The notes below the pieces were generated by a model. It made no database searches, had not been told where the DNA came from, and saw only the letters and a list, made by a program, of their open reading frames with translations. The translations under genes and the position numbers were made by a program. Source: Eubacteriales bacterium (GTDB lineage: Bacteria; Bacillota; Clostridia; Lachnospirales; Lachnospiraceae). Taken from it: a DNA stretch of 64,000 nucleotides. The DNA lies in assembly GCA_030536575.1 (NCBI GenBank), contig JAUNPS010000001.1:202524-266523 (forward strand), read 5' to 3'. Positions within the stretch are counted from its first letter, which is position 1, and every line of letters starts with the position of its first letter. Shown here piece by piece: positions 1 to 64,000 of this stretch.

Positions 1-1149
1 CAGATAACGGTGCATAAAATCAATTCTTTGCGGATCATGCACCTGTCCGTCCAGGGATACCCAGTCATAATTTGCCATCCCGTTTTCCGTGATCATGATG
101 GGCTTTTCATATCTTTCATACAGGAACTTGCTGCACCAGTACAGAACCTCCGGCGTTACGTTCCACTCCATGGCCGTCCTGGGGCTTCCCTGGAAGGAAT
201 AGCGGTCATATCTGCCCGGCATCTTCGGCCCGCCGCCCTGATAAATGTTAAATCCATAGAAATCCAGCGGCTGCGTGATCATACGCCACTCTTCCTCCGT
301 AAATTCCGGAAGAATATCCGGAAAATACGCTTCTGCCTCCCTGGGAAACCTCCCCTTAAAAACAGGATCGGACCACCAGACAATACTGGATGGAAAGGTT
401 TCCCGGTCCATGAAAAAGGTTTGCGCTTTCGCCTCTTCTACACAGCCCGGCTCCTCATTTTCGGGAATCACCACTTCGCCGGTGGGCGCCATGCCGATTC
501 TTGCGTTTTCACAATATTCCCGTATCTTCCTTACAGCTCTTCCGTGAGCCAGAAGGAAATTTGCGGAAATCTTCATCAGCGACTCCCTGCTCTTTTTCTC
601 AAAGGGCGCAAAAGTCCCTGCGTTCAGCCCTGCACCGATAAAAAGCTGCGGCTCGTTAAAGGTCATCCAATACTTCACCTTTTTTCCAAGCGCTTTTAAA
701 ACCACCTGGGTATATGCCTCAAACCACTCTGCGATCCGTGGATTTTCCCATCCTCCCATCTCGTAGAGCGCTGTTGGAAGATTCCAATGAAACAGCGTCA
801 CCATAGGGACAATCCCGGCGTTCCGCAATTCATCTGTCAGATTCACATAAAACTGAAGCCCCTTTTCGTTTACCTCCCCGCAACCTTTCGGCATCACTCT
901 GGGCCAGCTAATGGAAAAACGATAGCTCTTAAGACCAAGAGTCTTCATAATCGCAACATCCTCTTTATAGCGGTGATAGTGATCGCAGGCCACATTTCCA
1001 TTTTCTCCATGTGCAATGTATCCGGGCTTTTTCGCAAAGGTGTCCCAGATCCCCATTCCCTTGCCGTCCTCCTGATAAGCTCCTTCAATCTGATAGGCAG
1101 CCGAAGCGGCGCCCCACAAAAAATCCCGGTCAAAGCCATTCTTTTCCAT
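1..1149 (-). CDS. GH1 family beta-glucosidase-type enzyme (3' end outside window)
   Basis: This is a retaining glycosidase of family GH1 that hydrolyses beta-glucosides or phospho-beta-glucosides. The start ATG at 1149 follows GGAGG at good spacing. The frame is open for 383 codons to the window edge, so the C-terminus is missing. The N-terminus has the usual FLWGAASAAYQIEGA block, the acid/base region TFNEPQ lies near residue 160 and the nucleophile region ITENG near residue 352, so both catalytic glutamates are present. There is no signal peptide, so it should be cytoplasmic. It is the last visible gene of the operon after two GH78 enzymes, 106 bases behind the nearer one. This suggests removal of glucose after rhamnose is cut off. 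A phospho-beta-glucosidase role is possible but no PTS genes are near. Confidence 0.93.
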   Translation of the reverse strand, partial: MEKNGFDRDFLWGAASAAYQIEGAYQEDGKGMGIWDTFAKKPGYIAHGENGNVACDHYHRYKEDVAIMKTLGLKSYRFSISWPRVMPKGCGEVNEKGLQFYVNLTDELRNAGIVPMVTLFHWNLPTALYEMGGWENPRIAEWFEAYTQVVLKALGKKVKYWMTFNEPQLFIGAGLNAGTFAPFEKKSRESLMKISANFLLAHGRAVRKIREYCENARIGMAPTGEVVIPENEEPGCVEEAKAQTFFMDRETFPSSIVWWSDPVFKGRFPREAEAYFPDILPEFTEEEWRMITQPLDFYGFNIYQGGGPKMPGRYDRYSFQGSPRTAMEWNVTPEVLYWCSKFLYERYEKPIMITENGMANYDWVSLDGQVHDPQRIDFMHRYL

Positions 1150-1255
1150 TGGTTCCTCCATTAAAAAAATTATCTTAGCCTTGCTGCTCAGGCTCCACAA
1201 GGTGTATCCGGCCGCGGCAAGCCAGGCCAGCATCGCCACAGCCTTTCCCGCCGTC

Positions 1256-3400
1256 CTAGCCCCACAGTGTGTATCTGCCCGAACCAACCAGCTCCTTTTT
1301 CCCATCAATCACAAGCTCAGCCGGAACTGCCGTCTCGATCTCATAACGCACCCCGTCTCCGGTATATGTCCACTTCGAACGGATTTTCCCATGCCTCGTC
1401 TCCATAGAAGCTTCCAAATACGAAAGCCTAGAGTCCGGAATCGGCGCAATCCGTACTTTTGCAAAGCCAGGAGCCTCCTCCAATGCCTGAATCCCGGCAG
1501 CCTTTTCATACACCCAGTCCGCCACCGCCCCATAGGCATAATGATTGTAGGAATTCATCATCTTGTCCCAAAAACTTCCGTCTTCCCGGATTCCATCCCA
1601 GTGCTCCCAGATAGTGGTGGCTCCTTTCCTGACCGCATACAGCCAGGAGGGATACTCCTCCCGCAAAAGGAGCTCCCATGCCATATCGCTGTGCCCGAAA
1701 TCACTCAGCACATGAAGAATATAGGGTGTTCCCACAAAACCTGTTTTTAACTGCCCGCCTTCCCTTTGGATCAGGTCCGCCAGCGCATCCGCAGTCTCCT
1801 GCGGATTGGGCGAAAGCCCGAACTGAACAGCCAGCACATGTTCCGTCTGGGTTTCATATACGGGATAGGTTTCCCGGAAAGCCGTCACAATCTGCTCATG
1901 CAGTTTCTCATATTCCCGGACGTCTTCGCCAATGACCCGACCGGCCCTACATACCAGCAAAACCGAATTAGCATAAAAAGCAGACGCGATAAAATCCTTG
2001 CGGCTGGCACCCTCGCATTCTCCCGGAGGTGCATCCAGGGCCAGCCAGTCTCCGAAATGCACGCCGCCAGTCCACAGATACGGAGTCGTGGTAACCGAAC
2101 CAATATAATCCACCCATCCCTTCATGCTGGGAAACTGTTCTCTCAAAACATCATCATTTCCGTAGGTCAGATAAATCTGCCAGGGACAGATAACCGCAGC
2201 GTCTCCCCAGGCAGCACTTGGCGGAATGGTTTTCAGGTAGTCCGGCACGACAACCGGCACCGCACCGTCCTCCCCTTGGTCCGCAGCCAGATCCCGAAGC
2301 CATTTTCGAAAAAAACGCTCCACATCATAATTATAGGATGCCGTTTTCACAAATACCTGGGCGTCTCCCGTCCATCCCAGCCTCTCATCCCGCTGGGGAC
2401 AGTCTGTGGGAACGTCCAGAAAATTCCCCTTCTGTCCCCAGAAGATGTTCGAAAACAACTGATTCAGCTTCGGAGAAGAGCTTGAAAGGAAGCCAGTCCG
2501 CCGAATATCCGAGTAAACGGCAATCGCCTGAAACTGCTCCGGCCTTACAGGCTCCGGAAACCCCTCCACCTTAATATAGCGGAATCCGAAAAAGGTCAGG
2601 AACGGATGCCAGGTCTGCCGGCCTTTTTTGCAAATATAACGAATCTCAGCCTTTGCGTCCCGGTAATTTTCGTTATAAAAATTCCCATCTTTATCCAGCA
2701 CCTCCCCGTGGCATATCCGAATCGTTTCCTGTCCTTTGGCCTCCACGGTAAACTCCACATATCCGGTCACTTCCTGGCCGAAATCTACCACCGTCTCTCC
2801 CTTGGGCGTCACCTGCACCGACCTGGCCGCGATCCGTTCCTGCTCCCGGATCTCTTCCCCCTCCTGGGGAATGAGGATTTCATTGTTCCAGGAAAATATC
2901 CGCACACGGTTCCATTCGTTTCCCTCAAAGGCGGCGTCATAGCTTTCCCCGTCATAAATCTCGCTGAAACGCACCCGGCTCTCGCCAAAAAGCCAGGAAG
3001 CGTCCGTCGGAACGATCTCTTTGGTTCCATCCTCGTAAAAAATCCGTACCTCGCCCCAGATTCCGCATGGAAGAGCTGTCCGCCCCTCCTTGCCGCCCCA
3101 TCCCATCGGGGAGCGCATCCAGCCTCTTCCCACCGTGACCGTCAGCTCATTTTCCTTCTGAAGAAGAGATGTTATCTCATACTCCTGGTACTGAAGCCGC
3201 TTTTCATAGGCAGTCCAGCCCGGCGCCAGCACGTAATCGCTGACCCTCGTTCCATTCATCCTCGCCTCATACACCCCCAGAGCCGTAAGATACAGCTTTG
3301 CGCTGCTGACCGGCTTTCTGAGGGCAAAATCCCGCCGAAATACGGGACAGACATCCCCCAGTTCCCTCTCCGCCTGAATCCACTGTGCCTGAAATTCCAT
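1256..3400 (-). CDS. GH78 alpha-L-rhamnosidase
   Basis: This enzyme is expected to release terminal alpha-L-rhamnose by inversion. N-terminal beta domains (about residues 1-300) carry the Bac_rhamnosid_N-like part, followed by the (alpha/alpha)6 barrel. The acidic signature PTDCPQRDERLGWTGD is at residues 331-346, and the expected catalytic-base motif WEHWD has its Glu at residue 599. Both match characterised GH78 enzymes. At 714 residues it is shorter than the common 850-1000, so an N-terminal accessory domain is probably absent. No signal peptide is present. The start has AGGAGG about ten bases upstream. It lies between a second GH78-like gene and GH1, downstream of a CUT1 sugar importer, so imported rhamnosyl oligosaccharides or aglycone glycosides are likely substrates. 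Confidence 0.92.
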   Translation of the reverse strand: MEFQAQWIQAERELGDVCPVFRRDFALRKPVSSAKLYLTALGVYEARMNGTRVSDYVLAPGWTAYEKRLQYQEYEITSLLQKENELTVTVGRGWMRSPMGWGGKEGRTALPCGIWGEVRIFYEDGTKEIVPTDASWLFGESRVRFSEIYDGESYDAAFEGNEWNRVRIFSWNNEILIPQEGEEIREQERIAARSVQVTPKGETVVDFGQEVTGYVEFTVEAKGQETIRICHGEVLDKDGNFYNENYRDAKAEIRYICKKGRQTWHPFLTFFGFRYIKVEGFPEPVRPEQFQAIAVYSDIRRTGFLSSSSPKLNQLFSNIFWGQKGNFLDVPTDCPQRDERLGWTGDAQVFVKTASYNYDVERFFRKWLRDLAADQGEDGAVPVVVPDYLKTIPPSAAWGDAAVICPWQIYLTYGNDDVLREQFPSMKGWVDYIGSVTTTPYLWTGGVHFGDWLALDAPPGECEGASRKDFIASAFYANSVLLVCRAGRVIGEDVREYEKLHEQIVTAFRETYPVYETQTEHVLAVQFGLSPNPQETADALADLIQREGGQLKTGFVGTPYILHVLSDFGHSDMAWELLLREEYPSWLYAVRKGATTIWEHWDGIREDGSFWDKMMNSYNHYAYGAVADWVYEKAAGIQALEEAPGFAKVRIAPIPDSRLSYLEASMETRHGKIRSKWTYTGDGVRYEIETAVPAELVIDGKKELVGSGRYTLWG

Positions 3401-3466
3401 GTTCCGCTTCGCCTCCTGATCCTATGATACTACGGTTTTCCTTTCCAAAACATTTCGAAAGAACTT

Positions 3467-5644
3467 TCAATTTTGGGAAATCTCAATAACCCCCTCCGGG
3501 GAGCAGAGTTTCCCGGAAACACCGCGAATTCCTCCTGAAACAGTCTCTGTTTTTTTCCACACGCCAGGCTTCACAGGACGAACGCCAAGGATATAAGCGC
3601 CATACAGATAAACCGGCACACAACTCCAGGCATGACACAGGCTTCCCGCGCCCTCAAAATCCTCCGCCCCGTTGTCCGTCTCCCAGAAAGCGGTAGCGCC
3701 CTGGTAAAGCATCCTGCCCCACCGTGCGGCAACCTCCTCAAATACGGCTTCCCCATAGGTTTCCGGATCCTGTAAAAGCGCCTCGTACACAAAAATGCTT
3801 GTGGCCATGCTGGCGCGGACCAGCTCCCCCTTGTGAAGCTTTTCCCGCAAGGGCTTCTGCCGCTCTTTTGGTACGATTTCCGTACAGAGAGCCAGCGCCT
3901 GTACCAGCTCCGCTCCCTGCATCATTTTTCCCTCCCGGATAAAGGAGACATATACACCCGCATCCGGATTCCAGAACTGCTCCATTCCCCGCTTCAGAAT
4001 CCGGATCTCTTCCTCTTTTGAGGCACTCCTGCCCAGGTACTCGTAAATTTTCGAGATTCTCTGTAACGCTAGAATATAGAGAAGCTGAAGCGGCGCTTCC
4101 GCCGATGGCGCCAAAGCCTCCTTACGCTCTATGGGCGTGGCATCCAGCATCGGCCGCCACTCATAAAAATTCCAGTAACCGGGTTCTGTAAAGTTCCAGA
4201 CCAGGCCGTCTTTTACATGGCGGTGAAAAACTTCCAGGATCCGTTCCGCCGTCGGAAGCATTTCCTCTCCAAAAAGAAGATCTCCGCTGTACCTGCAATA
4301 TTCCTCCAACGCCACAATAAACATCAGGGAAAAGGACGGAATATTCACCGAAGCCCTGGCCGGAGCGCATAGTTCCAGAAGCCCATCCTCCCTCTGGGAC
4401 AGCGCCATGAGCCGCAGACTGGCTTTGGGCTGTTTCATCTCCCCGAAAGCATAGTATCCAAAAAGCATCTGATTTCTCGAATCAAACGCATACAATGCCT
4501 GTTCCCTCCAGGGGCAGTCCTCATAATGCTGATGCACGCAGCACCGCAATGTATGCTTTGCCGTCCTGAAAATCTGATCGTGCAGGTGATCGGCACTGGA
4601 AAACTCCGCTTCTCCAAAAAAGGGGTAGCTCACAGGCACGATTCCCGCATAATAAACCACGACCTCTTTTCCATAAATAAACAATTGAAGATAGCGGGCG
4701 CCCACCCTGTGAAAATAATGAACAAACCGGCTACGCTGCTCTTTCACCTCCCACTGAAATGTGAAATGCCGTCCGCCCACATCGGTCCGGATGCGCAGAT
4801 CTTCCAGGTGCTCTCCATAGCTGATATCTGCACGGACAGGCTCCGGACAGACCAGCTCCATATCCAGATAACCCGCCGTCTCTTCCTCCAAATCCAGGAT
4901 CAGGTAGATTCCATCACCTTCCTCCACCCGGAACCGGATGCCTTTCTCCGAAGGAAAACGGATTTTATTTCCGTATTCCAGCTTTTCATAATCTTCAATC
5001 ATGGAAGATATTTCCCGAAAAGCCAGCCCCGCATACTGATGAAGACCGCTTTCGTGTATCGTAAAAACCCCCTGGGTAAGCAGCCGGACGCCCGGTCTTC
5101 CGCCCAATGTCAGCTCCTGGACAGGCTTTTTGACCATCCGGCACGCTTTTCTTACTGCCGATGCTTTTCCCCATGGATGCGCCTGCGGATTGCGGTAAAC
5201 GACCCCCGCCCCAAGCTGAGGCGTGATCTTCTTCACCTTCCCGCTCTGATAGCCGCCCATGAGCCTGGCGGCCGTATTCTCTCCGCTTGCACACAGCAGC
5301 CGTTCTCCCTGCCATACCTCAAAGCGAAGCCCTGGAGTTTCTTTCCGGGCCACAAAGGAATCGTCTCCGCAGTAGAGCACCTGGATGACCAGTTTATTTT
5401 CCGCAGCCTTCGGCTCCAGATTTACGCTTTGCACCGCCTTATAAAAAGGGTAGTCCGGATACTGCGTGGACGGGATATACTCCCCGTTAAAAAATACGGC
5501 ATACTGCCCTTCCGCACTGAGAAGAAGCCGGAGCTTTTCCCCATCAGCCGCAGAAAAGTTCTCACAAAACTCTCCATAACAATTTATTTCCGGCACATCC
5601 TTCAACCATACCCAACAGGAAAACTCTGAAAATAAGTTCTGCAT
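3467..5644 (-). CDS. GH78-like alpha-L-rhamnosidase, divergent subgroup
   Basis: This is a 725-residue protein with the plan of family 78 rhamnosidases but a different active-site signature from its neighbour: EDCPWREQ followed by DSRNQ near residues 373-390. Near residue 654 it has FWET, followed by SLCHAWS, which fits the conserved C-terminal barrel region. The first 350 residues are beta-rich. No signal peptide is seen. The start follows GGGAGGG directly upstream. It is 30 bases behind the permease gene and 66 bases before the other GH78 gene, so it is translated from the same transcript. Two dissimilar GH78 proteins in one operon suggest two rhamnose linkages or two aglycones. The exact substrate cannot be read from sequence. 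Confidence 0.85.
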   Translation of the reverse strand: MQNLFSEFSCWVWLKDVPEINCYGEFCENFSAADGEKLRLLLSAEGQYAVFFNGEYIPSTQYPDYPFYKAVQSVNLEPKAAENKLVIQVLYCGDDSFVARKETPGLRFEVWQGERLLCASGENTAARLMGGYQSGKVKKITPQLGAGVVYRNPQAHPWGKASAVRKACRMVKKPVQELTLGGRPGVRLLTQGVFTIHESGLHQYAGLAFREISSMIEDYEKLEYGNKIRFPSEKGIRFRVEEGDGIYLILDLEEETAGYLDMELVCPEPVRADISYGEHLEDLRIRTDVGGRHFTFQWEVKEQRSRFVHYFHRVGARYLQLFIYGKEVVVYYAGIVPVSYPFFGEAEFSSADHLHDQIFRTAKHTLRCCVHQHYEDCPWREQALYAFDSRNQMLFGYYAFGEMKQPKASLRLMALSQREDGLLELCAPARASVNIPSFSLMFIVALEEYCRYSGDLLFGEEMLPTAERILEVFHRHVKDGLVWNFTEPGYWNFYEWRPMLDATPIERKEALAPSAEAPLQLLYILALQRISKIYEYLGRSASKEEEIRILKRGMEQFWNPDAGVYVSFIREGKMMQGAELVQALALCTEIVPKERQKPLREKLHKGELVRASMATSIFVYEALLQDPETYGEAVFEEVAARWGRMLYQGATAFWETDNGAEDFEGAGSLCHAWSCVPVYLYGAYILGVRPVKPGVWKKTETVSGGIRGVSGKLCSPEGVIEISQN

Positions 5645-5674
5645 CTCTTCCCTCCCGATCCGTATTCTCTGACA

Positions 5675-6529
5675 TCAGCCCTTGACGCCGCCTCCTGTGA
5701 TCCCGGCCACGATCCGATCCGACAAAAACAAATACAAGACAAAAGTAGGCAAAAAGACGATCATAACCGATGCAAACAGCCCCGCCCAGTTTCCTGTATA
5801 AGTCATGGACGTGATCATATTCTGAAGTCCCATGGAAAGCGTCCGGATCTTGTCATTCCCGTTAGCAAAGATCAGCGCGATAAAATATTCATTCCAGATC
5901 GACATAAAATTAAAGATCGTCACCGTGATCAGCCCTGGCATCGCCATTGGCATGATGATCCTCCACATTGCCTGCCTTTCCGTACACCCGTCGATCATGG
6001 CCGCTTCCGTCAGGGCGCTTGGTATGGTGGAAAAAAAGGAGGTCATAAAAAACACCGTATACGGAACATTCAGCGTCGTATACAGAATGATCAGCGTAAC
6101 CAGATGCCCCACCAGATTTGCTTTGATAAACCAAATATAAATGGGAATGATCAGTACAACCTGGGGAATGCTCATCGTACACACCGTAAAATTCATCACA
6201 AGCCGTTCGCCCAAAAACGTTTTTTTCGCAAGAACATAGGACGCCGGACTTGCAATCAGCACGATCAATAAGCAGGAAATTCCCGTTACCATGACGCTGT
6301 TCAGAAAATAATGAGGAACATTGTTATATTTCCATGCTTCCGTATAGTTTTCGAAATGAATGCCGCTTCCCAGCAGATTGTTGGTAAAAATTTCTTTGGT
6401 AGTGCTCAGGGAAGCGCATACGATCCAGCCCAGCGCAGCGCCCCAAAAAGCCACCCACAAGATCAGCGGCACATAGCGAAGCAGCCGCAGCGCTTTTTTC
6501 GGTGTAATGGGAGAATGCTTCTTTTTCAA
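5675..6529 (-). CDS. CUT1 sugar ABC transporter permease, MalG type
   Basis: This is an inner-membrane permease subunit of a carbohydrate ABC importer, 284 residues with about six membrane segments. The cytoplasmic EAA loop is visible (EAAMIDGCTERQAMWRIIMP), which docks the ATPase. The start ATG overlaps the stop of the upstream permease in an ATGA arrangement, so the two are translationally coupled. No ATPase gene lies in the operon. As in many Firmicutes, a shared MsmX-type ATPase encoded elsewhere probably energises it; this is inference. Together with the binding protein and the GH78/GH1 genes it should import rhamnose-containing oligosaccharides. Confidence 0.93.
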   Translation of the reverse strand: MKKKHSPITPKKALRLLRYVPLILWVAFWGAALGWIVCASLSTTKEIFTNNLLGSGIHFENYTEAWKYNNVPHYFLNSVMVTGISCLLIVLIASPASYVLAKKTFLGERLVMNFTVCTMSIPQVVLIIPIYIWFIKANLVGHLVTLIILYTTLNVPYTVFFMTSFFSTIPSALTEAAMIDGCTERQAMWRIIMPMAMPGLITVTIFNFMSIWNEYFIALIFANGNDKIRTLSMGLQNMITSMTYTGNWAGLFASVMIVFLPTFVLYLFLSDRIVAGITGGGVKG

Positions 6530-7443
6530 TATTCATACACCTCCCTCTTCAGCAGCCTGTTCATAATGAAATACACAACCAGTACGAGCAAAGCGACAAA
6601 CACGCCGATGGCCGCTCCGCCGCCGACATCCGTCGTCCCGGTTCCCATGCCTGCTCCGCCCGCCGTGCCGAAAATCTTATTATACAGATAATAAACCGGC
6701 GTCACCGTTGTGGCGGAAATCTGAGCGGAAAACATTTTCGCCCAGGTAAAAAAATTCACCGCGCCGATTGTCCACAGGGTCATTGCCGTGCGCATCACAT
6801 CCCGGATCAGCGGAAGCGTCAGTTTCCAGAACATCGTCCACCCATTTGCCCCGTCAATCGTAGCGCTTTCGTAAATATCTCCCGGAATCCGCTCGATTCC
6901 TGCCAGGAATATCAGCATAAAATATCCTGTGGAGCCAAGCACATAAGAAAAAAGCATGCCCCAAAACAGATAAGAGGGGCTTGTCCAGTTGATCTTTGCC
7001 AGGCTCTCTATGCCAAGCGCAGTAAACAAGGATTTCAGCAGACCGAATTTCGTCTGAAAGATGTACTGCGTCCACATTGTAGACAAAGCCACCGCATTTA
7101 CCGTATTTGGCAGGTAGATCGCAGAACGCCAAAATTTCTTTCCCTTTACGCCGGAGCTTAAGATTACCGCGTAAAACAACGCAAGCCCAAGCGTCAGGAC
7201 GCCGCCTACCAGCCAGATCCTGAAGATATTTTTCAGAGACGAGAGAAACAGGCTATTATGAAACATTGCATAATAATTGTCAAGACCGACAAACTTCCAT
7301 TTCGACATCGGGCTGCTCATTGCGGGAATCTCATAAAAACTCATTAAGATCGTCCGCAGCAGCGGATATGCGAAGATCAGCAGAAAACAGAGCAATGTTG
7401 GGCCGAGGTTCAAGGCGATAAAAATTTTGTTGCGTTTTTTCAT
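6526..7443 (-). CDS. CUT1 sugar ABC transporter permease, MalF type
   Basis: This is the partner permease, 305 residues. I place the start at ATG 7443 because TAGGAGGAGAG precedes it at ideal spacing; a longer reading to 7494 has no ribosome site and adds 17 non-conserved residues. It has an N-terminal membrane segment and then the permease core, with the EAA-type loop IYESATIDGANGWTMFWKL. It sits 60 bases behind the binding-protein gene. Membrane location and heterodimer formation with the MalG-type subunit follow from the family. Confidence 0.93.
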   Translation of the reverse strand: MKKRNKIFIALNLGPTLLCFLLIFAYPLLRTILMSFYEIPAMSSPMSKWKFVGLDNYYAMFHNSLFLSSLKNIFRIWLVGGVLTLGLALFYAVILSSGVKGKKFWRSAIYLPNTVNAVALSTMWTQYIFQTKFGLLKSLFTALGIESLAKINWTSPSYLFWGMLFSYVLGSTGYFMLIFLAGIERIPGDIYESATIDGANGWTMFWKLTLPLIRDVMRTAMTLWTIGAVNFFTWAKMFSAQISATTVTPVYYLYNKIFGTAGGAGMGTGTTDVGGGAAIGVFVALLVLVVYFIMNRLLKREVYEY

Positions 7444-7503
7444 GTTCTCTCCTCCTAAACAAGGAAAAGAGGCTTTAAGCCCCTTTTCCAACATCTCGCA
7501 TGT

Positions 7504-8772
7504 TTAATTGAGCTGTCCCCGTACTTCTTCCACAAACTCCTCTCCGGTAATATCACCTGCAATCAATTTTGCAAAAGAGGCGTTTACGATTCCCTGTATC
7601 TCCGAATTGGTGGTCAAGCAGTAGTTCCAGGGGACTGCATTGGTTGCTTCTTCCATCAGCGTTCCGCAGTCGGCCAGATTGTCCGGAAGATCAAGTCCGC
7701 CGATTACCGGAATGCACTGGCATTTTTCCAGCAAATCCTGCTGAGTCTGCTCGGAAGTGAACTCCTCGATCAGCTTTACCGCGCCCTCAGGGTTTTCCGA
7801 GGTGGTCGGAACCGCATAGAACTGACAGCCCGTCATATAAGTCGTATAGGGTTCCTGCGCGCCATCGGGAGACGGGAAGAACATCGCGCCCCACTGGAAG
7901 TCGTCGCCGGTGATTTCCGCGACCTCATTGGGAAGCCAGGAGCCATTGATATACATTGCCGTTGTTCCCAGCGCAAATTCCGTATTCTGTGCCGTCGGGA
8001 ATACAAAGGAACCGGTTCCTTCTGCGAAATATCCCTTAGACGCCATTTCCTCATAAGCCTTTGCCATCTGTTCCACAGCCGGATCATCCCACAGCTCGGT
8101 GCTTGTTTCATTCATAAGCTCTGTTACCGCATCCACGCCAAGCATCGATCCCATGTATACGTTGTAAAGCAGAGGAAGATAGGCGTCATCTGCCGTCAGC
8201 GGCGCATAACCGGCATCTACGATTTTCTGGCAGCAATCCATAAATTCCGTCCAGGTCTCCGGAAGCTCCTCGATCCCTGCCTCCGCAAAAATGGCCTTGT
8301 TGTAGAAGATCGTTCCCACGAAGGGCTGTGCAGGTACAAAATACCAGGATTCCTTATCTGTGGTAAACAGCCTTGCAAATGCGATCATGCCCTCTGTGAT
8401 ATCGGTTTCCAGCTTTGTTCCCTTTACGTATTCCGTGATATTCATGCAGAATTCTTCGCCAAGCTGCGCCGGAATATCAGAGGATTCGATGACATCGATC
8501 ACAGAGCCTGCCTCAATACTGGTACGCATGATATCCCGGACGGTTCTTCCCGCCCAGTTTACCTCTACCGTGTATTCCGGATTTGCTTCTTCAAATCTGG
8601 CAATGGCATCTTTGAGAACCTCTGCTTGTGTCTCATTTTCCGACCACTGCGCCCAATAAACAATGGTCTGCTTCTCCGCTTCCTCGGCCAAAACTGCCTG
8701 CGCAGATGCTCCTGTCAGCATCGCAGCCGCCATCGTAATCGACAACACCTTTTTCCAAATGCTCTTTTTCAT
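7504..8772 (-). CDS. Extracellular solute-binding protein, family 1 (sugar)
   Basis: This is a secreted 422-residue sugar-binding protein for the adjacent permeases. The N-terminus has a basic region, a hydrophobic core and a likely type I cleavage site near AVLA-EE. There is no cysteine and therefore no lipobox, so it is not an obvious lipoprotein. The mature part has the family 1 fold signature (YWAQWSENETQAEV and, later, EEFTSEQTQQDLL). GGGAGG lies upstream of the start. It is the first gene of the operon, reading away from an AraC regulator. Ligand: probably a rhamnosylated oligosaccharide or glycoside, judged only from the enzymes downstream. Confidence 0.92.
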   Translation of the reverse strand: MKKSIWKKVLSITMAAAMLTGASAQAVLAEEAEKQTIVYWAQWSENETQAEVLKDAIARFEEANPEYTVEVNWAGRTVRDIMRTSIEAGSVIDVIESSDIPAQLGEEFCMNITEYVKGTKLETDITEGMIAFARLFTTDKESWYFVPAQPFVGTIFYNKAIFAEAGIEELPETWTEFMDCCQKIVDAGYAPLTADDAYLPLLYNVYMGSMLGVDAVTELMNETSTELWDDPAVEQMAKAYEEMASKGYFAEGTGSFVFPTAQNTEFALGTTAMYINGSWLPNEVAEITGDDFQWGAMFFPSPDGAQEPYTTYMTGCQFYAVPTTSENPEGAVKLIEEFTSEQTQQDLLEKCQCIPVIGGLDLPDNLADCGTLMEEATNAVPWNYCLTTNSEIQGIVNASFAKLIAGDITGEEFVEEVRGQLN

Positions 8773-8819
8773 TCAAATACCTCCCTTTTGTTTTTATTTA
8801 CGGACAGTTTACTCTTTTT

Positions 8820-8882
8820 GGTGAAAATTTTCTATATGTACATTGTCAAGAACTTGCTCTATATTGACTTTTATTATATAAT
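8820..8882. promoter_or_regulatory. Divergent promoter region of araC and the rhamnoside operon
   Basis: On the plus strand TTGCTC (8854-8859), a 17-base spacer and TATAAT (8877-8882) form a good promoter for the AraC gene. On the minus strand a perfect TTGACA lies at 8849-8844, but I see no good -10 at the right distance. This fits an operon promoter that needs an activator. The two elements overlap, so the AraC protein could control both from one site. No clear operator repeat is visible. Confidence 0.6.
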
Positions 8883-8929
8883 GATGTGAGAAGAAACTGC
8901 CGACCTTTTTCACACAAGAGGGAAACCTT

Positions 8930-9781
8930 ATGAAGCCGATTGTTTTAAATGACTGGGTGACCACGCCGAAAAATCCCCTGCATTCCATCCTTACAAAGGA
9001 TGACGATGTCCTTCCCCATTATCATCTGTTTTATGAGATTTTTTATATTATGGACGGCTCCATCCGCCATACGATAAACGGAAACGAACAAATTCTCCAG
9101 CCAGGCGATATTGTTTTTCTGAATCTTGAAGATTTTCACTGTTTTTATCGGACATCAGAAACTTCCTGCCGCCATCGTGACATTATCATCCGCACCGATT
9201 TTTTTGAATCTGTGTGCGATTTTATCGGGGAAGATTTTAAGCAGGCTTATATGAAGAACCAGCTTTCCAAGGTGATCACCCTGCCCTTTGAACAGATCAA
9301 ACGATATGATGGAATGTTGACGAATATTGCCCTGTCTCTTGACACCAATTCCGCATTCCGCCAGGCAAACATGCGGACCTTCTGCGTCTCTCTTTTAAAC
9401 TGTCTGATCACGGAAGAGATTCAGAATGATTTTGAATATTATCCCGTCTGGTTCAAGGAGCTGCTGAACCGTTTTCACATGAACGATTACCTTCAGGCCA
9501 GTCTTGATCAGATTCTGCAGCCTTTTCATTTCAGCCGCTCCTATATGTGCCGTACCTTCCAGCGCTACATGGGCTGCACCATGACCGACTACCTCAACGA
9601 TATCCGTCTGCAGCAGGCCGCCTACCGCCTGCAGTACACCGACGACACCATCCTGTCCATCTGCTGTGCGGTGGGGATTTCCTCCATCTCCTACTTTAAC
9701 CGGATTTTCAAAGAAAAGTACGGCGTATCGCCCCGCGTCTTCCGCCAACGCCGGGAAATACCGGGCGGCAGTCCGAATTAA
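8930..9781 (+). CDS. AraC-family transcriptional regulator with cupin sensor domain
   Basis: This is a 283-residue regulator: an N-terminal cupin-type sugar-binding domain (histidines in LPHYHLFYEIFYI near residue 30) and a C-terminal double helix-turn-helix of the AraC type from about residue 180 (FSRSYMCRTFQRYMG and the YFNRIFKEKYGVSPRVFRQ end). It is divergently transcribed from the sugar operon 157 bases away, the standard position for its activator. GAGGG precedes the ATG. It is probably a cytoplasmic DNA-binding activator responding to rhamnose or a rhamnoside. Confidence 0.9.
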   Translation: MKPIVLNDWVTTPKNPLHSILTKDDDVLPHYHLFYEIFYIMDGSIRHTINGNEQILQPGDIVFLNLEDFHCFYRTSETSCRHRDIIIRTDFFESVCDFIGEDFKQAYMKNQLSKVITLPFEQIKRYDGMLTNIALSLDTNSAFRQANMRTFCVSLLNCLITEEIQNDFEYYPVWFKELLNRFHMNDYLQASLDQILQPFHFSRSYMCRTFQRYMGCTMTDYLNDIRLQQAAYRLQYTDDTILSICCAVGISSISYFNRIFKEKYGVSPRVFRQRREIPGGSPN

Positions 9782-9816
9782 GAAATAAACGTGACATGCG
9801 CCGTATCAGGTGCACC

Positions 9817-9846
9817 AAAAAAGGGCTGCCCTCACCAGACAGCCCC
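9817..9846 (-). terminator. Rho-independent terminator of the ten-gene peptide/fucosidase operon
   Basis: On the minus strand the arms GGGCTG and CAGCCC (9845-9840 and 9828-9823) enclose an 11-base loop and are followed by six T. It lies 60 bases after the stop of the transglutaminase-like gene. On the plus strand the hairpin is followed only by CTCTCTT, so it would stop the AraC transcript poorly. Confidence 0.75.
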
Positions 9847-9906
9847 TCTCTTACGTAACGCGGACATTCCTATTCCGCTTCGCTGCATATTCATGAACGC
9901 GAACCG

Positions 9907-12417
9907 CTACGCGTTCAAAATCCTTAAAACCATATCTCCGGTTCCCACATTATACCCGCTGGTTCCATACAGCGCCGTCACTCCGCTCTCCCGCCTCTCC
10001 GCAACCAAAATCAGCGGCAGCCTCCCCGGCTCCGTATAAACCCTCCGCGCCAGCACCTCCATCTCCCCACCAAAATCATGGAAAAACACAGGCACTCCCG
10101 GCAGCGCCTTCCGGCACTTCACAAGCGTCGGGTCCTCCAACGCCTTCCGGTTTTGCACAATCAGGGCAATGCGGTTCTCAAAGATTCCGAATTCTTCTTT
10201 TCGCTCGATCAGCTCATTTAAAATATGCTCCGTCGGCTCCTTGCTCTCTTCCAGCCAGATAAAGAGCGTCTTCCCGCCTTCCGCCAGCTCGGAAGCCTTC
10301 CGCACCTGCCCGCTGGCATCCGTAAGCCCGAAGTCCGGAAGGGCAATGTGGCTCAGAATATCCGACAGCTTCGCATCCCGGAACGCCATCCGAATCTCCT
10401 TTGTCTCCCCTGCGCGGACACAGAAATCCAGCCGTTTTCCAAACTGATTTCCATTCGGCAGACGGTTCGCCGTCAGGAGCCGATACGTTCCCGGCACCAG
10501 CCGAAGCGTCAGCTTTCCGTCTTCCCAGATCTTGCCGTCCAGCTTCAACGTCTCATACGCGCCTCCTCGCAGCCGCGCCAGCGTCCAGTTCTGGAAATAT
10601 TTCCAGACCGTTTTCGCCCCATCTTCCAGCAGGATCAGCCCGGCATCCGCCCGCTCTTCCGGCAGAACCGGAACGAACGCCCCGTCCCGCCAGTATTCCA
10701 TCGCGCCGCTTTCCGGATGCAGTCTGGACGGAATCCCAAGTGTCCGCGCAATGGCTACGAACAGCACTTTTTTAGACGCCTCGCTGGCCACACCCAGCCG
10801 CAGGGCTGCCGCCGGAGTGGTAAACAGGCTGCTCCGTTCTCTGTCCGGATGCTCCCTGACACGCTTCTGCACCACGTCCCAAATCTTCTCCGGTTCCGCC
10901 CGGAACGCCTCTTTCTCTTCCTCGGAAAAGGCCTCCGAGATCGCCTTTCTCCAGGGCGTCAGCACTTCGTTCGAAATCCTGGGGTTCAGGATGTAATTCA
11001 GGTACAGGTCTTCCGGAAACTGTCCGGCATAGGCGGACGCTTCGTGAAAATGTTCTTCCAGAACTGCCGCTTTCAGGTCGATCTGGTCTTTCTCGGACAG
11101 GCATTTCAGGAGCTTCGCACGCAGTCCCACGGTCGCGATATCCCCATAGAAGAAATCTTCCCGCTCCTTATTCCAGAAATGCCGCGCCTTCTGGAGCCGC
11201 TTTCCGGTCACTTTCGCGAGCTTCCGGTCGAACTGCTTCTGCTCCTCTGCGGTCAGCTTCCGTCCTGGGCGAATATGGTCTTCCGGTGCGAACATATCAA
11301 AATCTGTCCACGCCTCTGCCAGGGAAACCGCCTCCCGCAGCACAACCCCGCACACCCGCTCCTTCCGCGTATCCATCAGCCCTTCCGCCCTCATCCCATC
11401 CTTCCTCACATCCACATGAAGGCTTCCCAGGCCCGTCTCCATCCTCACCTTTCCTTCCTCATCCGTCCGCATGACAGCCACCGGCGCAAACTCCGCATAA
11501 TTCAGCACCTGAAACTCCACGACCGCGCCCTTCACCGCCGCCCCGCTCTCATTCGTCACCCGCACTTCCGCTTCCACCGTCTCCGCATAGCGCCCAAGCT
11601 GATTCAGCATCGTCACCATGCCCTCTTTTCCCACGGCCTTCTCTGCGGATGCCGGAATCGCGTCAAACCATCGGGAATGCACCATCATTGCCCGCGACGA
11701 CGCCCCGTTAAACCACCCGTGGTTCAGCTCCGGACTGGGCTCGCACGCCCCCAGGAACTTCCATTCCCCCTCGATCCAGACCTCCACCCACGCATGATTA
11801 TCATCGCAATGCGACCACTTCGGCGCATAAACCTGCCTCGCCGGAATCCCCACACTCCGCATCGCATTGACCGTAAAAACCGACTCCTCCCCGCAGCGCC
11901 CATGGCCGCTGGCAAACACCGTCCTCGCCGAAGCCGTCCGGTCATCCGACGCCTGATAAGTCGCCTCCCTGGCGCACCAGAAATTCACCTCCCAGGCGAT
12001 CGCCTCCTCCGGCCGCTCCGTCAGCCAGTCTTCCGACCGAATCTCACCCGTGACCCAGCCATCCCGGCCATACGCCTGCAAACTTTCGTAAAAAAGCGTC
12101 CTGCATGTATCGATTTCTTCCTCATTCACCCGGTGATACAGAACATAATTCAAAAAAACTTCCTCCGGAAGCTTCCGGACATGCTCATACTTCTCCCACA
12201 GCATCACGCTGTGAGCCGCGTAATCCAGAAAGACGGAAAACGGATAATTTCCCAGATCGCTGCACGGCATCGTCGTATAAAGATACTTCATGGCCAGCGC
12301 CGTATCCTCCGGGCAATGCGAAATCTCCTCCGCAATCGGCTCCAGAATCCCCGGCTGATGCCTAAGAAGCATGGCAAACGCTTCCTCAATGCGCGCTCTG
12401 CTGTTCTCTAAAAACAT
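9907..12417 (-). CDS. Transglutaminase/PNGase-like protein with degenerate second copy and thioredoxin-like tail
   Basis: This is an 836-residue cytoplasmic protein. Residues about 80-235 form a transglutaminase-like cysteine hydrolase domain: Cys175 in GRCGEES, His208 in DNHAWVEVW, and an acidic residue Glu226 in ACEPSP. The pattern resembles peptide:N-glycanases. A beta domain follows (about 280-345). Residues about 465-590 repeat the first domain: LPEEVFLNYVLYHR at 83-96 recurs as FPEDLYLNYILNPR at 467-480, and SVGIPAR recurs as TLGIPSR, but the Cys block became GVASEAS. The last 150 residues look like a thioredoxin fold (LPDFGLTDASG) without CxxC. No signal peptide is present. GGAGGAG precedes the ATG, and the gene overlaps the CutC gene by 10 bases. 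Its reaction is not known to me; deglycosylation or cleavage of glycopeptides is inference from context. Confidence 0.85.
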   Translation of the reverse strand: MFLENSRARIEEAFAMLLRHQPGILEPIAEEISHCPEDTALAMKYLYTTMPCSDLGNYPFSVFLDYAAHSVMLWEKYEHVRKLPEEVFLNYVLYHRVNEEEIDTCRTLFYESLQAYGRDGWVTGEIRSEDWLTERPEEAIAWEVNFWCAREATYQASDDRTASARTVFASGHGRCGEESVFTVNAMRSVGIPARQVYAPKWSHCDDNHAWVEVWIEGEWKFLGACEPSPELNHGWFNGASSRAMMVHSRWFDAIPASAEKAVGKEGMVTMLNQLGRYAETVEAEVRVTNESGAAVKGAVVEFQVLNYAEFAPVAVMRTDEEGKVRMETGLGSLHVDVRKDGMRAEGLMDTRKERVCGVVLREAVSLAEAWTDFDMFAPEDHIRPGRKLTAEEQKQFDRKLAKVTGKRLQKARHFWNKEREDFFYGDIATVGLRAKLLKCLSEKDQIDLKAAVLEEHFHEASAYAGQFPEDLYLNYILNPRISNEVLTPWRKAISEAFSEEEKEAFRAEPEKIWDVVQKRVREHPDRERSSLFTTPAAALRLGVASEASKKVLFVAIARTLGIPSRLHPESGAMEYWRDGAFVPVLPEERADAGLILLEDGAKTVWKYFQNWTLARLRGGAYETLKLDGKIWEDGKLTLRLVPGTYRLLTANRLPNGNQFGKRLDFCVRAGETKEIRMAFRDAKLSDILSHIALPDFGLTDASGQVRKASELAEGGKTLFIWLEESKEPTEHILNELIERKEEFGIFENRIALIVQNRKALEDPTLVKCRKALPGVPVFFHDFGGEMEVLARRVYTEPGRLPLILVAERRESGVTALYGTSGYNVGTGDMVLRILNA

Positions 12418-13199
12418 GCCTTCTCCTCCGCCAGCCGGTTCAATACTTCCCGCGCTTCCCGCACTTTCTCCTCCGCCGTCCGCCAGATCTCAAACTCGCT
12501 GATAAACGGCAGACCCATATTCACGCCGTCCTTCCGGTACTCCATCACGCTGTCCAGCGTCTCCTTCCCGGACATGTGGAACACATGGGCGCCGGTATAC
12601 GGCCCGATTTCCCGGATCGCCTCCGCATCCACGCCGCTGCCGACCATGATCTCCAGATCATTGCCCGCCTTCTCCACCAGTTCCTTTAACAGCTCCCGGC
12701 CCGCCAGACAACTGTTCTTCTGCCCCGACGTCAGGATCGTGCGGATTCCCAGCTCCTTCGCCTGCTCCAGAGCCTCAAAGGGGTCACGGCAGACGTCAAA
12801 GGCCCGGTGAAGCGTCACGGACATCCCGTCCGCTTCCTCCATCAGAATCCGCATCTGTTCCAGATTCAGGCTTCCGTCCGGCTTCAGGATGCCGATCACG
12901 ACCCCCTCCGCCCCCAGCTCCCGGAACATTTTCACATCCCTGCGGATAATCTGGAACTCATGTTCCGTATAGCAGAAATCTCCGAATCTGGGACGGATCA
13001 ATGCATGAATCCGAATATCCGAATACCGGCGGATCTCCTGAAACAGCCCCGGGCTGGGCGTCGTCCCGCCGATAATCAGGTTCCCGCAGAGCTCCAGCCT
13101 GGAAGCTCCTCCTTTCGCCGCCGCAAGCGCAGATTCCACCGAATCCACGCAGGACTCCAAAATATATTCTCTCAAAGCGATCTTCCCTTTCTTCTGCAT
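12408..13199 (-). CDS. cutC: CutC family TIM-barrel protein
   Basis: This is a member of the CutC family (PF03932), historically linked to copper homeostasis but with no firmly assigned reaction that I know. Family blocks are clear: ESCVDSVESALAA near the start, GASRLELCGNL, GGTTPSPGL, IRPRFGDFCYTEHE, VTLHRAFDVC and ILTSGQ. It overlaps the aminopeptidase gene. The ATG at 13199 has no ribosome site. A TTG at 13175, whose last bases overlap the upstream stop as TTGA, would match the usual family start better and indicates translational coupling. Its place among peptide and fucose genes suggests a role in glycan or glycopeptide catabolism rather than copper handling. That is inference. Confidence 0.9.
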   Translation of the reverse strand: MQKKGKIALREYILESCVDSVESALAAAKGGASRLELCGNLIIGGTTPSPGLFQEIRRYSDIRIHALIRPRFGDFCYTEHEFQIIRRDVKMFRELGAEGVVIGILKPDGSLNLEQMRILMEEADGMSVTLHRAFDVCRDPFEALEQAKELGIRTILTSGQKNSCLAGRELLKELVEKAGNDLEIMVGSGVDAEAIREIGPYTGAHVFHMSGKETLDSVMEYRKDGVNMGLPFISEFEIWRTAEEKVREAREVLNRLAEEKACF

Positions 13200-14470
13200 A
13201 AATAATACATACTTGTCACGCCCGCTCCGGTCGCGCCCTTTGCCTGGAATTCATAGATCGGCTTCTCCACCCATGACGTCCCTGCAATATCCAGATGAAT
13301 CCAGGGCCTCCCTGCGGCAAACTTCCGAATAAACAGCCCCGCTGTGATCGTTCCGGCAAATTTCCCGCCGGAATTTTTCATGTCTGCGACCTCGCTCTCA
13401 ATCATTTTCTCATACTCCGGATAGATCGGCAGCCGCAGATAACGTTCCCCGGAGAGCCCAATTCCCTCCAGGAATTCCTCATAAAAAGCTTCTCCCTCGG
13501 CCAGGCACGGCGCTGCTCCAAAGGCTGTGATACCCACCGCCGCCCCGGTCAGGGTTGCAATGTCCACTACCTGGGACACACTTTCGGTTCGGACGGCATA
13601 GGCAACCGCATCGCCCAGCATCAGCCGTCCCTCCGCATCCGTATTTACAATCTGAATCGTCTGCCCGTCGTAAGCCGTAATCACATCCCCCGGCAGATAC
13701 GAACCTGGGGAAATCCGGTTCTCGCACATAGGAATCAGCCCGGTCACATTGACCTTCACACCATTCGCCGCCAGTGCGTAGATCGCTCCGGCCACAGCGG
13801 CCCCTCCGGCCATATCGCCGCGGATTCCCATCATAGAACCGGCATTTTTCAGGCAGTAGCCGCCCGTATCGCAGGTCACGCCTTTCCCTACAAGGCCCGT
13901 AATTTCCTTAGTATCCGGGTTTCCCCGATAGCGCAGAATCGCCAGGCAGGGAGGATAGGCGCTGCTGTCCCCCACGGCCAGCATGGCGTTCATCCCAAGC
14001 TCCGCCAGCCGCTCCCGGCTCAAAATTTCCACTTCTACCGGAACCTGCTCCACAAGCTCGGCCACCTTTCCGGCAAAGTCCAGCGGACGGAGCATATTTC
14101 CCGGCATATTCGTCATATTTCTGGCAAATACAATTCCTTTCACAACGTGTTCGGTTTCCCGAATCACTTCTTTTGCTTCTTCATTGCCACGCAATCCAAT
14201 CAGCTCCACCACCGTTTCCGGCTCCTCGCTTTGCTTTTTCGAATATTTCGCGGGCTTATACAGGGCCAAAAGGATACCCTCCGCCGCATCTCTAAGACAA
14301 TCCGTTCCCTTTAACGCAATCCAGTTCGAAAGGTCCAGTGCAAAGCTGCCGCCCTTCCATTCCTTTACTGCCTTGGCAAATACCTCCTTCACCGCAATTC
14401 TGTCCATTTTTTCCGTCGGTTCCGGGCAGGTAAGTACCGGAAGCATACTCGTCTCCACGATTCTCAGCAT
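13172..14470 (-). CDS. pepA: M17 family leucyl aminopeptidase
   Basis: This is a cytosolic dizinc/dimanganese aminopeptidase that removes N-terminal residues from peptides, 432 residues. The metal-binding and catalytic blocks are plain: GKGVTCDTGG, GIRGDMAGGAAV and NTDAEGRLMLGD, followed by VDIATLTGA. The N-terminal regulatory half is shorter than in E. coli PepA. AAAGGA precedes the ATG. It lies 31 bases behind the DeoR gene and is coupled to CutC. In an operon with a peptide importer it most simply degrades the imported peptide. Confidence 0.95.
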   Translation of the reverse strand: MLRIVETSMLPVLTCPEPTEKMDRIAVKEVFAKAVKEWKGGSFALDLSNWIALKGTDCLRDAAEGILLALYKPAKYSKKQSEEPETVVELIGLRGNEEAKEVIRETEHVVKGIVFARNMTNMPGNMLRPLDFAGKVAELVEQVPVEVEILSRERLAELGMNAMLAVGDSSAYPPCLAILRYRGNPDTKEITGLVGKGVTCDTGGYCLKNAGSMMGIRGDMAGGAAVAGAIYALAANGVKVNVTGLIPMCENRISPGSYLPGDVITAYDGQTIQIVNTDAEGRLMLGDAVAYAVRTESVSQVVDIATLTGAAVGITAFGAAPCLAEGEAFYEEFLEGIGLSGERYLRLPIYPEYEKMIESEVADMKNSGGKFAGTITAGLFIRKFAAGRPWIHLDIAGTSWVEKPIYEFQAKGATGAGVTSMYYLCRRKGRSL

Positions 14471-14501
14471 GATGACAAATCCTTTCTAATGTTTTCGCAG
14501 A

Positions 14502-15263
14502 TTATATCAGCCGGACTCCCGCGCTCTCCAGCGCCTGCATCGTCGCCGGGTCCGGCTCCTTATCCGTAATAATTCCATTTATATCATCAAAATGCGCAAA
14601 TTTGTAGGAATCATTAAAATAAAACTTATCCCTTTCCATGACAATGTATTTGTGGCGGCTGCTTCCCAGCGCAGCCTTTTTCGTCAGCCCGTCCTCCACC
14701 CCCAGGGTCGTGATGGCGCTGTCCATCATATCAATGCCCGTCGTCCCCAGGAATGCGCGGTCAAAGCTGTATTGCTTAATCACTTCGATGGTGGCGGCCC
14801 CCATAAAACCATTTACGGTGCGGTACATGATTCCTCCCGTACCGATGGCGGTAATCATGGAGCTTTTTGCCAGCGCCTGTAAGATGTCGATCATGTTGCT
14901 GACAACGACCACTTTCCGTTTCTCCTTAACCAGAAGCTCGGCAATCCGGATGTTTGTGGTGGAAATATCCAGGAAAATCGTCTCGTTATCCTTGATAATG
15001 TCGGCGGCTTTCCGGGCAATGATCTCTTTCTTATCCACATTCACCTTCCGGCGGTCGATCACATCCCGCTCCAGCGGATAATCCTGGGACAGGATCGCCC
15101 CGCCGTAGGTGCGTTTTAACCTCCCCGCATTCTCCAGCGCCTTTAAATCTTTCCGGATACAGTCCTCCGTCACCTGGAATTTCTCGCTTAAATCCTTGAC
15201 CTTGACCTTTCCTTCCTGATTCAGCTTCAGGATAATGGCTTCCCAACGTTCTTCTGTAAACAT
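14502..15263 (-). CDS. DeoR-family transcriptional regulator
   Basis: This is a 253-residue sugar-catabolism regulator. The N-terminal DeoR helix-turn-helix occupies about residues 1-55 (VKVKDLSEKFQVTEDCIRKD). A DeoRC phosphosugar-sensing domain follows (NETIFLDISTTNIRIAELL, VVVVSNMIDI, DRAFLGTTGIDM). The start ATG at 15263 is preceded by GGTGGGGG; a GTG at 15275 is less likely. It is encoded inside the operon, 22 bases behind the fucosidase gene, so it probably represses its own operon until a phosphorylated sugar such as fuculose-phosphate appears. The ligand is a guess. Confidence 0.93.
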   Translation of the reverse strand: MFTEERWEAIILKLNQEGKVKVKDLSEKFQVTEDCIRKDLKALENAGRLKRTYGGAILSQDYPLERDVIDRRKVNVDKKEIIARKAADIIKDNETIFLDISTTNIRIAELLVKEKRKVVVVSNMIDILQALAKSSMITAIGTGGIMYRTVNGFMGAATIEVIKQYSFDRAFLGTTGIDMMDSAITTLGVEDGLTKKAALGSSRHKYIVMERDKFYFNDSYKFAHFDDINGIITDKEPDPATMQALESAGVRLI

Positions 15264-15285
15264 AAAATCCCCCACCGCCTTCGCT

Positions 15286-16596
15286 TTACCGTTCTTTCAG
15301 GGTCACTTCCAGCACCGTATCCACCGGATCAGGCAGAATCGGGTCCGGCCCCAGATCGGCGAACACGATATCCGGGTAATCGCTGTGCACCCAGCTCGTA
15401 GAAATGGGCACCTCCGCACCGGTGGCCAGATAGCGGATGCTCTCCACTTCCTCTTTTTTCAGGCCCGGAAGTGGCATCGGGCCGATGGTATTTTCATACA
15501 GATGATAATAAAGCTTGTTTCCTTTCGCGGTGATCCGGCCCATATCCGGCTTCGCGATCCCGGCCTTTCCGCAGCCGTAAATGCTGTCGCTGTTTTCCTT
15601 CATCCAGCGGCCGATCTCAGCCAGGCGCTCCAGGGATTCTTTCGGAATGTTTCCTCTGGCATCCGGGCCCACATTCAGGATCATGTTTCCGCCCTTTGAG
15701 ACGCATTCCACCAGCTTTTTGATCAGCATCGGCGCGGGCTTCCAGAAATGATCCTTGGCGCAGTAACCCCAGTTTCCATTCATGGTCACGCAGGATTCCC
15801 AGATCATATCGTTCCCATTGACGTCCTTAATTCCTTCGGGCGGAATCATCTGTTCCGGGGTGACGAAATCCCCGTGGTAGGGCGTCGGGTTTCCGGTGGC
15901 CAGGGAGCCGTAGCCTTCGCCGCTGGCTTCCAGACGGTTGTCAATGATGACGTCCGGCTGGAGGGTACGGACCATGTTCACCAGCTCTGTGGCGCGCCAT
16001 TTTTCCCCGCGCATATCGTCGTAGGAGAAGTCGAACCAGAGCAGGTCGAGCTTTCCGTAGTTCGTGCAGATTTCCCGGATCTGGTTCAGCATGTAGTCCA
16101 GGTAACGGTCGAAATTGCGCTTGTCATTCTTTTCGTTTTCGTTATTCCGCATGGGATGGTTCCGGTCGCCGTAGTGGGGGTAATCCTCGTGATACCAGTC
16201 CAGAAGCGTGAAATACAGGCCCACCTTCAGCCCTTCCGCCCGGACGGCCTCCACGAATTCCTTTACCAGGTCGCGGCCGATCTTTGTATTCGTCACTTTA
16301 TAGTCCGTATACTGGCTGTCAAACAGGCAGAAACCGTCGTGATGCTTGGCGGTCATGACAACGTATTTCATACCGGCTTCCCTTGCGGCTCTCGCCCAGG
16401 CCCGCGGGTCATAGTCCACTGGATTGAACTCCTCAAAGTATTTCCTGTAATCCTCTTTCGGCATTTCTTCAAAGCTTCGCACCCATTCGCCTCTGGCCGG
16501 AATGGCATACAGGCCGAAATGGATGAACATCCCGAACCGGGCCTGGGTAAACCAGGCGGTGCGGCGTTCGTATTCTTCTCTGTTAAATGTGTACAT
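15286..16596 (-). CDS. GH29 alpha-L-fucosidase (cytoplasmic)
   Basis: This is a retaining alpha-L-fucosidase of family GH29, 436 residues. GMFIHFGLYAIPARGEW, the TAKHHDGFCLFDS block and LDLLWFDFSY, which carries the nucleophile Asp, identify the family. The C-terminal end carries only a short beta domain. I chose ATG 16596 because GGAGGTAAACAGCGT precedes it; an 18-residue longer start lacks a ribosome site. No signal peptide is present. It stands between the ABC ATPase genes and the DeoR gene of a peptide-type importer, which is unusual and points to fucosylated cargo. It is only distantly similar to the second GH29 at 50-51 kb. Confidence 0.93.
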   Translation of the reverse strand: MYTFNREEYERRTAWFTQARFGMFIHFGLYAIPARGEWVRSFEEMPKEDYRKYFEEFNPVDYDPRAWARAAREAGMKYVVMTAKHHDGFCLFDSQYTDYKVTNTKIGRDLVKEFVEAVRAEGLKVGLYFTLLDWYHEDYPHYGDRNHPMRNNENEKNDKRNFDRYLDYMLNQIREICTNYGKLDLLWFDFSYDDMRGEKWRATELVNMVRTLQPDVIIDNRLEASGEGYGSLATGNPTPYHGDFVTPEQMIPPEGIKDVNGNDMIWESCVTMNGNWGYCAKDHFWKPAPMLIKKLVECVSKGGNMILNVGPDARGNIPKESLERLAEIGRWMKENSDSIYGCGKAGIAKPDMGRITAKGNKLYYHLYENTIGPMPLPGLKKEEVESIRYLATGAEVPISTSWVHSDYPDIVFADLGPDPILPDPVDTVLEVTLKER

Positions 16597-16692
16597 ACGC
16601 TGTTTACCTCCATTTTCTTTGATCGTCTGTGCGTCCGGGTTCAGAACCAAATCCCATGCCCCGTCTCGAACTTCGCCGGGCTTATCCCGCGC

Positions 16693-17664
16693 CTAAAATT
16701 TTTCTGCGTAGTGGCATTTCACCACATGGTCTTTTCCAACGGTCCGGAATTCCGGCCGCTCCGCTTTGCATTTATCCGTGCAGTGCGGACATCTGGTGTG
16801 GAACAGGCATCCCTTTGGCGGATTCACCGGGCTGGGAAGATCCCCTTTCAGGGTAATGCGGTTCTTCTCATGGGTCGGGTCCGGGATCGGCACCGCGGAC
16901 AGCAGCGCCTGGGTGTAAGGATGCCGCGGATTCTGATACAGTTCCGCTTTCGGGGCAGTCTCCACGATGGTTCCCAGATACATGACTCCAATGCGGTCGG
17001 AGATCATTTCCACAACGCTTAAATCGTGGGAAATGAACAAATACGTCAGGTTATATTCCTCCTGAAGATCCTGCATCAGGTTCAGAACCTGGGCCTGAAT
17101 CGACACATCCAGCGCCGATACCGGCTCGTCGGCAATGATCAGCTTCGGGTTTACGGTCAGGGCGCGGGCGATTCCCACACGCTGAAGCTGGCCGCCCGAA
17201 AACTCATGGGGATACCGCTCCCCGTGCATCGGGTTCAGCCCAACGACGCCTAACAGCTCATGAACCTTCTTCAGCCGCTCCCCGGCGCTCATATTCGTAT
17301 GAATCAAAAGCGGTTCCGCAATCTGATCCTGGATCTTGATCCTGGGATTCAGCGCGCCGTAGGGGTCCTGGAAGATCATCTGAATGTCTTTTCTGAGCGG
17401 ACGCATCTGTTTCTCATTATATTTCGAAATGTCCGTTCCGTCAAACCAAACTTCACCGGAATCCGGAACCAGGATGTGGTTGATCAGACGGCCCGTGGTG
17501 GACTTGCCGCAGCCGGACTCACCCACCAGCGAAAAGGTCTCGCCGGCCTGAATGTCAAAGGACACGTCGTTGACTGCGTGGACATACTTTTTCTCGGAAA
17601 ACATTCCTTTGTTTACCTGGAAGGTTTTCACCGCATGTTTTACGGATACTAACGGCTTACTCAT
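16693..17664 (-). CDS. Oligopeptide/dipeptide ABC transporter ATPase, OppF/DppF type
   Basis: This is a cytoplasmic ATPase subunit, 323 residues from ATG 17664. That start follows GGGGGAG, and its ATGA overlap with the OppD stop shows coupling. Walker A is [12 protein letters not shown], the ABC signature is [14 protein letters not shown] and Walker B is LIIADEP. The C-terminal oligopeptide extension has the cysteine cluster seen in this class ([15 protein letters not shown]), often linked to an iron-sulphur site. A longer frame upstream overlaps OppD and is not real coding. It pairs with the OppD-type ATPase. Confidence 0.95.
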
Positions 17665-18662
17665 GCCTGCTCTCCCCCTTCTTTTGCTCGATTGAATACG
17701 TGGCAGCGGATTTTCCGTGTGGTGGAACCCGGCAGGTACTGCAGTTTCGGCTCCTCCTGACGGCATTTTTCCGTGGCATATTTACAGCGGGGCGCGAACT
17801 TGCAGCCCTTCGGCATCACAGAGAGATCCGGCACGCTGCCCGGAATGGCCGGAAGCTTCTTCACACCGCTTCCGATCTTCGGCACCGAAGCGATCAGGCC
17901 GTTGGTGTACGGGTGGATCGGGTCGGCAAACAGCTCTTTCACCGGGGCTTCTTCCACAATGCGCCCGGCGTACATGACAATGACACGGGAGCACATTTCC
18001 GCCACAACGCCCAGGTCATGGGTGATCAGCAGGATCCCGCTGTTGCGCTCCTCTTTAATCTGAAGCATCAGCTCCAGGATCTGGGCCTGAATGGTCACGT
18101 CCAGCGCCGTGGTGGGCTCGTCGGCAATCATCAGATCCGGTTCGCAGGATAAGGCCATGGCAATCATTACACGCTGGCTCATACCGCCGGAAAGCTGATG
18201 GGGGTAGCTGCGCAGGGTAGTGTCCGGATCAGGGATTCCTACGGATTTTAAAACGTCGTAGGCTCTTTTGTGGGCCTGTTCTTTGGAAAATTTATTGTGC
18301 AGGAGGATTGCTTCCGTAATCTGGCGCTCCACGCGCATACACGGGTTTAAAGAGCTCATCGGGTTCTGGAAGATCATGGACATTTTCCGGCCCCGGATGG
18401 AACGCATCTCCTTTTTCGACAATTTCAGCAGATCCTGCCCGTCTAAGAGGACTTCGCCGTTCGTCACCTTTCCGGAGGTGTCCAGCAGAAGGCCCATGAT
18501 GGAGAGGGAAGTCACGGATTTTCCGCAGCCGGACTCGCCCACAAGGCCCAGCACTTCGCCCTTGTCAATGGAAAATGAGACGTCGTTTACCGCTGTTACC
18601 GTGGATTTTTCACGTTTGAATTCTGTTCGGAGGTTTTTTACCTCTAATAATTTCTCAGCCAT
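17661..18662 (-). CDS. Oligopeptide/dipeptide ABC transporter ATPase, OppD/DppD type
   Basis: This is the second ATPase subunit, 333 residues. Walker A is [11 protein letters not shown], the signature is [15 protein letters not shown] and Walker B is LMIADEP. The C-terminal oligo_HPY region contains [15 protein letters not shown]. It begins 10 bases behind the DppC-type permease gene and its stop overlaps the OppF start. The protein works as a heterodimer with the OppF-type subunit at the membrane. Confidence 0.95.
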
Positions 18663-18672
18663 TTTCTCCCTC

Positions 18673-19578
18673 CTATTTCATCTTCGGATCCAGCGTGTCG
18701 CGCAGGCCGTCGCCCAACAGGTTAAACGCCAGAACGGTCAGGAAAATCAACAGACCCGGAAACAGTACCAGATGCGGGGCTGTGGTCATGTAGTTCCGGC
18801 TCTGGGAAAGCATTGCCCCCCATTCCGGCTCGGTCACGTTCGCGCCAAAGCCCAGGAAGCTCAGAGATGCGGCCGCCAGAATTGCCGTACCAATGCGCAT
18901 GGTAAAGTTTACAATCAGAGACTGTAAGGTGCCTGGGAAAATGTGTACCCAGAGGATCCGCCAGTCTTTACATCCCAGGGAACGGGCTACTTCAATATAA
19001 AGGGATTCTTTTACGGTCAGGGTCGCGCTTCGCGCCAGACGCGCCACGGACGGCACCGTAAAGACGGCCACGGCGATGACGATATTCACCACGCCAGGCC
19101 CGATGATCGCCACAACCGCGATGGCCAGCAGGATATCCGGGAACGAAAACAGGATATCGGAACCTCTCATCACGATGGATTCAATAATTCCGCCGTAATA
19201 ACCGGCCAGCAGTCCTAAGACCGTACCGATGACCGTACCAATGATAACGGATGCCAGCGCAACGGACAAGGATAAGCGGGTTCCCACCAGCAGACGGCTG
19301 AACACGTCGCGTCCGAACTCATCGGTTCCCCACCAGTGTGCGGCGCTGGGGCCCTGCAGCATAGCCGTATAGTCCGGAGCCGCCGGGTCATAGGGTGCAA
19401 TGTACGGCCCGAAAATTGCAACCAGGATCATAAGCACGACAAAGACCAGTGCGATGACCGCCGTTTTTCTCCGCAGAAACTTTTTGACAAATTCTTTTAC
19501 CTTACTCTGGGCTTTGGGGAGCTCTTCCGCTTCGTAGGAGCCTCCCGCCGAAGTGGTCTTTATTTCTTTATCAGCCAT
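18673..19578 (-). CDS. Peptide ABC transporter permease, DppC/OppC type
   Basis: This is an inner-membrane subunit, 301 residues. A cytoplasmic N-terminal tail of about 40 residues precedes the first membrane segment (AVIALVFVVLMILVAIFGPY). The OppC_N domain is followed by the permease core with the EAA-like loop EVARSLGCKDWRILWVHIFP. It sits 12 bases behind the DppB-type gene. Confidence 0.95.
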   Translation of the reverse strand: MADKEIKTTSAGGSYEAEELPKAQSKVKEFVKKFLRRKTAVIALVFVVLMILVAIFGPYIAPYDPAAPDYTAMLQGPSAAHWWGTDEFGRDVFSRLLVGTRLSLSVALASVIIGTVIGTVLGLLAGYYGGIIESIVMRGSDILFSFPDILLAIAVVAIIGPGVVNIVIAVAVFTVPSVARLARSATLTVKESLYIEVARSLGCKDWRILWVHIFPGTLQSLIVNFTMRIGTAILAAASLSFLGFGANVTEPEWGAMLSQSRNYMTTAPHLVLFPGLLIFLTVLAFNLLGDGLRDTLDPKMK

Positions 19579-19590
19579 ATTCTTTCCTCC

Positions 19591-20511
19591 TTAATCATAT
19601 CGTACCTTCGGATTCAGTACGCCGTAGAGCAGGTCTACAATCAGGTTGACAACGATGTATTCGACTGCGAAGAACAGCAGAAGCGCCTGTACCACTTTGT
19701 AATCACGATAGTTGATCGAATCTACCAGGAGCCGCCCAAGGCCCGGAATGGAAAATACGGTTTCCACCAGCACGGAACCGGAAAGCAGGCCGCCGATCTG
19801 AAGGCCGGTCACGGTCACGACCTGAATCAGGGAGTTTTTGAACGCGTGGCGCATGATAACGAAAAATTCGCCCAGGCCTTTCGCACGGGCCGTCCGCACG
19901 TAGTCCTCCCGCATGCTCTCCAGCATGGAAGAACGGGTGAAACGCGCCAGGATCGCCATAGTGCCCGCGCCCAGCGTCAGGGACGGCAGGATGTAACTCT
20001 TCCAGGAATCCAGACCGGAGGTCGGCAGCCAGCCAAGTCCTACGGAAAACCACTGGATCAGCATCAGGCCCAGCCAGAAGCTCGGCACGGAAATACCGGA
20101 AATGGCAATGAGCATGCCAATGTAATCCATAGCTTTGCCTCTACAGACCGCTGAAATAATCCCCAGTGCCACGCCGACAATAGTTGCCCAGATAATGGAA
20201 CAGATCGTCAGCATGATCGTGGGTTTAAAACGCGGGATAATGGTATCCCAGACGGTCGCGCCGTTTTTCAGGGAATTTCCCAGATCTCCGGTAAAGAGGC
20301 CTTTCATATAGTCCACGTACTGGGTCAGCAGCGGTTTGTTCAGGCCGAGCTGTTCCCGGATCACTTCGACTTCTTCTGCGGTGGCGTCCATGCCTGCCTG
20401 CATACGGGCCGGATCGCCGGGGATCAAATGAATATACATGAAAATAAAGAATGATATGGCCAGCAGAAGGGGAATGGCGCTTAAAATTCTTTTAATACAA
20501 TATCGTCCCAT
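19591..20511 (-). CDS. Peptide ABC transporter permease, DppB/OppB type
   Basis: This is an inner-membrane subunit, 306 residues. The start is ATG 20511 with GGAGG seven bases upstream; an 18-residue longer frame to 20565 is not supported. The N-terminus GRYCIKRILSAIPLLLAISF and the region FIMRHAFKNSLIQVVT are typical of the DppB/OppB family. It forms the translocation pore with the DppC-type subunit. Confidence 0.95.
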   Translation of the reverse strand: MGRYCIKRILSAIPLLLAISFFIFMYIHLIPGDPARMQAGMDATAEEVEVIREQLGLNKPLLTQYVDYMKGLFTGDLGNSLKNGATVWDTIIPRFKPTIMLTICSIIWATIVGVALGIISAVCRGKAMDYIGMLIAISGISVPSFWLGLMLIQWFSVGLGWLPTSGLDSWKSYILPSLTLGAGTMAILARFTRSSMLESMREDYVRTARAKGLGEFFVIMRHAFKNSLIQVVTVTGLQIGGLLSGSVLVETVFSIPGLGRLLVDSINYRDYKVVQALLLFFAVEYIVVNLIVDLLYGVLNPKVRYD

Positions 20512-20553
20512 CGTATTCCTCCAATTTTTCTTTCCACAGTGCCGTGTAAGACC

Positions 20554-20591
20554 AAAGGCGGTCACCGCCTTTATCAGGGATGACCGCCTTT
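20554..20591 (-). other. Intercistronic hairpin after the peptide-binding protein gene
   Basis: In the 111-base gap between the binding-protein and DppB-type genes, AAAGGCGG and CCGCCTTT form an 8-bp hairpin with a three-base loop (20554-20572). A further CCGCCTTT copy follows at 20584-20591 and could pair instead. No T run follows, so it is not a terminator. Such hairpins often protect the upstream binding-protein mRNA from decay; that role is inferred. Confidence 0.55.
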
Positions 20592-20622
20592 GCTTTGAAC
20601 GTCTGTCTAATTTATTCTGATG

Positions 20623-22194
20623 TTACTGAGCCAGTACAGCATTCTGATATCTGATCGTTCCGTCCGGAGCTACGTATGCGCCGGAAAGGTAGGTCTTTGT
20701 AGAATAGACGATCTGGTCGGTTCCAAGGAACAGCCAGGTTGCATCGTTCCATGCCAGTTCCTGTGCGGTCTGGTAATACTCTGCTTTCTCTTCTTCGGTC
20801 GCTGCGGCAAGTCCTGCGTCCATGGCGGCGTCAAAATCAGGATTGTTGTAGTATACGGTATTGGCACTGGTGGGCGGGCACATCTCGCTGTAGAGCAGCG
20901 CACGCATGGAGCTGTCTGCGGAGAAGTCGGATGCGGACCAGTTTACATACCACATATCGATTTCTGCATCTTCCAGGGGTACATAGATCTTATCGGAAAC
21001 GGTAGCCGGCTCCATCGGAACGACTTCGACATTGATGCCGATCTGGGAGAGCTGCTGCTGGATAAAGGTCATACCCTTGATTTCCTGGGTGGTGTTGTCA
21101 CCCCAGATGGTGATATCGAATCCGTCTGCATAACCGGCTTCTTCCATCAGGGATTTCGCTTTTTCCAGGTCGAAGGTGTACGGGGTCTGCTCTTCATAAT
21201 ACTGGATAACGGACGGTACGGTAGAGGTAGCCGCTTCGCCGTATCCGCCGTACATCAGGGCAACGTAGGCGTCTTTGTCGATGGCGTAGTTCATAGCCTG
21301 ACGTACACGAACGTCGCTTAAAGCTTCCCGGTTCACGTTCAGGGTTACGTAGCGCATGATGTTCGATACGCTGGTGTTGATCTGAGCGTCTTCGGTGCTC
21401 TCAACAACGGAAAGCTGGTCGGAGGAGGTCGGGTAGATCAGGTCGGCTTCGCCGGTCTGCAGCATAGCGGTACGGGTGCCTGCTTCCGGAACTTCTTTGA
21501 TCGTTACGGAGTCTACGCCGGGTTTTTCTCCCCAGTAGTCATCATTTCTTACCATGGTTACGTGGTCGCCTTCCACCCATTCCTGATAGGTGTACGGGCC
21601 GGTTCCACAGGGATGATACATCACGTCATTGCCATACTCTTCGATGGCTGCCGGGCTGATGAAGCACATCTGGGTCAGCTTGTTTAAGAATACGCCGTAA
21701 GGCTCGCTTAAGGTAAATACGACGGTGTAGTCGTCAGGAGTCTCGATGCTGGCGATTCGCGGGGTTTCTTCGCCGTCTACGGTCTTGAAGTAGGTTCTTC
21801 TGCTCTTCAGGCCATTGTCCGCGTCGAAAACACGCTCGAAGTTCGCTACGACTGCGGCGGAGTTAAAGTCGGTTCCGTCATGGAACTTCACACCTTCGCG
21901 CAGGTGGAAGGTATAGGTCAGGGAGTCTTCGGATACTTCCCAGGACTCTGCCAGAACGCCTTCCAGCTCCTGATTCTCATCGAAGTGGAGCAGTTCTTCG
22001 TACACGCCGCGGGTCGCAGAAATCGCGTTCGTATCGGAAATGTTCTGCGGGTCCATGGAGCTTACGGAGCCTTCGATGGCAATTACCAGGTCGTTATCCG
22101 GGGCGGTAGCGCCTTCTGCGGATGCGGTCAGGCCTGCCATGGAAAGGGTCATGGCTCCGGCCAGTACGAGGGCCAGGATTTTCTTGATTTTCAT
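20623..22194 (-). CDS. Solute-binding protein family 5 (peptide/oligosaccharide)
   Basis: This is the secreted ligand-binding protein of the peptide-type importer, 523 residues. The signal peptide ends near ASA-EG and contains no cysteine, so it lacks the usual lipobox. The family 5 signature is present (REGVKFHDGTDFNSAAVVANFERV, given here in two parts: REGVKFHDG and FNSAAVVANFERV), and the fold continues with WVEGDHVTMVRNDDYWG. It is the first gene of the ten-gene operon. Family 5 proteins bind di- and oligopeptides, nickel or some oligosaccharides. Given the aminopeptidase and fucosidase genes, a fucosylated peptide or a fucosyl oligosaccharide are the two leading ligands. Confidence 0.93.
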   Translation of the reverse strand: MKIKKILALVLAGAMTLSMAGLTASAEGATAPDNDLVIAIEGSVSSMDPQNISDTNAISATRGVYEELLHFDENQELEGVLAESWEVSEDSLTYTFHLREGVKFHDGTDFNSAAVVANFERVFDADNGLKSRRTYFKTVDGEETPRIASIETPDDYTVVFTLSEPYGVFLNKLTQMCFISPAAIEEYGNDVMYHPCGTGPYTYQEWVEGDHVTMVRNDDYWGEKPGVDSVTIKEVPEAGTRTAMLQTGEADLIYPTSSDQLSVVESTEDAQINTSVSNIMRYVTLNVNREALSDVRVRQAMNYAIDKDAYVALMYGGYGEAATSTVPSVIQYYEEQTPYTFDLEKAKSLMEEAGYADGFDITIWGDNTTQEIKGMTFIQQQLSQIGINVEVVPMEPATVSDKIYVPLEDAEIDMWYVNWSASDFSADSSMRALLYSEMCPPTSANTVYYNNPDFDAAMDAGLAAATEEEKAEYYQTAQELAWNDATWLFLGTDQIVYSTKTYLSGAYVAPDGTIRYQNAVLAQ

Positions 22195-22225
22195 AGTCGA
22201 TCTCTCCTTTTTAAATAAATTCTTG

Positions 22226-22250
22226 TTTTTATAGCTTAGGGCTATAAAAA
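22226..22250 (-). other. Inverted repeat in the 5' leader of the peptide/fucosidase operon
   Basis: TTTTTATAGC and GCTATAAAAA are perfect 10-bp arms with a five-base loop, about 30 bases upstream of the binding-protein start and inside the predicted leader. On the transcribed strand no T run follows the stem, so it is not a terminator. It could affect translation or mRNA stability. Confidence 0.5.
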
Positions 22251-22330
22251 AAGCATTCCGAACTGGTACGTTCCGGGTGAACCGCTGACTTTTTTGTGAC
22301 GTCTTCTGCTCCTTTGCATATCAATTTCGA

Positions 22331-22348
22331 AATACTTATTTAAGTGTT
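22331..22348. promoter_or_regulatory. Operator-like palindrome at the operon start point
   Basis: ACTT-ATTT-AAGT with matching flanks forms an imperfect 18-bp palindrome (one mismatched pair). It covers the predicted transcription start of the promoter at 22352-22380. A repressor here would block initiation. The DeoR-family protein encoded in the same operon is the obvious candidate, but no experimental site is known to me. Confidence 0.45.
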
Positions 22349-22351
22349 TTT

Positions 22352-22380
22352 AGTATAGCATGCCTATAGGGGAATGTCAA
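22352..22380 (-). promoter_or_regulatory. Near-consensus sigma-A promoter of the peptide/fucosidase operon
   Basis: On the minus strand TTGACA (22380-22375), a 17-base spacer and TATACT (22357-22352) match the vegetative consensus at 11 of 12 positions. The 60 bases upstream are very A-rich, like an UP element. Predicted start near 22345 gives a leader of about 150 bases. Confidence 0.85.
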
Positions 22381-22441
22381 TTGTTTTTTATTGTTTTGTC
22401 GTGTTTTACTGTATTGTTTGGTATTATTTTGTATTTATTGC

Positions 22442-22482
22442 ACAAAATGGGCGCTATGGAAGCCGTTAGGCTTTCATGCGCC
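22442..22482 (-). terminator. Possible terminator overlapping the end of the rRNA methyltransferase gene
   Basis: A bulged hairpin with arms GGCGC...GCGCC and AAGCC...GGCTT includes the stop codon and is followed by ATTTTGT. The stem is strong but the T run is short, so termination may be partial. Confidence 0.45.
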
Positions 22483-24235
22483 ATCCTGAGAGGTATTTGT
22501 TTTTTAAGAGTCCGCCGGTGAGTTTGCCCCAGCCTAAGGGGTAGCCGTTTACGCATACGAGCTGCCAGCCGCGGGGGCGAAAGACCGGGAGGTCGTCGAC
22601 GGTGATGGTTTCGCCTTTTAAATAGCGGAAGACGCGTTCGTCGGTCCAGGAGAAGTTCAGGACAGAGGTGTAATCGGTCTTTTTGAGGGCCATGGCGAAG
22701 GATTGGCTGGGTTCGAAGCGGTCTTTTTTGAGTTCGCCGAGGTAGAGGCCATTGCGGAGGAAGGTGAGGCCGGTAATGCCGTCCAGGTGCTCCGGGAGGT
22801 AGTAGAGCTGGCCTTTGCGGAGGTCGAGGCGGGTGGGGTCGAGGGGCATACGGACGTCGCGGAAAAAGTCGTCCAGGATTGCCTGGTCGGTTGGGGCAAT
22901 GCGGGGGCGTTTGGCAACGGGGCTTCCCGGACGGGTTTCAGGGCTGCGGAAGCGTTTCTGCACTGGGGATTCCTCGCGGCTTTCCGAACCGCGGAACCGC
23001 GTGGCGCCAGGGCCGTCGGCCGACGGGCTTTGCCCTGGTATCCCGCAATTCGTTTTCCGGCTGTCTGGGCAGCCCCTTTGGGCACGGCTCTCGTGCTGGG
23101 CGTCCGGCCCCGTGCGTTCCGGCGTTTCCGGCTGACCCGCTTCGGCACGGCCTTCGTGCTGGGTTTCCGGCCTCGTGTATTCCGGCGTTTCCGGCTGACC
23201 CGCTTCAGCACGGCCTTCGTGCTGGGTTTCCGGCCTCGTGTATTCCGGCATTTCCTGCTGGGCCTGCGCCCCGCTTTGGCCGTCCGCGCCTTCTTTTTTC
23301 AGCAGCGCCAGGAAATGGCCTTCGCCCGGAAGTTTATGCGGCCAGATACGCGCGCACAATTCCAGTTCCTGTATGATACTTCCGTCCTCGCCCATAGCCC
23401 ACTCCGGCCGCCCCGGCGCGAAGAAATCCTTCCGCCCTTTTTCCAGCCCGCCCGTTGGCGTAATCGGGCACAGATGAAACTCCGGGCACATCTCCAGCAG
23501 ATACCGGATCACCTGCTCATTTTCCACCGGCGAAAACGTACAAGTCGAATACAGCAGCATCCCTCCGGGCCGCAGCATCCGCGCCGCCTGCACCACAATC
23601 TCCTTCTGGATTTTCGCACAATTTAACGGCTTCTCCGGCGTCCACGCCTTCGCCACATCCGCATCCTTCCGGAACATCCCTTCCCCGGAACAGGGCGCAT
23701 CCACCAGAATCTTATCGAAAAACCCTTCAAACTGCTCCGCCAGCTTCCCCGGCGTCTCATTCACCAGAAACGAATTCGGGATTCCGAACACCTCAATATT
23801 CTTCTGCAATGCCTTCGCCCTGGAAGCGCTGATATCATTCGCCACCAGAAGCCCCTGCCCTTTCAGCTTCGCCCCAAGCTCCGTCGCCTTCCCGCCGGGA
23901 GCCGCGCACAGATCCAGCACCTTCTCCCCCGGTTCCACCGGAAGCACCGACGCCGGCGTCATCGCGCTGGGTTCCTGCAAATAATACAATCCCGCATAGT
24001 AAAACGCATGCCTGGAAGGCTGGTCTTCCTCTTCATAATAGAAGCCGTTTTCCACCCATGGAATCTGAGTCAGCGTAAACGGCGCCGTCTTTTGAAAGTC
24101 TTCCGCGCTGATCTTCGCCGTATTGACCCGCAGGCCGAAGCGCCTGGGCTCCTGATAGCTCTCCAGGAACGCCTCGTATTCCTCCCCCAGCAGGGTTTTC
24201 ATATTGTCCAAAAATACTTCCGGTAATTTCGTCAT
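22466..24235 (-). CDS. rsmF: RsmF-like 16S rRNA (cytosine-C5) methyltransferase with repeat insertion
   Basis: This is a SAM-dependent m5C RNA methyltransferase of the NOL1/NOP2/Sun family, 589 residues. The SAM site is VLDLCAAPGGKATE near residue 110. The catalytic cysteines are in DAPCSGEGMFRKD and LLYSTCTFSP. The C-terminal part resembles the RsmF extra domains (RGWQLVCVNGYPLGWGK). Between them a roughly 130-residue low-complexity linker holds a 21-residue repeat (PEYTRPETQHEGRAEAGQPE as core) in about 2.6 copies. Normal family members have about 450-480 residues, so the linker is an expansion. It starts five bases behind the FtsX-type gene, whose end carries its GGAG site. Confidence 0.9.
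   Translation of the reverse strand: MTKLPEVFLDNMKTLLGEEYEAFLESYQEPRRFGLRVNTAKISAEDFQKTAPFTLTQIPWVENGFYYEEEDQPSRHAFYYAGLYYLQEPSAMTPASVLPVEPGEKVLDLCAAPGGKATELGAKLKGQGLLVANDISASRAKALQKNIEVFGIPNSFLVNETPGKLAEQFEGFFDKILVDAPCSGEGMFRKDADVAKAWTPEKPLNCAKIQKEIVVQAARMLRPGGMLLYSTCTFSPVENEQVIRYLLEMCPEFHLCPITPTGGLEKGRKDFFAPGRPEWAMGEDGSIIQELELCARIWPHKLPGEGHFLALLKKEGADGQSGAQAQQEMPEYTRPETQHEGRAEAGQPETPEYTRPETQHEGRAEAGQPETPERTGPDAQHESRAQRGCPDSRKTNCGIPGQSPSADGPGATRFRGSESREESPVQKRFRSPETRPGSPVAKRPRIAPTDQAILDDFFRDVRMPLDPTRLDLRKGQLYYLPEHLDGITGLTFLRNGLYLGELKKDRFEPSQSFAMALKKTDYTSVLNFSWTDERVFRYLKGETITVDDLPVFRPRGWQLVCVNGYPLGWGKLTGGLLKNKYLSGWRMKA
23093..23255 (-). repeat. 63-bp tandem repeat inside the rRNA methyltransferase gene
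   Basis: Copies begin at 23093, 23156 and 23219, exactly 63 bases apart; the third is partial. The first copy is more diverged. The period is a multiple of three, so the frame is kept and the encoded 21-residue unit is Glu-, Pro- and Thr-rich. Copy number could vary between strains. Confidence 0.85.
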
Positions 24236-24240
24236 GTTTT

Positions 24241-27200
24241 TTACTCCACACTCTTTAAGGATTCTACCATATCGATCTTTTTCAGTTTGAAATGCATGAA
24301 AAAGTTCACAATTAAGGAAAAGCCGCAGGTCAAAATCATTGCATAAACATTGCTCATCATTTTAATGTTTCTGCCGAACATGCACTCGTCCACTTCCACC
24401 GTCAGGATCACATAGCGGTGGAGGAGGAATCCGAGGAAAATCCCAAGAGCCGCCCCGATGAAGGTCAGCAGGACATTTTCCCGGTAAACATAAGCGGAAA
24501 CTTCGCCGTCGTAGAAACCCAGCACCTTGATGGTGGCAAGCTCCCGCTTCCGCTCATTGATATTAATATTATTCAGGTTATAGAGAACGACAAAGGCCAG
24601 CATTCCGGCGGACACGATCAGGACAATGATGACACTGTCCAGCGTTCCCAGCATGTCATCCAGACGTTCCTTCACCGTAGCCGTATAGCTGATACTGAGG
24701 GCGGCGTCCTGTTTCAGGAGGTCGGTGCCGACTTTTTCGATCTCGGCCTCGTCTTCCAGATCCGTGCAGAAAATCCGGTTGTTAAATTCCGGCTCTTCCC
24801 CAAACGCCTCCGCGTACAGTTCCGGCGACATATAGGCGTAATGCAGCATGTAATTCTCACAGATATCGCCCACCGTAACCATGATTTCTTTTCCGCTGTC
24901 GGCCATGATCACAAAGGTGTCCCCGACGCTCACGTCCAGAAGCTTCGCGGTCTTCTCGCCCAGGATCACGCCCTGGTTTTCCAGGGTGAACGTCTCTTTC
25001 GTCTCCCGATGGCGGAAGGTCACAAAGTCGGACAGATTCTCGGTGGTTTCCGGCACCATCAGATAAACGTCCCTGGTGTTTTTGCCGTTCTTCATTGTCA
25101 TTTTTTTCATGAAAACGCTCATCTGGGCGGTCACTTCCGAATGCTCTTCCAGGGCTTTTGTCAGCTCTGCCTTCTCCTCCGCGGTGGCGTCTTCGTCTTC
25201 AATGATCGTCGCATCATAAAGCTGGATTTCCTGATACTGCAAAATTGCCACATCCATAATGGAATCCCGCAGGCCAAAGCCCACCAAAAGCAGGGCCATA
25301 CAGCCGCCGATCCCAAAAATCGTCATAAAGAAGCGCTTTTTATAGCGGAACAGGTTCCGGATCGTAGACTTCCAGCTAAAACTTAAATGCCTCCAGACAA
25401 AACCGATATGTTCCAGCAGCACGCGCTTGCCCTCTTTCGGGGTGGGCGGGCGCATCAGGCTTGCCGGGGTGTCCAGAAGGACTTTCCAGCAGGATGCAAT
25501 CGTCGCCACCAGGGTACAGCACACCGCGATTCCGGTAGCAAGTCCGGCGGAACCCATCTGATACGGAAGTTCCATCACATACATATGCGGGTACAGGATT
25601 CCATACGCGGTTATGATCACGAAAGGCAAGAACTTCTGTCCGAGCAGAACGCCCAGCACGCTCCCGCCCAGCGTTGCCAGCAGTGCATAGCACAGATATT
25701 TCATGGCAATGGATACTTTTCCGTACCCCAGCGCCTTTAATGTACCGATCTGCGTCCGCTGCTCTTCTACCATACGCGTCATGGTCGTCAGGCTGATCAG
25801 GGCCGCTACCAGGAAGAACAGGGCCGGGAATACCTGAGCAATGCTCTTCATCCGATCCGCATTGTCCCCGTAGCCGGTATAGTCAGTCAGGTCTTCTCTG
25901 GTGGAAATGCTCCATTCCGGCACTTCAATGTCGGCCAGTTCGGCTTCCGCATCCGCCAGTTCCTGTTCCGCGTCCGCAATTTTCTGTTCGCCGTCCGCGA
26001 TCTTTTCATCCGCTTCGGCTTTCGCGTCCTCGTATTCCTGTTTTCCTTCGGCCAGTTTTTCTTCGTTTTCCTCGATTTCTTTTTCAGCGTCGGCTATCTG
26101 CTGTTCCGCGTCCGCTATCTGCTGTTCCGCGCTGGCGAGCTGAGCTTCATTGCTGGCAATTTCGGCTTCGCCGCTGGAAAGCTCCGAAGAACCCGCCGCA
26201 ATCTGGGCGGCTCCGCTGTCCACCTGCGCCTGCGCATCATTCAAAGCAGACTCCTGGCTGTTCACCTCCGCCCAGGCCGCATCCAGCGATGCCCGTGCAG
26301 ATACCAGCTCCTCACGGCCTGCGGCCACAGACGCACGCTGCTCGTCAATGGAAAGCTGACTGTTATTGATCTGCGCCTGGCCGCTCTCCAGCTCCGCCTG
26401 GCTGCTTTCCAGGGAAACCCGCGCCGCCTCAAGCTGCGGCTGGGCCATCTGAAGGGCGATCTGCCCTTCCTCGGTGCCGGCCGCAGCCTCCAAAGCCGCT
26501 TTCTGAGCCGCATACTCCGCCCAGGCCGCATCTAACTGAAGCTTGCTGCTCTCCAGCTCCGAGGCCTTCTGATTCAGCTCCGCCTGAGCGGCATCCAGCG
26601 CGGCTTCCGCCTCGTCGAGCTGCGCGACGCTGGCCATGTACGCCTCTTCCTGGGCGTACAGCGTATTCTTCGCGTCCGTAAGCTGGCTCCAGCCGCTCGA
26701 CACCTGCGCCGCGGCGCTGTCCAACTCGGCCTGCCTCGTACTTAATTCGCTCCGGCCATCGGCAGCCTGCTGCCTGGCGGCATCCAACTGCTGCCGGCCC
26801 TCCGCGAGCTCCGCCTTCGCATCCTCCAGCTCCTGCTTCTTCTCCTCTAACTCCTTCCATCCATCCTCGATCTCTTGCTTCCCGTCCTCAACCTCCTGCT
26901 TCGAATCCTCTAATTCCATCTTCGCGTCTTCTAACTCCTGCTTCCCGTCCTCAACTTCCTGCTTTCCATCCGCCAGCTTCGTCTCCGCATCCTCGATCTT
27001 CTCCTTCGCCTCCGCCAGCTTCTCGTCTGCCTCCTGTTTTCCGTCTTCTAACTCCTGCTTCGCATCCTCCAGCTTCTCCCGGCCTTCCGCAATCTTCTCG
27101 TCCGCTTCTTCCATAATCTCGTCATAACGGGCCTGACAGCGAACCTCCTCGATTCCTTCTGCCTGCGCTTCCACCTGGTCGATCAGCTCCGGATAAGCGT

Positions 27201-27882
27201 CCTCGAACGCATTGAGTTCCTCCGCGCCCGCGGCCGACAGCCAGATCTGCGTATACACATCCATGTCAAACGTATCCGGAATCACATACAAAACCCCGGA
27301 AACTTCGCCGCTTCCCAACGTCGTATTGCCCCGGCTTAAAGACACATAATAAGGGCTGTTTCCAATTCCCGTCACCGTAAACGCATGCGTCGCCAGCACG
27401 CCGTCCTCGTCGTCATCCACGCTTTCTTCCACGACCAGCACGTCGCCCACGGAAACGCCCATTTTCGAAGCCATTTCATCGTCGATCATGCATTCCCCCA
27501 CCGCTTCCGGCAGAACGCCTTCCGACAGCCGCAGGTTCTGAAAATTTTCCGCAATGGATTCAATATGAAGCACCTTCTGATTACTCTCGTCCCCGTACAG
27601 GACGTCCGTCATCCAGGCCCCTTCCGCCGTCTCGATCCCATCCAGCGCCTCCAGTGCCTCCACATCCGCATCCGTCAGCCCCAGCGTCCCGATTACCTTT
27701 AAATCCATCATGTTTTCCGTATCGAAATACGTGTCTCCGGAACTTCGCATATCCGGGGCCGCCGCCTGCAGACCCGCGAAGAACGCCACCCCCAGCGCCA
27801 CAATAAAGAAAATCGACGCAAACCGGTTAAAGCTCTTCCGGATCTCCATAAAAAAGTCTTTTCTCAACGCACGTTTTTTCAT
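24241..27882 (-). CDS. FtsX/MacB-type ABC exporter permease with long extracytoplasmic coiled coil
   Basis: This is a 1213-residue membrane protein. An N-terminal membrane segment (FASIFFIVALGVAFFAGLQA) precedes a first extracytoplasmic domain. Residues about 255-655 are a long coiled coil made of heptads such as EVEDGKQ, ELEDAKM and ELEDSKQ, later Ala/Ser/Gln-rich. An FtsX domain follows near 675-790, a MacB_PCD-like extracellular domain near 850-1060, and a second FtsX domain at the C-terminus. It is coupled to the ATPase gene eight bases upstream. Substrate unknown: lipids, peptides or mechanical control of envelope hydrolases are possible for this superfamily. The coiled coil could span the cell wall. 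Confidence 0.9.
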   Translation of the reverse strand: MKKRALRKDFFMEIRKSFNRFASIFFIVALGVAFFAGLQAAAPDMRSSGDTYFDTENMMDLKVIGTLGLTDADVEALEALDGIETAEGAWMTDVLYGDESNQKVLHIESIAENFQNLRLSEGVLPEAVGECMIDDEMASKMGVSVGDVLVVEESVDDDEDGVLATHAFTVTGIGNSPYYVSLSRGNTTLGSGEVSGVLYVIPDTFDMDVYTQIWLSAAGAEELNAFEDAYPELIDQVEAQAEGIEEVRCQARYDEIMEEADEKIAEGREKLEDAKQELEDGKQEADEKLAEAKEKIEDAETKLADGKQEVEDGKQELEDAKMELEDSKQEVEDGKQEIEDGWKELEEKKQELEDAKAELAEGRQQLDAARQQAADGRSELSTRQAELDSAAAQVSSGWSQLTDAKNTLYAQEEAYMASVAQLDEAEAALDAAQAELNQKASELESSKLQLDAAWAEYAAQKAALEAAAGTEEGQIALQMAQPQLEAARVSLESSQAELESGQAQINNSQLSIDEQRASVAAGREELVSARASLDAAWAEVNSQESALNDAQAQVDSGAAQIAAGSSELSSGEAEIASNEAQLASAEQQIADAEQQIADAEKEIEENEEKLAEGKQEYEDAKAEADEKIADGEQKIADAEQELADAEAELADIEVPEWSISTREDLTDYTGYGDNADRMKSIAQVFPALFFLVAALISLTTMTRMVEEQRTQIGTLKALGYGKVSIAMKYLCYALLATLGGSVLGVLLGQKFLPFVIITAYGILYPHMYVMELPYQMGSAGLATGIAVCCTLVATIASCWKVLLDTPASLMRPPTPKEGKRVLLEHIGFVWRHLSFSWKSTIRNLFRYKKRFFMTIFGIGGCMALLLVGFGLRDSIMDVAILQYQEIQLYDATIIEDEDATAEEKAELTKALEEHSEVTAQMSVFMKKMTMKNGKNTRDVYLMVPETTENLSDFVTFRHRETKETFTLENQGVILGEKTAKLLDVSVGDTFVIMADSGKEIMVTVGDICENYMLHYAYMSPELYAEAFGEEPEFNNRIFCTDLEDEAEIEKVGTDLLKQDAALSISYTATVKERLDDMLGTLDSVIIVLIVSAGMLAFVVLYNLNNININERKRELATIKVLGFYDGEVSAYVYRENVLLTFIGAALGIFLGFLLHRYVILTVEVDECMFGRNIKMMSNVYAMILTCGFSLIVNFFMHFKLKKIDMVESLKSVE

Positions 27883-27889
27883 CGCTTCC

Positions 27890-28609
27890 CTACCATTCGA
27901 TATTTTCTACGGATTCCGGGTTCTCGTTTCGGTACATTTCCGCGACCTTTCCGTTCTTGATCCGGATTACCCGGTCGGCCATGGGGGCCAGCGCCGAGTT
28001 ATGCGTGATCACGATCACCGTCATATTCCGTTGTCGGCATGTATCCTGTAAAAGCTTCAAAATTGCCTTTCCGGTCTGGTAGTCCAACGCACCCGTCGGC
28101 TCGTCGCACAGCAGAAGCTTCGGATTCTTCGCAAGGGCACGCGCAATCGAAACCCGCTGCTGCTCCCCGCCGGAAAGCTGCGCCGGGAAGTTTCCAAGGC
28201 GGTTCCCCAGCCCCACATCCTCCAGCACATCCTTCGCCTTCAGCGGCTGGCGGCAGATCTGAAGGGCCAGCTCCACATTTTCCAGAGCCGTCAGGTTCGG
28301 CACCAGGTTATAGAACTGGAAGACAAACCCGATATCGTTTCTCCGGTAGCCGGTCAGCTTCCGCTGGGAATATTTTGCAATGTCTTCGCCATCCACCAGA
28401 ACGCGCCCGCTGGTGGCGGTGTCCATCCCGCCAAGGATATTTAAAACCGTGGTTTTTCCCGCGCCGCTGGGGCCGACGACCACGACGAATTCGCCTTTAT
28501 TAATCGAAAATTCGATGCCGTCCACCGCGCGGATTTCGACTTCTCCCATCCGGTAAACCTTGGAGACGTTCTCCAGTTTTACGAAACCCTCTTTTTCGCC
28601 AAGGCTCAT
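27890..28609 (-). CDS. ABC transporter ATPase, MacB/LolD type
   Basis: This is a cytoplasmic ATPase partner of the FtsX-type permease, 239 residues. Walker A is GPSGAGKTT, the Q-loop region is [22 protein letters not shown] (first 20 residues shown in part: [18 protein letters not shown]), the signature is [15 protein letters not shown] and Walker B is [20 protein letters not shown] lies before the ATG. Family members power exporters or envelope stress complexes rather than importers. Confidence 0.95.
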
Positions 28610-28655
28610 ATGTTCTCCTCCTCGTATCTCATCTTATCACTCTCTCGAAAAAATT

Positions 28656-28915
28656 CTATGCCCGTTCATGGTACGCCGCCATCCCCAAGCCCACGTTTTC
28701 GCGCCGCCAAAAGGGGCACGCTCCTGGCCAAGCGCCATGCTCCTCACAGCGCGCTGTCAAGGGCTCAGACTTTCCGCGGCACCTCGTGCCCGCTCCGTTC
28801 AAAAGGCCGCTCTTCCGGCAAAACTCCATCCCACTCACAGCACGCCGCTCAGAACTCAATTTTTCCGCAGCATCTCGTGTCCGCACCGCGAAAAGGGCAT
28901 TCTCCTAGTAAATAT
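28656..28915. repeat. Degenerate 90-92 bp tandem repeat in a 397-base gene-free gap
   Basis: The gap 28610-29006 holds no convincing gene. AAAAGG followed by similar C-rich text recurs at 28709, 28801 and 28891, giving two full diverged copies and a fragment. Shared blocks include TCTCGTGTCC versus CCTCGTGCCC and TCACAGCACGCCGCTC versus TCACAGCGCGCTGTC. An open frame of 76 codons across it on the minus strand is not protein-like and has no ribosome site. Confidence 0.6.
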
Positions 28916-28989
28916 CATATCATAGAAAAGTCGAAAAGCCACGGCATTTTTTATGAAAAATGTATAAAAATGCGCGCCGCTGTTCCCGC

Positions 28990-29019
28990 AAAAAAAGCGG
29001 AAGGCCTTAATCCTTCCGC
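28990..29019 (-). terminator. Terminator overlapping the last codons of ybaK
   Basis: On the minus strand GCGGAAGG and CCTTCCGC form a perfect 8-bp stem with a seven-base loop containing the ybaK stop codon, followed by seven T. It is a compact intrinsic terminator that begins inside the coding region. Confidence 0.85.
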
Positions 29020-29489
29020 ACCACATCCGCGTAATCCCCGCGCACCACCCGCTTCAAATCCTCCGGGCTCAATTTAATCGTCGTCCCAATCCGTCCGCCG
29101 CTCACATAAACCTGCGCATACTCCTTCGCGCTCTCATGAATCACCGTCCTGAACTGCTTCTTCATCCCCAGCGGACTGCACCCGCCCCGGACATACCCGG
29201 TAATCTTCGTGATCTCCTTCACCGGAATCATTTCCACCGATTTCTCCCCGACCGCCTTCGCCGCCGCTTTCAAATCCACCTCATCCGCAATCGGAACCAC
29301 AAAAACATAATACTCTCCGCTCTTCCCCTGCATCACCAGCGTCTTAAAAGACTGCTCCACCGGCGCGCCCGTAATCTCGGCCGTATGAAGCCCGTCAATA
29401 AACTCATCGCATTCATACAGGATCATCTCATAGGAAACCTTATTTCTGTCCAGAATGCGCATGGCATTCGTCTTTATTTCCTTTCCCAT
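29007..29489 (-). CDS. ybaK: YbaK/EbsC family Cys-tRNA(Pro)/Cys-tRNA(Cys) deacylase
   Basis: This is a trans-editing enzyme that clears mischarged Cys-tRNA(Pro), 160 residues. Family blocks: KTNAMRILDRNKVSYE at the start, KTLVMQGKSGEYYVFVVP, and the catalytic region GYVRGGCSPLGMKK. GGGAG precedes ATG 29489. The gene overlaps the NUDIX gene by 50 bases, so both are on one transcript and coupled. A terminator covers its end. Confidence 0.93.
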   Translation of the reverse strand: MGKEIKTNAMRILDRNKVSYEMILYECDEFIDGLHTAEITGAPVEQSFKTLVMQGKSGEYYVFVVPIADEVDLKAAAKAVGEKSVEMIPVKEITKITGYVRGGCSPLGMKKQFRTVIHESAKEYAQVYVSGGRIGTTIKLSPEDLKRVVRGDYADVVRKD

Positions 29490-30033
29490 TTAAGTACTCT
29501 CCCAACATCTGAAATTCATCCAGAAAAATACAGTGCTCCAACGTCCCGTCCTGCATCCGCTTCCGGCACTCGTCATATTCCATCCAAAGAACCGACTCCA
29601 CCTCCGACGCCTGCAGCCGCATTTCCTCCGGCTCCAGATCCCGATACAAGACATAAACCGCACTCAGCTCATGATTATTCCATGGCTTCCCGTAAAACTC
29701 CGTCACAATCGTCGCGTCATGCCACCCGACAAACCTCAGCTCCTCCGGCCCCGCCGCAATGCCAAGCTCCTCTTCCAGCTCCCGCACCGCCGACTCCAAA
29801 AACTCCTGTCCTGCCGGAAGATGCCCCGCCGAAGAAATGTCGTAAGCCCCCGGAAACGAGTCCTTTCCCTGGCTCCGCTTCTGGAGCAGGATTTCCCATT
29901 TCCCGGCCGCATTTTTCCGGGCAAGCCAGACGTGGGAGGTGCCGTGGAGATCGCCGTCCCGGTGGACAAGGGTGCGTTCTTTAATTTCTCCGGTCACGTT
30001 TCCGTCCGGAGTACGGATATCAAAATATTCCAC
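29440..30033 (-). CDS. NUDIX hydrolase
   Basis: This is a 197-residue hydrolase of nucleoside diphosphate-linked compounds. The Nudix box is GHLPAGQEFLESAVRELEEE followed by LGI, with the required glycine and glutamates. The N-terminal block EYFDIRTPDGNVTGEIKERT and HVWLARK resemble the IDI-type/YfcD-like NUDIX group. No specific substrate can be given. Its 3' end overlaps ybaK. Confidence 0.9.
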   Translation of the reverse strand: MEYFDIRTPDGNVTGEIKERTLVHRDGDLHGTSHVWLARKNAAGKWEILLQKRSQGKDSFPGAYDISSAGHLPAGQEFLESAVRELEEELGIAAGPEELRFVGWHDATIVTEFYGKPWNNHELSAVYVLYRDLEPEEMRLQASEVESVLWMEYDECRKRMQDGTLEHCIFLDEFQMLGEYLNGKGNKDECHAHSGQK

Positions 30034-30059
30034 GTTCCTTCCCTCCCTGCATCTTTTTT

Positions 30060-30222
30060 CACAAGCCGCGGCTCAGGCTATCCCGCTCCGGACATTTCCC
30101 CACACGTCGCCCGTTTTTCGGCGCCAACCGTCGCGCAAGGCCTTCCCACTCCGGGCATTTCCGCACACGCCGCCTTTTTCGCCACGCAAGCCCGCCCGGC
30201 TCCAGCCAAATTCTGACCGCGC
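30060..30222. repeat. 53-bp degenerate repeat between pepT and the NUDIX gene
   Basis: CCGGACATTTCCCCACACG at 30098 recurs as CCGGGCATTTCCGCACACG at 30151, 53 bases apart, each followed by a C/G-rich stretch with TTTTTCG. The 191-base gap has no other feature that I can support. Confidence 0.5.
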
Positions 30223-30224
30223 GC

Positions 30225-31445
30225 CTACCTCTCCGCGTAAATCTTCACAATCTCCACCAACGTCCGCGCCGCAATCTCCATTCCCTCCGCCGTAATATGC
30301 TCATACGGCCCATGGAACGCAAATCCGCCCGTCCCCAAATTCGGACACGGCAGCCCCATATAACTCAGCCTTGCCCCATCCGTGCCTCCGCGAATCGGCA
30401 CCACCAACGGCTCCACGCCCGCCTTCCTGGCCGCTTCCATCGCATTCTCAATCAAATGATAACAGGGACGGATTTTCTCCGCCATATTCCGGTAGCTCTC
30501 CTTAATCTCCACCGAAACCGTCCCTTCCCCGTATTTCGCATTCAGCTCCTTCGCAGTCCTTTTCAGTATCTCCAGCCGTTCCTCATACCCCTGGAAATCA
30601 TGATCCCGGATAATATAACTCATCGAAGCCTTCTCCACGGTTCCCTCGATCCTCATCATATGATAAAAACCTTCATACCCTTCCGTATCCCGCGGCGTCT
30701 GCCCCGCCGGCAGCATCCCGTTAAACTCCATCGCCACCAGCCCCGCATTCACCATCGTATCCTTCGCCGAACCCGGATGAATATTGAAACCATTTACCGT
30801 CACTGAAGCCGAAGCCGCATTGAAATTCTCATATTCAATCTCGCCTTCCCTGCCGCCGTCCACCGTATAAGCAAACTCCGCGCCAAAGCCCGCCACATCG
30901 AAGTGATCCGCCCCGCTTCCCACTTCCTCATCCGGCGTAAACCCGATGCTGACCTGCCCGTGGGGAATCTCCCCCTTCAGCAGCTCCTCCGCCATCGTCA
31001 AAATCTCCGCAATCCCCGCTTTATCATCCGCTCCCAGGATCGTCGTCCCGTCGCTGGTGATCAGCGTGCGCCCCTTCAAAGAGGGCAGATGCGGGAAAGC
31101 CGCCGCTTCCAGAGCCCTTCCGCTGCTTCCAAGGGGCAGATCCTGCCCGTCATAATCCGGATGCACCTGGGGCTGCACCTGCTTCTCCGCAAAATCCGAA
31201 ACCGTATCCATATGCGCGATAAAACCCAGCTTCGTCTTCTCTTCATAACCAGGCGTCGCCGGGATCGTCCCGTAAACATAGCATTTCTCATCCACATGCG
31301 CGTCCGCAATCCCCATTTCCAGCATCTCCGTTACCAGCAGATGCGCCAGGTTAAACTGACATTTCGTGGTGGGAACCGTCCCGCTGTTTTCGCTGCTGGC
31401 GGTGGGAATCCGAACATAATTCAATAATCTCTCGTATGCTTTCAT
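30225..31445 (-). CDS. pepT: Peptidase T (tripeptide aminopeptidase, M20B)
   Basis: This is a cytosolic zinc aminopeptidase cleaving tripeptides, 406 residues from ATG 31445. AGGAGAGG lies before that ATG; a 10-residue longer frame is unlikely. Metal and catalytic blocks: GFIAHMDTVSDF (His, Asp), ILGADDKAGIAEI (bridging Asp), FTPDEEVGSGADHFD (Glu-Glu) and HGPYEHI near the end. PIRGGTDGARLSYMGLPCPN is the typical PepT C-terminal block. It has its own promoter and is not part of the peptide-importer operon. Confidence 0.96.
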   Translation of the reverse strand: MKAYERLLNYVRIPTASSENSGTVPTTKCQFNLAHLLVTEMLEMGIADAHVDEKCYVYGTIPATPGYEEKTKLGFIAHMDTVSDFAEKQVQPQVHPDYDGQDLPLGSSGRALEAAAFPHLPSLKGRTLITSDGTTILGADDKAGIAEILTMAEELLKGEIPHGQVSIGFTPDEEVGSGADHFDVAGFGAEFAYTVDGGREGEIEYENFNAASASVTVNGFNIHPGSAKDTMVNAGLVAMEFNGMLPAGQTPRDTEGYEGFYHMMRIEGTVEKASMSYIIRDHDFQGYEERLEILKRTAKELNAKYGEGTVSVEIKESYRNMAEKIRPCYHLIENAMEAARKAGVEPLVVPIRGGTDGARLSYMGLPCPNLGTGGFAFHGPYEHITAEGMEIAARTLVEIVKIYAER

Positions 31446-31526
31446 CTCTCTACCTCTCCTGTGAGCCGATTTCATTCTTTTCTGTCAGGGCCGCACTTCT
31501 CCCCGTCCCTGTTTTGATTCTTTCCT

Positions 31527-31555
31527 ATCATACCCTTTTTTACTAAAAATATCAA
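31527..31555 (-). promoter_or_regulatory. pepT promoter
   Basis: Minus strand TTGATA (31555-31550), a 17-base spacer and TATGAT (31532-31527). Good sigma-A match 80 bases upstream of the pepT start. Confidence 0.7.
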
Positions 31556-31618
31556 TGGGGAACTTTTCGCGCTCCCTGTGCCGCCGCTCTTTTCCCACGG
31601 CTCCTCTTCCCGCTGCGC

Positions 31619-31648
31619 AAAAAAGGCGGGGCCTGGCCCGGCCTCGCC
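31619..31648 (-). terminator. hsp20 terminator
   Basis: GGCGAGGCC and GGCCCCGCC form a G/C-rich stem with one mismatch, followed by six T on the minus strand, 46 bases after the hsp20 stop. Confidence 0.75.
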
Positions 31649-31693
31649 TGAAATAAGGGAGATAAAAAATGGGAAATCCTCGAAAATAAGGAA

Positions 31694-32119
31694 TTATTCA
31701 ATGGAAATCAGCTTCGGCTTATCCTCCACCTGCTTCTGAGACTCCTTCGGTACGAAGAGCCGCAGGATGCCATTCTGGAAAGCGGCTTTAATATCTTCCT
31801 GCTGAAGCTGGTCGCCTACATAGAAGCTGCGCTTACAAGAGCCGGTATAACGCTCTTTTCTGACATACTTATGGTTCTTATCCTCTTCCTCTTTGTTCTG
31901 GGATTTCTTCGCCGTAATGGTCAGATAGCCATCTTTCAGCTCTGCCTGAACATCTTCTTTCGCATATCCGGGAAGCTCGATATCGAGCATGTAGCCATTA
32001 TCCCTTTCCTGGACGTCTGTCCGCATAATCTGGGAAGCGGTAGCCTGCGGGGCTCTGTTAAAGAACGGATCGTTAAACATATCATCGAATAAATCAAAAG
32101 TTCTGTTTGTAAATAACAT
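31694..32119 (-). CDS. hsp20: Small heat-shock protein, Hsp20/alpha-crystallin family
   Basis: This is an ATP-independent holdase chaperone, 141 residues. The alpha-crystallin domain spans about residues 35-130 (DNGYMLDIELPGYAKEDV, DGYLTITAKKS, FQNGILRLFVPKE). The C-terminal tail carries the motif KPKLISIE. AGGAGG precedes ATG 32119. Expression is expected to be controlled by HrcA through the CIRCE element upstream. Confidence 0.95.
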   Translation of the reverse strand: MLFTNRTFDLFDDMFNDPFFNRAPQATASQIMRTDVQERDNGYMLDIELPGYAKEDVQAELKDGYLTITAKKSQNKEEEDKNHKYVRKERYTGSCKRSFYVGDQLQQEDIKAAFQNGILRLFVPKESQKQVEDKPKLISIE

Positions 32120-32195
32120 AAATCATTCCTCCTATTTTTAAGCAAACACTGTTTGAATCGTTGTGTTTGGTGTACTTGTTTTATTTGTTATATGT

Positions 32196-32224
32196 ATACT
32201 AGCACATTTTGTTAGCACTGTCAA
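32196..32224 (-). promoter_or_regulatory. hsp20 promoter
   Basis: Minus strand TTGACA (32224-32219), a 17-base spacer and TAGTAT (32201-32196). The -35 box lies inside the CIRCE element, so HrcA binding would block RNA polymerase. Confidence 0.85.
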
Positions 32225-32238
32225 GAGGTGAGTGCTAA
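32212..32238. promoter_or_regulatory. CIRCE operator (HrcA binding site)
   Basis: TTAGCACTG, nine bases, GAGTGCTAA. This is the canonical CIRCE inverted repeat with one mismatch in the left arm. It covers the -35 box of hsp20. Confidence 0.93.
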
Positions 32239-32288
32239 CTTAATTCTAAAACTTTTCTAAAGCGTCTCAAAGCCTTATCTTTTCCATT

Positions 32289-32660
32289 TTGTCTATTTCT
32301 TTGTGGTTATGTTCGACGTCCTATTATGTATTGCAAAACCTTTGGGTCAAACGTTTCAAGGAACTGGCGGAAGCAAGGAGGCTGATTATAAGCCGGCATG
32401 AGAAATACGGTTGGATGGTTACGGAGCCATCGGAAGAAACATTAAATTTCTGTATCGCTTACGGATTGCAGGAAATACAGATCAGCAGGAACACCTGAAT
32501 TTCTTTCAGCGGTGTGTCCGGCGGAACAGGCAGAAACGGTGGCGCAGATAAACCGCCATTGAAGAAAGGAAACAGCCAGAAATGGATTTGCCCATGCTGC
32601 GGTACGATCATACGGAGCACACGCGAAATCAATGTGATCTACGGACACAGTCAAGGATGA
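32289..32660 (+). pseudogene. SprT-like domain protein relic from an integrative element
   Basis: The frame 32289-32498 ends VTEPSEETLNFCIAYGL...EIQISRNT at a TGA (32496-32498). The same frame continues without further stops to 32660, through a Gly/Lys linker into WICPCCGTIIRSTREINVI. Helical text followed by a CPCCG zinc ribbon matches the C-terminus of SprT-like domain proteins common on Clostridial integrative elements. The start, the HExxH peptidase part and the second ribbon cysteine pair are missing; the sequence after NVIYG is foreign. It is therefore a truncated gene with an internal stop. I am recalling the family from memory, hence moderate confidence. Confidence 0.55.
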
Positions 32661-32810
32661 AACAAAGCCGGTCTAACTTCTTGGTGGTAATGGACTTTCC
32701 CTGTTTCATTCGGAAGAGCGTATTTGCAGAAATCCCCTCCACATGGATAAGATAGTATTCCGTTATATTTTTGCGATAAAGCGTATCATAAAAGGGTGGT
32801 AGCTAATCAT
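32629..32810 (-). pseudogene. Xre/Cro-type helix-turn-helix regulator, frameshifted and truncated
   Basis: On the minus strand AAAGGAG and ATG (32810) begin MISYHPF. One base is then missing from the T run near 32790. In the next frame the text is FYDTLYRKNITEYYLI, SANTLFRMKQGKSITTKKLD and RLCFILDC, a clear small Xre-type DNA-binding domain. After LDC the frame runs into the SprT-like relic on the other strand and stops at 32629, so about 10-15 C-terminal residues are lost. The breakpoint between the two relics lies near 32643-32652. Confidence 0.6.
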
Positions 32811-32848
32811 TTTTTCTCCTTTTAAGAAAGGTTAGCATACCTAATCTA

Positions 32849-32887
32849 TTGACTATGCTCAATATATTGAGTCTAATTTGAATTAGA
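32849..32887 (+). promoter_or_regulatory. Promoter with two adjacent palindromes
   Basis: TTGACT (32849-32854), a 17-base spacer and TCTAAT (32872-32877) form a possible plus-strand promoter. The spacer contains the perfect 14-bp palindrome CTCAATATATTGAG (32858-32871). TCTAATT-TG-AATTAGA (32872-32887) is a second inverted repeat over the -10 box. Both look like repressor sites. It would drive the secreted-protein relic downstream. Confidence 0.55.
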
Positions 32888-32951
32888 GAGAGAATTTTAT
32901 AGAGAGATGATTACCTTGTCAATTTCATCTAAATAAGAAAGGAAAAAGAAA

Positions 32952-33292
32952 ATGGGAAAAATGTAAATATCTGTCAGGATTGCTCCTGATGCTTATGATG
33001 CTGTTCACAGTTCTTCCTGTTCAGGCCAAAATTCAAATCCACGGCAAACTGTAACCTGAAGTATTCAAAATTTGCCAAAAAGAAAGTAAAAATAAATGTC
33101 AAACTGGCATCGGGATGGAGTTTTTACTGGGGTCCACAAGTTCCCATTCAATATGGAAAAGGCTCCCGTTTAAAATCTTGTAAAAATAATGCAACCATTA
33201 CTTTAAATACCGGAAAAGGCTCTGTTATAAACGTTACAGCGGTTAATGCTTCTACCGGTCAGATAGAAGAAATTGATGTTTTCTTTAAATAA
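32952..33292 (+). pseudogene. Small secreted protein relic with two frameshifts
   Basis: AAAGGA precedes ATG 32952. Reading one base fewer in the A run gives a lysine-rich start and a signal peptide (KYLSGLLLMLMMLFTVLPVQA). A second frame change follows within 30 bases. The remaining text is continuous from about 33020 to the stop at 33292: NVKLASGWSFYWGPQ, GKGSRLKSCKNNATITL and GQIEEIDVFFK. I do not recognise the family; it looks like a short beta-rich exported protein. Two frame breaks suggest a dead gene, although sequencing error in the A run could explain the first. Confidence 0.45.
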
Positions 33293-33384
33293 AAAGGTTA
33301 TCAAAGCCATGACAGTTTCCGCTGAGAAAACCCTTTAAAAGCAAACTAATCCAGCAAAAAATCTCTATAAAATTCTGTTTTAAA

Positions 33385-33416
33385 ATACCTCTCTGCCCGC
33401 CACAGCAGAGAGGTAT
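33385..33416 (-). terminator. Terminator of the toxin-antitoxin operon
   Basis: ATACCTCTCTG and CAGAGAGGTAT are perfect 11-bp arms with a ten-base loop, followed on the minus strand by TTTAAAAC. It lies 60 bases after the toxin stop. The T run is short but the stem is strong. Confidence 0.65.
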
Positions 33417-33476
33417 AAAATCCCTTATGAAATATCACACAATATGAAATTGTTAGAAAATATTTATTTCAAAAAA

Positions 33477-33791
33477 TCACAAGAGCCTGTCAATCTCTCT
33501 CGCCCCATAAAGAAACCTGCGCACTTCCATAACATCACCGATCACTACATAATATACCACATAATTTTTTACATAAATCCGGTAATAGGGATATGGACGT
33601 TTTTTCTCTGAGTGGTAAGGTTCGAAAGAAACAGGATTATGCAGACGTTCCAATATGGCGGCTTCCACCTCGTCAACCAGACGCAGAGCCGCATCAGGGT
33701 TCTTTAAGACATTTGAAATGTACTCCACGGTTTCCATTAAATCCCGCTCAAACAGCGGAAGATACCGGAGCTGATATTTTTTATTTTCCAT
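33477..33791 (-). CDS. RelE/ParE-family toxin
   Basis: This is a 104-residue member of the RelE/ParE fold. The pattern YLPLFERDLMETVEYISNVL, PYPYYRIYVKNYVVYYVV and the end VRRFLYGAREIDRLL are typical. RelE members cleave mRNA on ribosomes and ParE members act on gyrase; the sequence does not settle which. The start overlaps the antitoxin end by 11 bases, the usual coupling. It lies inside the mobile-element remnant. Confidence 0.88.
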   Translation of the reverse strand: MENKKYQLRYLPLFERDLMETVEYISNVLKNPDAALRLVDEVEAAILERLHNPVSFEPYHSEKKRPYPYYRIYVKNYVVYYVVIGDVMEVRRFLYGAREIDRLL

Positions 33792-34041
33792 TTATCGCTC
33801 CCCGTACATGCTGGAACACCGTTTCGTGAGAAAGACGCTCCTCGCTGATCTGCGCCATTCTATCCGCTTCATCCAGTTTTCTTTCAATACTGTCCGTAAG
33901 CATGGAATATTGTTCAAGGCTCATAACCACCATAGCTCCATAACCATTTTTCGTCAGGTAGACTGTCTGACCTTCGCTGACTGTCTTTTCAATTTCCGGA
34001 AATTTATTTCTTAAATCTGATACAGGTCGTATTTGCACCAT
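33781..34041 (-). CDS. Phd/YefM-family antitoxin
   Basis: This is an 86-residue antitoxin. The N-terminal DNA-binding Phd fold reads VQIRPVSDLRNKFPEIEKTV and VYLTKNGYGAMVVMSLEQY; the C-terminal half is a free helix expected to wrap the toxin. ATG 34041 follows AAAGGAG at eight bases, and a longer frame to 34059 would overlap that site. It should repress its own promoter through the repeats at 34079-34111. Confidence 0.9.
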   Translation of the reverse strand: MVQIRPVSDLRNKFPEIEKTVSEGQTVYLTKNGYGAMVVMSLEQYSMLTDSIERKLDEADRMAQISEERLSHETVFQHVRGAINGK

Positions 34042-34078
34042 ATAAAGCACTCCTTTCACTATTCTTGCAGGATTTTAT

Positions 34079-34111
34079 TTTATCATAACTTTATCATAAT
34101 TTTATCACGAT
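34079..34111 (-). promoter_or_regulatory. Three tandem 11-bp operator repeats of the toxin-antitoxin operon
   Basis: TTTATCATAAC, TTTATCATAAT and TTTATCACGAT (plus-strand reading) lie head to tail at 34079, 34090 and 34101. The 11-base period places them on one face of the helix. On the minus strand each copy contains a -10-like TATGAT. They are 38 bases upstream of the antitoxin start and are likely the autorepression site. Confidence 0.6.
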
Positions 34112-34160
34112 ACCATCTTTGTTTCAAGAGTGTTATTTTCCCTTATATCCCACCGTATAA

Positions 34161-34208
34161 TACCTGCCACCTACCGGACAAAATCTATTTTCCGGCAAAT
34201 AGCAGGTA
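34161..34208. repeat. Nested palindrome between antitoxin and the small unknown gene
   Basis: TACCTGC (34161-34167) pairs with GCAGGTA (34202-34208), and within it CCGGA (34174-34178) pairs with TCCGG (34191-34195). No T run follows on either strand. It may be a recombination site or an mRNA end structure. Confidence 0.4.
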
Positions 34209-34242
34209 CTTTATCTCATTATTCAGATGTAAGAATATCCAT

Positions 34243-34575
34243 TCATAACCCAAAAGCCTGTTTATACCCGGCGCAAAATGCCTTCTGCTCTATTTTTCCT
34301 CCGTATTCAATCACAGCAGCAAAAGATACCTCTCTGGCTTCATCATCGCAATGCTGGTATAGATGTTCCATAATCTCACAGCCCGCCTCCTTCACATCCA
34401 GTCCGACCTCTGTCTCTTCGCTCCACCTGTCATAAATCTTCTGTAACTCGTCCACGTCCGTATTCTCCTTTGCATGATTTTGTCCGGTAATAATCATGCT
34501 ACTATGCGCAGGCCAAACTTTTTCACAAAAATCCCCGGCAATTTTCCCGGTTTCTGACACCAATTTTGACACCAT
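34243..34575 (-). CDS. Unknown small protein of the mobile-element remnant
   Basis: This open frame encodes 110 residues at most. The C-terminal 70 residues look like real helical protein (DELQKIYDRWSEETE, EIMEHLYQHCDDEAREV, EQKAFCAGYKQAFGL) and resemble short accessory proteins of Clostridial mobile elements, but I cannot name a family. The first ATG lies inside a cluster of TGACACCA repeats and lacks a ribosome site. An ATG at 34497 is an alternative start, also with a weak site. Confidence 0.45.
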   Translation of the reverse strand: MVSKLVSETGKIAGDFCEKVWPAHSSMIITGQNHAKENTDVDELQKIYDRWSEETEVGLDVKEAGCEIMEHLYQHCDDEAREVSFAAVIEYGGKIEQKAFCAGYKQAFGL

Positions 34576-34597
34576 TTTTTTGAAAATAGTGGTGTCA
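34555..34597. repeat. Three TGACACCA repeats (two direct, one inverted)
   Basis: TGACACCA occurs at 34555-34562 and 34567-34574, and as TGGTGTCA at 34590-34597. This is operator-like or a recombinase-binding array just upstream of the small unknown gene. Confidence 0.45.
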
Positions 34598-34692
34598 AGA
34601 CAAAATCAGACGGAAATCCGAAATTCCAAAAATGCCGGAAATATGCGGTTTACGGCGCATAATAGCGATAGACGAAACTCATGCACAGAGAA

Positions 34693-34709
34693 CAAGAGGT
34701 GAGTGCTAA
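34693..34709. repeat. 17-bp direct repeat matching half of the hsp20 CIRCE element
   Basis: CAAGAGGTGAGTGCTAA at 34693-34709 is identical to 32222-32238. Only the right CIRCE arm is present here; the left arm and the -35 box are not. The two copies bracket the relic genes and the toxin-antitoxin pair. The rest of the 392-base gap 34576-34967 holds no gene that I can support. Confidence 0.7.
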
Positions 34710-34895
34710 TTTTTTAAATTTTTTTCTCCCTATTACCGGGCTACACGTTTGCCTTTCGGTTCACTATCGCGTTCTCCACGCAAAAAAGAGCAGAGAACCT
34801 ATTTTTTAGGATTTCCTGCTCGGTGGTGCCGCTGGCAGACAGTGGACATTTTTTGAACACGGATCTTCGTGGCATAGCTTTGCTTTAAGTTTGTT

Positions 34896-34924
34896 TTGAC
34901 AAACATCTTTTTTTGTGCGATAAT
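34896..34924 (+). promoter_or_regulatory. Promoter directed against the DUF3800 gene
   Basis: TTGACA (34896-34901), a 17-base spacer and GATAAT (34919-34924). This near-consensus plus-strand promoter points into the 3' end of the convergent DUF3800 gene. No protein gene follows on the plus strand. Confidence 0.6.
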
Positions 34925-34930
34925 ATTATT

Positions 34931-34976
34931 GAACCACTGAAAGTGCGAATGCGCCGTAGGTGGTGTTTTATTTCTT
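34931..34976 (+). ncRNA. Candidate short antisense RNA
   Basis: A transcript from the promoter at 34896-34924 would start near 34931. It would fold ACCAC (34933-34937) with GTGGT (34960-34964) around a small inner hairpin (GTGC/GCGC), followed by a T-rich run. A product of about 45 bases overlapping the DUF3800 stop codon is possible. No known RNA family is recognised. Confidence 0.3.
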
Positions 34977-35756
34977 TGGATATATTACCAATCCATATTT
35001 CTCATGGCTTGCTTTCTCATTTAAAATACCGTTTTTCGAAAAGGTTGCCATTACGCTGCCGACAAATTCCTTTGTAATCAAATTTCCTACCCTGTTGGGC
35101 AAGGGTTTCCCTTCATATTTTGTCATATAGTACAAATGTACAAAGTACGAGACAAAATCACAAATCTGAATGAAATAGGACTCTTTAGAATCCTTTTCCA
35201 ATACATCTTCAATCATATTTTTTATTGGTTTATTGATGTATCCACCGAACTGCGACTGGATTGGGTTATATGCACGGATAGCCCTTGCTGTTTTCCTCAT
35301 AGGTGCAATACGCCCTTTATCTGTAATGAGCAGGAAATTCCAGTCTCCATGACTGTCATTTTCTATACGCTGAATATTATACGTCAACGCATTCTCCAAT
35401 ACATGGTAATCCGTAATCATAATCTTGGTCTTATCAATTATAACATTGACTACAGAAATCTGCAGTGAAGCAATCATAAGCGTAAACTTCTTCAATATTT
35501 CTATTTTCTGGTCACTCGTCCATTTGTAAATACGATACGGATTCTTGTCAGTCAGAAAATGCTTTGTGTGCATTTCCTGGCCAACATGGAAGCCGTATTC
35601 CCTTTTCAACTGCATACGAAAATTTTTCACTGCATTATAATTATTTTGCCAACAACTGCTCGGCATATAGATGCTTGTTAAAATAAAAGTGTCACTGGAA
35701 CTGGTATTTAAGCCATCATCTCCAGTCTCATCACAATAAACAATCTGTGTTTCCAT
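34968..35756 (-). CDS. DUF3800 domain protein
   Basis: This is a 262-residue protein with an RNase H-like fold expected for DUF3800. YCDETGDDG near the N-terminus, LLITDKGR in the middle and QICDFVSYFVHLY near the end place the conserved acidic residues. The start ATG 35756 is preceded by AAGGAG; a 24-residue longer frame is unlikely. Such genes are scattered on mobile elements and defence islands, and the biochemical role is not established to my knowledge. It sits just outside the 17-bp direct repeat and is separate from the sugar operon downstream. Confidence 0.85.
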   Translation of the reverse strand: METQIVYCDETGDDGLNTSSSDTFILTSIYMPSSCWQNNYNAVKNFRMQLKREYGFHVGQEMHTKHFLTDKNPYRIYKWTSDQKIEILKKFTLMIASLQISVVNVIIDKTKIMITDYHVLENALTYNIQRIENDSHGDWNFLLITDKGRIAPMRKTARAIRAYNPIQSQFGGYINKPIKNMIEDVLEKDSKESYFIQICDFVSYFVHLYYMTKYEGKPLPNRVGNLITKEFVGSVMATFSKNGILNEKASHEKYGLVIYPKK

Positions 35757-35843
35757 ACGCTTCTCCTTACTGCACGCTTTGCTTATCCTCGATTTGCTAA
35801 AGTCCAGTAAACAGTATAGCATATCCATTTACGCGATTCAGTT

Positions 35844-35866
35844 AAAAACGCCGCGTTCTTGGCGCC
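35844..35866 (-). terminator. Weak terminator of the pectin operon
   Basis: Minus strand CGCC, eight-base loop, GGCG and five T, directly after the stop of the GH106-like gene. The stem is short, so efficiency is doubtful. Confidence 0.4.
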
Positions 35867-35867
35867 T

Positions 35868-38000
35868 TCATTCCTCCCCCAACCCAAACCAAATCCCCAT
35901 CCCCCCATACACATTCGCCGCACTCCCTGTCACCACCACCTCAACCCGATTCCTCCCCTTTTTCCAAACCTCCCCCACCTCAAACCGATGCCTCCCCCAA
36001 AAGCTAACCCCCACAAACTCCCCATTCCAATAACACTCCACCATCTCCTCCCCCGTCACCTCAAATACCTTCCTCCCCTCACACGCTTCTCCTTCAAACT
36101 CATACAAATACCTCGCCTGGTTTCCCTTCTTCTCCACCAGCCGAAACCTCTCATCCCAATTCTCCGCACAAACCTCCTCCGGGAACGTCTCCTTCACCTC
36201 TCCCATCGGATCCGCCAAAAACAACACCGTCTCACACGGCTCCAGCACCAGCGCCACCCTCGTCCCCTCACCATCAGCCACGCCTTTTGCCGCCCCAAAC
36301 TTCCCATTCCACAAATCCATCCGCACAAGCCCTTCCCCGCACGGAATCCACACATCCGCCGAAATCGTCTCCGCCCCCTCATTACACAGCAGAAACATCT
36401 CCACGCCCTCTTTCTCCAGCCGAACCGCCCGAAGCTTCTCCAGCCTCTCCCCAGCCGAAACCGTCCGCACAATCCGTCCTTCCTCCGCCATCTGCAAAAT
36501 CTCCCCCACACTCCTGACAATCGGAACCCCTCTAAAACTCTCTCCTTCCAAAAACGCTCCCACATCCAGGATCACATCATACGCAGAATCCCGGATACAC
36601 AAAGCGCCCTTCTCCACCCTGCATTTCTCCAGAAACGCCACCGGCAGATAATGAAAATCAATCTGCTCTTCGTACAGCGGCGCAACCTCCTTATACGGAA
36701 CCCGATTATTCCCGCAAAGCACCGCAACCTTCGCCCTATTCACCGAATCCGTCATCAAATACGCCATCCGCTTCATATAATCCGAAAAAAGCCGATAGTG
36801 CTCCCACCAGATATTATTCGGCCCCACATCCGGCGGCCGCTCCCCTTTGCGCTCCCCTTCCACACTATAATAAAACGCATGCGGAATAAACAGATTCACC
36901 CCGCGCATTGCCATCCAATCCAGATACCACTTCATATCCTCTCCGGTAAAATACCACGGAATCTGGTTCCGGTTGCAAACCCCGAAACACTCATTCGCAT
37001 TCCGCCGCCTTCCCAAATGCCGCGCAATGTCCGCCGACAGCTTCGCCTGCACCGAGTCCATCCCCTCCAGGCCCCCGCTCATCGGCGTCACCCGCCGCAA
37101 AATCAGATCCTGCCCCGGCACCTGAAAACAGAACGCCTCTTCCACATCGTCACTCTCCGCCGGATGCCCCATGAACACAATCCCATGCGCCACGCACCAC
37201 GCCGACAGCGGCGCATAAAAATTCTCCCGCAGCTTCTTCTTGATCAATCTCCGGTAAATGCGGGTCGTCTCATTCTCTTCCCCACGGAACAGGCTTTCCA
37301 GTTCTTCCAGCTTTCCGCCCGCCGCGGTCAGTTCCGTTTCCATTCCGGCCGCCCATTCGCGGAAATTGCCCGCATTCCGGCCCAGGGCGCAGGGCTCGTC
37401 CGTAAAGAATCCGATAATCGTATTGCCGAAATATTCTTTTAAATGCGCATAATACCGGTCATGCGTCAGATGAATGAAGCACGCGGTCACCTGCGGGTTC
37501 AAAATATCCGCGGACGGCGGCGCGCCTTCCTCCCCGTCATCTTCGCCAAAATGAATCCCCCGGATCGTGCCCCCGGTAAAATCCTCCACCAGATAACGCC
37601 CGTCTGAAAGCCTGGCAATCACCGAAATCCCTTCCGGCTTCTCCCGCATTGTGATCCCTTTTGACGCAAATTCCGGATTCTGCGCCACCACCATCCCATG
37701 TGCGGAACCGGACGGGTACATTCCTTCATCATACAGCACCACTTTCATATCCAGCTCATCCGCCGTGCGGACAATGTATTTCACCACATCAAAATACGCC
37801 TCCGACAGATACGGCAAATCCTTCGGAATCCCAATCCGCGGATGCAGGACAAACCCATGCACCCCCTTCTCCACATAATCCTCCAACTGCTCCCGGATTT
37901 TTTTCTCATCCGGCCGGTCATTAAAAAACCAGAACGGAATCGGCGTATACTCCTTCGCCGGTTCCTCAATCTGCCTCAAAATTTCCGTAACTTTCCCCAT
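35868..38000 (-). CDS. GH106-like glycoside hydrolase (probable rhamnosidase)
   Basis: This is a 710-residue protein with a TIM-barrel N-terminal half like family GH106: PFWFFNDRPDEKKIREQLED, GVHGFVLHPRIGIP, YLSEAYFDVV and VVLYDEGMYPSG. FFTDEP near residue 200 is a plausible catalytic acidic block. The C-terminal 150 residues are a beta-sandwich (NRVEVVVTGSAANVYGGMG). GH106 enzymes of known function are alpha-L-rhamnosidases of about 1000 residues, so this shorter form is a subgroup and the activity is probable rather than certain. No signal peptide is present. It overlaps the GH28 gene by 35 bases. Its plus-strand text is strikingly C-rich compared with neighbours. Confidence 0.75.
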   Translation of the reverse strand: MGKVTEILRQIEEPAKEYTPIPFWFFNDRPDEKKIREQLEDYVEKGVHGFVLHPRIGIPKDLPYLSEAYFDVVKYIVRTADELDMKVVLYDEGMYPSGSAHGMVVAQNPEFASKGITMREKPEGISVIARLSDGRYLVEDFTGGTIRGIHFGEDDGEEGAPPSADILNPQVTACFIHLTHDRYYAHLKEYFGNTIIGFFTDEPCALGRNAGNFREWAAGMETELTAAGGKLEELESLFRGEENETTRIYRRLIKKKLRENFYAPLSAWCVAHGIVFMGHPAESDDVEEAFCFQVPGQDLILRRVTPMSGGLEGMDSVQAKLSADIARHLGRRRNANECFGVCNRNQIPWYFTGEDMKWYLDWMAMRGVNLFIPHAFYYSVEGERKGERPPDVGPNNIWWEHYRLFSDYMKRMAYLMTDSVNRAKVAVLCGNNRVPYKEVAPLYEEQIDFHYLPVAFLEKCRVEKGALCIRDSAYDVILDVGAFLEGESFRGVPIVRSVGEILQMAEEGRIVRTVSAGERLEKLRAVRLEKEGVEMFLLCNEGAETISADVWIPCGEGLVRMDLWNGKFGAAKGVADGEGTRVALVLEPCETVLFLADPMGEVKETFPEEVCAENWDERFRLVEKKGNQARYLYEFEGEACEGRKVFEVTGEEMVECYWNGEFVGVSFWGRHRFEVGEVWKKGRNRVEVVVTGSAANVYGGMGIWFGLGEE

Positions 38001-39249
38001 TCACAACCACTCCTTCCACCGTTGCCCGTTCAATCGCCTTCATCGAAAATCCCTTATCCTTCGCCCGAATGTTCAGATTTTGGAATTTAAAATCAGAAAG
38101 CCGGTACTCGTCCTTTTTATCCTTCACATTGAAAAAAATCTCACACTCGCAGTCACAGTTTTGCATAGTCACATGGTCTGCGTAGGACAACGGCACATCT
38201 TTGCGTCCCTTCAGATCGAAAAACTGCGTCCACGGGTTAATGTCAATAAAATGGCAGATTTCTCCTTCAATATCTTCTACCAGAATATATTCGTAATGCT
38301 GGGGCGTATCCGGCCGCATTTTCAGCCAGAGCAGGTTGCCCGCCCCGTGGATCTTCGCTCTTCTCAGAATAATATTTTTCGCACCAAATGCATCCGAGCC
38401 ACAGGTCAGGCAGCCGTGGCAGAAACCGTAAGTACAGTCTTCCACGATCACGCGCTCATTCATCCCATTTTCCGGCAACTGATCCGCCCACGGCCCCCGT
38501 CCCCCCTTCAGGACAACGGAATCGTCATTCACTTCCAGATAGCAGTTCTTCACCAGCACATCCGTACATACATCGATATCAATGGCGTCCGTGCTGGGCG
38601 CTTTTACCGGGTACGCCGGGGAAAAAATGCGGCAGTTCAGGTATTTCACATGGTCACAGCGGTAAAGATGCGTCGTCCAGAAGTGGGAGTTCTGCAATTT
38701 TAAATCCGCAATGATCACATTTTTACAGTTCGACAGATAAACCAGCCGCGGCCGCTGCTCGTCCTTATTCGTACAGTTCGGATTCCATTTCCGGCGCAGC
38801 CAGAAGCCTTTCCAGGAGCGCAGACCATTGCCGTCAATGGTTCCCGGCCCGCACATCGTGAAGCCGTCGATGCCGTCCGCATTGATCAATCCTACAAAAT
38901 ACAGGCAGGTTTCCCCTTCAATGCGCGTTTCTTTTAAATCATAATCAGAAATGTCGTCGCTCCCTTTCAGAGTGCCGCCTTCGGCCACATACAGGTTCAC
39001 ACCCGGCTTAAAATACAGCGACCCGGTCAGGTATGTCCCAGCCGGAACCACCAGCACGCCGCCTCCCTCCTCCGCCGCCAGGTCGATAACACGCTGGATT
39101 TCTTTCGTGTGGATTTTCCCGTCATCCAGAATTCCGTAGGCAGTCAGCACATATGGCTTTCCAAGCTCTTCCAGCGTCGGTATCCTTGTGTCATAGAACC
39201 ATTCGTCGATAGGTGTCCCATCCGGGAAAAATTCTCTTTTTTCTGTCAT
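37966..39249 (-). CDS. GH28 family polygalacturonase-like enzyme (cytoplasmic)
   Basis: This is an inverting pectin hydrolase of family GH28, right-handed beta-helix, 427 residues from ATG 39249. That start follows AAGGAG; a longer frame to 39384 runs into the binding-protein gene and is rejected. The beta-helix repeats and the catalytic aspartates are visible in STDAIDIDVC and NDDSVVLKGG, with CHGCLTCGSDA nearby. No signal peptide is present, unlike most GH28 enzymes. It would therefore trim imported oligogalacturonides or rhamnogalacturonan fragments, for example unsaturated or rhamnose-bearing ends. It lies 61 bases behind the binding-protein gene. Confidence 0.88.
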   Translation of the reverse strand: MTEKREFFPDGTPIDEWFYDTRIPTLEELGKPYVLTAYGILDDGKIHTKEIQRVIDLAAEEGGGVLVVPAGTYLTGSLYFKPGVNLYVAEGGTLKGSDDISDYDLKETRIEGETCLYFVGLINADGIDGFTMCGPGTIDGNGLRSWKGFWLRRKWNPNCTNKDEQRPRLVYLSNCKNVIIADLKLQNSHFWTTHLYRCDHVKYLNCRIFSPAYPVKAPSTDAIDIDVCTDVLVKNCYLEVNDDSVVLKGGRGPWADQLPENGMNERVIVEDCTYGFCHGCLTCGSDAFGAKNIILRRAKIHGAGNLLWLKMRPDTPQHYEYILVEDIEGEICHFIDINPWTQFFDLKGRKDVPLSYADHVTMQNCDCECEIFFNVKDKKDEYRLSDFKFQNLNIRAKDKGFSMKAIERATVEGVVVNGESYGNFEAD

Positions 39250-39310
39250 AATGCAATCTCCTTCAAATACAAACGGGGACGCCGCGAACTTCACAGCGCC
39301 CCCAGGTTTC

Positions 39311-40888
39311 TTACTCCATTGTAGCATAATATGCGCAGTAATCCGCATAAATTTCTTCCGCGCCCGCACCTTCCAGCGCCGCACGGTACTCTGTCATGAC
39401 CGCGTCGAAGTTATCCGGCGAGCAGGTAATCGATTTCGTCCAGTATTCCTCATTGATCAGATCAATTTCCGTCGAATATTCCGTGTCGGAAGGAGCGGTA
39501 TAAGTCGGCTGATACCGCTGGGTTCCGGTGGTTGCCATCTCATAATTTGTCAGAACATAATCTGCCCATTCGCCGTAGCCCTGCGCCGTTGCTTTGGAGA
39601 ACTCTTCTTCCGACATAAAGTAACCGGAATTTCCTACCAGGAACAGGTCGCCGCTGATCCAGTCTTTATCCGTGGCATTGTAGTTCGAATCGATCACAAC
39701 CGGAACGCCGTCTATATACTCAAAATGTTCGCCTTCAAATCCATGATACAGGGTAAAGCCGCCCTCCTGGGTTGCCAGCCAGTCCAGATAGGTAATGCAG
39801 GCTTCCACATTTTTCGCCGTCTGCGGAATGAAAATGGATGCGCCGTTCGGAGAGTACGCCTGGTTGTAAACGTTTCCGTCGTTGATGTTTTCAAAGGGCG
39901 CGATTGCCACGTAATTGGCTTCCGGTTCGCTCTCACGAAGGGTCTGAAGCAGGGAGCCTCTCTGGGTGTCTACATTCGCGTTGACATTCCATGTAAAAGC
40001 GCCTACCTGGCCGTTAAGCATCTTTTCCCCGATTTCTTTCGGCACATCGGATACGGTATAATATTCCGGATCCATCAGGCCGTCGTTGTAAAGCTTATTC
40101 AGATAGCGGAAATATTCCACCGTTCCGTCATCTTTATAGACCTGATTCCAGTAGTTTTCGTTATAGGACTTTTCATCCTGCACGGACTCCATAAACGAGA
40201 AGTTCAGGAGGGAGCTGGCCGGATCAATCTTATTCGTAATGAACGGGATGCAGTCCGGATAATTTTCTTTAAACGCTTTCAATACATCGTAAAATTCATC
40301 CACCGTCGTCGGAACCGCAAGGCCCAGCTCGTCCAGCCAATCCTGTCGGATAAACAGGTTATGTACGGCTACCGTCGATCTTCTGGCCGGGATCGCAAAC
40401 AGATTGCCCTCCTGATCGCGGCCGATGTCCAGCACTTCGTCGGTAATGTATTCCTTTAAATTCCGGGCCTGATCCTCGCCGTCCACATAGTCGTTCAGCG
40501 CTACGGTTCCGCCCTGGTTAAAATAATCCAGTGGGGTAGCGGTTCCGTAAAGAAAGATAATATCCGGCGCCGATCCCGTCGCGAGCATTGTCTGAACCTT
40601 CGTGGTTTCCTCGCTTCTGGGGACTCCTACGAATTCCACGGTAATGCCGACTTTGTTCATCTCCTGGTTAATGTATTCCGTCCAACGGTTGTCCAGCAGG
40701 GTCGTGCCTGTGGGCGCATTGCTTCGGTCAAAAATTTCGACGGTAATGGTCACATCGTCGAATTGCTTATCCCCGTAAGTGGTCTGATAACCGCTCTCTT
40801 CGGCTGACGCAATCTGCACGCCCTCGTTCAGCAGCATTCCTGCGCACAATACGCCTGCCATCGCTTTTGCTAAATTCTTTCTCTTCAT
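39311..40888 (-). CDS. Extracellular solute-binding protein, LplA/YtcQ type
   Basis: This is a 525-residue secreted sugar-binding protein. The signal peptide ends near ASA-EE; its single cysteine (residue 15) is preceded by GVL and does not fit a lipobox. The large size and text such as WTEYINQEMNKVGITVEF resemble the LplA/YtcQ group that serves rhamnogalacturonan-type importers in Bacillus. AGGAGG precedes the ATG. It stands between the permease genes and GH28, so pectin oligomers are the likely cargo. Confidence 0.9.
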   Translation of the reverse strand: MKRKNLAKAMAGVLCAGMLLNEGVQIASAEESGYQTTYGDKQFDDVTITVEIFDRSNAPTGTTLLDNRWTEYINQEMNKVGITVEFVGVPRSEETTKVQTMLATGSAPDIIFLYGTATPLDYFNQGGTVALNDYVDGEDQARNLKEYITDEVLDIGRDQEGNLFAIPARRSTVAVHNLFIRQDWLDELGLAVPTTVDEFYDVLKAFKENYPDCIPFITNKIDPASSLLNFSFMESVQDEKSYNENYWNQVYKDDGTVEYFRYLNKLYNDGLMDPEYYTVSDVPKEIGEKMLNGQVGAFTWNVNANVDTQRGSLLQTLRESEPEANYVAIAPFENINDGNVYNQAYSPNGASIFIPQTAKNVEACITYLDWLATQEGGFTLYHGFEGEHFEYIDGVPVVIDSNYNATDKDWISGDLFLVGNSGYFMSEEEFSKATAQGYGEWADYVLTNYEMATTGTQRYQPTYTAPSDTEYSTEIDLINEEYWTKSITCSPDNFDAVMTEYRAALEGAGAEEIYADYCAYYATME

Positions 40889-40929
40889 GTTACATCCTCC
40901 TTGTTTGGTTTTTAATTTTCAGGGATACG

Positions 40930-41805
40930 TCAGCCCTTCACGGAGCCGAGCATCACGCCTTTTACGAAATATTTTTGCAGCCAGGGGTAGACGATCAAAA
41001 TCGGGATCGTTGCAACCACAATGCTGGCCATTTTCAGGCTTTCCGACATGACCTGCGTCGCCATTCCCTCCGCCGCCATGGACACCTGATTCAGTTCCCC
41101 CGCATACAGCATCTGGCGGAGCCGAAGCTGCAGGGAATATTTATCCGCCGACTGGATATACAGCAGGGCGCTGAAGTAATCGTTCCAGTAGGATACCGCG
41201 TAGAACAGGCCCACCGTTGCCAGAATCGGCTTCGAAAGCGGAAGGGCAATGCGGAACAGCACCCGCATGTCTCCGGCCCCGTCGATCAGGGCCGCCTCCT
41301 CCAGCTCTTTTGGCAGTTCCCGGAAAAAGGTTCGCATAATAATGAAATTGAACACATTCATTGCCGACGGCACCACCAACGCCGCGTAGCTGTCATACAG
41401 TCCCAGCGATTTTACCACGAGAAACGTCGGGATCATACCGCCTGAAAAATACATGGTAAATAAGATGAAACCGCTGAGAATCTTTCTCCCGTGGAGTTTT
41501 TCTTTTGACAGGGCGTAGGCGGCCGCCACGGTCAGGATCAGGCCCAAACCGGTTCCGGTAATCGTTGCAATGATCGAAACCTTCATTGCCTTCCAAATCT
41601 GCGTCATCCCAAGGATTTTCTTATAGGCTCCCAGCTCGAATCCAATCGGATAAAAGGTAACTTTTCCGCCCAGCACCGCGCTTTTTTCGCTGACGGAACA
41701 TGCCAGAACGTTCAGGAGCGGATACACGCAGATCAGAACCATGAACGTAATCAGGATATAGGCTGCAATATCGCCCGCAGAAAGGTTCTTTTTACGCTTT
41801 TTCAC
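40930..41805 (-). CDS. CUT1 ABC permease, LplC/YtcP type
   Basis: This is a membrane permease of 291 residues with about six membrane segments. The start is a GTG at 41805, overlapping the upstream stop as GTGA and preceded by AGGAGGG. The EAA loop reads EEAALIDGAGDMRVLFRIAL, and the end KYFVKGVMLGSVKG is typical of the LplC/YtcP group. It works with the LplB-type subunit; no ATPase is encoded nearby. Confidence 0.93.
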   Translation of the reverse strand: MKKRKKNLSAGDIAAYILITFMVLICVYPLLNVLACSVSEKSAVLGGKVTFYPIGFELGAYKKILGMTQIWKAMKVSIIATITGTGLGLILTVAAAYALSKEKLHGRKILSGFILFTMYFSGGMIPTFLVVKSLGLYDSYAALVVPSAMNVFNFIIMRTFFRELPKELEEAALIDGAGDMRVLFRIALPLSKPILATVGLFYAVSYWNDYFSALLYIQSADKYSLQLRLRQMLYAGELNQVSMAAEGMATQVMSESLKMASIVVATIPILIVYPWLQKYFVKGVMLGSVKG

Positions 41806-42725
41806 AGGATTCCCTCCTCTCCGATCAGCTTCGCGAATTTATCCGCCAGAAGCAGGATGATAATATTGACGACCGACTGGAACAGCCCCACCGCAGTTGC
41901 CTGCGCATAGCTGGCCTTTTCGATGCCGAGCCGGTATACATAGGTACTGATGACTTCCGAAATGGACATCACTTTGCTGTTTCCTAAGAGCAGCGGCGCG
42001 TCCAGGCCGATGGTCATCATTTTACTGATGTTCAGGATCAGCATGGTTACGATCACCGATTTGATCGATGGGAGCGTAATGTAAATGATGCGCTGGAACC
42101 GGGTTGCCCCGTCCAGATACGCGGCTTCGTAGAGCGATTCGTCTACGCCTGTCAGGGCCGCCAGATAAACGATGGTTCCCCATCCGATCTCCTTCCATAC
42201 ATTGCAGATCACATAGGTAAAAATCCACCAGCCATTGCTGCTCAGGAACGGGATTGCCGAGCCTCCGAGGCCTTTCACGACGGTGTTCAGCGTTCCGTTC
42301 GTCATATTGAACAGATTGTCCGCAATGCCTGCTACAACCACCCAGGAAATGAAATGCGGGATATACAGCAGGGACTGCGATACCTTTTTAAATTTCGCGG
42401 CGCGGATCTCGTTCAGCGCCAACGCCAGAATAATGGTCAATGGAAAATTTACCGCCAGCGTCAGCAGGTTCAAAATCAGCGTATTCCGGATGGAATTCCA
42501 GAACTGATGATCCTTAAATATCTTCTGAAATACGGAGAGTCCAACAAACTCGCTTCCGAAAATCCCTTTAAACAGGTTATAATCCTGAAAGGCCATCACG
42601 ATTCCGCCCATCGGAAGATACTTAAACAGCAAGTAGTAAAGGATCACGGGAACCAGGATCAGATACAGCCATTTGTCACGCTTCAAATAGTAAAGCGCTC
42701 CTTTTTTCTTCACTTTTCCATTCAA
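41802..42725 (-). CDS. CUT1 ABC permease, LplB/YteP type
   Basis: This is the first gene of the pectin operon, 307 residues. The start is TTG 42725 behind AAGGAGG at eight bases; the nearby ATG at 42721 is in another frame and stops at once. N-terminal block DKWLYLILVPVILYYLLFKY, and the EAA loop YEAAYLDGATRFQRIIYITL. Expected to form the membrane channel with the LplC-type subunit. Confidence 0.93.
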   Translation of the reverse strand: MNGKVKKKGALYYLKRDKWLYLILVPVILYYLLFKYLPMGGIVMAFQDYNLFKGIFGSEFVGLSVFQKIFKDHQFWNSIRNTLILNLLTLAVNFPLTIILALALNEIRAAKFKKVSQSLLYIPHFISWVVVAGIADNLFNMTNGTLNTVVKGLGGSAIPFLSSNGWWIFTYVICNVWKEIGWGTIVYLAALTGVDESLYEAAYLDGATRFQRIIYITLPSIKSVIVTMLILNISKMMTIGLDAPLLLGNSKVMSISEVISTYVYRLGIEKASYAQATAVGLFQSVVNIIILLLADKFAKLIGEEGIL

Positions 42726-42774
42726 AAAAATGCCTCCTTTTCACTTCTTCCATCAGCGCGCTGTTGATAGTGCC

Positions 42775-42803
42775 ATCCTAACGCCGGAAAGGGGCATTTT
42801 CAA
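42775..42803 (-). promoter_or_regulatory. Pectin operon promoter
   Basis: Minus strand TTGAAA (42803-42798), a 17-base spacer and TAGGAT (42780-42775), 50 bases upstream of the TTG start. The imperfect -10 suits activation by the AraC-type regulator encoded upstream. Confidence 0.55.
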
Positions 42804-42815
42804 GAATCGGTTCCA

Positions 42816-42870
42816 ATAAAAAACCTTCATTTTCTATAATTTTGCGAAATCATTATAGAAAATGAAGGTT
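42816..42870 (-). terminator. Strong terminator between the membrane AraC regulator and the pectin operon
   Basis: Perfect 19-bp arms (42822-42840 and 42852-42870, beginning AACCTTCATTTTCTATAAT on the plus strand) with an 11-base loop, followed by TTTTTTATT on the minus strand. It separates the regulator gene from the transporter genes. Confidence 0.88.
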
Positions 42871-42881
42871 GTGGAAATGTT

Positions 42882-45137
42882 TTAAAGGTCTTGTTTTTTC
42901 CGGTAATCTCCTGGGGTCATGCCTTTGTACTTCTTAAAATAGCGGGCAAAGCTCTGGACATTGTTATAACCCACCTGCTCGGCAATCTCGTTCAAGGTCT
43001 GATTGGTCTGGGTCAGCAGGTCGCAGGCTTTTGTGATGCGGATGTCATTCAAGTAGTCCATCATCCGGGTGTCGCCGGGGTGGTAGGCCTTGAATATTTT
43101 GCTCAGGTAGACGTAACTGATCCCGACCGCATTGGCGACGTCGGTGACATTAATATTCTTCGCGTAGTTCTCCTGAATAAAGGTCAATGCTTCCTGGTAA
43201 TATTTGCTTTCGGAAGGCTGGCTGTCCCGCTGCAAACGGTCAATTTTCCTCTCCAGAACCGCGTTCATGTAAGCAATCAGCTCCGGCAGCGTTTTCGTCT
43301 CGTAGACTTTCCGGATGGGATCGGCCCCTTCGGCGGTCAGGTTTAACTCTTTGTCGATTTCGCTGAGGATGCGTGCGCAAAGGTTCTGGGCGTATTTCCG
43401 GCTGTGGTAAATGTTACATTCCGCTTCCAGGTCGGAAAGAACTGCGGTCATCGTCTCCCGCTCGCCCTGTACGGTGCTGCGGATCAAAATCGGGGCGTAT
43501 TTCAAAAGATTTTTATAGCCTGGGTTCTCTTCCTCTTTGGGTTCGAGCAGAGAAACCTCGTCCTCTTCTTTCAGGAAGAAGCATTCGTTCTGGAGCGTGT
43601 TCATGCATTGCAGGTACTGCTCCCGGATGTCCGCATCTGCGCCGAAGCATTCGCTGGCAACAAAGCAGTTTCTGCATTCGGTCAGCTCGTCGAAAATCTC
43701 CATCAGACGGACCTGGGTCTGCGCAATGTGTTCTTCGGAGCTTCCTGCGAAGAGAACTGCGAAACTATCCTGGGAAACCTCGGTCAGAATACCGTCCAGG
43801 CGGGCGGTCAAATAGGTGTTGATGACTTCCCGCAGGCGGTTGTTCCGGGTTTCGTCCATGGGCTGGCCGGAGGGGCGCATATAGCAAAGCAAGATCCGGT
43901 AGCGCTTATCCGCCGCGTCTTCGGTTCGGAACTGCTGGTTCCGGCCCAGGAAGGTTTCCTGGGAAATGTTTCCGTAAAACAGCATATTCAGCATGGAGGA
44001 GCTTACGAATTCGTTCTGCCTTTGCTGATTTCGCTTTTCTTCTTCCGGATTTTTTTCGATGCTTCGGTAGACTCTCCCCAGCATCTGGGCTTCCGTATGC
44101 GCATCGTAATCCGCGGGCGGATTTTCAGAAAGGGCGTACAGTTCGTCGAACGGGCGGTAAATTCTGGAAGCCACGAAAACCGCCAGAATGGTCAGGCTGA
44201 CCAGCAAAAGGAACGTAATGCGGATGACATAATTTCCATAGCCCGCGCTGCTGGCAAACAGGTCGGAAACTTTATACGTTTCCAGATAGTATAAATCCGA
44301 CGTACCCAGGCGGCAGGCGAACCAGACGTTTTCCCCGCCCCAGTATTCGTAAAAGCTCTCGTCACCGCTCCAGGCCTGATTTTTTAAATCCTCCGAAAGC
44401 TCCGCAGCCTGGCTGCTCTTGTAGAAAACAGCGTCTTCCGAAAGCAGATAGACGGACTTTCCCTCATTATATAAGTAGCTTTCCAGTTCGCCGCCCAGCT
44501 TTCCCAGGTCAATGTTCCCAGCCAGACGTGCCTGGGAAACGACCGGTGTAACGACGGTCAGAACCGCTTTTTCCGGATAATAAAGCGTCAGGCTTTCACT
44601 TAAGTTTTCAGCAAAGGAGCTGTCCATGTTCCGGCGGGAGGACAGAATCTGAATCCCCACGTCTGCTTCCAGCATATCCAGCCATGTGGTGTCGTAAAAG
44701 TCTTCCGCATCCTGGATTCTGGAAGCGGAGTCCCAAATGCGTTCCTCTGCGGAATCGTACAGGTAAATCGAGTACAGCGAGGAATTGCTGTTTTTTACCC
44801 AGTCAAAATCTTTCATGAGCCTTACCAGGTCTTCCGGGCGGCCCTGGGAGCAGTAGGTCTGGAAGGAAGTGCCGTAAAGAACGCTCAGGAGGTCCTGGGC
44901 GATGCGCTCCTGGATGCGGGCGCTTTCTTCGGTGATCTGTTTCAGGCAGCGCTGCTCGGATTCGATGATCTGTCTGCGGATGGTGCGGTTTACGTCGCGA
45001 TACCAGAGGGCGCCCAGCAGGAGGACGGGGAGGAGGATGCAGACGAGGAAGATCAGGAGGAATTTTAGAAAGATTCCCTGGCGGCTGGCTTTATTTAGTT
45101 TTGGGGTTTTGATCCAGAGGGTGAATTTCTTTATCAT
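42882..45137 (-). CDS. Membrane-bound AraC-family regulator with extracytoplasmic sensor
   Basis: This is a one-component membrane regulator of 751 residues. Membrane segments lie near residues 22-45 and 298-322. They enclose a roughly 250-residue extracellular sensor resembling dCache domains. A cytoplasmic linker follows, and the C-terminal 100 residues are a double AraC helix-turn-helix (VTDVANAVGISYVYLSKIFK and NNVQSFARYFKKYKGMTPGD). AAAGGA precedes the ATG. Regulators of this layout stand next to LplABC-type operons in Firmicutes and sense the extracellular substrate. Upstream and co-directional with the pectin operon but separated by a terminator. Confidence 0.88.
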   Translation of the reverse strand: MIKKFTLWIKTPKLNKASRQGIFLKFLLIFLVCILLPVLLLGALWYRDVNRTIRRQIIESEQRCLKQITEESARIQERIAQDLLSVLYGTSFQTYCSQGRPEDLVRLMKDFDWVKNSNSSLYSIYLYDSAEERIWDSASRIQDAEDFYDTTWLDMLEADVGIQILSSRRNMDSSFAENLSESLTLYYPEKAVLTVVTPVVSQARLAGNIDLGKLGGELESYLYNEGKSVYLLSEDAVFYKSSQAAELSEDLKNQAWSGDESFYEYWGGENVWFACRLGTSDLYYLETYKVSDLFASSAGYGNYVIRITFLLLVSLTILAVFVASRIYRPFDELYALSENPPADYDAHTEAQMLGRVYRSIEKNPEEEKRNQQRQNEFVSSSMLNMLFYGNISQETFLGRNQQFRTEDAADKRYRILLCYMRPSGQPMDETRNNRLREVINTYLTARLDGILTEVSQDSFAVLFAGSSEEHIAQTQVRLMEIFDELTECRNCFVASECFGADADIREQYLQCMNTLQNECFFLKEEDEVSLLEPKEEENPGYKNLLKYAPILIRSTVQGERETMTAVLSDLEAECNIYHSRKYAQNLCARILSEIDKELNLTAEGADPIRKVYETKTLPELIAYMNAVLERKIDRLQRDSQPSESKYYQEALTFIQENYAKNINVTDVANAVGISYVYLSKIFKAYHPGDTRMMDYLNDIRITKACDLLTQTNQTLNEIAEQVGYNNVQSFARYFKKYKGMTPGDYRKKQDL

Positions 45138-45169
45138 AAGTTTTCCTTTGGGGTGATGTTGTTCTTATG

Positions 45170-45256
45170 ATTATAGCATATTTGGCGGGGTGGGGCTACT
45201 GGATTTTGGGATGCGGCGGGATGCCGCTTGATAAATTTGGGGGGCTATGGTACGAT
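45170..45256. promoter_or_regulatory. Divergent promoters of the membrane regulator and the AAA/PDDEXK gene
   Basis: Minus strand: TATAAT at 45175-45170 with no good -35. Plus strand: TTGATA (45228-45233), a 17-base spacer and TACGAT (45251-45256). A small hairpin GCGGC-GGGAT-GCCGC lies between them. Confidence 0.5.
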
Positions 45257-45312
45257 GGTAACAATAGTGTAACTGACGCCTATGATCGTATTTGGAAAGG
45301 GGTGCAGAAAGC

Positions 45313-46911
45313 GTGGGAAGATTTTTGAACCCTGGGAACAGTGCTTTTCAAGTGGCGCTGAATTCTCAGATTTATGTGGATAAAACGGGCCTTCTGGGGT
45401 ATACGAACCGGGTAATGGATACGAATCAGGCCTGGATTTGTAATAGCCGGCCTCGGCGCTTCGGAAAATCGATGACAGCGGATATGCTTACGGCTTATTA
45501 TGGAAAGGGCTGTGATTCGGAAGGGATGTTTGAGGGGCTGGCGATCCAGAAAGAGAAGAGCTTCCGGAAGCATTTGAATCAGTACGATGTGATTCAGATT
45601 GATGTACAGTGGTGTATCGACCCAGCCGGAGGGGCAGAACATGTTGTTTCCTATATAAAAGATGCGGTAATCGGGGAACTGAAAGCGGTCTATGCGGAGT
45701 TCTTTCCAGATACGGAGACGTCTCTGTCCGCCGCGTTATCTTATATTCATGCCGCGACCGGGAAAAAGTTCATTGTAATCATTGACGAATGGGACGTTCT
45801 GATCCGTGACGAAACTGCAAATCCTGTCATACAGGAGGAATATATCAACTTCCTCCGCAGTATGTTTAAAGGCACCGAACCGACAAAGTTCCTCCATCTT
45901 GCCTACCTGACAGGAATTCTCCCGATCAAGAAACTGAAAACACAGTCCGCCCTCAATAACTTTGACGAGTTTACGATGCTGGACGCCAGCATTTTTGCTC
46001 CTTATATCGGTTTTACGGAAGAGGAAGTGAAACGTTTATGTACACAATATGGCCGAAACTTTGACGAGGTAAAGCGCTGGTATGACGGATATCAGCTTGC
46101 AGGGTATCCGGTATATAATCCGAAGGCTGTTGTAAGTGCGATGCTCCGGGGTGAATTTCGAAGCTACTGGTCAAACACCGGTTCCTATGAGGCAATTCTG
46201 CCTCTGATTAATATGGATTTTGACGGCCTGCGTTCCGCAATCATTGAAATGCTGTCCGGTGCATCCGTGGAAGTGGATGTATCTTCTTTCCAGAACGATG
46301 CCGTCAGCTTTCAAAACAAAGACGATGTGCTTACCTATCTGATTCACCTTGGATATCTCGGCTATCATCACAAAACGAAAACGGCGTTTATTCCGAATGA
46401 GGAAATCCGTGAAGAGTTCGAATCGGCTACCCGGCGAAAAAAATGGAATGAATTGATCGCCTTCCAGCGTGAATCCGAACGCCTTTTGGAAGCGACCCTT
46501 GACCTGGATGCGGAAGCAGTTGCCAGAGGAATTGAAAAAATTCATACGGACTATGCCTCCTCTATCCAATACAATAACGAAAACTCTCTGAGCAGCGTCC
46601 TCACGATCGCTTACCTGAGCGCGATGCAATATTACTTCAAACCTATTCGCGAAATGCCGACCGGCCGTGGCTTTGCTGACTTTGTATTTCTCCCAAAAGC
46701 AGAGTACTCAGACTCCTATCCCGCCCTGTTAGTGGAACTGAAATGGAACCAGAGTGCCAAAACCGCAATTCAGCAAATCAAAGAGCGGTGTTATCCTTCC
46801 GGTCTGGAAGCCTATGCTGGTGATATCTTACTTGTCGGGATCAGTTATGACAAGAAAACGAAACAGCATCAGTGTGTCATGGAAACCTTGAAAAAGAATG
46901 AAAGGAAGTAG
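45313..46911 (+). CDS. AAA-ATPase-like protein with PD-(D/E)XK_9 nuclease domain
   Basis: This is a 532-residue protein of the AAA-ATPase_like plus PDDEXK_9 group (PF09820/PF08011). The P-loop variant is RPRRFGKSMT near residue 45 and the Walker B-like block is KKFIVIIDEWDVL. The C-terminal nuclease-like domain has GRGFADFVF and ALLVELKW, the D...ExK core. I prefer GTG 45313, which gives the usual family start GRFLNPGN; an upstream TTG at 45292 is possible. AAGGGG lies before the GTG. These genes occur in many copies in Lachnospiraceae and Bacteroidetes, and the function is unknown; a link to defence or mobile DNA is suspected. Confidence 0.9.
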   Translation: MGRFLNPGNSAFQVALNSQIYVDKTGLLGYTNRVMDTNQAWICNSRPRRFGKSMTADMLTAYYGKGCDSEGMFEGLAIQKEKSFRKHLNQYDVIQIDVQWCIDPAGGAEHVVSYIKDAVIGELKAVYAEFFPDTETSLSAALSYIHAATGKKFIVIIDEWDVLIRDETANPVIQEEYINFLRSMFKGTEPTKFLHLAYLTGILPIKKLKTQSALNNFDEFTMLDASIFAPYIGFTEEEVKRLCTQYGRNFDEVKRWYDGYQLAGYPVYNPKAVVSAMLRGEFRSYWSNTGSYEAILPLINMDFDGLRSAIIEMLSGASVEVDVSSFQNDAVSFQNKDDVLTYLIHLGYLGYHHKTKTAFIPNEEIREEFESATRRKKWNELIAFQRESERLLEATLDLDAEAVARGIEKIHTDYASSIQYNNENSLSSVLTIAYLSAMQYYFKPIREMPTGRGFADFVFLPKAEYSDSYPALLVELKWNQSAKTAIQQIKERCYPSGLEAYAGDILLVGISYDKKTKQHQCVMETLKKNERK

Positions 46912-47611
46912 AGCCAGGCGGGGCAATGCTCTGTCTGGCCTGCAATGCCTTTCGTAAAGATGCGTGACCGTTACTCGGACAACTCGTTCTCGATTTCCTC
47001 AATTGTCGGCAAGCTGCTTTTGAATTCCTCCCGCAGCACCTTTGTAACTGGTTTGCCAAATCTGACTGCGGCTCCGGAAGCTTTACCTGAAAGTTTGTGA
47101 TGGCCTTGCCTTGGCGTTCGTAGAGATTACTGTCAATCTGATGTTCCAGGACGCTTCTGCTCCAGCCATGATCCATTGTTTTCTGTACATAGAACAATGC
47201 TTCATTCACGTCTTTACATTTATACATAATCCTCTGGTTATGGCCCCAGGGGATGCTTTTTATCATTTGTTTCACTTTTTCAATTTGGGTTACAGGCTGT
47301 AACCCATTTATATTTGCCGTGTAGAACTTGTACCAATACCGGATATGCTTTAAATTTTCTGCCGAAAAGCCTGTCATTCCCGGAAATGCCTTCTGCAAAT
47401 CTTTACTCATCACCGCAAGAAAAGAATCGCCCCATTTCGCAGTTTCCTGCTTTTCTACAATATCCCTCCCAATATTCCAATACAGCTCCAGCAGCGTATC
47501 ATTCACTCTCACCGAAGCTTTTATCTGGCTCTGTTTTATTTTCTTCTTTATTTCACTCAGCCACGCCGCATATTCTTCCGTCACAACAAATCCAACCTCT
47601 CGTTTTGCCAT
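46877..47611 (-). pseudogene. DUF1016 (YhcG-like) nuclease with its catalytic domain deleted
   Basis: ATG 47611 follows AGGAGGAG. Residues 1-165 are a good DUF1016 N-terminal domain (LLELYWNIGRDIVEKQ, GFSAENLKHIRYWYKFY, SIPWGHNQRIMYKCKD, MDHGWSRSVLEHQI). The text breaks off after LPEPQSDLANQ. The next 70 residues are not protein-like. However, another frame over the same bases gives VLREEFKSSLPTIEEIENEL followed by SE and a stop, which is a typical DUF1016 C-terminus. So an internal deletion removed the roughly 150-residue PD-(D/E)XK domain and shifted the frame. The open frame runs on 35 bases into the convergent AAA gene. Intact members have about 340 residues. Confidence 0.8.
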
Positions 47612-47700
47612 TTCTCTCCTCCTCTTAATATTTCCACAATATTCCGTTCCATGCATCCATTCTACCATAAAACCTAATACATCTCCAGCAAAATTTTCCC

Positions 47701-47837
47701 TTGCATTTTCCGCCCCCTATGCTTTATAATACCCTTAAAACAAATACATTTTAAGCCGGCTTACCAAGCGTGAAATCCCGAGGATCTGCTTATCCTCCCG
47801 ATTTTGCGCTTTCTTTTTTTGCCGGAAAGGAGGAACT
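47701..47837 (+). promoter_or_regulatory. MATE gene promoter and attenuator-like leader
   Basis: TTGCAT (47701-47706), an 18-base spacer and TATAAT (47725-47730) form the promoter. CTTAAAA/TTTTAAG (47734-47755) is a palindrome over the start point. A long bulged hairpin follows: AAGCG (47766) pairs with CGCTT (47807), and GAGGAT with ATCCTC, then TTCTTTTTTT up to 47820. This is an intrinsic terminator six bases before the AAAGGAGG site. CCGGC (47756-47760) can pair with GCCGG (47821-47825) to enclose it. The design suggests regulated read-through or a riboswitch, but I recognise no class. Confidence 0.6.
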
Positions 47838-49181
47838 ATGAATCGAAAAAATAAATTGGCCGCAATGCCTGTCCGCCCGCTGCTCTACACCATGGCGGCT
47901 CCCTTAATGCTTTCCCTGCTGATCCAATCCCTGTACAACATCGTCGACAGCATCTTCGTCGCCCGACTCTCCGAGACCGCCCTGACCGCCGCCTCCCTCG
48001 TCTACGCCGTCCAATTCCTGATGATCGCCGTAGGCGTCGGAACCGCCGTCGGCCTGAACTCCCTGCTCTCCCGCAAAATCGGCGAAAAGAAAACCGAAGA
48101 AGCCTGCCGCGCCGCCACCACCGGCCTGTTCCTGATGCTTCTCACCTCCCTGATTTTCACCCTCATCGGGCTTTTGTTCTCCGATTCCATCGCGGCCATG
48201 CTGGCCCCCGAACCGGAACTTCAGGAGCTCTGCCGCCAGTATCTTTCCGTCAATCTCGTTTTCTGCTGGGGCATTTTCCTCCAGACTTACGGGCAAAGGC
48301 TGCTTCAGGCCGTCGGCGACACCGTGCTGTCTATGGTATCGCTGATCATCGGGGCTGTTTTAAATGTCATTCTGGATCCAATTATGATTTTTGGCCTGCT
48401 GGGATGCCCGCAAATGGGAATCCGGGGCGCGGCTATCGCTACGGTCATCGGTCAGATGGCCGGCGCGGTCGCGGCGCTGCTTTTCAACCGCCTGAAAAAT
48501 CCGGTAATTCATGTGCGTTTTAAAGGATATCGTTTTTTGTGGGAAGATGTGGCGGATATTTACCGCGTTGGGCTGCCTACGATTTTGATGCAGGCGATCG
48601 GAAGTTTTATGACTTTTGCTGTGAACCAGATACTTCTTGGAGTTTCCGCCACAGCGGTGGCCTTTTTCGGCGTTTATTATAAGCTGCAGAATTTCCTGAT
48701 GATGCCGGTCAATGGCCTCGGCCAGGCTGCCATCCCGGTCACCGGCTATAATTATGGAAGCAAGCAGTACGAGCGGGTTTCGGAAACCTGGAAAGTCCTG
48801 ATTCCGACGGGCGTCATTTTCGCGCTCTGCGGAACTGCCGTCTTTCTCATTTTCCCGAAGCAGCTTCTGTCCCTGTTTTCGGCCAGTTCCGAAATGCTGG
48901 AATTTGGCGTGCCCGCGCTCCGCATCATTTCCGTGACCTTTGTCTTTGCCGTCACGACGATTCTGTGCGGCTACTTCGCTTCCGGACTTGGAAATGGTGT
49001 CATCAATATGGTTTCCGGCGCAATCCGGCAGCTTCTTGTTCTGGTTCCATGCCTCTGGATTTTTATCAAAACCCTGGGGATCAACCGAGCATGGTTCGCC
49101 TTCTGGATCGCAGAAATCGCCGCTTTCCTCTACAGCTACCAGGCCGCGAAAAAAGAAATGCGCAAAAAAACAGCCGCCTGA
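47838..49181 (+). CDS. MATE family efflux transporter
   Basis: This is a cation-coupled multidrug or metabolite exporter of 447 residues with twelve predicted membrane segments in two homologous halves. The start block PVRPLLYTMAAPLMLSLLIQ and SLYNIVDSIFVARLSETALT is typical of the DinF/NorM-like MATE group; the second half has GLGQAAIPVTGYNYGSKQYE. AAAGGAGG precedes the ATG. Exported compound unknown; the leader suggests induction by a ligand. Confidence 0.93.
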   Translation: MNRKNKLAAMPVRPLLYTMAAPLMLSLLIQSLYNIVDSIFVARLSETALTAASLVYAVQFLMIAVGVGTAVGLNSLLSRKIGEKKTEEACRAATTGLFLMLLTSLIFTLIGLLFSDSIAAMLAPEPELQELCRQYLSVNLVFCWGIFLQTYGQRLLQAVGDTVLSMVSLIIGAVLNVILDPIMIFGLLGCPQMGIRGAAIATVIGQMAGAVAALLFNRLKNPVIHVRFKGYRFLWEDVADIYRVGLPTILMQAIGSFMTFAVNQILLGVSATAVAFFGVYYKLQNFLMMPVNGLGQAAIPVTGYNYGSKQYERVSETWKVLIPTGVIFALCGTAVFLIFPKQLLSLFSASSEMLEFGVPALRIISVTFVFAVTTILCGYFASGLGNGVINMVSGAIRQLLVLVPCLWIFIKTLGINRAWFAFWIAEIAAFLYSYQAAKKEMRKKTAA

Positions 49182-49273
49182 TGCGCCCCGGCCTTTCCCC
49201 CGCAATCTCCATTGCAACCGCCCTCACATCATGCTATACTATACAAAACATTATTTCGAAAGGAGACTCCCCT

Positions 49274-50248
49274 ATGACCCCAGAACTTACCCGCTGGTGC
49301 TTCATCGGCACAGGCACCCTCGCCAAACCCATCGCCGAAATCCTGACAAAATCCGACCATCACCAGGTCACCTCCGTCTACACCCGCACCTTCGAAAAAG
49401 GCCAGGCCTTCGCCGCCACCTACGGCGCCACCGCCTACCCCACCCTCGAAGAAGCCGTAAGCGCCCCGGACGTAGACGCCGTTTACATCGTCACCCCCCA
49501 CAACAACCACTTCCAAAGCGCAAAAACGGCCCTCCTCCTCGGAAAGCCGGTACTTCTGGAAAAGCCCTTCACGATGACCGCCGCCGAAGCGAAAGAACTC
49601 TTCGCCCTGGCCGAGCGCCAGAACCTCTACCTGGCCGAAGCCATGTGGACCTGGTTCTCCCCTATCGCCAACCAGGTAAAAACCTGGCTCGACGCCGGCG
49701 AATTCGGCGACCTGGAAGACGTCCGCATAAATCATAAAGTCAACATCTTAAAGTACGCCCCCCGCGTCACCGACCCGAACCGCGCCGGAGGCGCCATCCT
49801 CGATACGGGCGTCTACCCGCTGACCTTCGCTTACCGCCTGTTCGGCCAGCCGGAAACCCTCGTCTGTGAAGGGGAACTTGCGGACGGCATCGACCTCCAG
49901 GAGACCGTAACCCTCACCTGGAAAAACGGCCTCACCGTTCCCATCGGCGTCAGCATTGCAACGGACAAATACCTCGAAGAAATTTACCTGAAGGGCACCA
50001 AGGCCAAAATGCTCCTGGAACACTTCCATGGCGCAGAGTCCGTCACCCTGGAACGCGCAGACGGAACGACCGAGACCGTCACCGCAAAAGACCTGTATTT
50101 AAATGAATTTAACTTAGCCGCCGAAGAGTTCCGCAGCGGGAAACTCACCAGCAGCTATGTCCCGAAGGAGGCCACCATCGCCGTGATGGAACTGATCGAC
50201 GAATGCCGCCGTCAGATGAACCTGGTTTACCCCTTCGAGCGTTCTTAA
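49274..50248 (+). CDS. Gfo/Idh/MocA family oxidoreductase
   Basis: This is an NAD(P)-dependent sugar dehydrogenase-type enzyme, 324 residues from ATG 49274, which follows AAAGGAG. A longer frame begins inside the MATE gene and is not real. Rossmann motif GTGTLAKPIAE, then the conserved EKP (LLEKPFTMTAAEAKELF) and the C-terminal beta-sheet domain. It converges with the GH29 gene and overlaps it by four bases. It may oxidise a sugar released by the host-glycan locus, but the substrate cannot be read. Confidence 0.92.
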   Translation: MTPELTRWCFIGTGTLAKPIAEILTKSDHHQVTSVYTRTFEKGQAFAATYGATAYPTLEEAVSAPDVDAVYIVTPHNNHFQSAKTALLLGKPVLLEKPFTMTAAEAKELFALAERQNLYLAEAMWTWFSPIANQVKTWLDAGEFGDLEDVRINHKVNILKYAPRVTDPNRAGGAILDTGVYPLTFAYRLFGQPETLVCEGELADGIDLQETVTLTWKNGLTVPIGVSIATDKYLEEIYLKGTKAKMLLEHFHGAESVTLERADGTTETVTAKDLYLNEFNLAAEEFRSGKLTSSYVPKEATIAVMELIDECRRQMNLVYPFERS

Positions 50249-51621
50249 TACACCTTAATTTCTTTCAAAAGCACCTCATCCCGCGCTGCCGTAACCTGCA
50301 CCGTCAGCCCCGTCAGAGTCTCGTCGGAGTCGTCGATCAGCGGGTTCTGCAGCGCGAACGGATCCTGCAGCCGGCAAATCTGCCGGTTTCCAATGCACGT
50401 CCCCTGGTACAGCGGGTACTGTCCGCCGCTGGCGGACTCCGCCGTAATCCGGAAACTCTCCACACGCTGTCCCTGCGCAATCTCTTCCCGCAGAACCACA
50501 TATTTCAAATCCCGCAGAGGCCGGTCAAAGTGTACCCGATACACCGGCTGCGTCAGTGGTTCTCCCGGAACTTTCTCTGCCGTTGACGGAATTTCCTCGC
50601 CAAATTCTTTCTGAATCAAGGCTCCGAACTCCTTCAGCCGCGCCACATCCCGTTCATCGATCCGCCCTTCCTTCGTCGGCGGTACATTCAAATGAAAGCA
50701 GGCATTCGCCCCCACGCTGGTCAGGTACGTCTGATACAGCCGTTCCAACGAGTGCGGCTCTTCGTTCTCATGCCAAAACCATCCCGGCCGGATCGACATA
50801 TCGATCTCCGAAGGCGTGAAAACCAGCCCCTTCGAATAAAGGATATTGGCCATCGTCCCGATTTCCCGGTCTGTGTTATACAGGTAGGACAGGCTTCCCT
50901 CCCCGGCCAGCGGCCCCGGCCCGGTCTGCACTTCACCGTAGCGGCACAGTTCGGAAGGCACCACCGCCCATTCGCTGTAGCGCGCTGCACCGGCCTCATT
51001 GCCGCACCAGCGGACATCCGGCCCAAAATCATTAAAAATCACCGCGTTGGGCTGGTACTTCCGAATCAATGCAAAATACCGCTCAAAATCATATTCCTGC
51101 TTCCGGCCATTCGGCCCTTCCCCGCACGCGTTGTCAAACCAGACGTAGAAAATCTCGCCGTATCCGGTCAGCAGCTCGGTAAGCTGATTGCAGAAATAAT
51201 CGTTATATTCCGGCGTCCCATAGTATTTCGAATTCCGATCCCAGGGAGATAAGTAGAACCCGAACTTGATCCCGCCCCGGCGGCAGGCCTCGGCGGCCTC
51301 CTTCACCATATCCCCCTGAAACGGGCTGTTTTTTACGGAATGCTCGGTATATTTCGAAGGCCACAGGCAGAAACCGTCGTGATGCTTCGCGGTTAAAACC
51401 ATGCCCTTCATCCCGGCTTCCTTAATTGCCTCGACCCATTGATCGCAATCCAGGTTCGTGGGATTAAAAATCTCCGGACTTTCCGTTCCCATTCCCCATT
51501 CCCTGTCCGTGTACGTATTCGGCCCATAGTGGACAAATGCGTACATTCCCAGCTCGAACCAATCCAACTGCTTCTGTGAGGGCTTCACATGAGCCGCTTC
51601 TTTTAAAAAATCGATCATCAT
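50245..51621 (-). CDS. GH29 alpha-L-fucosidase (alpha-1,3/4-type)
   Basis: This is a 458-residue fucosidase without signal peptide. Family blocks: YAFVHYGPNTYTDREWG, LTAKHHDGFCLWPSKYTEHS and YVWFDNACGEGPNG with the nucleophile Asp. The last pattern resembles subfamily B enzymes, which remove alpha-1,3/4-fucose from Lewis-type structures; the assignment is from memory. GGGAGGAAGG precedes the ATG, which overlaps the stop of the GH20 gene. Together with GH20 and GH95 it covers the terminal sugars of mucin and milk glycans. Confidence 0.9.
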   Translation of the reverse strand: MMIDFLKEAAHVKPSQKQLDWFELGMYAFVHYGPNTYTDREWGMGTESPEIFNPTNLDCDQWVEAIKEAGMKGMVLTAKHHDGFCLWPSKYTEHSVKNSPFQGDMVKEAAEACRRGGIKFGFYLSPWDRNSKYYGTPEYNDYFCNQLTELLTGYGEIFYVWFDNACGEGPNGRKQEYDFERYFALIRKYQPNAVIFNDFGPDVRWCGNEAGAARYSEWAVVPSELCRYGEVQTGPGPLAGEGSLSYLYNTDREIGTMANILYSKGLVFTPSEIDMSIRPGWFWHENEEPHSLERLYQTYLTSVGANACFHLNVPPTKEGRIDERDVARLKEFGALIQKEFGEEIPSTAEKVPGEPLTQPVYRVHFDRPLRDLKYVVLREEIAQGQRVESFRITAESASGGQYPLYQGTCIGNRQICRLQDPFALQNPLIDDSDETLTGLTVQVTAARDEVLLKEIKVY

Positions 51622-53480
51622 CCTTCCTCCCGTACTGAAATTCCTTTTCTCAGATAATCACAATACCACACAATCACGTCCTGGAAAAGCCCTAATTCCG
51701 ACTCCCTGCTGCTTTTGCGGTATGTTTCTTTATAGTGCGCCAGCCACTCTTCCAGCTCTTTCGCCAAAGCCCAGTCTTTTTTCGAATCCGTCTGTTCCCG
51801 TCTGCATTCCCGCAGCCCGATCACATTGCCCAGACGGTTGAAAAGCCCGCAGCCCTCCGCGGCCAGGACATAGTCTCCCAAAAGCTCCCGGCTGTCCAGG
51901 GACACGCCTGCCATTCCCTTCGACAGTTCTTTTCGAATCTTTGAAAGGTTCTCCAAAGTCTCTTCCAGCTTCTCCAGCTTTTCCTGGCTGGAAAATTCGC
52001 TTTCCAGAATTTCTCCCAAAAGCTCCCTCTGCCGGTAATTTTCCTTGAACATGCACAATTGCCGCCAGCTATACAAACATTGCTCCGAAATCCGGCAGAT
52101 TTTTCCCACAAGCCCCCGGTCTGCGGAACCAAATTCCAGCACGGAAGCCGCCTCGTTTAACTCCGCCTGCCCCATTTCGTCTCCCCAGGAAAGCTGGGCC
52201 CCGTAAAGCAGCCCGATATAGGAAAATTCCGGCTGGGAAACGTGATAATAATCGCCCCAATCCGTGTTCAGAAGCCCGATTGCCCCGAATTTCTTCGCAT
52301 ATAACGCCATTCTGCGGATATTTTCATAGCCGTTCTGGTTATCGTTGATCGTCCTGGCCCAGCCGCTGACACCCGGACAATTATAATACGGGACCCCCGC
52401 TTTTGCAAAGCATTTCGTCGATTCTTCCGTAATATCCGCCTCATAGCCCCAGTTCAGGAAAACCGTCCCCTCCGGGAGATCCGAAAGCAGCTCCGGATAA
52501 TCGACCAGAACGTCGCCCCACATCATCGTCCTGCATCCCAGCCCGGCCACATGGCGGCAGATTTCCTTTACATAATCCACATAAGCCCTTCCGGCTCCAT
52601 ATTTCTCGCAGTATTTCCGGCTTTTGCCCTTTCCGAGATCAAAGGGCTCGTCCGCGCAGATATTAAACTGGCTGGAACGAAAGAGCGGACGGTATTCGTC
52701 CAGCATGCCCTTCACCAGTTCCATTGCCGCCGGATTGCAGATATTCACCGTATGGTGCATCTGGCGGCTCCAGGCGGAATGCGGCTCCTCGTCTGGATTT
52801 TCCAGTTCGCACAGTTCCTTATAGCTCTGCGTCCGCATCACTTTATAGAGATGGCTGCAAGTGGAAATCGACGGAACCAGCTCGATGCCCCGATCCGCGC
52901 AGTACGCGTCCAGCTCCAGAATTTCCTCCGGCGAAAGGGGTGTATCGTCCCGCCAGACCTCGCTGAAATCCCGGAATAAATACGTATGCTCCATATAAAG
53001 CTGAAGCTGGTTCAATTTATAGCGGCTCATTTTATCCGCCAGCCTCTTCAGCGTTTCCAGCTTTGGCACGCGCCCTCTGGTAACATCGTGATAGAACCCA
53101 CGGTTCTGAAAAACCGGAGCGTCCTGAATCGCGATTCCCGGCAGATCCGCGCCTTCCTGTTCCAGAATCTGAAGAAATGTCTGAATGGCCCAAATCACCG
53201 AACGCTCCGAACCCGTCATTTTCACGCCTTCTTCATCAATCAGCAGGCCGTAAGCCTCCCCGCCGGGCGCGCATTGCAGGAAAATGTCGCCTTTTCGCGC
53301 CTTTCCCCTTGTGATGTGCAGCCGATAGCCTGTATTTTTTTCAATGGCGTCGGCCAGGAAACGGGCCTGGCGGCCAATCCGCCCGGTGCACCCTTCCCCC
53401 AGCACGATATACGTCCGGTAGTCCAGAAGGAATCCCTTCTCCCGTAGTTCTGTTTTCTGCGGTTTTGGTATGATAACCAT
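51618..53480 (-). CDS. GH20 beta-N-acetylhexosaminidase (cytoplasmic)
   Basis: This is a 620-residue enzyme releasing beta-linked GlcNAc or GalNAc, or lacto-N-biose in some members. An N-terminal domain 2 (about residues 1-120) precedes the TIM barrel (GFYHDVTRGRVPKLETLKRL, KLNQLQLYMEHTY). The catalytic Asp-Glu pair is in CADEPFDLGKGKS near residue 300. A helical C-terminal region of about 150 residues includes the coiled stretch EKLEKLEETLENLSKIRKEL. AAGGAGG lies ten bases before the ATG. No signal peptide. Coupled to the GH29 gene. Confidence 0.9.
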   Translation of the reverse strand: MVIIPKPQKTELREKGFLLDYRTYIVLGEGCTGRIGRQARFLADAIEKNTGYRLHITRGKARKGDIFLQCAPGGEAYGLLIDEEGVKMTGSERSVIWAIQTFLQILEQEGADLPGIAIQDAPVFQNRGFYHDVTRGRVPKLETLKRLADKMSRYKLNQLQLYMEHTYLFRDFSEVWRDDTPLSPEEILELDAYCADRGIELVPSISTCSHLYKVMRTQSYKELCELENPDEEPHSAWSRQMHHTVNICNPAAMELVKGMLDEYRPLFRSSQFNICADEPFDLGKGKSRKYCEKYGAGRAYVDYVKEICRHVAGLGCRTMMWGDVLVDYPELLSDLPEGTVFLNWGYEADITEESTKCFAKAGVPYYNCPGVSGWARTINDNQNGYENIRRMALYAKKFGAIGLLNTDWGDYYHVSQPEFSYIGLLYGAQLSWGDEMGQAELNEAASVLEFGSADRGLVGKICRISEQCLYSWRQLCMFKENYRQRELLGEILESEFSSQEKLEKLEETLENLSKIRKELSKGMAGVSLDSRELLGDYVLAAEGCGLFNRLGNVIGLRECRREQTDSKKDWALAKELEEWLAHYKETYRKSSRESELGLFQDVIVWYCDYLRKGISVREEG

Positions 53481-53677
53481 GCTTCTTGTACCTCCTTATC
53501 CTTTGGCAGCGACGCCAGTACCGTGATCGTCATCCGCACATCCTTGGTGGAAATCGTCGCCGTAAGCATATTCATACTTCCGGCGTTGGCCGCGTTTTTA
53601 ATCTGATTTGCCAGGCGCTGGGCCTCGTTTCGATCATTATACAACAGATATTGCAATGTTTGAAGGGAAAATTCCAT
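53481..53677 (-). other. Protein-like open frame in the GH95-GH20 gap
   Basis: The 213-base gap contains an open frame from ATG 53677 whose first 65 residues have a protein-like composition (QTLQYLLYNDRNEAQRLANQ, KDVRMTITVLASLPKDKEV). It then runs out of frame through the GH20 gene to 53240. There is no ribosome site and I recognise no family. It may be the remains of a deleted gene or a chance frame. Confidence 0.25.
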
Positions 53678-53693
53678 GTCCCGGCGGCGGCCC

Positions 53694-56090
53694 TCAGCCG
53701 CCAAACACCGCCTCTAAAACCACCTCCTGCCCTTTTTCCACCTTCAGTACAAAGCTCCCGCCGTCCAGTTCAACCTCCTTCCCATCAACCCGGCACGCCC
53801 TTACCGTCTCTCCAAATCCCACCGTCACTTCCTGCCCCTCAATCGCCGCAAGCTCCGCCCGCATCCATCCTTCCTCCAAATCCCATTCCATTTCCCGGAT
53901 TTTCAAAAAAGTATACAGCCAAAGCCCCTTTATTTTCCCCGCCGGAATCAAATTCCTGACCCCCGGCAGCAGCTTCACCCTCCCCGGCTTCGCATACACC
54001 ATCATCTCCGCAATCACCGCCGGCATACTCCCCAGCATATCCGGAAACACCACCCGATACGGATAATGATTCGTCGTCAGATTCGGATTCACAAACCCAT
54101 ACTCAAACAGCATATGCAAAAGCCTGCCCGTATACTCCCGATCCCCCAGCCGGATCGCCGTAAACAGCCGGTGCATCACCCCATGGCACGAATCATTCTC
54201 CAGCGGCCTCTTCCGGTTCGAAATCCACACCGCCCGCGCAAGCTCCGGCGTCTCCTCAAACGTAATCTGATCCGCGGGCCACACCCCATAATGATGCGAC
54301 ACACACCGATGATTATAATTCTCCTCATAATCCACCCAGGCCCATTCCTTCAGCCCGCCTTCCTCATCCGTCAAAAGCGGCGGAAGCTTCGCCAGCATCT
54401 CCTCCCACCTGGCCATCTCCGGCTCCTTAAGCCCCAGCGTCCGAACCGCCTGGATCAGATTTTCCAACACCTCCCGGCAGACCATAAGATCCATCACCGC
54501 ATTGACCGTCGCCGGGCCGTGCCCCACCGGATTGTTCTCCGGCGACAGACACGGGTAAAACAGGTAATTCCCATCCGCATCCGTATCCGTCAGAAAATCA
54601 CAGTAAAACGCCGCAATCTCCTTCAGCCCCGGCACTACATGCTCCTTCAAAAACACGCGGTCTCCCGTACACAAGTAATAATAGTAAAACTCATGATACA
54701 TCCACCCCGTCCCAGCCGTATAAAACTCATGGGGCCACGTCCGCGAAAAATGATACAGCAGTCCATTGTGCAGATCCGGATGAATATCCGCCACAATGCC
54801 CCGGCACCCGAAAATTTCCCTCGCATTGCGCCGGAAGTCCGGGAGGTTCTTCTCAATAAACGCAAAATACGGCTTCATCAGCTCCGGCATCCCGGTAATA
54901 TTCGCCCCGCACACCTGCAAATTCACGTTGATATTCCATTGCCCGATCATCGGCGGCAGTTCCCCCGTATTCACGATCTGGAAAAACCGCCCGGCATCGT
55001 ACATTTTTTCCAAAAGCTCCGGCCGAAGTCCCTGGCCTTCGTGCTGCATTGCCAGCAATTCCTCCGTCGTCGCCAGCGTCTCCGCCCCGGCCAGCTCCAG
55101 CACCGACGCCCCCATCAGCTTCCCATGGCTCGCCCGCTGCTCCTCCAGCAGGCCCGCATATCCCTGCGCTTCCAGAACCGCCCTGGCCTCCTCCAGCACC
55201 TTTCGGCCGCACCCCGGCACATACGTTTCAAAATGCCGGATCGCGCTTCCGATCAGCAGCTCGCCCTCCGCTCTCACGAAAAGGCTTCCCTCCGGTCCCG
55301 GTTCCGTCTCCGCCGGGCTGGCCGTCCAAACCACGACCGCGTAGCCCTCCGGGCTGACTTCCCGGTCATAAAATCCTTCGAAAACAATCGCGTCCTGTTC
55401 GCTTTCGGCTTTCCACAAAACGCCTTCCGGAAGGCTCATTTTCTCCCACTTATGCTCTCCTTCTTCGTTGAAAGGCTCTAATCTTAACACAAGCTCCGCC
55501 CGGACGCCCTCCGGAATCACCAATTTCTGTACATGCACAAACCGTTCCCGCGACACGAAACCCTTCCGCAGCCATTCGCCCCGCTCATCCGTCCAGTAAA
55601 CGCAAATCTCCCCACTTCCGAAATCCACCGTCCGCAGATAATCCCGCATTTTGGCCCCTTTTTCCAAATCCATCCGCAGCCTGGCCCCGCTGTGCCGGAA
55701 AAAGCACTCGATCGGGATTTCCCAGTCCTCCGGATTCTCCGGCTTCTTCAGAAGGCCGCCATGCCCGCCTTCCTCTCTGGCAATATCGCTGGCCAAATCC
55801 GCCGCCTCATACGTCTTCCCCTCCGCCAAAAGCCGCCGAATCTCTTTCATATGCCCGGCCAGCGGCGGTGGCGGCGGAACCTCCTTCACCGTCGGAAGAT
55901 AAAGCTTCTCCTGCCCGTAAACAATCTGCTCCTCATAAGGCTGCCCGTAAATGCTGGCGCTCATCTGCCCGCAGCCAATCTGCATTGCTTCCCCGTATTT
56001 TTCGCCCGGCTTTCCATTGCAGTAACCGTGCCGCGGCACGCGTCCCACCCGCTTTTCCAGCGGCATTGCAGAGTATATCTTTCTTCTCAT
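53694..56090 (-). CDS. GH95 family alpha-L-fucosidase (1,2-alpha type)
   Basis: This is a 798-residue inverting fucosidase of family GH95. The start ATG 56090 follows AGGAGG; a 24-residue longer frame crosses the terminator upstream and is rejected. N-terminal beta domain (GYCNGKPGEKYGEAMQIGCG, EKLYLPT), then the (alpha/alpha)6 barrel with QWNINVNLQVCGANITGMPE, CVSHHYGVWPADQIT and NLTTNHYPYRVV. It is a divergent member: the usual FDAHPPFQIDGN block is altered. No signal peptide. Expected to cut terminal alpha-1,2-fucose from H-type glycans. It follows the binding-protein gene after an intercistronic terminator. Confidence 0.82.
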   Translation of the reverse strand: MRRKIYSAMPLEKRVGRVPRHGYCNGKPGEKYGEAMQIGCGQMSASIYGQPYEEQIVYGQEKLYLPTVKEVPPPPPLAGHMKEIRRLLAEGKTYEAADLASDIAREEGGHGGLLKKPENPEDWEIPIECFFRHSGARLRMDLEKGAKMRDYLRTVDFGSGEICVYWTDERGEWLRKGFVSRERFVHVQKLVIPEGVRAELVLRLEPFNEEGEHKWEKMSLPEGVLWKAESEQDAIVFEGFYDREVSPEGYAVVVWTASPAETEPGPEGSLFVRAEGELLIGSAIRHFETYVPGCGRKVLEEARAVLEAQGYAGLLEEQRASHGKLMGASVLELAGAETLATTEELLAMQHEGQGLRPELLEKMYDAGRFFQIVNTGELPPMIGQWNINVNLQVCGANITGMPELMKPYFAFIEKNLPDFRRNAREIFGCRGIVADIHPDLHNGLLYHFSRTWPHEFYTAGTGWMYHEFYYYYLCTGDRVFLKEHVVPGLKEIAAFYCDFLTDTDADGNYLFYPCLSPENNPVGHGPATVNAVMDLMVCREVLENLIQAVRTLGLKEPEMARWEEMLAKLPPLLTDEEGGLKEWAWVDYEENYNHRCVSHHYGVWPADQITFEETPELARAVWISNRKRPLENDSCHGVMHRLFTAIRLGDREYTGRLLHMLFEYGFVNPNLTTNHYPYRVVFPDMLGSMPAVIAEMMVYAKPGRVKLLPGVRNLIPAGKIKGLWLYTFLKIREMEWDLEEGWMRAELAAIEGQEVTVGFGETVRACRVDGKEVELDGGSFVLKVEKGQEVVLEAVFGG

Positions 56091-56103
56091 CGTGCACCTC
56101 CTG

Positions 56104-56140
56104 AAAAAAAATCCCCCAAAGAGAAGAATCTCTCTGGGGG
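56104..56140 (-). terminator. Intercistronic terminator between binding protein and GH95
   Basis: CCCCCAGAGAGA pairs with TTCTCTTTGGGGG over a three-base loop and is followed by eight T on the minus strand. It ends directly at the AGGAGG of GH95. It should give high binding-protein mRNA and lower enzyme mRNA by partial read-through. Confidence 0.88.
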
Positions 56141-56151
56141 AGTCCTGAAAA

Positions 56152-57696
56152 TTATAATCCAAACTGCTCCTTAATTTCTTTTACCTTTTCAGTCATGTAG
56201 CTGTTCAGCGTCTCCACACCGATCTTCTCCGCATTGCTCATCAGACTTTCATAATTCTTTTCAAATTCCTCATCGTCCGCCGAGAAGATGACTCTGGCCA
56301 CTTCCGCTTTCATCATTTCTTCCAGCTTGGCCTCGATCACGCCCTCGTCGCTGCTGGAAGCCGGCGCCGCAATCCCGATTTCCGGATAATTCTTATAGCC
56401 CTCTTTGTAAGCGGTGCAGTCCGCCAGATCGTCCGCATCCATGTCTACCCAGTCGCCCAGATTCTCTTCCACGCCGGTTACGCCGAAATAGAAGTATTGG
56501 TTGTATTTCTGATTCATCGCGTCCGGATCTTTCTTGGTTTCTTTCCATTCCTCGGAGAATACCGGCAGGCCGTTTTCATCCAGGGTGTACTCGATGCCTT
56601 CGCGGCCCCATTTCTGCAGGTGTCTTCCTTCTTCACTGAGCATGAATTCCACGAACTGGATCGCTTTTTCCGGGTCCTTGCAGTCCTTGGAAATGAACAG
56701 GCCAGCCCAGCCTTTCGAGGTATTATACATTGCGTTTTCGCCGCCCAGAGGCCGTAAAACCGCCCATTCCGCATCCGGATTGACCTTCTGCGCCTCCGTG
56801 TTCATCGTCGTCAGGGTCGTCGGGGTCAGATACCAGGTGTATGCAAAGCACTCGCCGCTGTAAGCCATCTGATGGCTGTCACTCTCGTTTTCATTCGCGT
56901 ATGCTTCCGCGGTAATGTAGCCTTCCCGTGCAAGGGTGTTCGCATATTCCAGGAAATCCCGGTACTGCGGAGCGCTGATCTGATGTACCACGCTTCCGTC
57001 GTCCAGCATCTGGTAGGTATTGCCGCCGGAAGCTCCCAGCCATGCGGAAATCGGCTGTAATTTCCAGAAGCCGCCCAGCCCGAAGGGAACCATATCCGGA
57101 TATTCGTTCTGCACCTGTTCGCAAACGTTCAGGAAATCATCCAGCGTTTCCAGGGTCGGGCTTCCCATTGCTTCATAAATGTCTTTCCGATAGTAAATGC
57201 AGGCCTGTCCCGGCGCTCCCGCAGGCGCTTCCTCCCACTCCTCGTTCGTACTGAAGCAGTTCAAAATCGTATAGTAATGCTCATCCGTCGAGAAGGATTT
57301 TGCAATGTTTACGCGCAGCTCATACGGTTCAAAATCCGGCGCATACTGCTCGATCAGTTCGTCGTAGGAATAGCAGAACTGGCTGCTGGAAAGCCGGTCA
57401 AGTTCCTGATCCGTAAACACCAGATCCGGGATTTCACCCGACGCGATCATCAGGCCGAGCTGCTGGGAGTCCGCCGTGATGGTCAGATTCAGTTTCACGC
57501 CGGTCTGCGCCTCGATTTCTTCCGGAATGATCCCGGTGAAGGTGTCCACCGGCCACCAGCTCATATTGATGAAAATGTCGAGCTCGGTGGAGGCTTCCTC
57601 CGCCTGGCTTGCAATGGCCGGGCTGACCGTCAATGCGGACGCCGCCATCAGGGTACTGGTTACGAGTGCCGTCAGTTTTTTGGTTCTTTTCTTCAT
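56152..57696 (-). CDS. Extracellular solute-binding protein, LplA-type family 1
   Basis: This is a 514-residue secreted sugar-binding protein. I choose ATG 57696 (GGAG nine bases upstream); a six-residue longer start at 57714 is possible. The signal peptide ends near ASQA-EE with no cysteine and no lipobox. The mature part has family 1 text (INMSWWPVDTFTGIIPEEIE, LPVFSEEWKETKK). The gene lies between the permeases and GH95 in the host-glycan locus; a fucosylated oligosaccharide is the likely ligand. Confidence 0.9.
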   Translation of the reverse strand: MKKRTKKLTALVTSTLMAASALTVSPAIASQAEEASTELDIFINMSWWPVDTFTGIIPEEIEAQTGVKLNLTITADSQQLGLMIASGEIPDLVFTDQELDRLSSSQFCYSYDELIEQYAPDFEPYELRVNIAKSFSTDEHYYTILNCFSTNEEWEEAPAGAPGQACIYYRKDIYEAMGSPTLETLDDFLNVCEQVQNEYPDMVPFGLGGFWKLQPISAWLGASGGNTYQMLDDGSVVHQISAPQYRDFLEYANTLAREGYITAEAYANENESDSHQMAYSGECFAYTWYLTPTTLTTMNTEAQKVNPDAEWAVLRPLGGENAMYNTSKGWAGLFISKDCKDPEKAIQFVEFMLSEEGRHLQKWGREGIEYTLDENGLPVFSEEWKETKKDPDAMNQKYNQYFYFGVTGVEENLGDWVDMDADDLADCTAYKEGYKNYPEIGIAAPASSSDEGVIEAKLEEMMKAEVARVIFSADDEEFEKNYESLMSNAEKIGVETLNSYMTEKVKEIKEQFGL

Positions 57697-57718
57697 TTCT
57701 TGTTCTCCTTTCATTCCT

Positions 57719-58618
57719 TTATTCTTTTACCGAACCAATCATGATTCCGGTAACAAAATACTTCTGTAAAAACGGATACACACAAAGGATCGGGGCTACC
57801 GCGATAACCATGGCCGCGGTCTGAATTGACAGCGTTGTCGTCGCCGATCCCGCCTGGGCCGCCGCTGCCGCCGAAGAGGAGCTGACCAGGCTTTTATTAA
57901 TCACCTCCATCATCAGATAGGACAATGTCCGAAGCTCTTTGGTCTTCACGAAAAACGCGGAATCATACCAGTTATTCCAGTGTCCTACCCCGATATACAG
58001 CGCCAAGGTTGCCAGAAACGGTTTCGAAATCGGCAGGATAATCTTCGCAAAGACCGTCAGCTCGCTGGCCCCGTCGATTTTGGCCGACTCCCGCAGCGAA
58101 CTCGGAATATCCGAGAAAAAGGACAAGCCCACCATCAGGAAGAAGCTGTTTAACGCCCCCGGTATTACATAGACGAAAAACGTATCTACCAGATGCAATT
58201 CCCTCAGCAGCATGTAATAGGGAATAATTCCGCCGGAAAAGTACATGCTGATGATAATAATCGTCATATAAATCTTTCTGCCGCAGAGATCCTGAAAGGA
58301 CAATCCGTATGCCACCAGCGTCGTAAACAGCACGCCGATCACCGTCCCCACAACCGTCCGCAGCACCGTCACGCCGAGCCCTCTCAGCCATTTTAGATCT
58401 CCGAAAAACTGCGCGTAATTCTCCAGCGTAAACTTCCTGGGCCACCAGTAAATCCCGCCCATCGAAGCGTCGATTCCTTCATTAAAAGAAACGATCAGCA
58501 CATAGTAGAACGGGTACACCGTCACGATCAGGATGATCAGACAGGTCAGATAGATCACGCCGTCCACAATCCAGTCCTCAGTCGTCCGTCTTTTCCACAC
58601 TTTCCACATCTGTTTCAC
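57719..58618 (-). CDS. CUT1 ABC permease, LplC/YtcP type (host-glycan locus)
   Basis: This is a permease of 299 residues. The start is GTG 58618 behind TTAGGAGG; ATG 58609 is an alternative. Six membrane segments are predicted. EAA loop LRESAKIDGASELTVFAKII; the end KYFVTGIMIGSVKE is typical. An Ala/Ser/Thr-rich stretch (SSSAAAAAQAGSATT) near residue 255 is unusual for this position. It lies 14 bases behind the LplB-type gene. Confidence 0.93.
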   Translation of the reverse strand: MKQMWKVWKRRTTEDWIVDGVIYLTCLIILIVTVYPFYYVLIVSFNEGIDASMGGIYWWPRKFTLENYAQFFGDLKWLRGLGVTVLRTVVGTVIGVLFTTLVAYGLSFQDLCGRKIYMTIIIISMYFSGGIIPYYMLLRELHLVDTFFVYVIPGALNSFFLMVGLSFFSDIPSSLRESAKIDGASELTVFAKIILPISKPFLATLALYIGVGHWNNWYDSAFFVKTKELRTLSYLMMEVINKSLVSSSSAAAAAQAGSATTTLSIQTAAMVIAVAPILCVYPFLQKYFVTGIMIGSVKE

Positions 58619-58632
58619 GTCCGAACCACCTC

Positions 58633-59571
58633 CTAAAACAGCCCTGTCCCTGCAATCTTTTTCGAGAAAAAGTTACTGGAGAAAATCAGGATCAGGGAGA
58701 TCACCGACTGGATCAGCCCGACTGCCGTTGCGTAGGCGTACCGCCCCTGGGCCAGGCCCACCTTAAAGACATAGGTTGCAATAATTTCCGAAGCCGACTG
58801 GTTCATACTGTTTCCCATCAAATAGCTCTGTTCAAAGTTCGAACCGCTTAACCCTCCGCCGAACAGATTTCCAAGAGCCATGATCAGCACCACCACAACC
58901 GTCGGTTTGATACATGGCAGCGTAATATGCCAGATTCTCTGAAGCCTTCCCGCCCCATCGATCTGCGCCGCCTCGTACAGATCCTGGTTCACGCCGACAA
59001 TTGCCGCCAGGAAAACGATTGTCCACCACCCCATTTCCTTCCACACATCCGACGCGACCGCAAAGCCCCAGTATTTCGACGCGTCGGTCAGGAAGCCGAT
59101 GGGTTTCTCGATCAGTCCCACCTTCAGGAGCAGCGTATTGATAATTCCGCTGGAGGACAGGAACTGAAAGGAAATCCCGGAAATGATGACCCAGGAAATG
59201 AAATGCGGCAGATAACTGCAGGTCTGCACCAGCTTTTTGAATTTCAGGCTGCGCATTTCACTGAGCATAATTGCGAAGATAATCGGAACCGGGAACGTAA
59301 AGATCAGCTTCAGAACACTGATGCCTGCCGTATTTTTCACCAGGTTTGCAAAATTGTAGTCCGATACGAATTCTTTGAAATATTTCAGTCCCACCCATTC
59401 GCTGGTGAAAATGCCCTTGACACCCATCACAATGTCGTAATCCTTAAAGGCCATCAGAATCCCAAACATTGGTACAAAACTGAACAGCAGGATATACGCA
59501 ATTCCAATCCATACGAACATTTGCAGGGAAAACTGCTTCTTGATCAGCCGCAGCTTGCCTCTTTTCTTCAT
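58633..59571 (-). CDS. CUT1 ABC permease, LplB type (host-glycan locus)
   Basis: This is the first gene of the host-glycan operon, 312 residues. GGAGAGGAG precedes ATG 59571. EAA loop YEAAQIDGAGRLQRIWHITL, and an N-terminal membrane segment after a short basic tail. It is divergent from the sensor kinase gene, 237 bases away. Confidence 0.93.
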   Translation of the reverse strand: MKKRGKLRLIKKQFSLQMFVWIGIAYILLFSFVPMFGILMAFKDYDIVMGVKGIFTSEWVGLKYFKEFVSDYNFANLVKNTAGISVLKLIFTFPVPIIFAIMLSEMRSLKFKKLVQTCSYLPHFISWVIISGISFQFLSSSGIINTLLLKVGLIEKPIGFLTDASKYWGFAVASDVWKEMGWWTIVFLAAIVGVNQDLYEAAQIDGAGRLQRIWHITLPCIKPTVVVVLIMALGNLFGGGLSGSNFEQSYLMGNSMNQSASEIIATYVFKVGLAQGRYAYATAVGLIQSVISLILIFSSNFFSKKIAGTGLF

Positions 59572-59609
59572 CCGCTCCTCTCCTTTCGCTTTGGTTCTTT
59601 CATGCTTTT

Positions 59610-59720
59610 ATGATAGCATACGGAACGCCTTTTCCAGAACTGCTGAAACTTAATATATCCTGCGGTTTTTTATACACTTTTCACAATATATTTGATTATT
59701 TCTTTCCATTGGTGTATGAT
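59610..59720. promoter_or_regulatory. Divergent promoters of the host-glycan operon and its two-component system
   Basis: Plus strand: TTGATT (59692-59697), a 17-base spacer and TATGAT (59715-59720) for the kinase gene. Minus strand: TATCAT at 59615-59610 with a poor -35, consistent with activation by the response regulator. Confidence 0.6.
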
Positions 59721-59808
59721 TTATCTTATAAATTTTCCCATTTTTCCGACATAGCTGGAATTATTTCCCAGCATTTTGCACATATCCAGAGGAGACTTTG
59801 TACATCTT

Positions 59809-61542
59809 ATGAAACGTTTTTTGACTTCCGTTTACCGTTCCTTTATGAATTTAAGAATTTCCTATAAACTGATCCTGGGTTATCTTGTCATTATTCTGGT
59901 TCCGACGTTCATTCTGGAATATGCGGTTTATAACCAGAATTACCGCGCGGTTTTGGAGCAATATAAACAGAACGAAATGATTGCGCTGGAAATTGCGAAG
60001 CGGAACCTGAACATCCAGCTCGGAAAAATCCAGGAATCCGCCGATTTTCTCCGGAGCAACAGCTCCCTAAGCTCCTATCTGCAAGGCTTCTACGACACCG
60101 AAGCGGACGAACTTTATTATTATCTGAAGGATATCCAGCCCCTTCTCACCTATTTGCAGAAGGCAGACGACTCCATCACAAACATTACTTTTTACAGTAC
60201 CCGTTCGTTTTACCTGCATTGGAGCAATCATCTGATTACCACGGAAACATTTCCGCATGCGGATGATCCGGAAAGAAGCCTGTCGGATTTTCTGAACGGA
60301 TTCTGGTATAAAGAATCCGGAAATCAGGAAACGATTACTTACTATCAATACTTGTATGACACAAATTACGCGTCCGCGATAAGCTGCATTCAGATCGACG
60401 TGTCCCTGGCCTCGCTGATGGAAAATTTCTCTTCTCTGTCCGGAACGGTTCATGTTTCTTTTGGGGAAGACACCTACCGGCTGGATTTTCCGAATCACAG
60501 TCTTATGCCGTTTTCGGATTCCGTGGAAACTTTGGATGCGGCCTGCCAGACCCATGTGGAGGAGCTGAATCTGGACGTTTTTCAGACGTTAGAGCTTCCT
60601 TCTTCGCTGTATCAGGGCCGAAATACGCTGCTGATTTTGCTTGTGCTGCTGTTTTGTGTACTCACTGCCGGTTATTATACGGTTACAACTTCCATTTCCC
60701 GTCGGATTCAAAAGCTGGAGAAGCATATCAGCCAGGCTAGGCCCGACAATCTGGTTCCCATGCCCGACGGCGAATATCAGGATGAGATTGGGCGGCTCAC
60801 CGATTCTTATAACCAGATGATTCAGCGGATTAACGACCTGCTTTTCCAGATTTATCACACGGAGCTGGAGAAAAAAGATGCGGAATTTTATGCGCTTCAG
60901 GCCCAGATTGAGCCGCATTTCCTGTATAATATCCTGGAAAATATCCACATGTCCGCCGAGAAAGCCAATGACCAGCAGACGGCTGCCATGGTGATTTCCC
61001 TTGGGAAATTCATGCGTTATAACCTGAACAGCAATACCGGGTTCGTCCATCTGACGGACGAACTCCTGCATGCGAAGAATTATCTGGACATTCATAAAAT
61101 CCGGATGCAGGAAAATCTGAAGGTGGAGATTTCGGTCTTTACGGACATTGATGATATTCTGTGTCCCCGGTTTATTTTACAGCCGCTGTTGGAAAATGCG
61201 CTGAAATATGCTGTGGTTTCGAATCGGCCTCTGACCATTGCGGTGACGGTAAAGGATCGGTATGAGGGGATTCCGGATCATGATGTGACGCTGGAAATCC
61301 GGGATGACGGCGAGGGGATTTCGCCGGAAGAGCTGGAAGCTTTGCGCGTTTCCCTGCAAAATACGGCTTATATCCGGGACGCGCATATTGGGCTGAACAG
61401 TATTAATAACCGGCTGCAGGCTTATTACGGGAGCGACTGCGCCCTTCAGATTGAGAGTACCCTGCATCAAGGAACTTGTATTATTATGCATTTGAAAAGA
61501 ACGGGAGGGAGTGTCCATGAAGATACTGGTTGTGGAAGATGA
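59809..61542 (+). CDS. YesM-like sensor histidine kinase
   Basis: This is a membrane kinase of 577 residues. Membrane segments near residues 22-42 and 280-300 enclose an extracellular sensor. A HAMP-like linker follows, then His_kinase (QAQIEPHFLYNILENIHMSA with the phospho-accepting His) and an ATPase domain (LLENALKYAV, DDGEGISPEEL, HIGLNSINNRLQ). I use ATG 59809 with GAGGAG 13 bases upstream; a TTG at 59776 is an alternative. It is coupled to the response regulator and divergent from the transporter it should control. Confidence 0.92.
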   Translation: MKRFLTSVYRSFMNLRISYKLILGYLVIILVPTFILEYAVYNQNYRAVLEQYKQNEMIALEIAKRNLNIQLGKIQESADFLRSNSSLSSYLQGFYDTEADELYYYLKDIQPLLTYLQKADDSITNITFYSTRSFYLHWSNHLITTETFPHADDPERSLSDFLNGFWYKESGNQETITYYQYLYDTNYASAISCIQIDVSLASLMENFSSLSGTVHVSFGEDTYRLDFPNHSLMPFSDSVETLDAACQTHVEELNLDVFQTLELPSSLYQGRNTLLILLVLLFCVLTAGYYTVTTSISRRIQKLEKHISQARPDNLVPMPDGEYQDEIGRLTDSYNQMIQRINDLLFQIYHTELEKKDAEFYALQAQIEPHFLYNILENIHMSAEKANDQQTAAMVISLGKFMRYNLNSNTGFVHLTDELLHAKNYLDIHKIRMQENLKVEISVFTDIDDILCPRFILQPLLENALKYAVVSNRPLTIAVTVKDRYEGIPDHDVTLEIRDDGEGISPEELEALRVSLQNTAYIRDAHIGLNSINNRLQAYYGSDCALQIESTLHQGTCIIMHLKRTGGSVHEDTGCGR

Positions 61543-62290
61543 GACGAATGTGAGGGAAGGCATTGTCAGCATATTGCAGATGAATCTGGCAATTCCTTAT
61601 AAGCTGAAAAGCTGTGCGGGAAGTGCGCAGGCGATTGCCATCAGCGAACAATTTTATCCGGATTTGGTGATTACGGATATTGAAATGCCGGATATGAGCG
61701 GGCTGGAGCTGATTCGGCGGATGAAGGCGAAAAATCTGTGTTCTGCGTTTGTTATTTTGTCGGGGCATGATAATTTTGCGTATGCGCAGCAGGCGATTCG
61801 GTATGGCGTGGTGGATTATCTGCTGAAGCCGTTGGAGAAGGAACAGCTTTTGGATGTGATTCAGAAGATTTATGGTTCGCTGCATCAGGATTCCGGGAAT
61901 GTGCTGGCGGCGAGGCCTTTTACGGAGCTGCCGTTTCTGGCGTGGGAGATGGATCGGGATGCAATGCCGTCTTCGCTGCAGCGGATTATCCGTTATATGG
62001 AAAAGAATTATATGAAAGAGATTTCCCAGCAGTCCATCAGCGAGGAACTTTTCTTTCATACCAGTTATATTTCCTCGCTGATTAATAAGTATACGGATCA
62101 CAATTTTGCTTATCTGCTGGATTATATCCGAATCCGCAAGGCGGTGGAGCTGCTGCTGAGTGAGCCGGATTTGGCGGTTGCGGAAGTCGGGGTTTTGGTG
62201 GGGTACAGCAATGAGCGGCGGCTTTATGCGGCTTTTCAGAGGCGGCTGAATATGACGCCTGGGGATCTGCGGAAAATTTATTTGGAGTAG
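61517..62290 (+). CDS. YesN-like response regulator with AraC DNA-binding domain
   Basis: This is a 257-residue response regulator. Receiver domain residues 1-120: acidic pair in VVEDET, phospho-acceptor Asp in DLVITDIEMPD, conserved Lys in YLLKPLEKEQ. The AraC helix-turn-helix occupies the last 100 residues (ISEELFFHTSYISSLINKYT, NERRLYAAFQRRLNMTPGDL). It lacks the long middle domain of many YesN proteins. ATG 61517 follows GGGAGGGAG and overlaps the kinase gene by 26 bases. Expected activator of the host-glycan operon. Confidence 0.93.
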   Translation: MKILVVEDETNVREGIVSILQMNLAIPYKLKSCAGSAQAIAISEQFYPDLVITDIEMPDMSGLELIRRMKAKNLCSAFVILSGHDNFAYAQQAIRYGVVDYLLKPLEKEQLLDVIQKIYGSLHQDSGNVLAARPFTELPFLAWEMDRDAMPSSLQRIIRYMEKNYMKEISQQSISEELFFHTSYISSLINKYTDHNFAYLLDYIRIRKAVELLLSEPDLAVAEVGVLVGYSNERRLYAAFQRRLNMTPGDLRKIYLE

Positions 62291-62323
62291 GACGGGCGGG
62301 GCACAGCTCGCCCTCATTCCCGC

Positions 62324-62465
62324 GGTCCGGCTCCGCGAAAGTCTGGAAACCGCACCGCACGTTGTCCGACCCGGCTCCGCTAAAGCCCGGAAGCCGCTCC
62401 GCGCATTGCCCGGCCCGACTCCGCTAAAGCCTGAACGCTGCACCGCACATTACCCGGCCCGGCTC
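62324..62465. repeat. 44-bp degenerate tandem repeat
   Basis: GGCTCCGC starts at 62329, recurs at 62373, as GACTCCGC at 62417 and as GGCTC at 62461, exactly 44 bases apart. Each unit continues with TAAAGCC-type text and a CCGC...GCATTGCCC block. Three full units and a fragment fill the gap between the response regulator and the antiporter. Confidence 0.7.
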
Positions 62466-62471
62466 ACCCTT

Positions 62472-63659
62472 TTATGCCCTTGGCGTATGCGTCAAAAACC
62501 GCTTATAAAACGTGTCGATCAAAAACGCCCCGATCGGCGCTGAAATCAAGATCGCCACAACCGCTACCGTCAGCACCAGGTTCCCGCACGCCAGCCCCTT
62601 CGCCAACGGCACCCCGCCAATCGCCGCCTGCACCGTCGCCTTCGGCACCTGCGCAAACAGGCAGAACAACCGCTCCTTCCGGTTCAGCGGCGTCTTCACC
62701 ACGCACAAATACGTCCCCACCATCCGGAACGCCAGCCCGATGAACAGCATCACCACAACCAGAATCCCCGCCTGCGCCGCATACTCGATATCTACTGTTG
62801 CTCCCACCAGCACAAACAGGATTACCTCCGCCGCGACCCACAGCTTCGAAAACTTCCCCGAAATCCGCTTCGCCAGCAGCTCATACCGATTATAAACCGT
62901 CATTCCCATACTCATGACCGCCAAAAGCCCCGAAACCGGCACCGTCCCTTCCAGCTCATTTTCCAGCACCACAAACAGAAACACGACGCTGAGCAAAATC
63001 AGCACCTTCACTGAATCCCGCATATGGAACGTCTTAAAGAACTTCACCAGCACCAGTCCGGCCACAATGCCAAGCGCAATCCCCAGCACAATCGAAACCG
63101 GAATCCCGACAAAATCCATCACCGACGCGCTTCCGCCCCCTGCCAGCGACACCAGCGCCGTAAAAATCACAATCACATACACATCATCCGCCGAAGACCC
63201 CGCAATGATCATCTGCGGAATCCCCTTATCCGTTCCCCATCCCTCGTCGATCAGCTTCGACATTTTCGGCACGATTACCGCGGGGGACACCGCTCCCATG
63301 ACCGCCCCCAGAATTCCAGCCTCTAAAAGCGACACGTGCAGCAGCGCCGGAGCAAAAATCAGAAACCCGATCATCTCAAAGGTCGCCGGAAGGAAGCACA
63401 TCAGGACAGCCGGACGCCCTACTTTCTTCAAGTCCTCGATATCCAGCGCCAGCCCGGCCTTCACCAGGATGATGATCAGCGCAATCTCCCGGATGTCCGG
63501 CGAAATTGTCAGAATCGACTCATCCAGCAGATTCAGCACATGCGGCCCCAGCAAAATTCCTACCAGAAGCATTCCCAAAAGACTTGGCAGCTTCAGCTTG
63601 CCAAAAATTGCTCCAAACAACAAACCGCAAAGAAAAATCAACGCTAAACTCAGTAACAT
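62472..63659 (-). CDS. CPA-family cation:proton antiporter under fluoride riboswitch control
   Basis: This is a membrane antiporter of 395 residues with about twelve membrane segments (LLSLALIFLCGLLFGAIFGK at the start). AVMGAVSPAVIVPKM and IIAGSSADDVYVIVIF are the helix motifs of the Na+/H+ exchanger fold. ATG 63659 follows GGAGG; a longer frame from 63728 starts in a terminator and is not real. The fluoride riboswitch upstream implies induction by fluoride. Antiporters of this group are among genes known to be linked to that riboswitch. A role in fluoride tolerance, by direct export or by ion balance, is likely but not proven. Confidence 0.88.
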   Translation of the reverse strand: MLLSLALIFLCGLLFGAIFGKLKLPSLLGMLLVGILLGPHVLNLLDESILTISPDIREIALIIILVKAGLALDIEDLKKVGRPAVLMCFLPATFEMIGFLIFAPALLHVSLLEAGILGAVMGAVSPAVIVPKMSKLIDEGWGTDKGIPQMIIAGSSADDVYVIVIFTALVSLAGGGSASVMDFVGIPVSIVLGIALGIVAGLVLVKFFKTFHMRDSVKVLILLSVVFLFVVLENELEGTVPVSGLLAVMSMGMTVYNRYELLAKRISGKFSKLWVAAEVILFVLVGATVDIEYAAQAGILVVVMLFIGLAFRMVGTYLCVVKTPLNRKERLFCLFAQVPKATVQAAIGGVPLAKGLACGNLVLTVAVVAILISAPIGAFLIDTFYKRFLTHTPRA

Positions 63660-63726
63660 CACACAACCTCCAAATAAAATCTTTATCGAAAAACATCCCC
63701 TCCCCATCCCTCCCGTCTTTTCCGGC

Positions 63727-63780
63727 ACAAAAAATCGGTAATTCCGCCGGATTTCTCTGCGCAGAAGTTACCGATTTTCC
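63727..63780 (-). terminator. Second terminator in the antiporter leader
   Basis: AATCGGTAA pairs with TTACCGATT, with a partly paired interior, and six T follow on the minus strand. It lies between the riboswitch terminator and the antiporter start, so read-through must pass two terminators. Confidence 0.7.
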
Positions 63781-63803
63781 TTCCCTTCCAAACATTTGGG
63801 CAT

Positions 63804-63845
63804 AAAAAAACTGACAACGTTCTGCATCTCTACAGAAGTCATCAG
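63804..63845 (-). terminator. Riboswitch expression-platform terminator
   Basis: CTGATGAC pairs with GTTGTCAG, and inside it TTCTG pairs with CAGAA, followed by seven T on the minus strand. The left arm uses the 3' GATGAC of the aptamer, so terminator and ligand-bound aptamer exclude each other: fluoride turns the gene on. Confidence 0.85.
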
Positions 63846-63897
63846 CATCATGCGGTTTAGGCGTGCAGCCAAGGGAGAACTTCATTCCCTTTATCGA
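63826..63897 (-). ncRNA. Fluoride riboswitch aptamer (crcB motif)
   Basis: On the minus strand GGGAATGAAGTTCTCCC forms the first stem with the conserved ATG loop entry. AAACCGC follows, then GCTGATGACTTCTG, whose CTTC pairs with GAAG. This matches the crcB consensus point by point. A small extra hairpin (GGC-TGCAC-GCC) sits between the first stem and AAAC. No database search was possible. Confidence 0.85.
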
Positions 63898-63902
63898 AGC
63901 CG

Positions 63903-63931
63903 ATTATAGCATGGCACGCCTGAAAAGTCAA
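63903..63931 (-). promoter_or_regulatory. Promoter of the fluoride-responsive antiporter
   Basis: Minus strand TTGACT (63931-63926), a 17-base spacer and TATAAT (63908-63903). Transcription would start just before the aptamer. The last 69 bases of the window show nothing else that I can support. Confidence 0.85.
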
Positions 63932-64000
63932 TCCGCAAGTTTCTCATTCAGCTCTGACGCTTAAACTTTTATTTGTTTTTCTAAAACACGAAGATTTCGT

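Follow-up and report, generated by a model that had tools for sequence, protein, structure and literature searches.

A conserved operon with CutC and a transglutaminase-fold protein as a candidate glycoasparagine utilization unit

Introduction

The closest described pathway to the locus studied here is alf-2 of Lactobacillus casei, which handles fucosyl-α1,6-GlcNAc-Asn and, in the accessible text of the report on it, comprises an MFS permease, the M20 peptidase PepV, the PF01112 glycosylasparaginase AsnA2, a ROK kinase, AsdA and a GntR regulator (Becerra 2020, PMC6960285). In the same text, 1-amino-GlcNAc is taken to decay without an enzyme, and CutC is absent from the listed alf-2 genes (PMC6960285). 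Other known systems are close to single components: the Gsi (glutathione) and Dpp/Opp importers, the peptide:N-glycanases Png1/NGLY1 (PNGases; 2f4m), a possible transglutaminase-family protein of Bacteroides fragilis (3e8v, a fragment) and the CutC family, with members in E. coli and human (CUTC).

Here we analyze a ten-gene run within a 64,000-nt stretch of DNA (the window; all coordinates are positions in it). The original prediction held that the run imports and degrades fucosylated glycopeptides and that no described pathway with this set of genes was known. The latter statement needs changing, as alf-2, so far as its accessible description goes, does the same job for Fuc-α1,6-GlcNAc-Asn by other protein families (PMC6960285).

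Results

The run comprises ten ORFs on the minus strand, spanning 22194 to 9907 with small gaps (Table 1), and all of their domains score above the Pfam cut-offs: SBP_bac_5, two BPD_transp_1, two ABC_tran with oligo_HPY, GH29, DeoR, Peptidase_M17, CutC and Transglut_core. These ORFs and domains confirm that the predicted one-direction run is real and bear out its peptide-importer families. The families and small gaps of the predicted gene list hold; four gene starts (OppF, GH29, the first permease and CutC) were probably placed too far upstream. The more likely OppF start is 17664, and GH29 more likely begins at ATG 16596, which lies behind GGAGG and agrees with orthologues beginning MYxF. By our reading, the first permease, which has 306 aa in most orthologues, probably starts near 20511. 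CutC probably starts at TTG 13175 or ATG 13199. Long plus-strand ORFs (e.g., 10225-12411) lie antisense to the operon genes and are probably artefacts.

Table 1. Features of the ten-gene run and its flanks, in order of transcription
Feature	Position	Strand	Basis
Promoter-like site, TTGACA-17-TATACT, TG before -10	22352..22380	-	11/12 matches
Leader, ~150 nt, hairpins and U-run	22195..22345	-	fold z -2.35
Solute-binding protein, SBP_bac_5	20623..22194	-	Pfam; GsiB model 396 bits (cut-off 594); best structure match 1uqw (YliB)
Permease, GsiC/DppB-like	19591..20565	-	Pfam, NCBIfam
Permease, GsiD/DppC-like	18673..19578	-	Pfam, NCBIfam
OppD/DppD-type ATPase	17661..18662	-	Pfam, NCBIfam
OppF/DppF-type ATPase	16693..17664	-	Pfam, orthologues; longest ORF from 17766
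GH29 alpha-L-fucosidase	15286..16596	-	Pfam Alpha_L_fucos 310.6 bits (cut-off 25.2)
DeoR-family regulator	14502..15275	-	Pfam; AgaR model 156 bits (cut-off 260)
M17 leucyl-aminopeptidase-type peptidase	13172..14470	-	Pfam, NCBIfam
CutC family protein (TIM barrel)	12408..13199	-	Pfam PF03932, CutC fold
TG836, 836-aa transglutaminase-fold protein	9907..12417	-	Pfam Transglut_core
Short terminator-like hairpin with T-run	9821..9833	-	

Checking the gene order in related genomes, as had been proposed, we found one other genome (L027) with all ten genes in identical order and others with shortened versions. The run also occurs in a cultured Blautia, B. caecimuris DSM 29492 (L034). This conservation indicates that the run is more than a chance arrangement. 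Its constant core is CutC and TG836; GH29 is present often, not always (absent from L035, with a different GH29 downstream in L037), and M17 is present in few runs.

The binding protein starts with a signal peptide-like stretch that lacks a lipobox Cys, and by eye GH29, the M17 peptidase, CutC and TG836 lack signal peptides. The nearest solved relative of the GH29 protein is 6gn6 (594 bits; next 229). Although closest to the Gsi/Dpp types, the binding protein and permeases score below every NCBIfam equivalog cut-off (GsiC 398 of 463, GsiD 392 of 484; GsiB in Table 1) and fall short of a GsiABCD assignment.

As to the predicted near-consensus promoter and terminator, both sites are there, and the promoter-like site is the only listed one to fall in the gap preceding the first gene. 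The numbers of matches are near chance (promoter-like, 12 found against 9.1 expected, sd 3.0; terminator-like, 19 against 14.7, sd 3.7), and a second promoter-like site, also with 11/12 matches, falls within OppF (17444). The leader gave no Rfam match and is a possible, unproven attenuator.

TG836 consists of a transglutaminase domain with C175 and H208, an Ig-like part (281-362) and a thioredoxin-like end (688-836) that by eye lacks CxxC; we also read a degenerate second transglutaminase-like half. It carries the PNGase-like signature GRCGE...H.W...ACE, of which 29/29 relatives keep C175, H208 and all GRCGE residues. In a weak profile alignment with 2f4m (A1 profile, E 0.16, not significant alone), all 29 relatives have Gly (G223 in TG836) at the position of the PNGase Asp, which we take to be catalytic. 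Thus, the predicted PNGase-like character stands for the fold and the Cys/His signature, whereas the replaced Asp leaves TG836 short of a PNGase assignment. We propose that TG836 is a putative GlcNAc-Asn amidase of a new amidase family; to our knowledge, no enzyme activity is known for TG836, CutC or the importer. It is unlikely, in our estimate, that TG836 is instead a binding, scaffold or peptide-processing protein and that CutC or an unlinked asparaginase cuts GlcNAc-Asn. Such a role would suit the Gly substitution, the degenerate second half, the end without CxxC and a locus that has CutC without TG836 (L121), but the invariant Cys, His and GRCGE look like a working active site, and CutC loci repeatedly carry a separate amidase (PF01112 within four genes in 7, PF06089 once).

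The original prediction gave CutC no role, and its constancy as a partner was unexpected. CutC adjoins TG836 in 16 of the 31 TG836 loci and lies within four genes in 18; it was not called in the other 13, some of which end at a contig edge. The adjacent pairs are spread over several distinct parts of the CutC tree. By p values that ignore the relatedness of genomes, CutC is associated both with TG836 (11/12 relatives with TG836 against 13/86 without, p 2.3e-7; in a class sample, 5/10 against 24/283, p 0.0012) and with glycosylasparaginase-like PF01112 (15/18 genomes against 0/4 with the other PF01112 type, p 0.0048; in a phylum sample, 8/11 against 31/377 others, p 6.8e-7). There are exceptions: G633, G708 and G751 have the glycosylasparaginase-like gene without CutC, and of 39 phylum-sample genomes with CutC, 29 have neither PF01112 nor TG836. 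TG836 and glycosylasparaginase-type genes are not mutually exclusive, as two genomes (G001, G066) have both.

CutC loci also contain NagA, ROK proteins and peptidases. Around the 75 CutC loci without TG836, glycosylasparaginase, NagA, ROK or PTS-EIIC occurs within 4 genes in 22, compared to 2 at 6-9 genes; 53 have none of these four markers. One locus of another family reads Asparaginase_II-SBP-permeases-OppDF-M17-CutC-ROK-GH29. Near TG836 itself, GH29 is found in 19 of the 31 loci (some of them with different GH29 proteins and other transporters), GH18 in 5, GH38 in 1, M17 in 4 and M28 in 5; GH35 lies near it in L046 and a sulfatase in L051.

Taken with the CutC-glycosylasparaginase link, the GH18, GH38, GH35, GH29 and peptidase neighbors of the TG836 family suggest that N-linked stubs fit better than mucin, the source favored originally. 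We consider it quite unlikely that the operon's substrates are mucin-type (Ser/Thr-linked) or other fucosylated glycopeptides, with TG836 a peptidase or amidase on another bond. GH29 and the importer do not fix the linkage, and GH35 and the sulfatase would be in keeping with mucin; against this, CutC tracks glycosylasparaginase and NagA, GH38 and GH18 lie near TG836, and 40 scanned TG836-locus proteins, a chosen part of the neighbors, contain no GalNAc-specific Pfam family. We give still less credence to a general peptide-scavenging operon with an added fucosidase, whose parts form no single pathway: the binding-protein family binds many ligands, and GH29 and M17 are missing from several orthologous runs, but the recurrence of GH29 near TG836 with different partners argues otherwise.

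In the CutC alignment, R69, H131 and H208 are conserved in 92/92 sequences, and the conserved Cys expected of a copper chaperone, presumably its copper ligands, are not found (C17, the best column, 68/92; C38, 52/92; C76, 42/92). A copper-handling CutC located here incidentally, as the family name and an NCBIfam model titled copper homeostasis protein would have it, is therefore highly improbable, some CutC neighborhoods being composed of glycan and peptide genes.

Discussion

An importer, a fucosidase, a peptidase and an amidase-fold protein are together in keeping with fucosylated glycopeptides being taken up and broken down in the cytoplasm, and this part of the original prediction stands on a conserved unit of fitting families, with N-glycan stubs a likelier source than mucin. 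From the observed gene content, conservation, co-occurrence, folds and conserved residues, we infer all substrates, the role of TG836 as amidase and the reaction of CutC in what is, on balance, somewhat probably a glycoasparagine utilization unit. The dipeptide/oligopeptide-type ABC importer would take in small fucosylated glycopeptides, most likely Fuc-GlcNAc-Asn(-peptide) stubs remaining after other enzymes cut N-glycans. Cytoplasmic GH29 would strip fucose and the M17 peptidase would trim amino acids. TG836 would then cut the GlcNAc-Asn amide in place of a glycosylasparaginase, giving Asp and 1-amino-GlcNAc, and CutC may act just after it on the sugar side, most simply converting 1-amino-GlcNAc to GlcNAc and ammonia.

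The chemistry supplied by alf-2 counts for this glycoasparagine reading. Counting against it are the Gly in TG836; the lack of a sugar kinase or NagA in the operon (by Pfam, no ROK sugar kinase among the ten genes); the CutC genomes and loci without these partners, the CutC-less glycosylasparaginase-like genomes, the TG836 loci where CutC was not called and the genomes with both amidase types; and, as to the source of the stubs, the lack of GH85 in the host genome (~91% complete), where just two GH18 occur, one of them beginning with a LysM-like part.

The conserved company of CutC suggests that this widespread "copper" protein may really be an enzyme of a glycoasparagine pathway. We tentatively put forward, as a speculative possibility, that the CutC family, from bacteria to humans, is a glycosylamine-processing enzyme that acts on what glycosylasparaginases and PNGases produce, hydrolyzing 1-amino-GlcNAc (or its phosphate); its partner here would be a new GlcNAc-Asn amidase with a transglutaminase fold. 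On this view, human CUTC would lie downstream of NGLY1, with a possible bearing on NGLY1 biology, and the long-standing puzzle of CutC function would become a simple enzyme assay. In the literature searched, with most subscription papers outside its scope, CutC was not co-mentioned with beta-N-acetylglucosaminyl and asparaginase, nor, among the matches listed, with glycosylasparaginase.

Compared to known systems, all five importer subunit families are those of Gsi and Dpp/Opp, with the binding protein and permeases under the equivalog cut-offs. TG836 shares with PNGase the transglutaminase fold, GRCGE and H.W.EV...W...ACE (A1 profile) and differs in the Asp-to-Gly change and in its added Ig-like, second transglutaminase-like and thioredoxin-like parts. 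The gene context of CutC here is glycopeptide breakdown, not copper. As in alf-2, Pfam domains and orthologous runs place GH29 beside an importer and a regulator in one cluster, and the two systems would have in common, as far as the accessible alf-2 text describes, an importer, GH29, a cytoplasmic peptidase, a GlcNAc-Asn amidase and their own regulator (PMC6960285). Here an ABC importer, M17, a transglutaminase-fold protein and DeoR take these places, and the window's genome (~91% complete), unlike alf-2, gave no PF01112 match. If our reading is true, gut Lachnospiraceae would handle glycoprotein stubs by a route unlike the one described in Lactobacillus in four protein families: transporter, peptidase, amidase and regulator.

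Conservation of the ten-gene run

The original prediction, which read the run as importing fucosylated glycopeptides, proposed its gene order as a check. The order is not unique to this genome, since a locus in another genome (L027) carries all ten genes in identical order and shortened runs occur elsewhere. Only the M17 aminopeptidase is absent in L025 and L034; L036 is also without M17 and has an M28 peptidase at its end. GH29 and M17 are both missing from L035 and L037, the latter with M28 and a different GH29 downstream, and L049, from another family, is without DeoR and M17. The window's genome and one sampled genome (G001) belong to the same genus, as does L023, which has permeases, ATPases, GH29, CutC and TG836, the 836-residue transglutaminase-fold protein ending the run; no gene there was labelled binding protein, DeoR or M17.

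Clear TG836 proteins were found in 12 of 98 relatives, own genome counted (14 matches, two weak ones left out), and in 10 of 293 genomes of the class sample (34 matches, 24 short ones left out). A named genome collection gave 12 TG836 loci, including Blautia caecimuris, Fusicatenibacter and three Bacteroidales.

The binding protein of the run has a signal peptide-like start and no lipobox cysteine, as in L025, L027, L034 and L035; the cysteine is present in L036, L049 and L121. Upstream of the run, past a gap that contains a promoter-like site, genes for an RsmF-type methyltransferase and an FtsX-type permease share its strand. The leader, which had no Rfam match, is a possible attenuator.

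Coordinates of features in the window and in loci (L) of other genomes
Feature	Position	Strand	Remarks
Ten-gene run	22194-9907	-	binding protein, two permeases, two ATPases, GH29 fucosidase, DeoR regulator, M17 aminopeptidase, CutC, TG836
Binding protein	20623-22194	-
Leader	22195-22345		hairpins and U-run; fold beats shuffles, z -2.35
RsmF-type methyltransferase	22466-24235	-	interdomain insert of near-perfect ~21-residue repeats, PEYTRPETQHEGRAEAGQPET
AraC-type regulator (named by eye)	8930-9781		downstream of run, opposite orientation; adjoins glycan cluster
Second glycan cluster	1-8772	-	GH1, two alpha-L-rhamnosidase-type proteins, family 1 binding protein; two ORFs between them may be permeases
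Fluoride riboswitch	63826-63898	-	RF01734, 44.4 bits
DUF5696 proteins	L046:14081-16639; L053:15073-17742		near TG836 with ABC permeases
TG836 of L042	L042:8399-11926		long N-terminal extension
CBM9-like gene	L132:7809-8996		separate, immediately before TG836; best local match a TG836-labelled protein
Asparaginase_II locus	L121:6213-17431		one strand

CutC and TG836

CutC and TG836 form the constant core of the run. CutC directly adjoins TG836 in 16 of 31 TG836 loci, one of them from Bacteroidales (L032); three genes separate the pair in L050 and GH29 separates it in L053, and CutC was not called in the remaining 13. Among the relatives, CutC occurs in 11/12 genomes with TG836 versus 13/86 others (Fisher p 2.3e-7, kinship ignored), and in the class sample in 5/10 versus 24/283 (p 0.0012, kinship ignored), with the two genes on different contigs in one of those five (G276). 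By topology alone, the CutC proteins partnered with TG836 are scattered over several separate places of the CutC tree.

With our own gene caller and similarity labels, we found GH29 within eight genes of TG836 in 19 of the 31 loci, GH18 in five, M28 in five, M17 in four and GH38 in one. GH18, M17, GH29 and TG836 are consecutive in L042, whose GH18 also matched the EndoS barrel model below threshold. L046, L047 and L054 share GH18 and GH29, with GH35 also in L046 and L054; L046 additionally encodes CBM9, DUF5696, ABC permeases and a regulator of the LacI/GntR type. All five GH18 proteins carry the DGxDxDWE motif, and by eye none has a signal peptide. Together these neighbours resemble a set of tools for the glycan portion adjoining the protein, accompanied by differing transporters. 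Fitting less plainly are a sulfatase (L051), a GlcNAc-2-epimerase-like protein (L052) and cell-envelope or housekeeping genes elsewhere. The L042 extension and the L132 CBM9-like gene suggest fusion of neighbours.

CutC and glycosylasparaginase

PF01112, in which glycosylasparaginases and isoaspartyl enzymes are mixed, was searched in the same three samples as CutC. It was found in 3/293 class, 4/98 relative and 15/388 phylum genomes; CutC was present in 3/3, 4/4 and 8/15 of these, with 29, 24 and 39 CutC genomes overall (Fisher p 8.8e-4, 2.9e-3 and 2.0e-5). A tree of 23 sequences from 22 genomes contained a 16-genome clade (support 0.975), 15 of them with CutC. Beside it branch G633 and G708, nearer glycosylasparaginase structures and without CutC. 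CutC is absent from the remaining four genomes, among which L146 resembles isoaspartyl structures more closely (175 vs 143 bits). CutC is thus present in 15/18 glycosylasparaginase-like genomes versus 0/4 other PF01112 genomes (p 0.0048), and in the phylum sample in 8/11 versus 31/377 (p 6.8e-7). The PF01112 proteins beside CutC in L066 and L093 scored ~200 and 197 bits to true glycosylasparaginase structures versus 133 and 131. CutC and PF01112 lie less than 5 kb apart in eight genomes (G022, G352, G417, G517, G540, G563, G606 and G748).

A PTS EIIC gene stands beside glycosylasparaginase and CutC in L093, L094, L095 and L098, and L093 also has confirmed IIA and IIB components of the lactose/cellobiose type; this PTS possibly carries GlcNAc-Asn.

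CutC loci without TG836

Of 93 CutC loci examined, 75 were without TG836. Using our own gene caller and similarity labels, we looked within four genes of CutC and counted 10 loci with NagA, 9 with ROK (kinase/regulator), 8 with PTS-EIIC and 7 with glycosylasparaginase, versus 0, 2, 0 and 0 at six to nine genes. At least one marker occurred in 22 loci at the nearer distance versus 2 at the farther; 53 had none within four genes. An NCBIfam model confirmed NagA in all three loci tested (L073, L105 and L108). Nearby peptidases were M81 (3), C69 (2), M20 (2, PepV-like in L066) and M17 (1).

One 6.8-Mb genome of another family (L121/L134) encodes Asparaginase_II, a binding protein, permeases, OppDF, M17, CutC, a ROK kinase and GH29. 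In this single case the outline of the pathway is unchanged, except that an unrelated third amidase family takes the place of TG836; no other called gene matched its Asparaginase_II.

CutC is spread more widely than TG836 or glycosylasparaginase: 29 of 39 CutC genomes of the phylum sample had neither PF01112 nor TG836, and among 14 control genomes CutC occurs in E. coli, Caulobacter vibrioides and Lactococcus lactis. Therefore either further amidases exist or the substrate of CutC is broader. The copper effects of E. coli cutC have reportedly been traced to the sRNA MicL.

Proposed role of CutC

CutC accompanies TG836, glycosylasparaginase and once Asparaginase_II, and for this reason a role on the product shared by these amidases fits: CutC would act on 1-amino-GlcNAc. 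Alternatively, CutC may itself be an amidase, or it may handle a GlcNAc phosphate. On CutC with glycosylasparaginase and related words, no linking paper was among the matches listed. Neither CutC nor transglutaminase nor asparaginase turned up in a term search of PMC9522356 and PMC10154615, and PMC9201481 gave a single false match, from its reference list.

A role for CutC on 1-amino-GlcNAc can be set against the Lactobacillus casei alf-2 pathway for fucosyl-α1,6-GlcNAc-Asn, which Becerra and co-workers propose from genetics and enzyme assays, assuming that 1-amino-GlcNAc decays without an enzyme, aided by acid (PMC6960285). Compared with alf-2, the operon maps onto the scheme step by step through its ABC importer, GH29, M17, TG836 and DeoR, which leaves CutC as the only gene, and the fate of 1-amino-GlcNAc as the only step, still to be matched.
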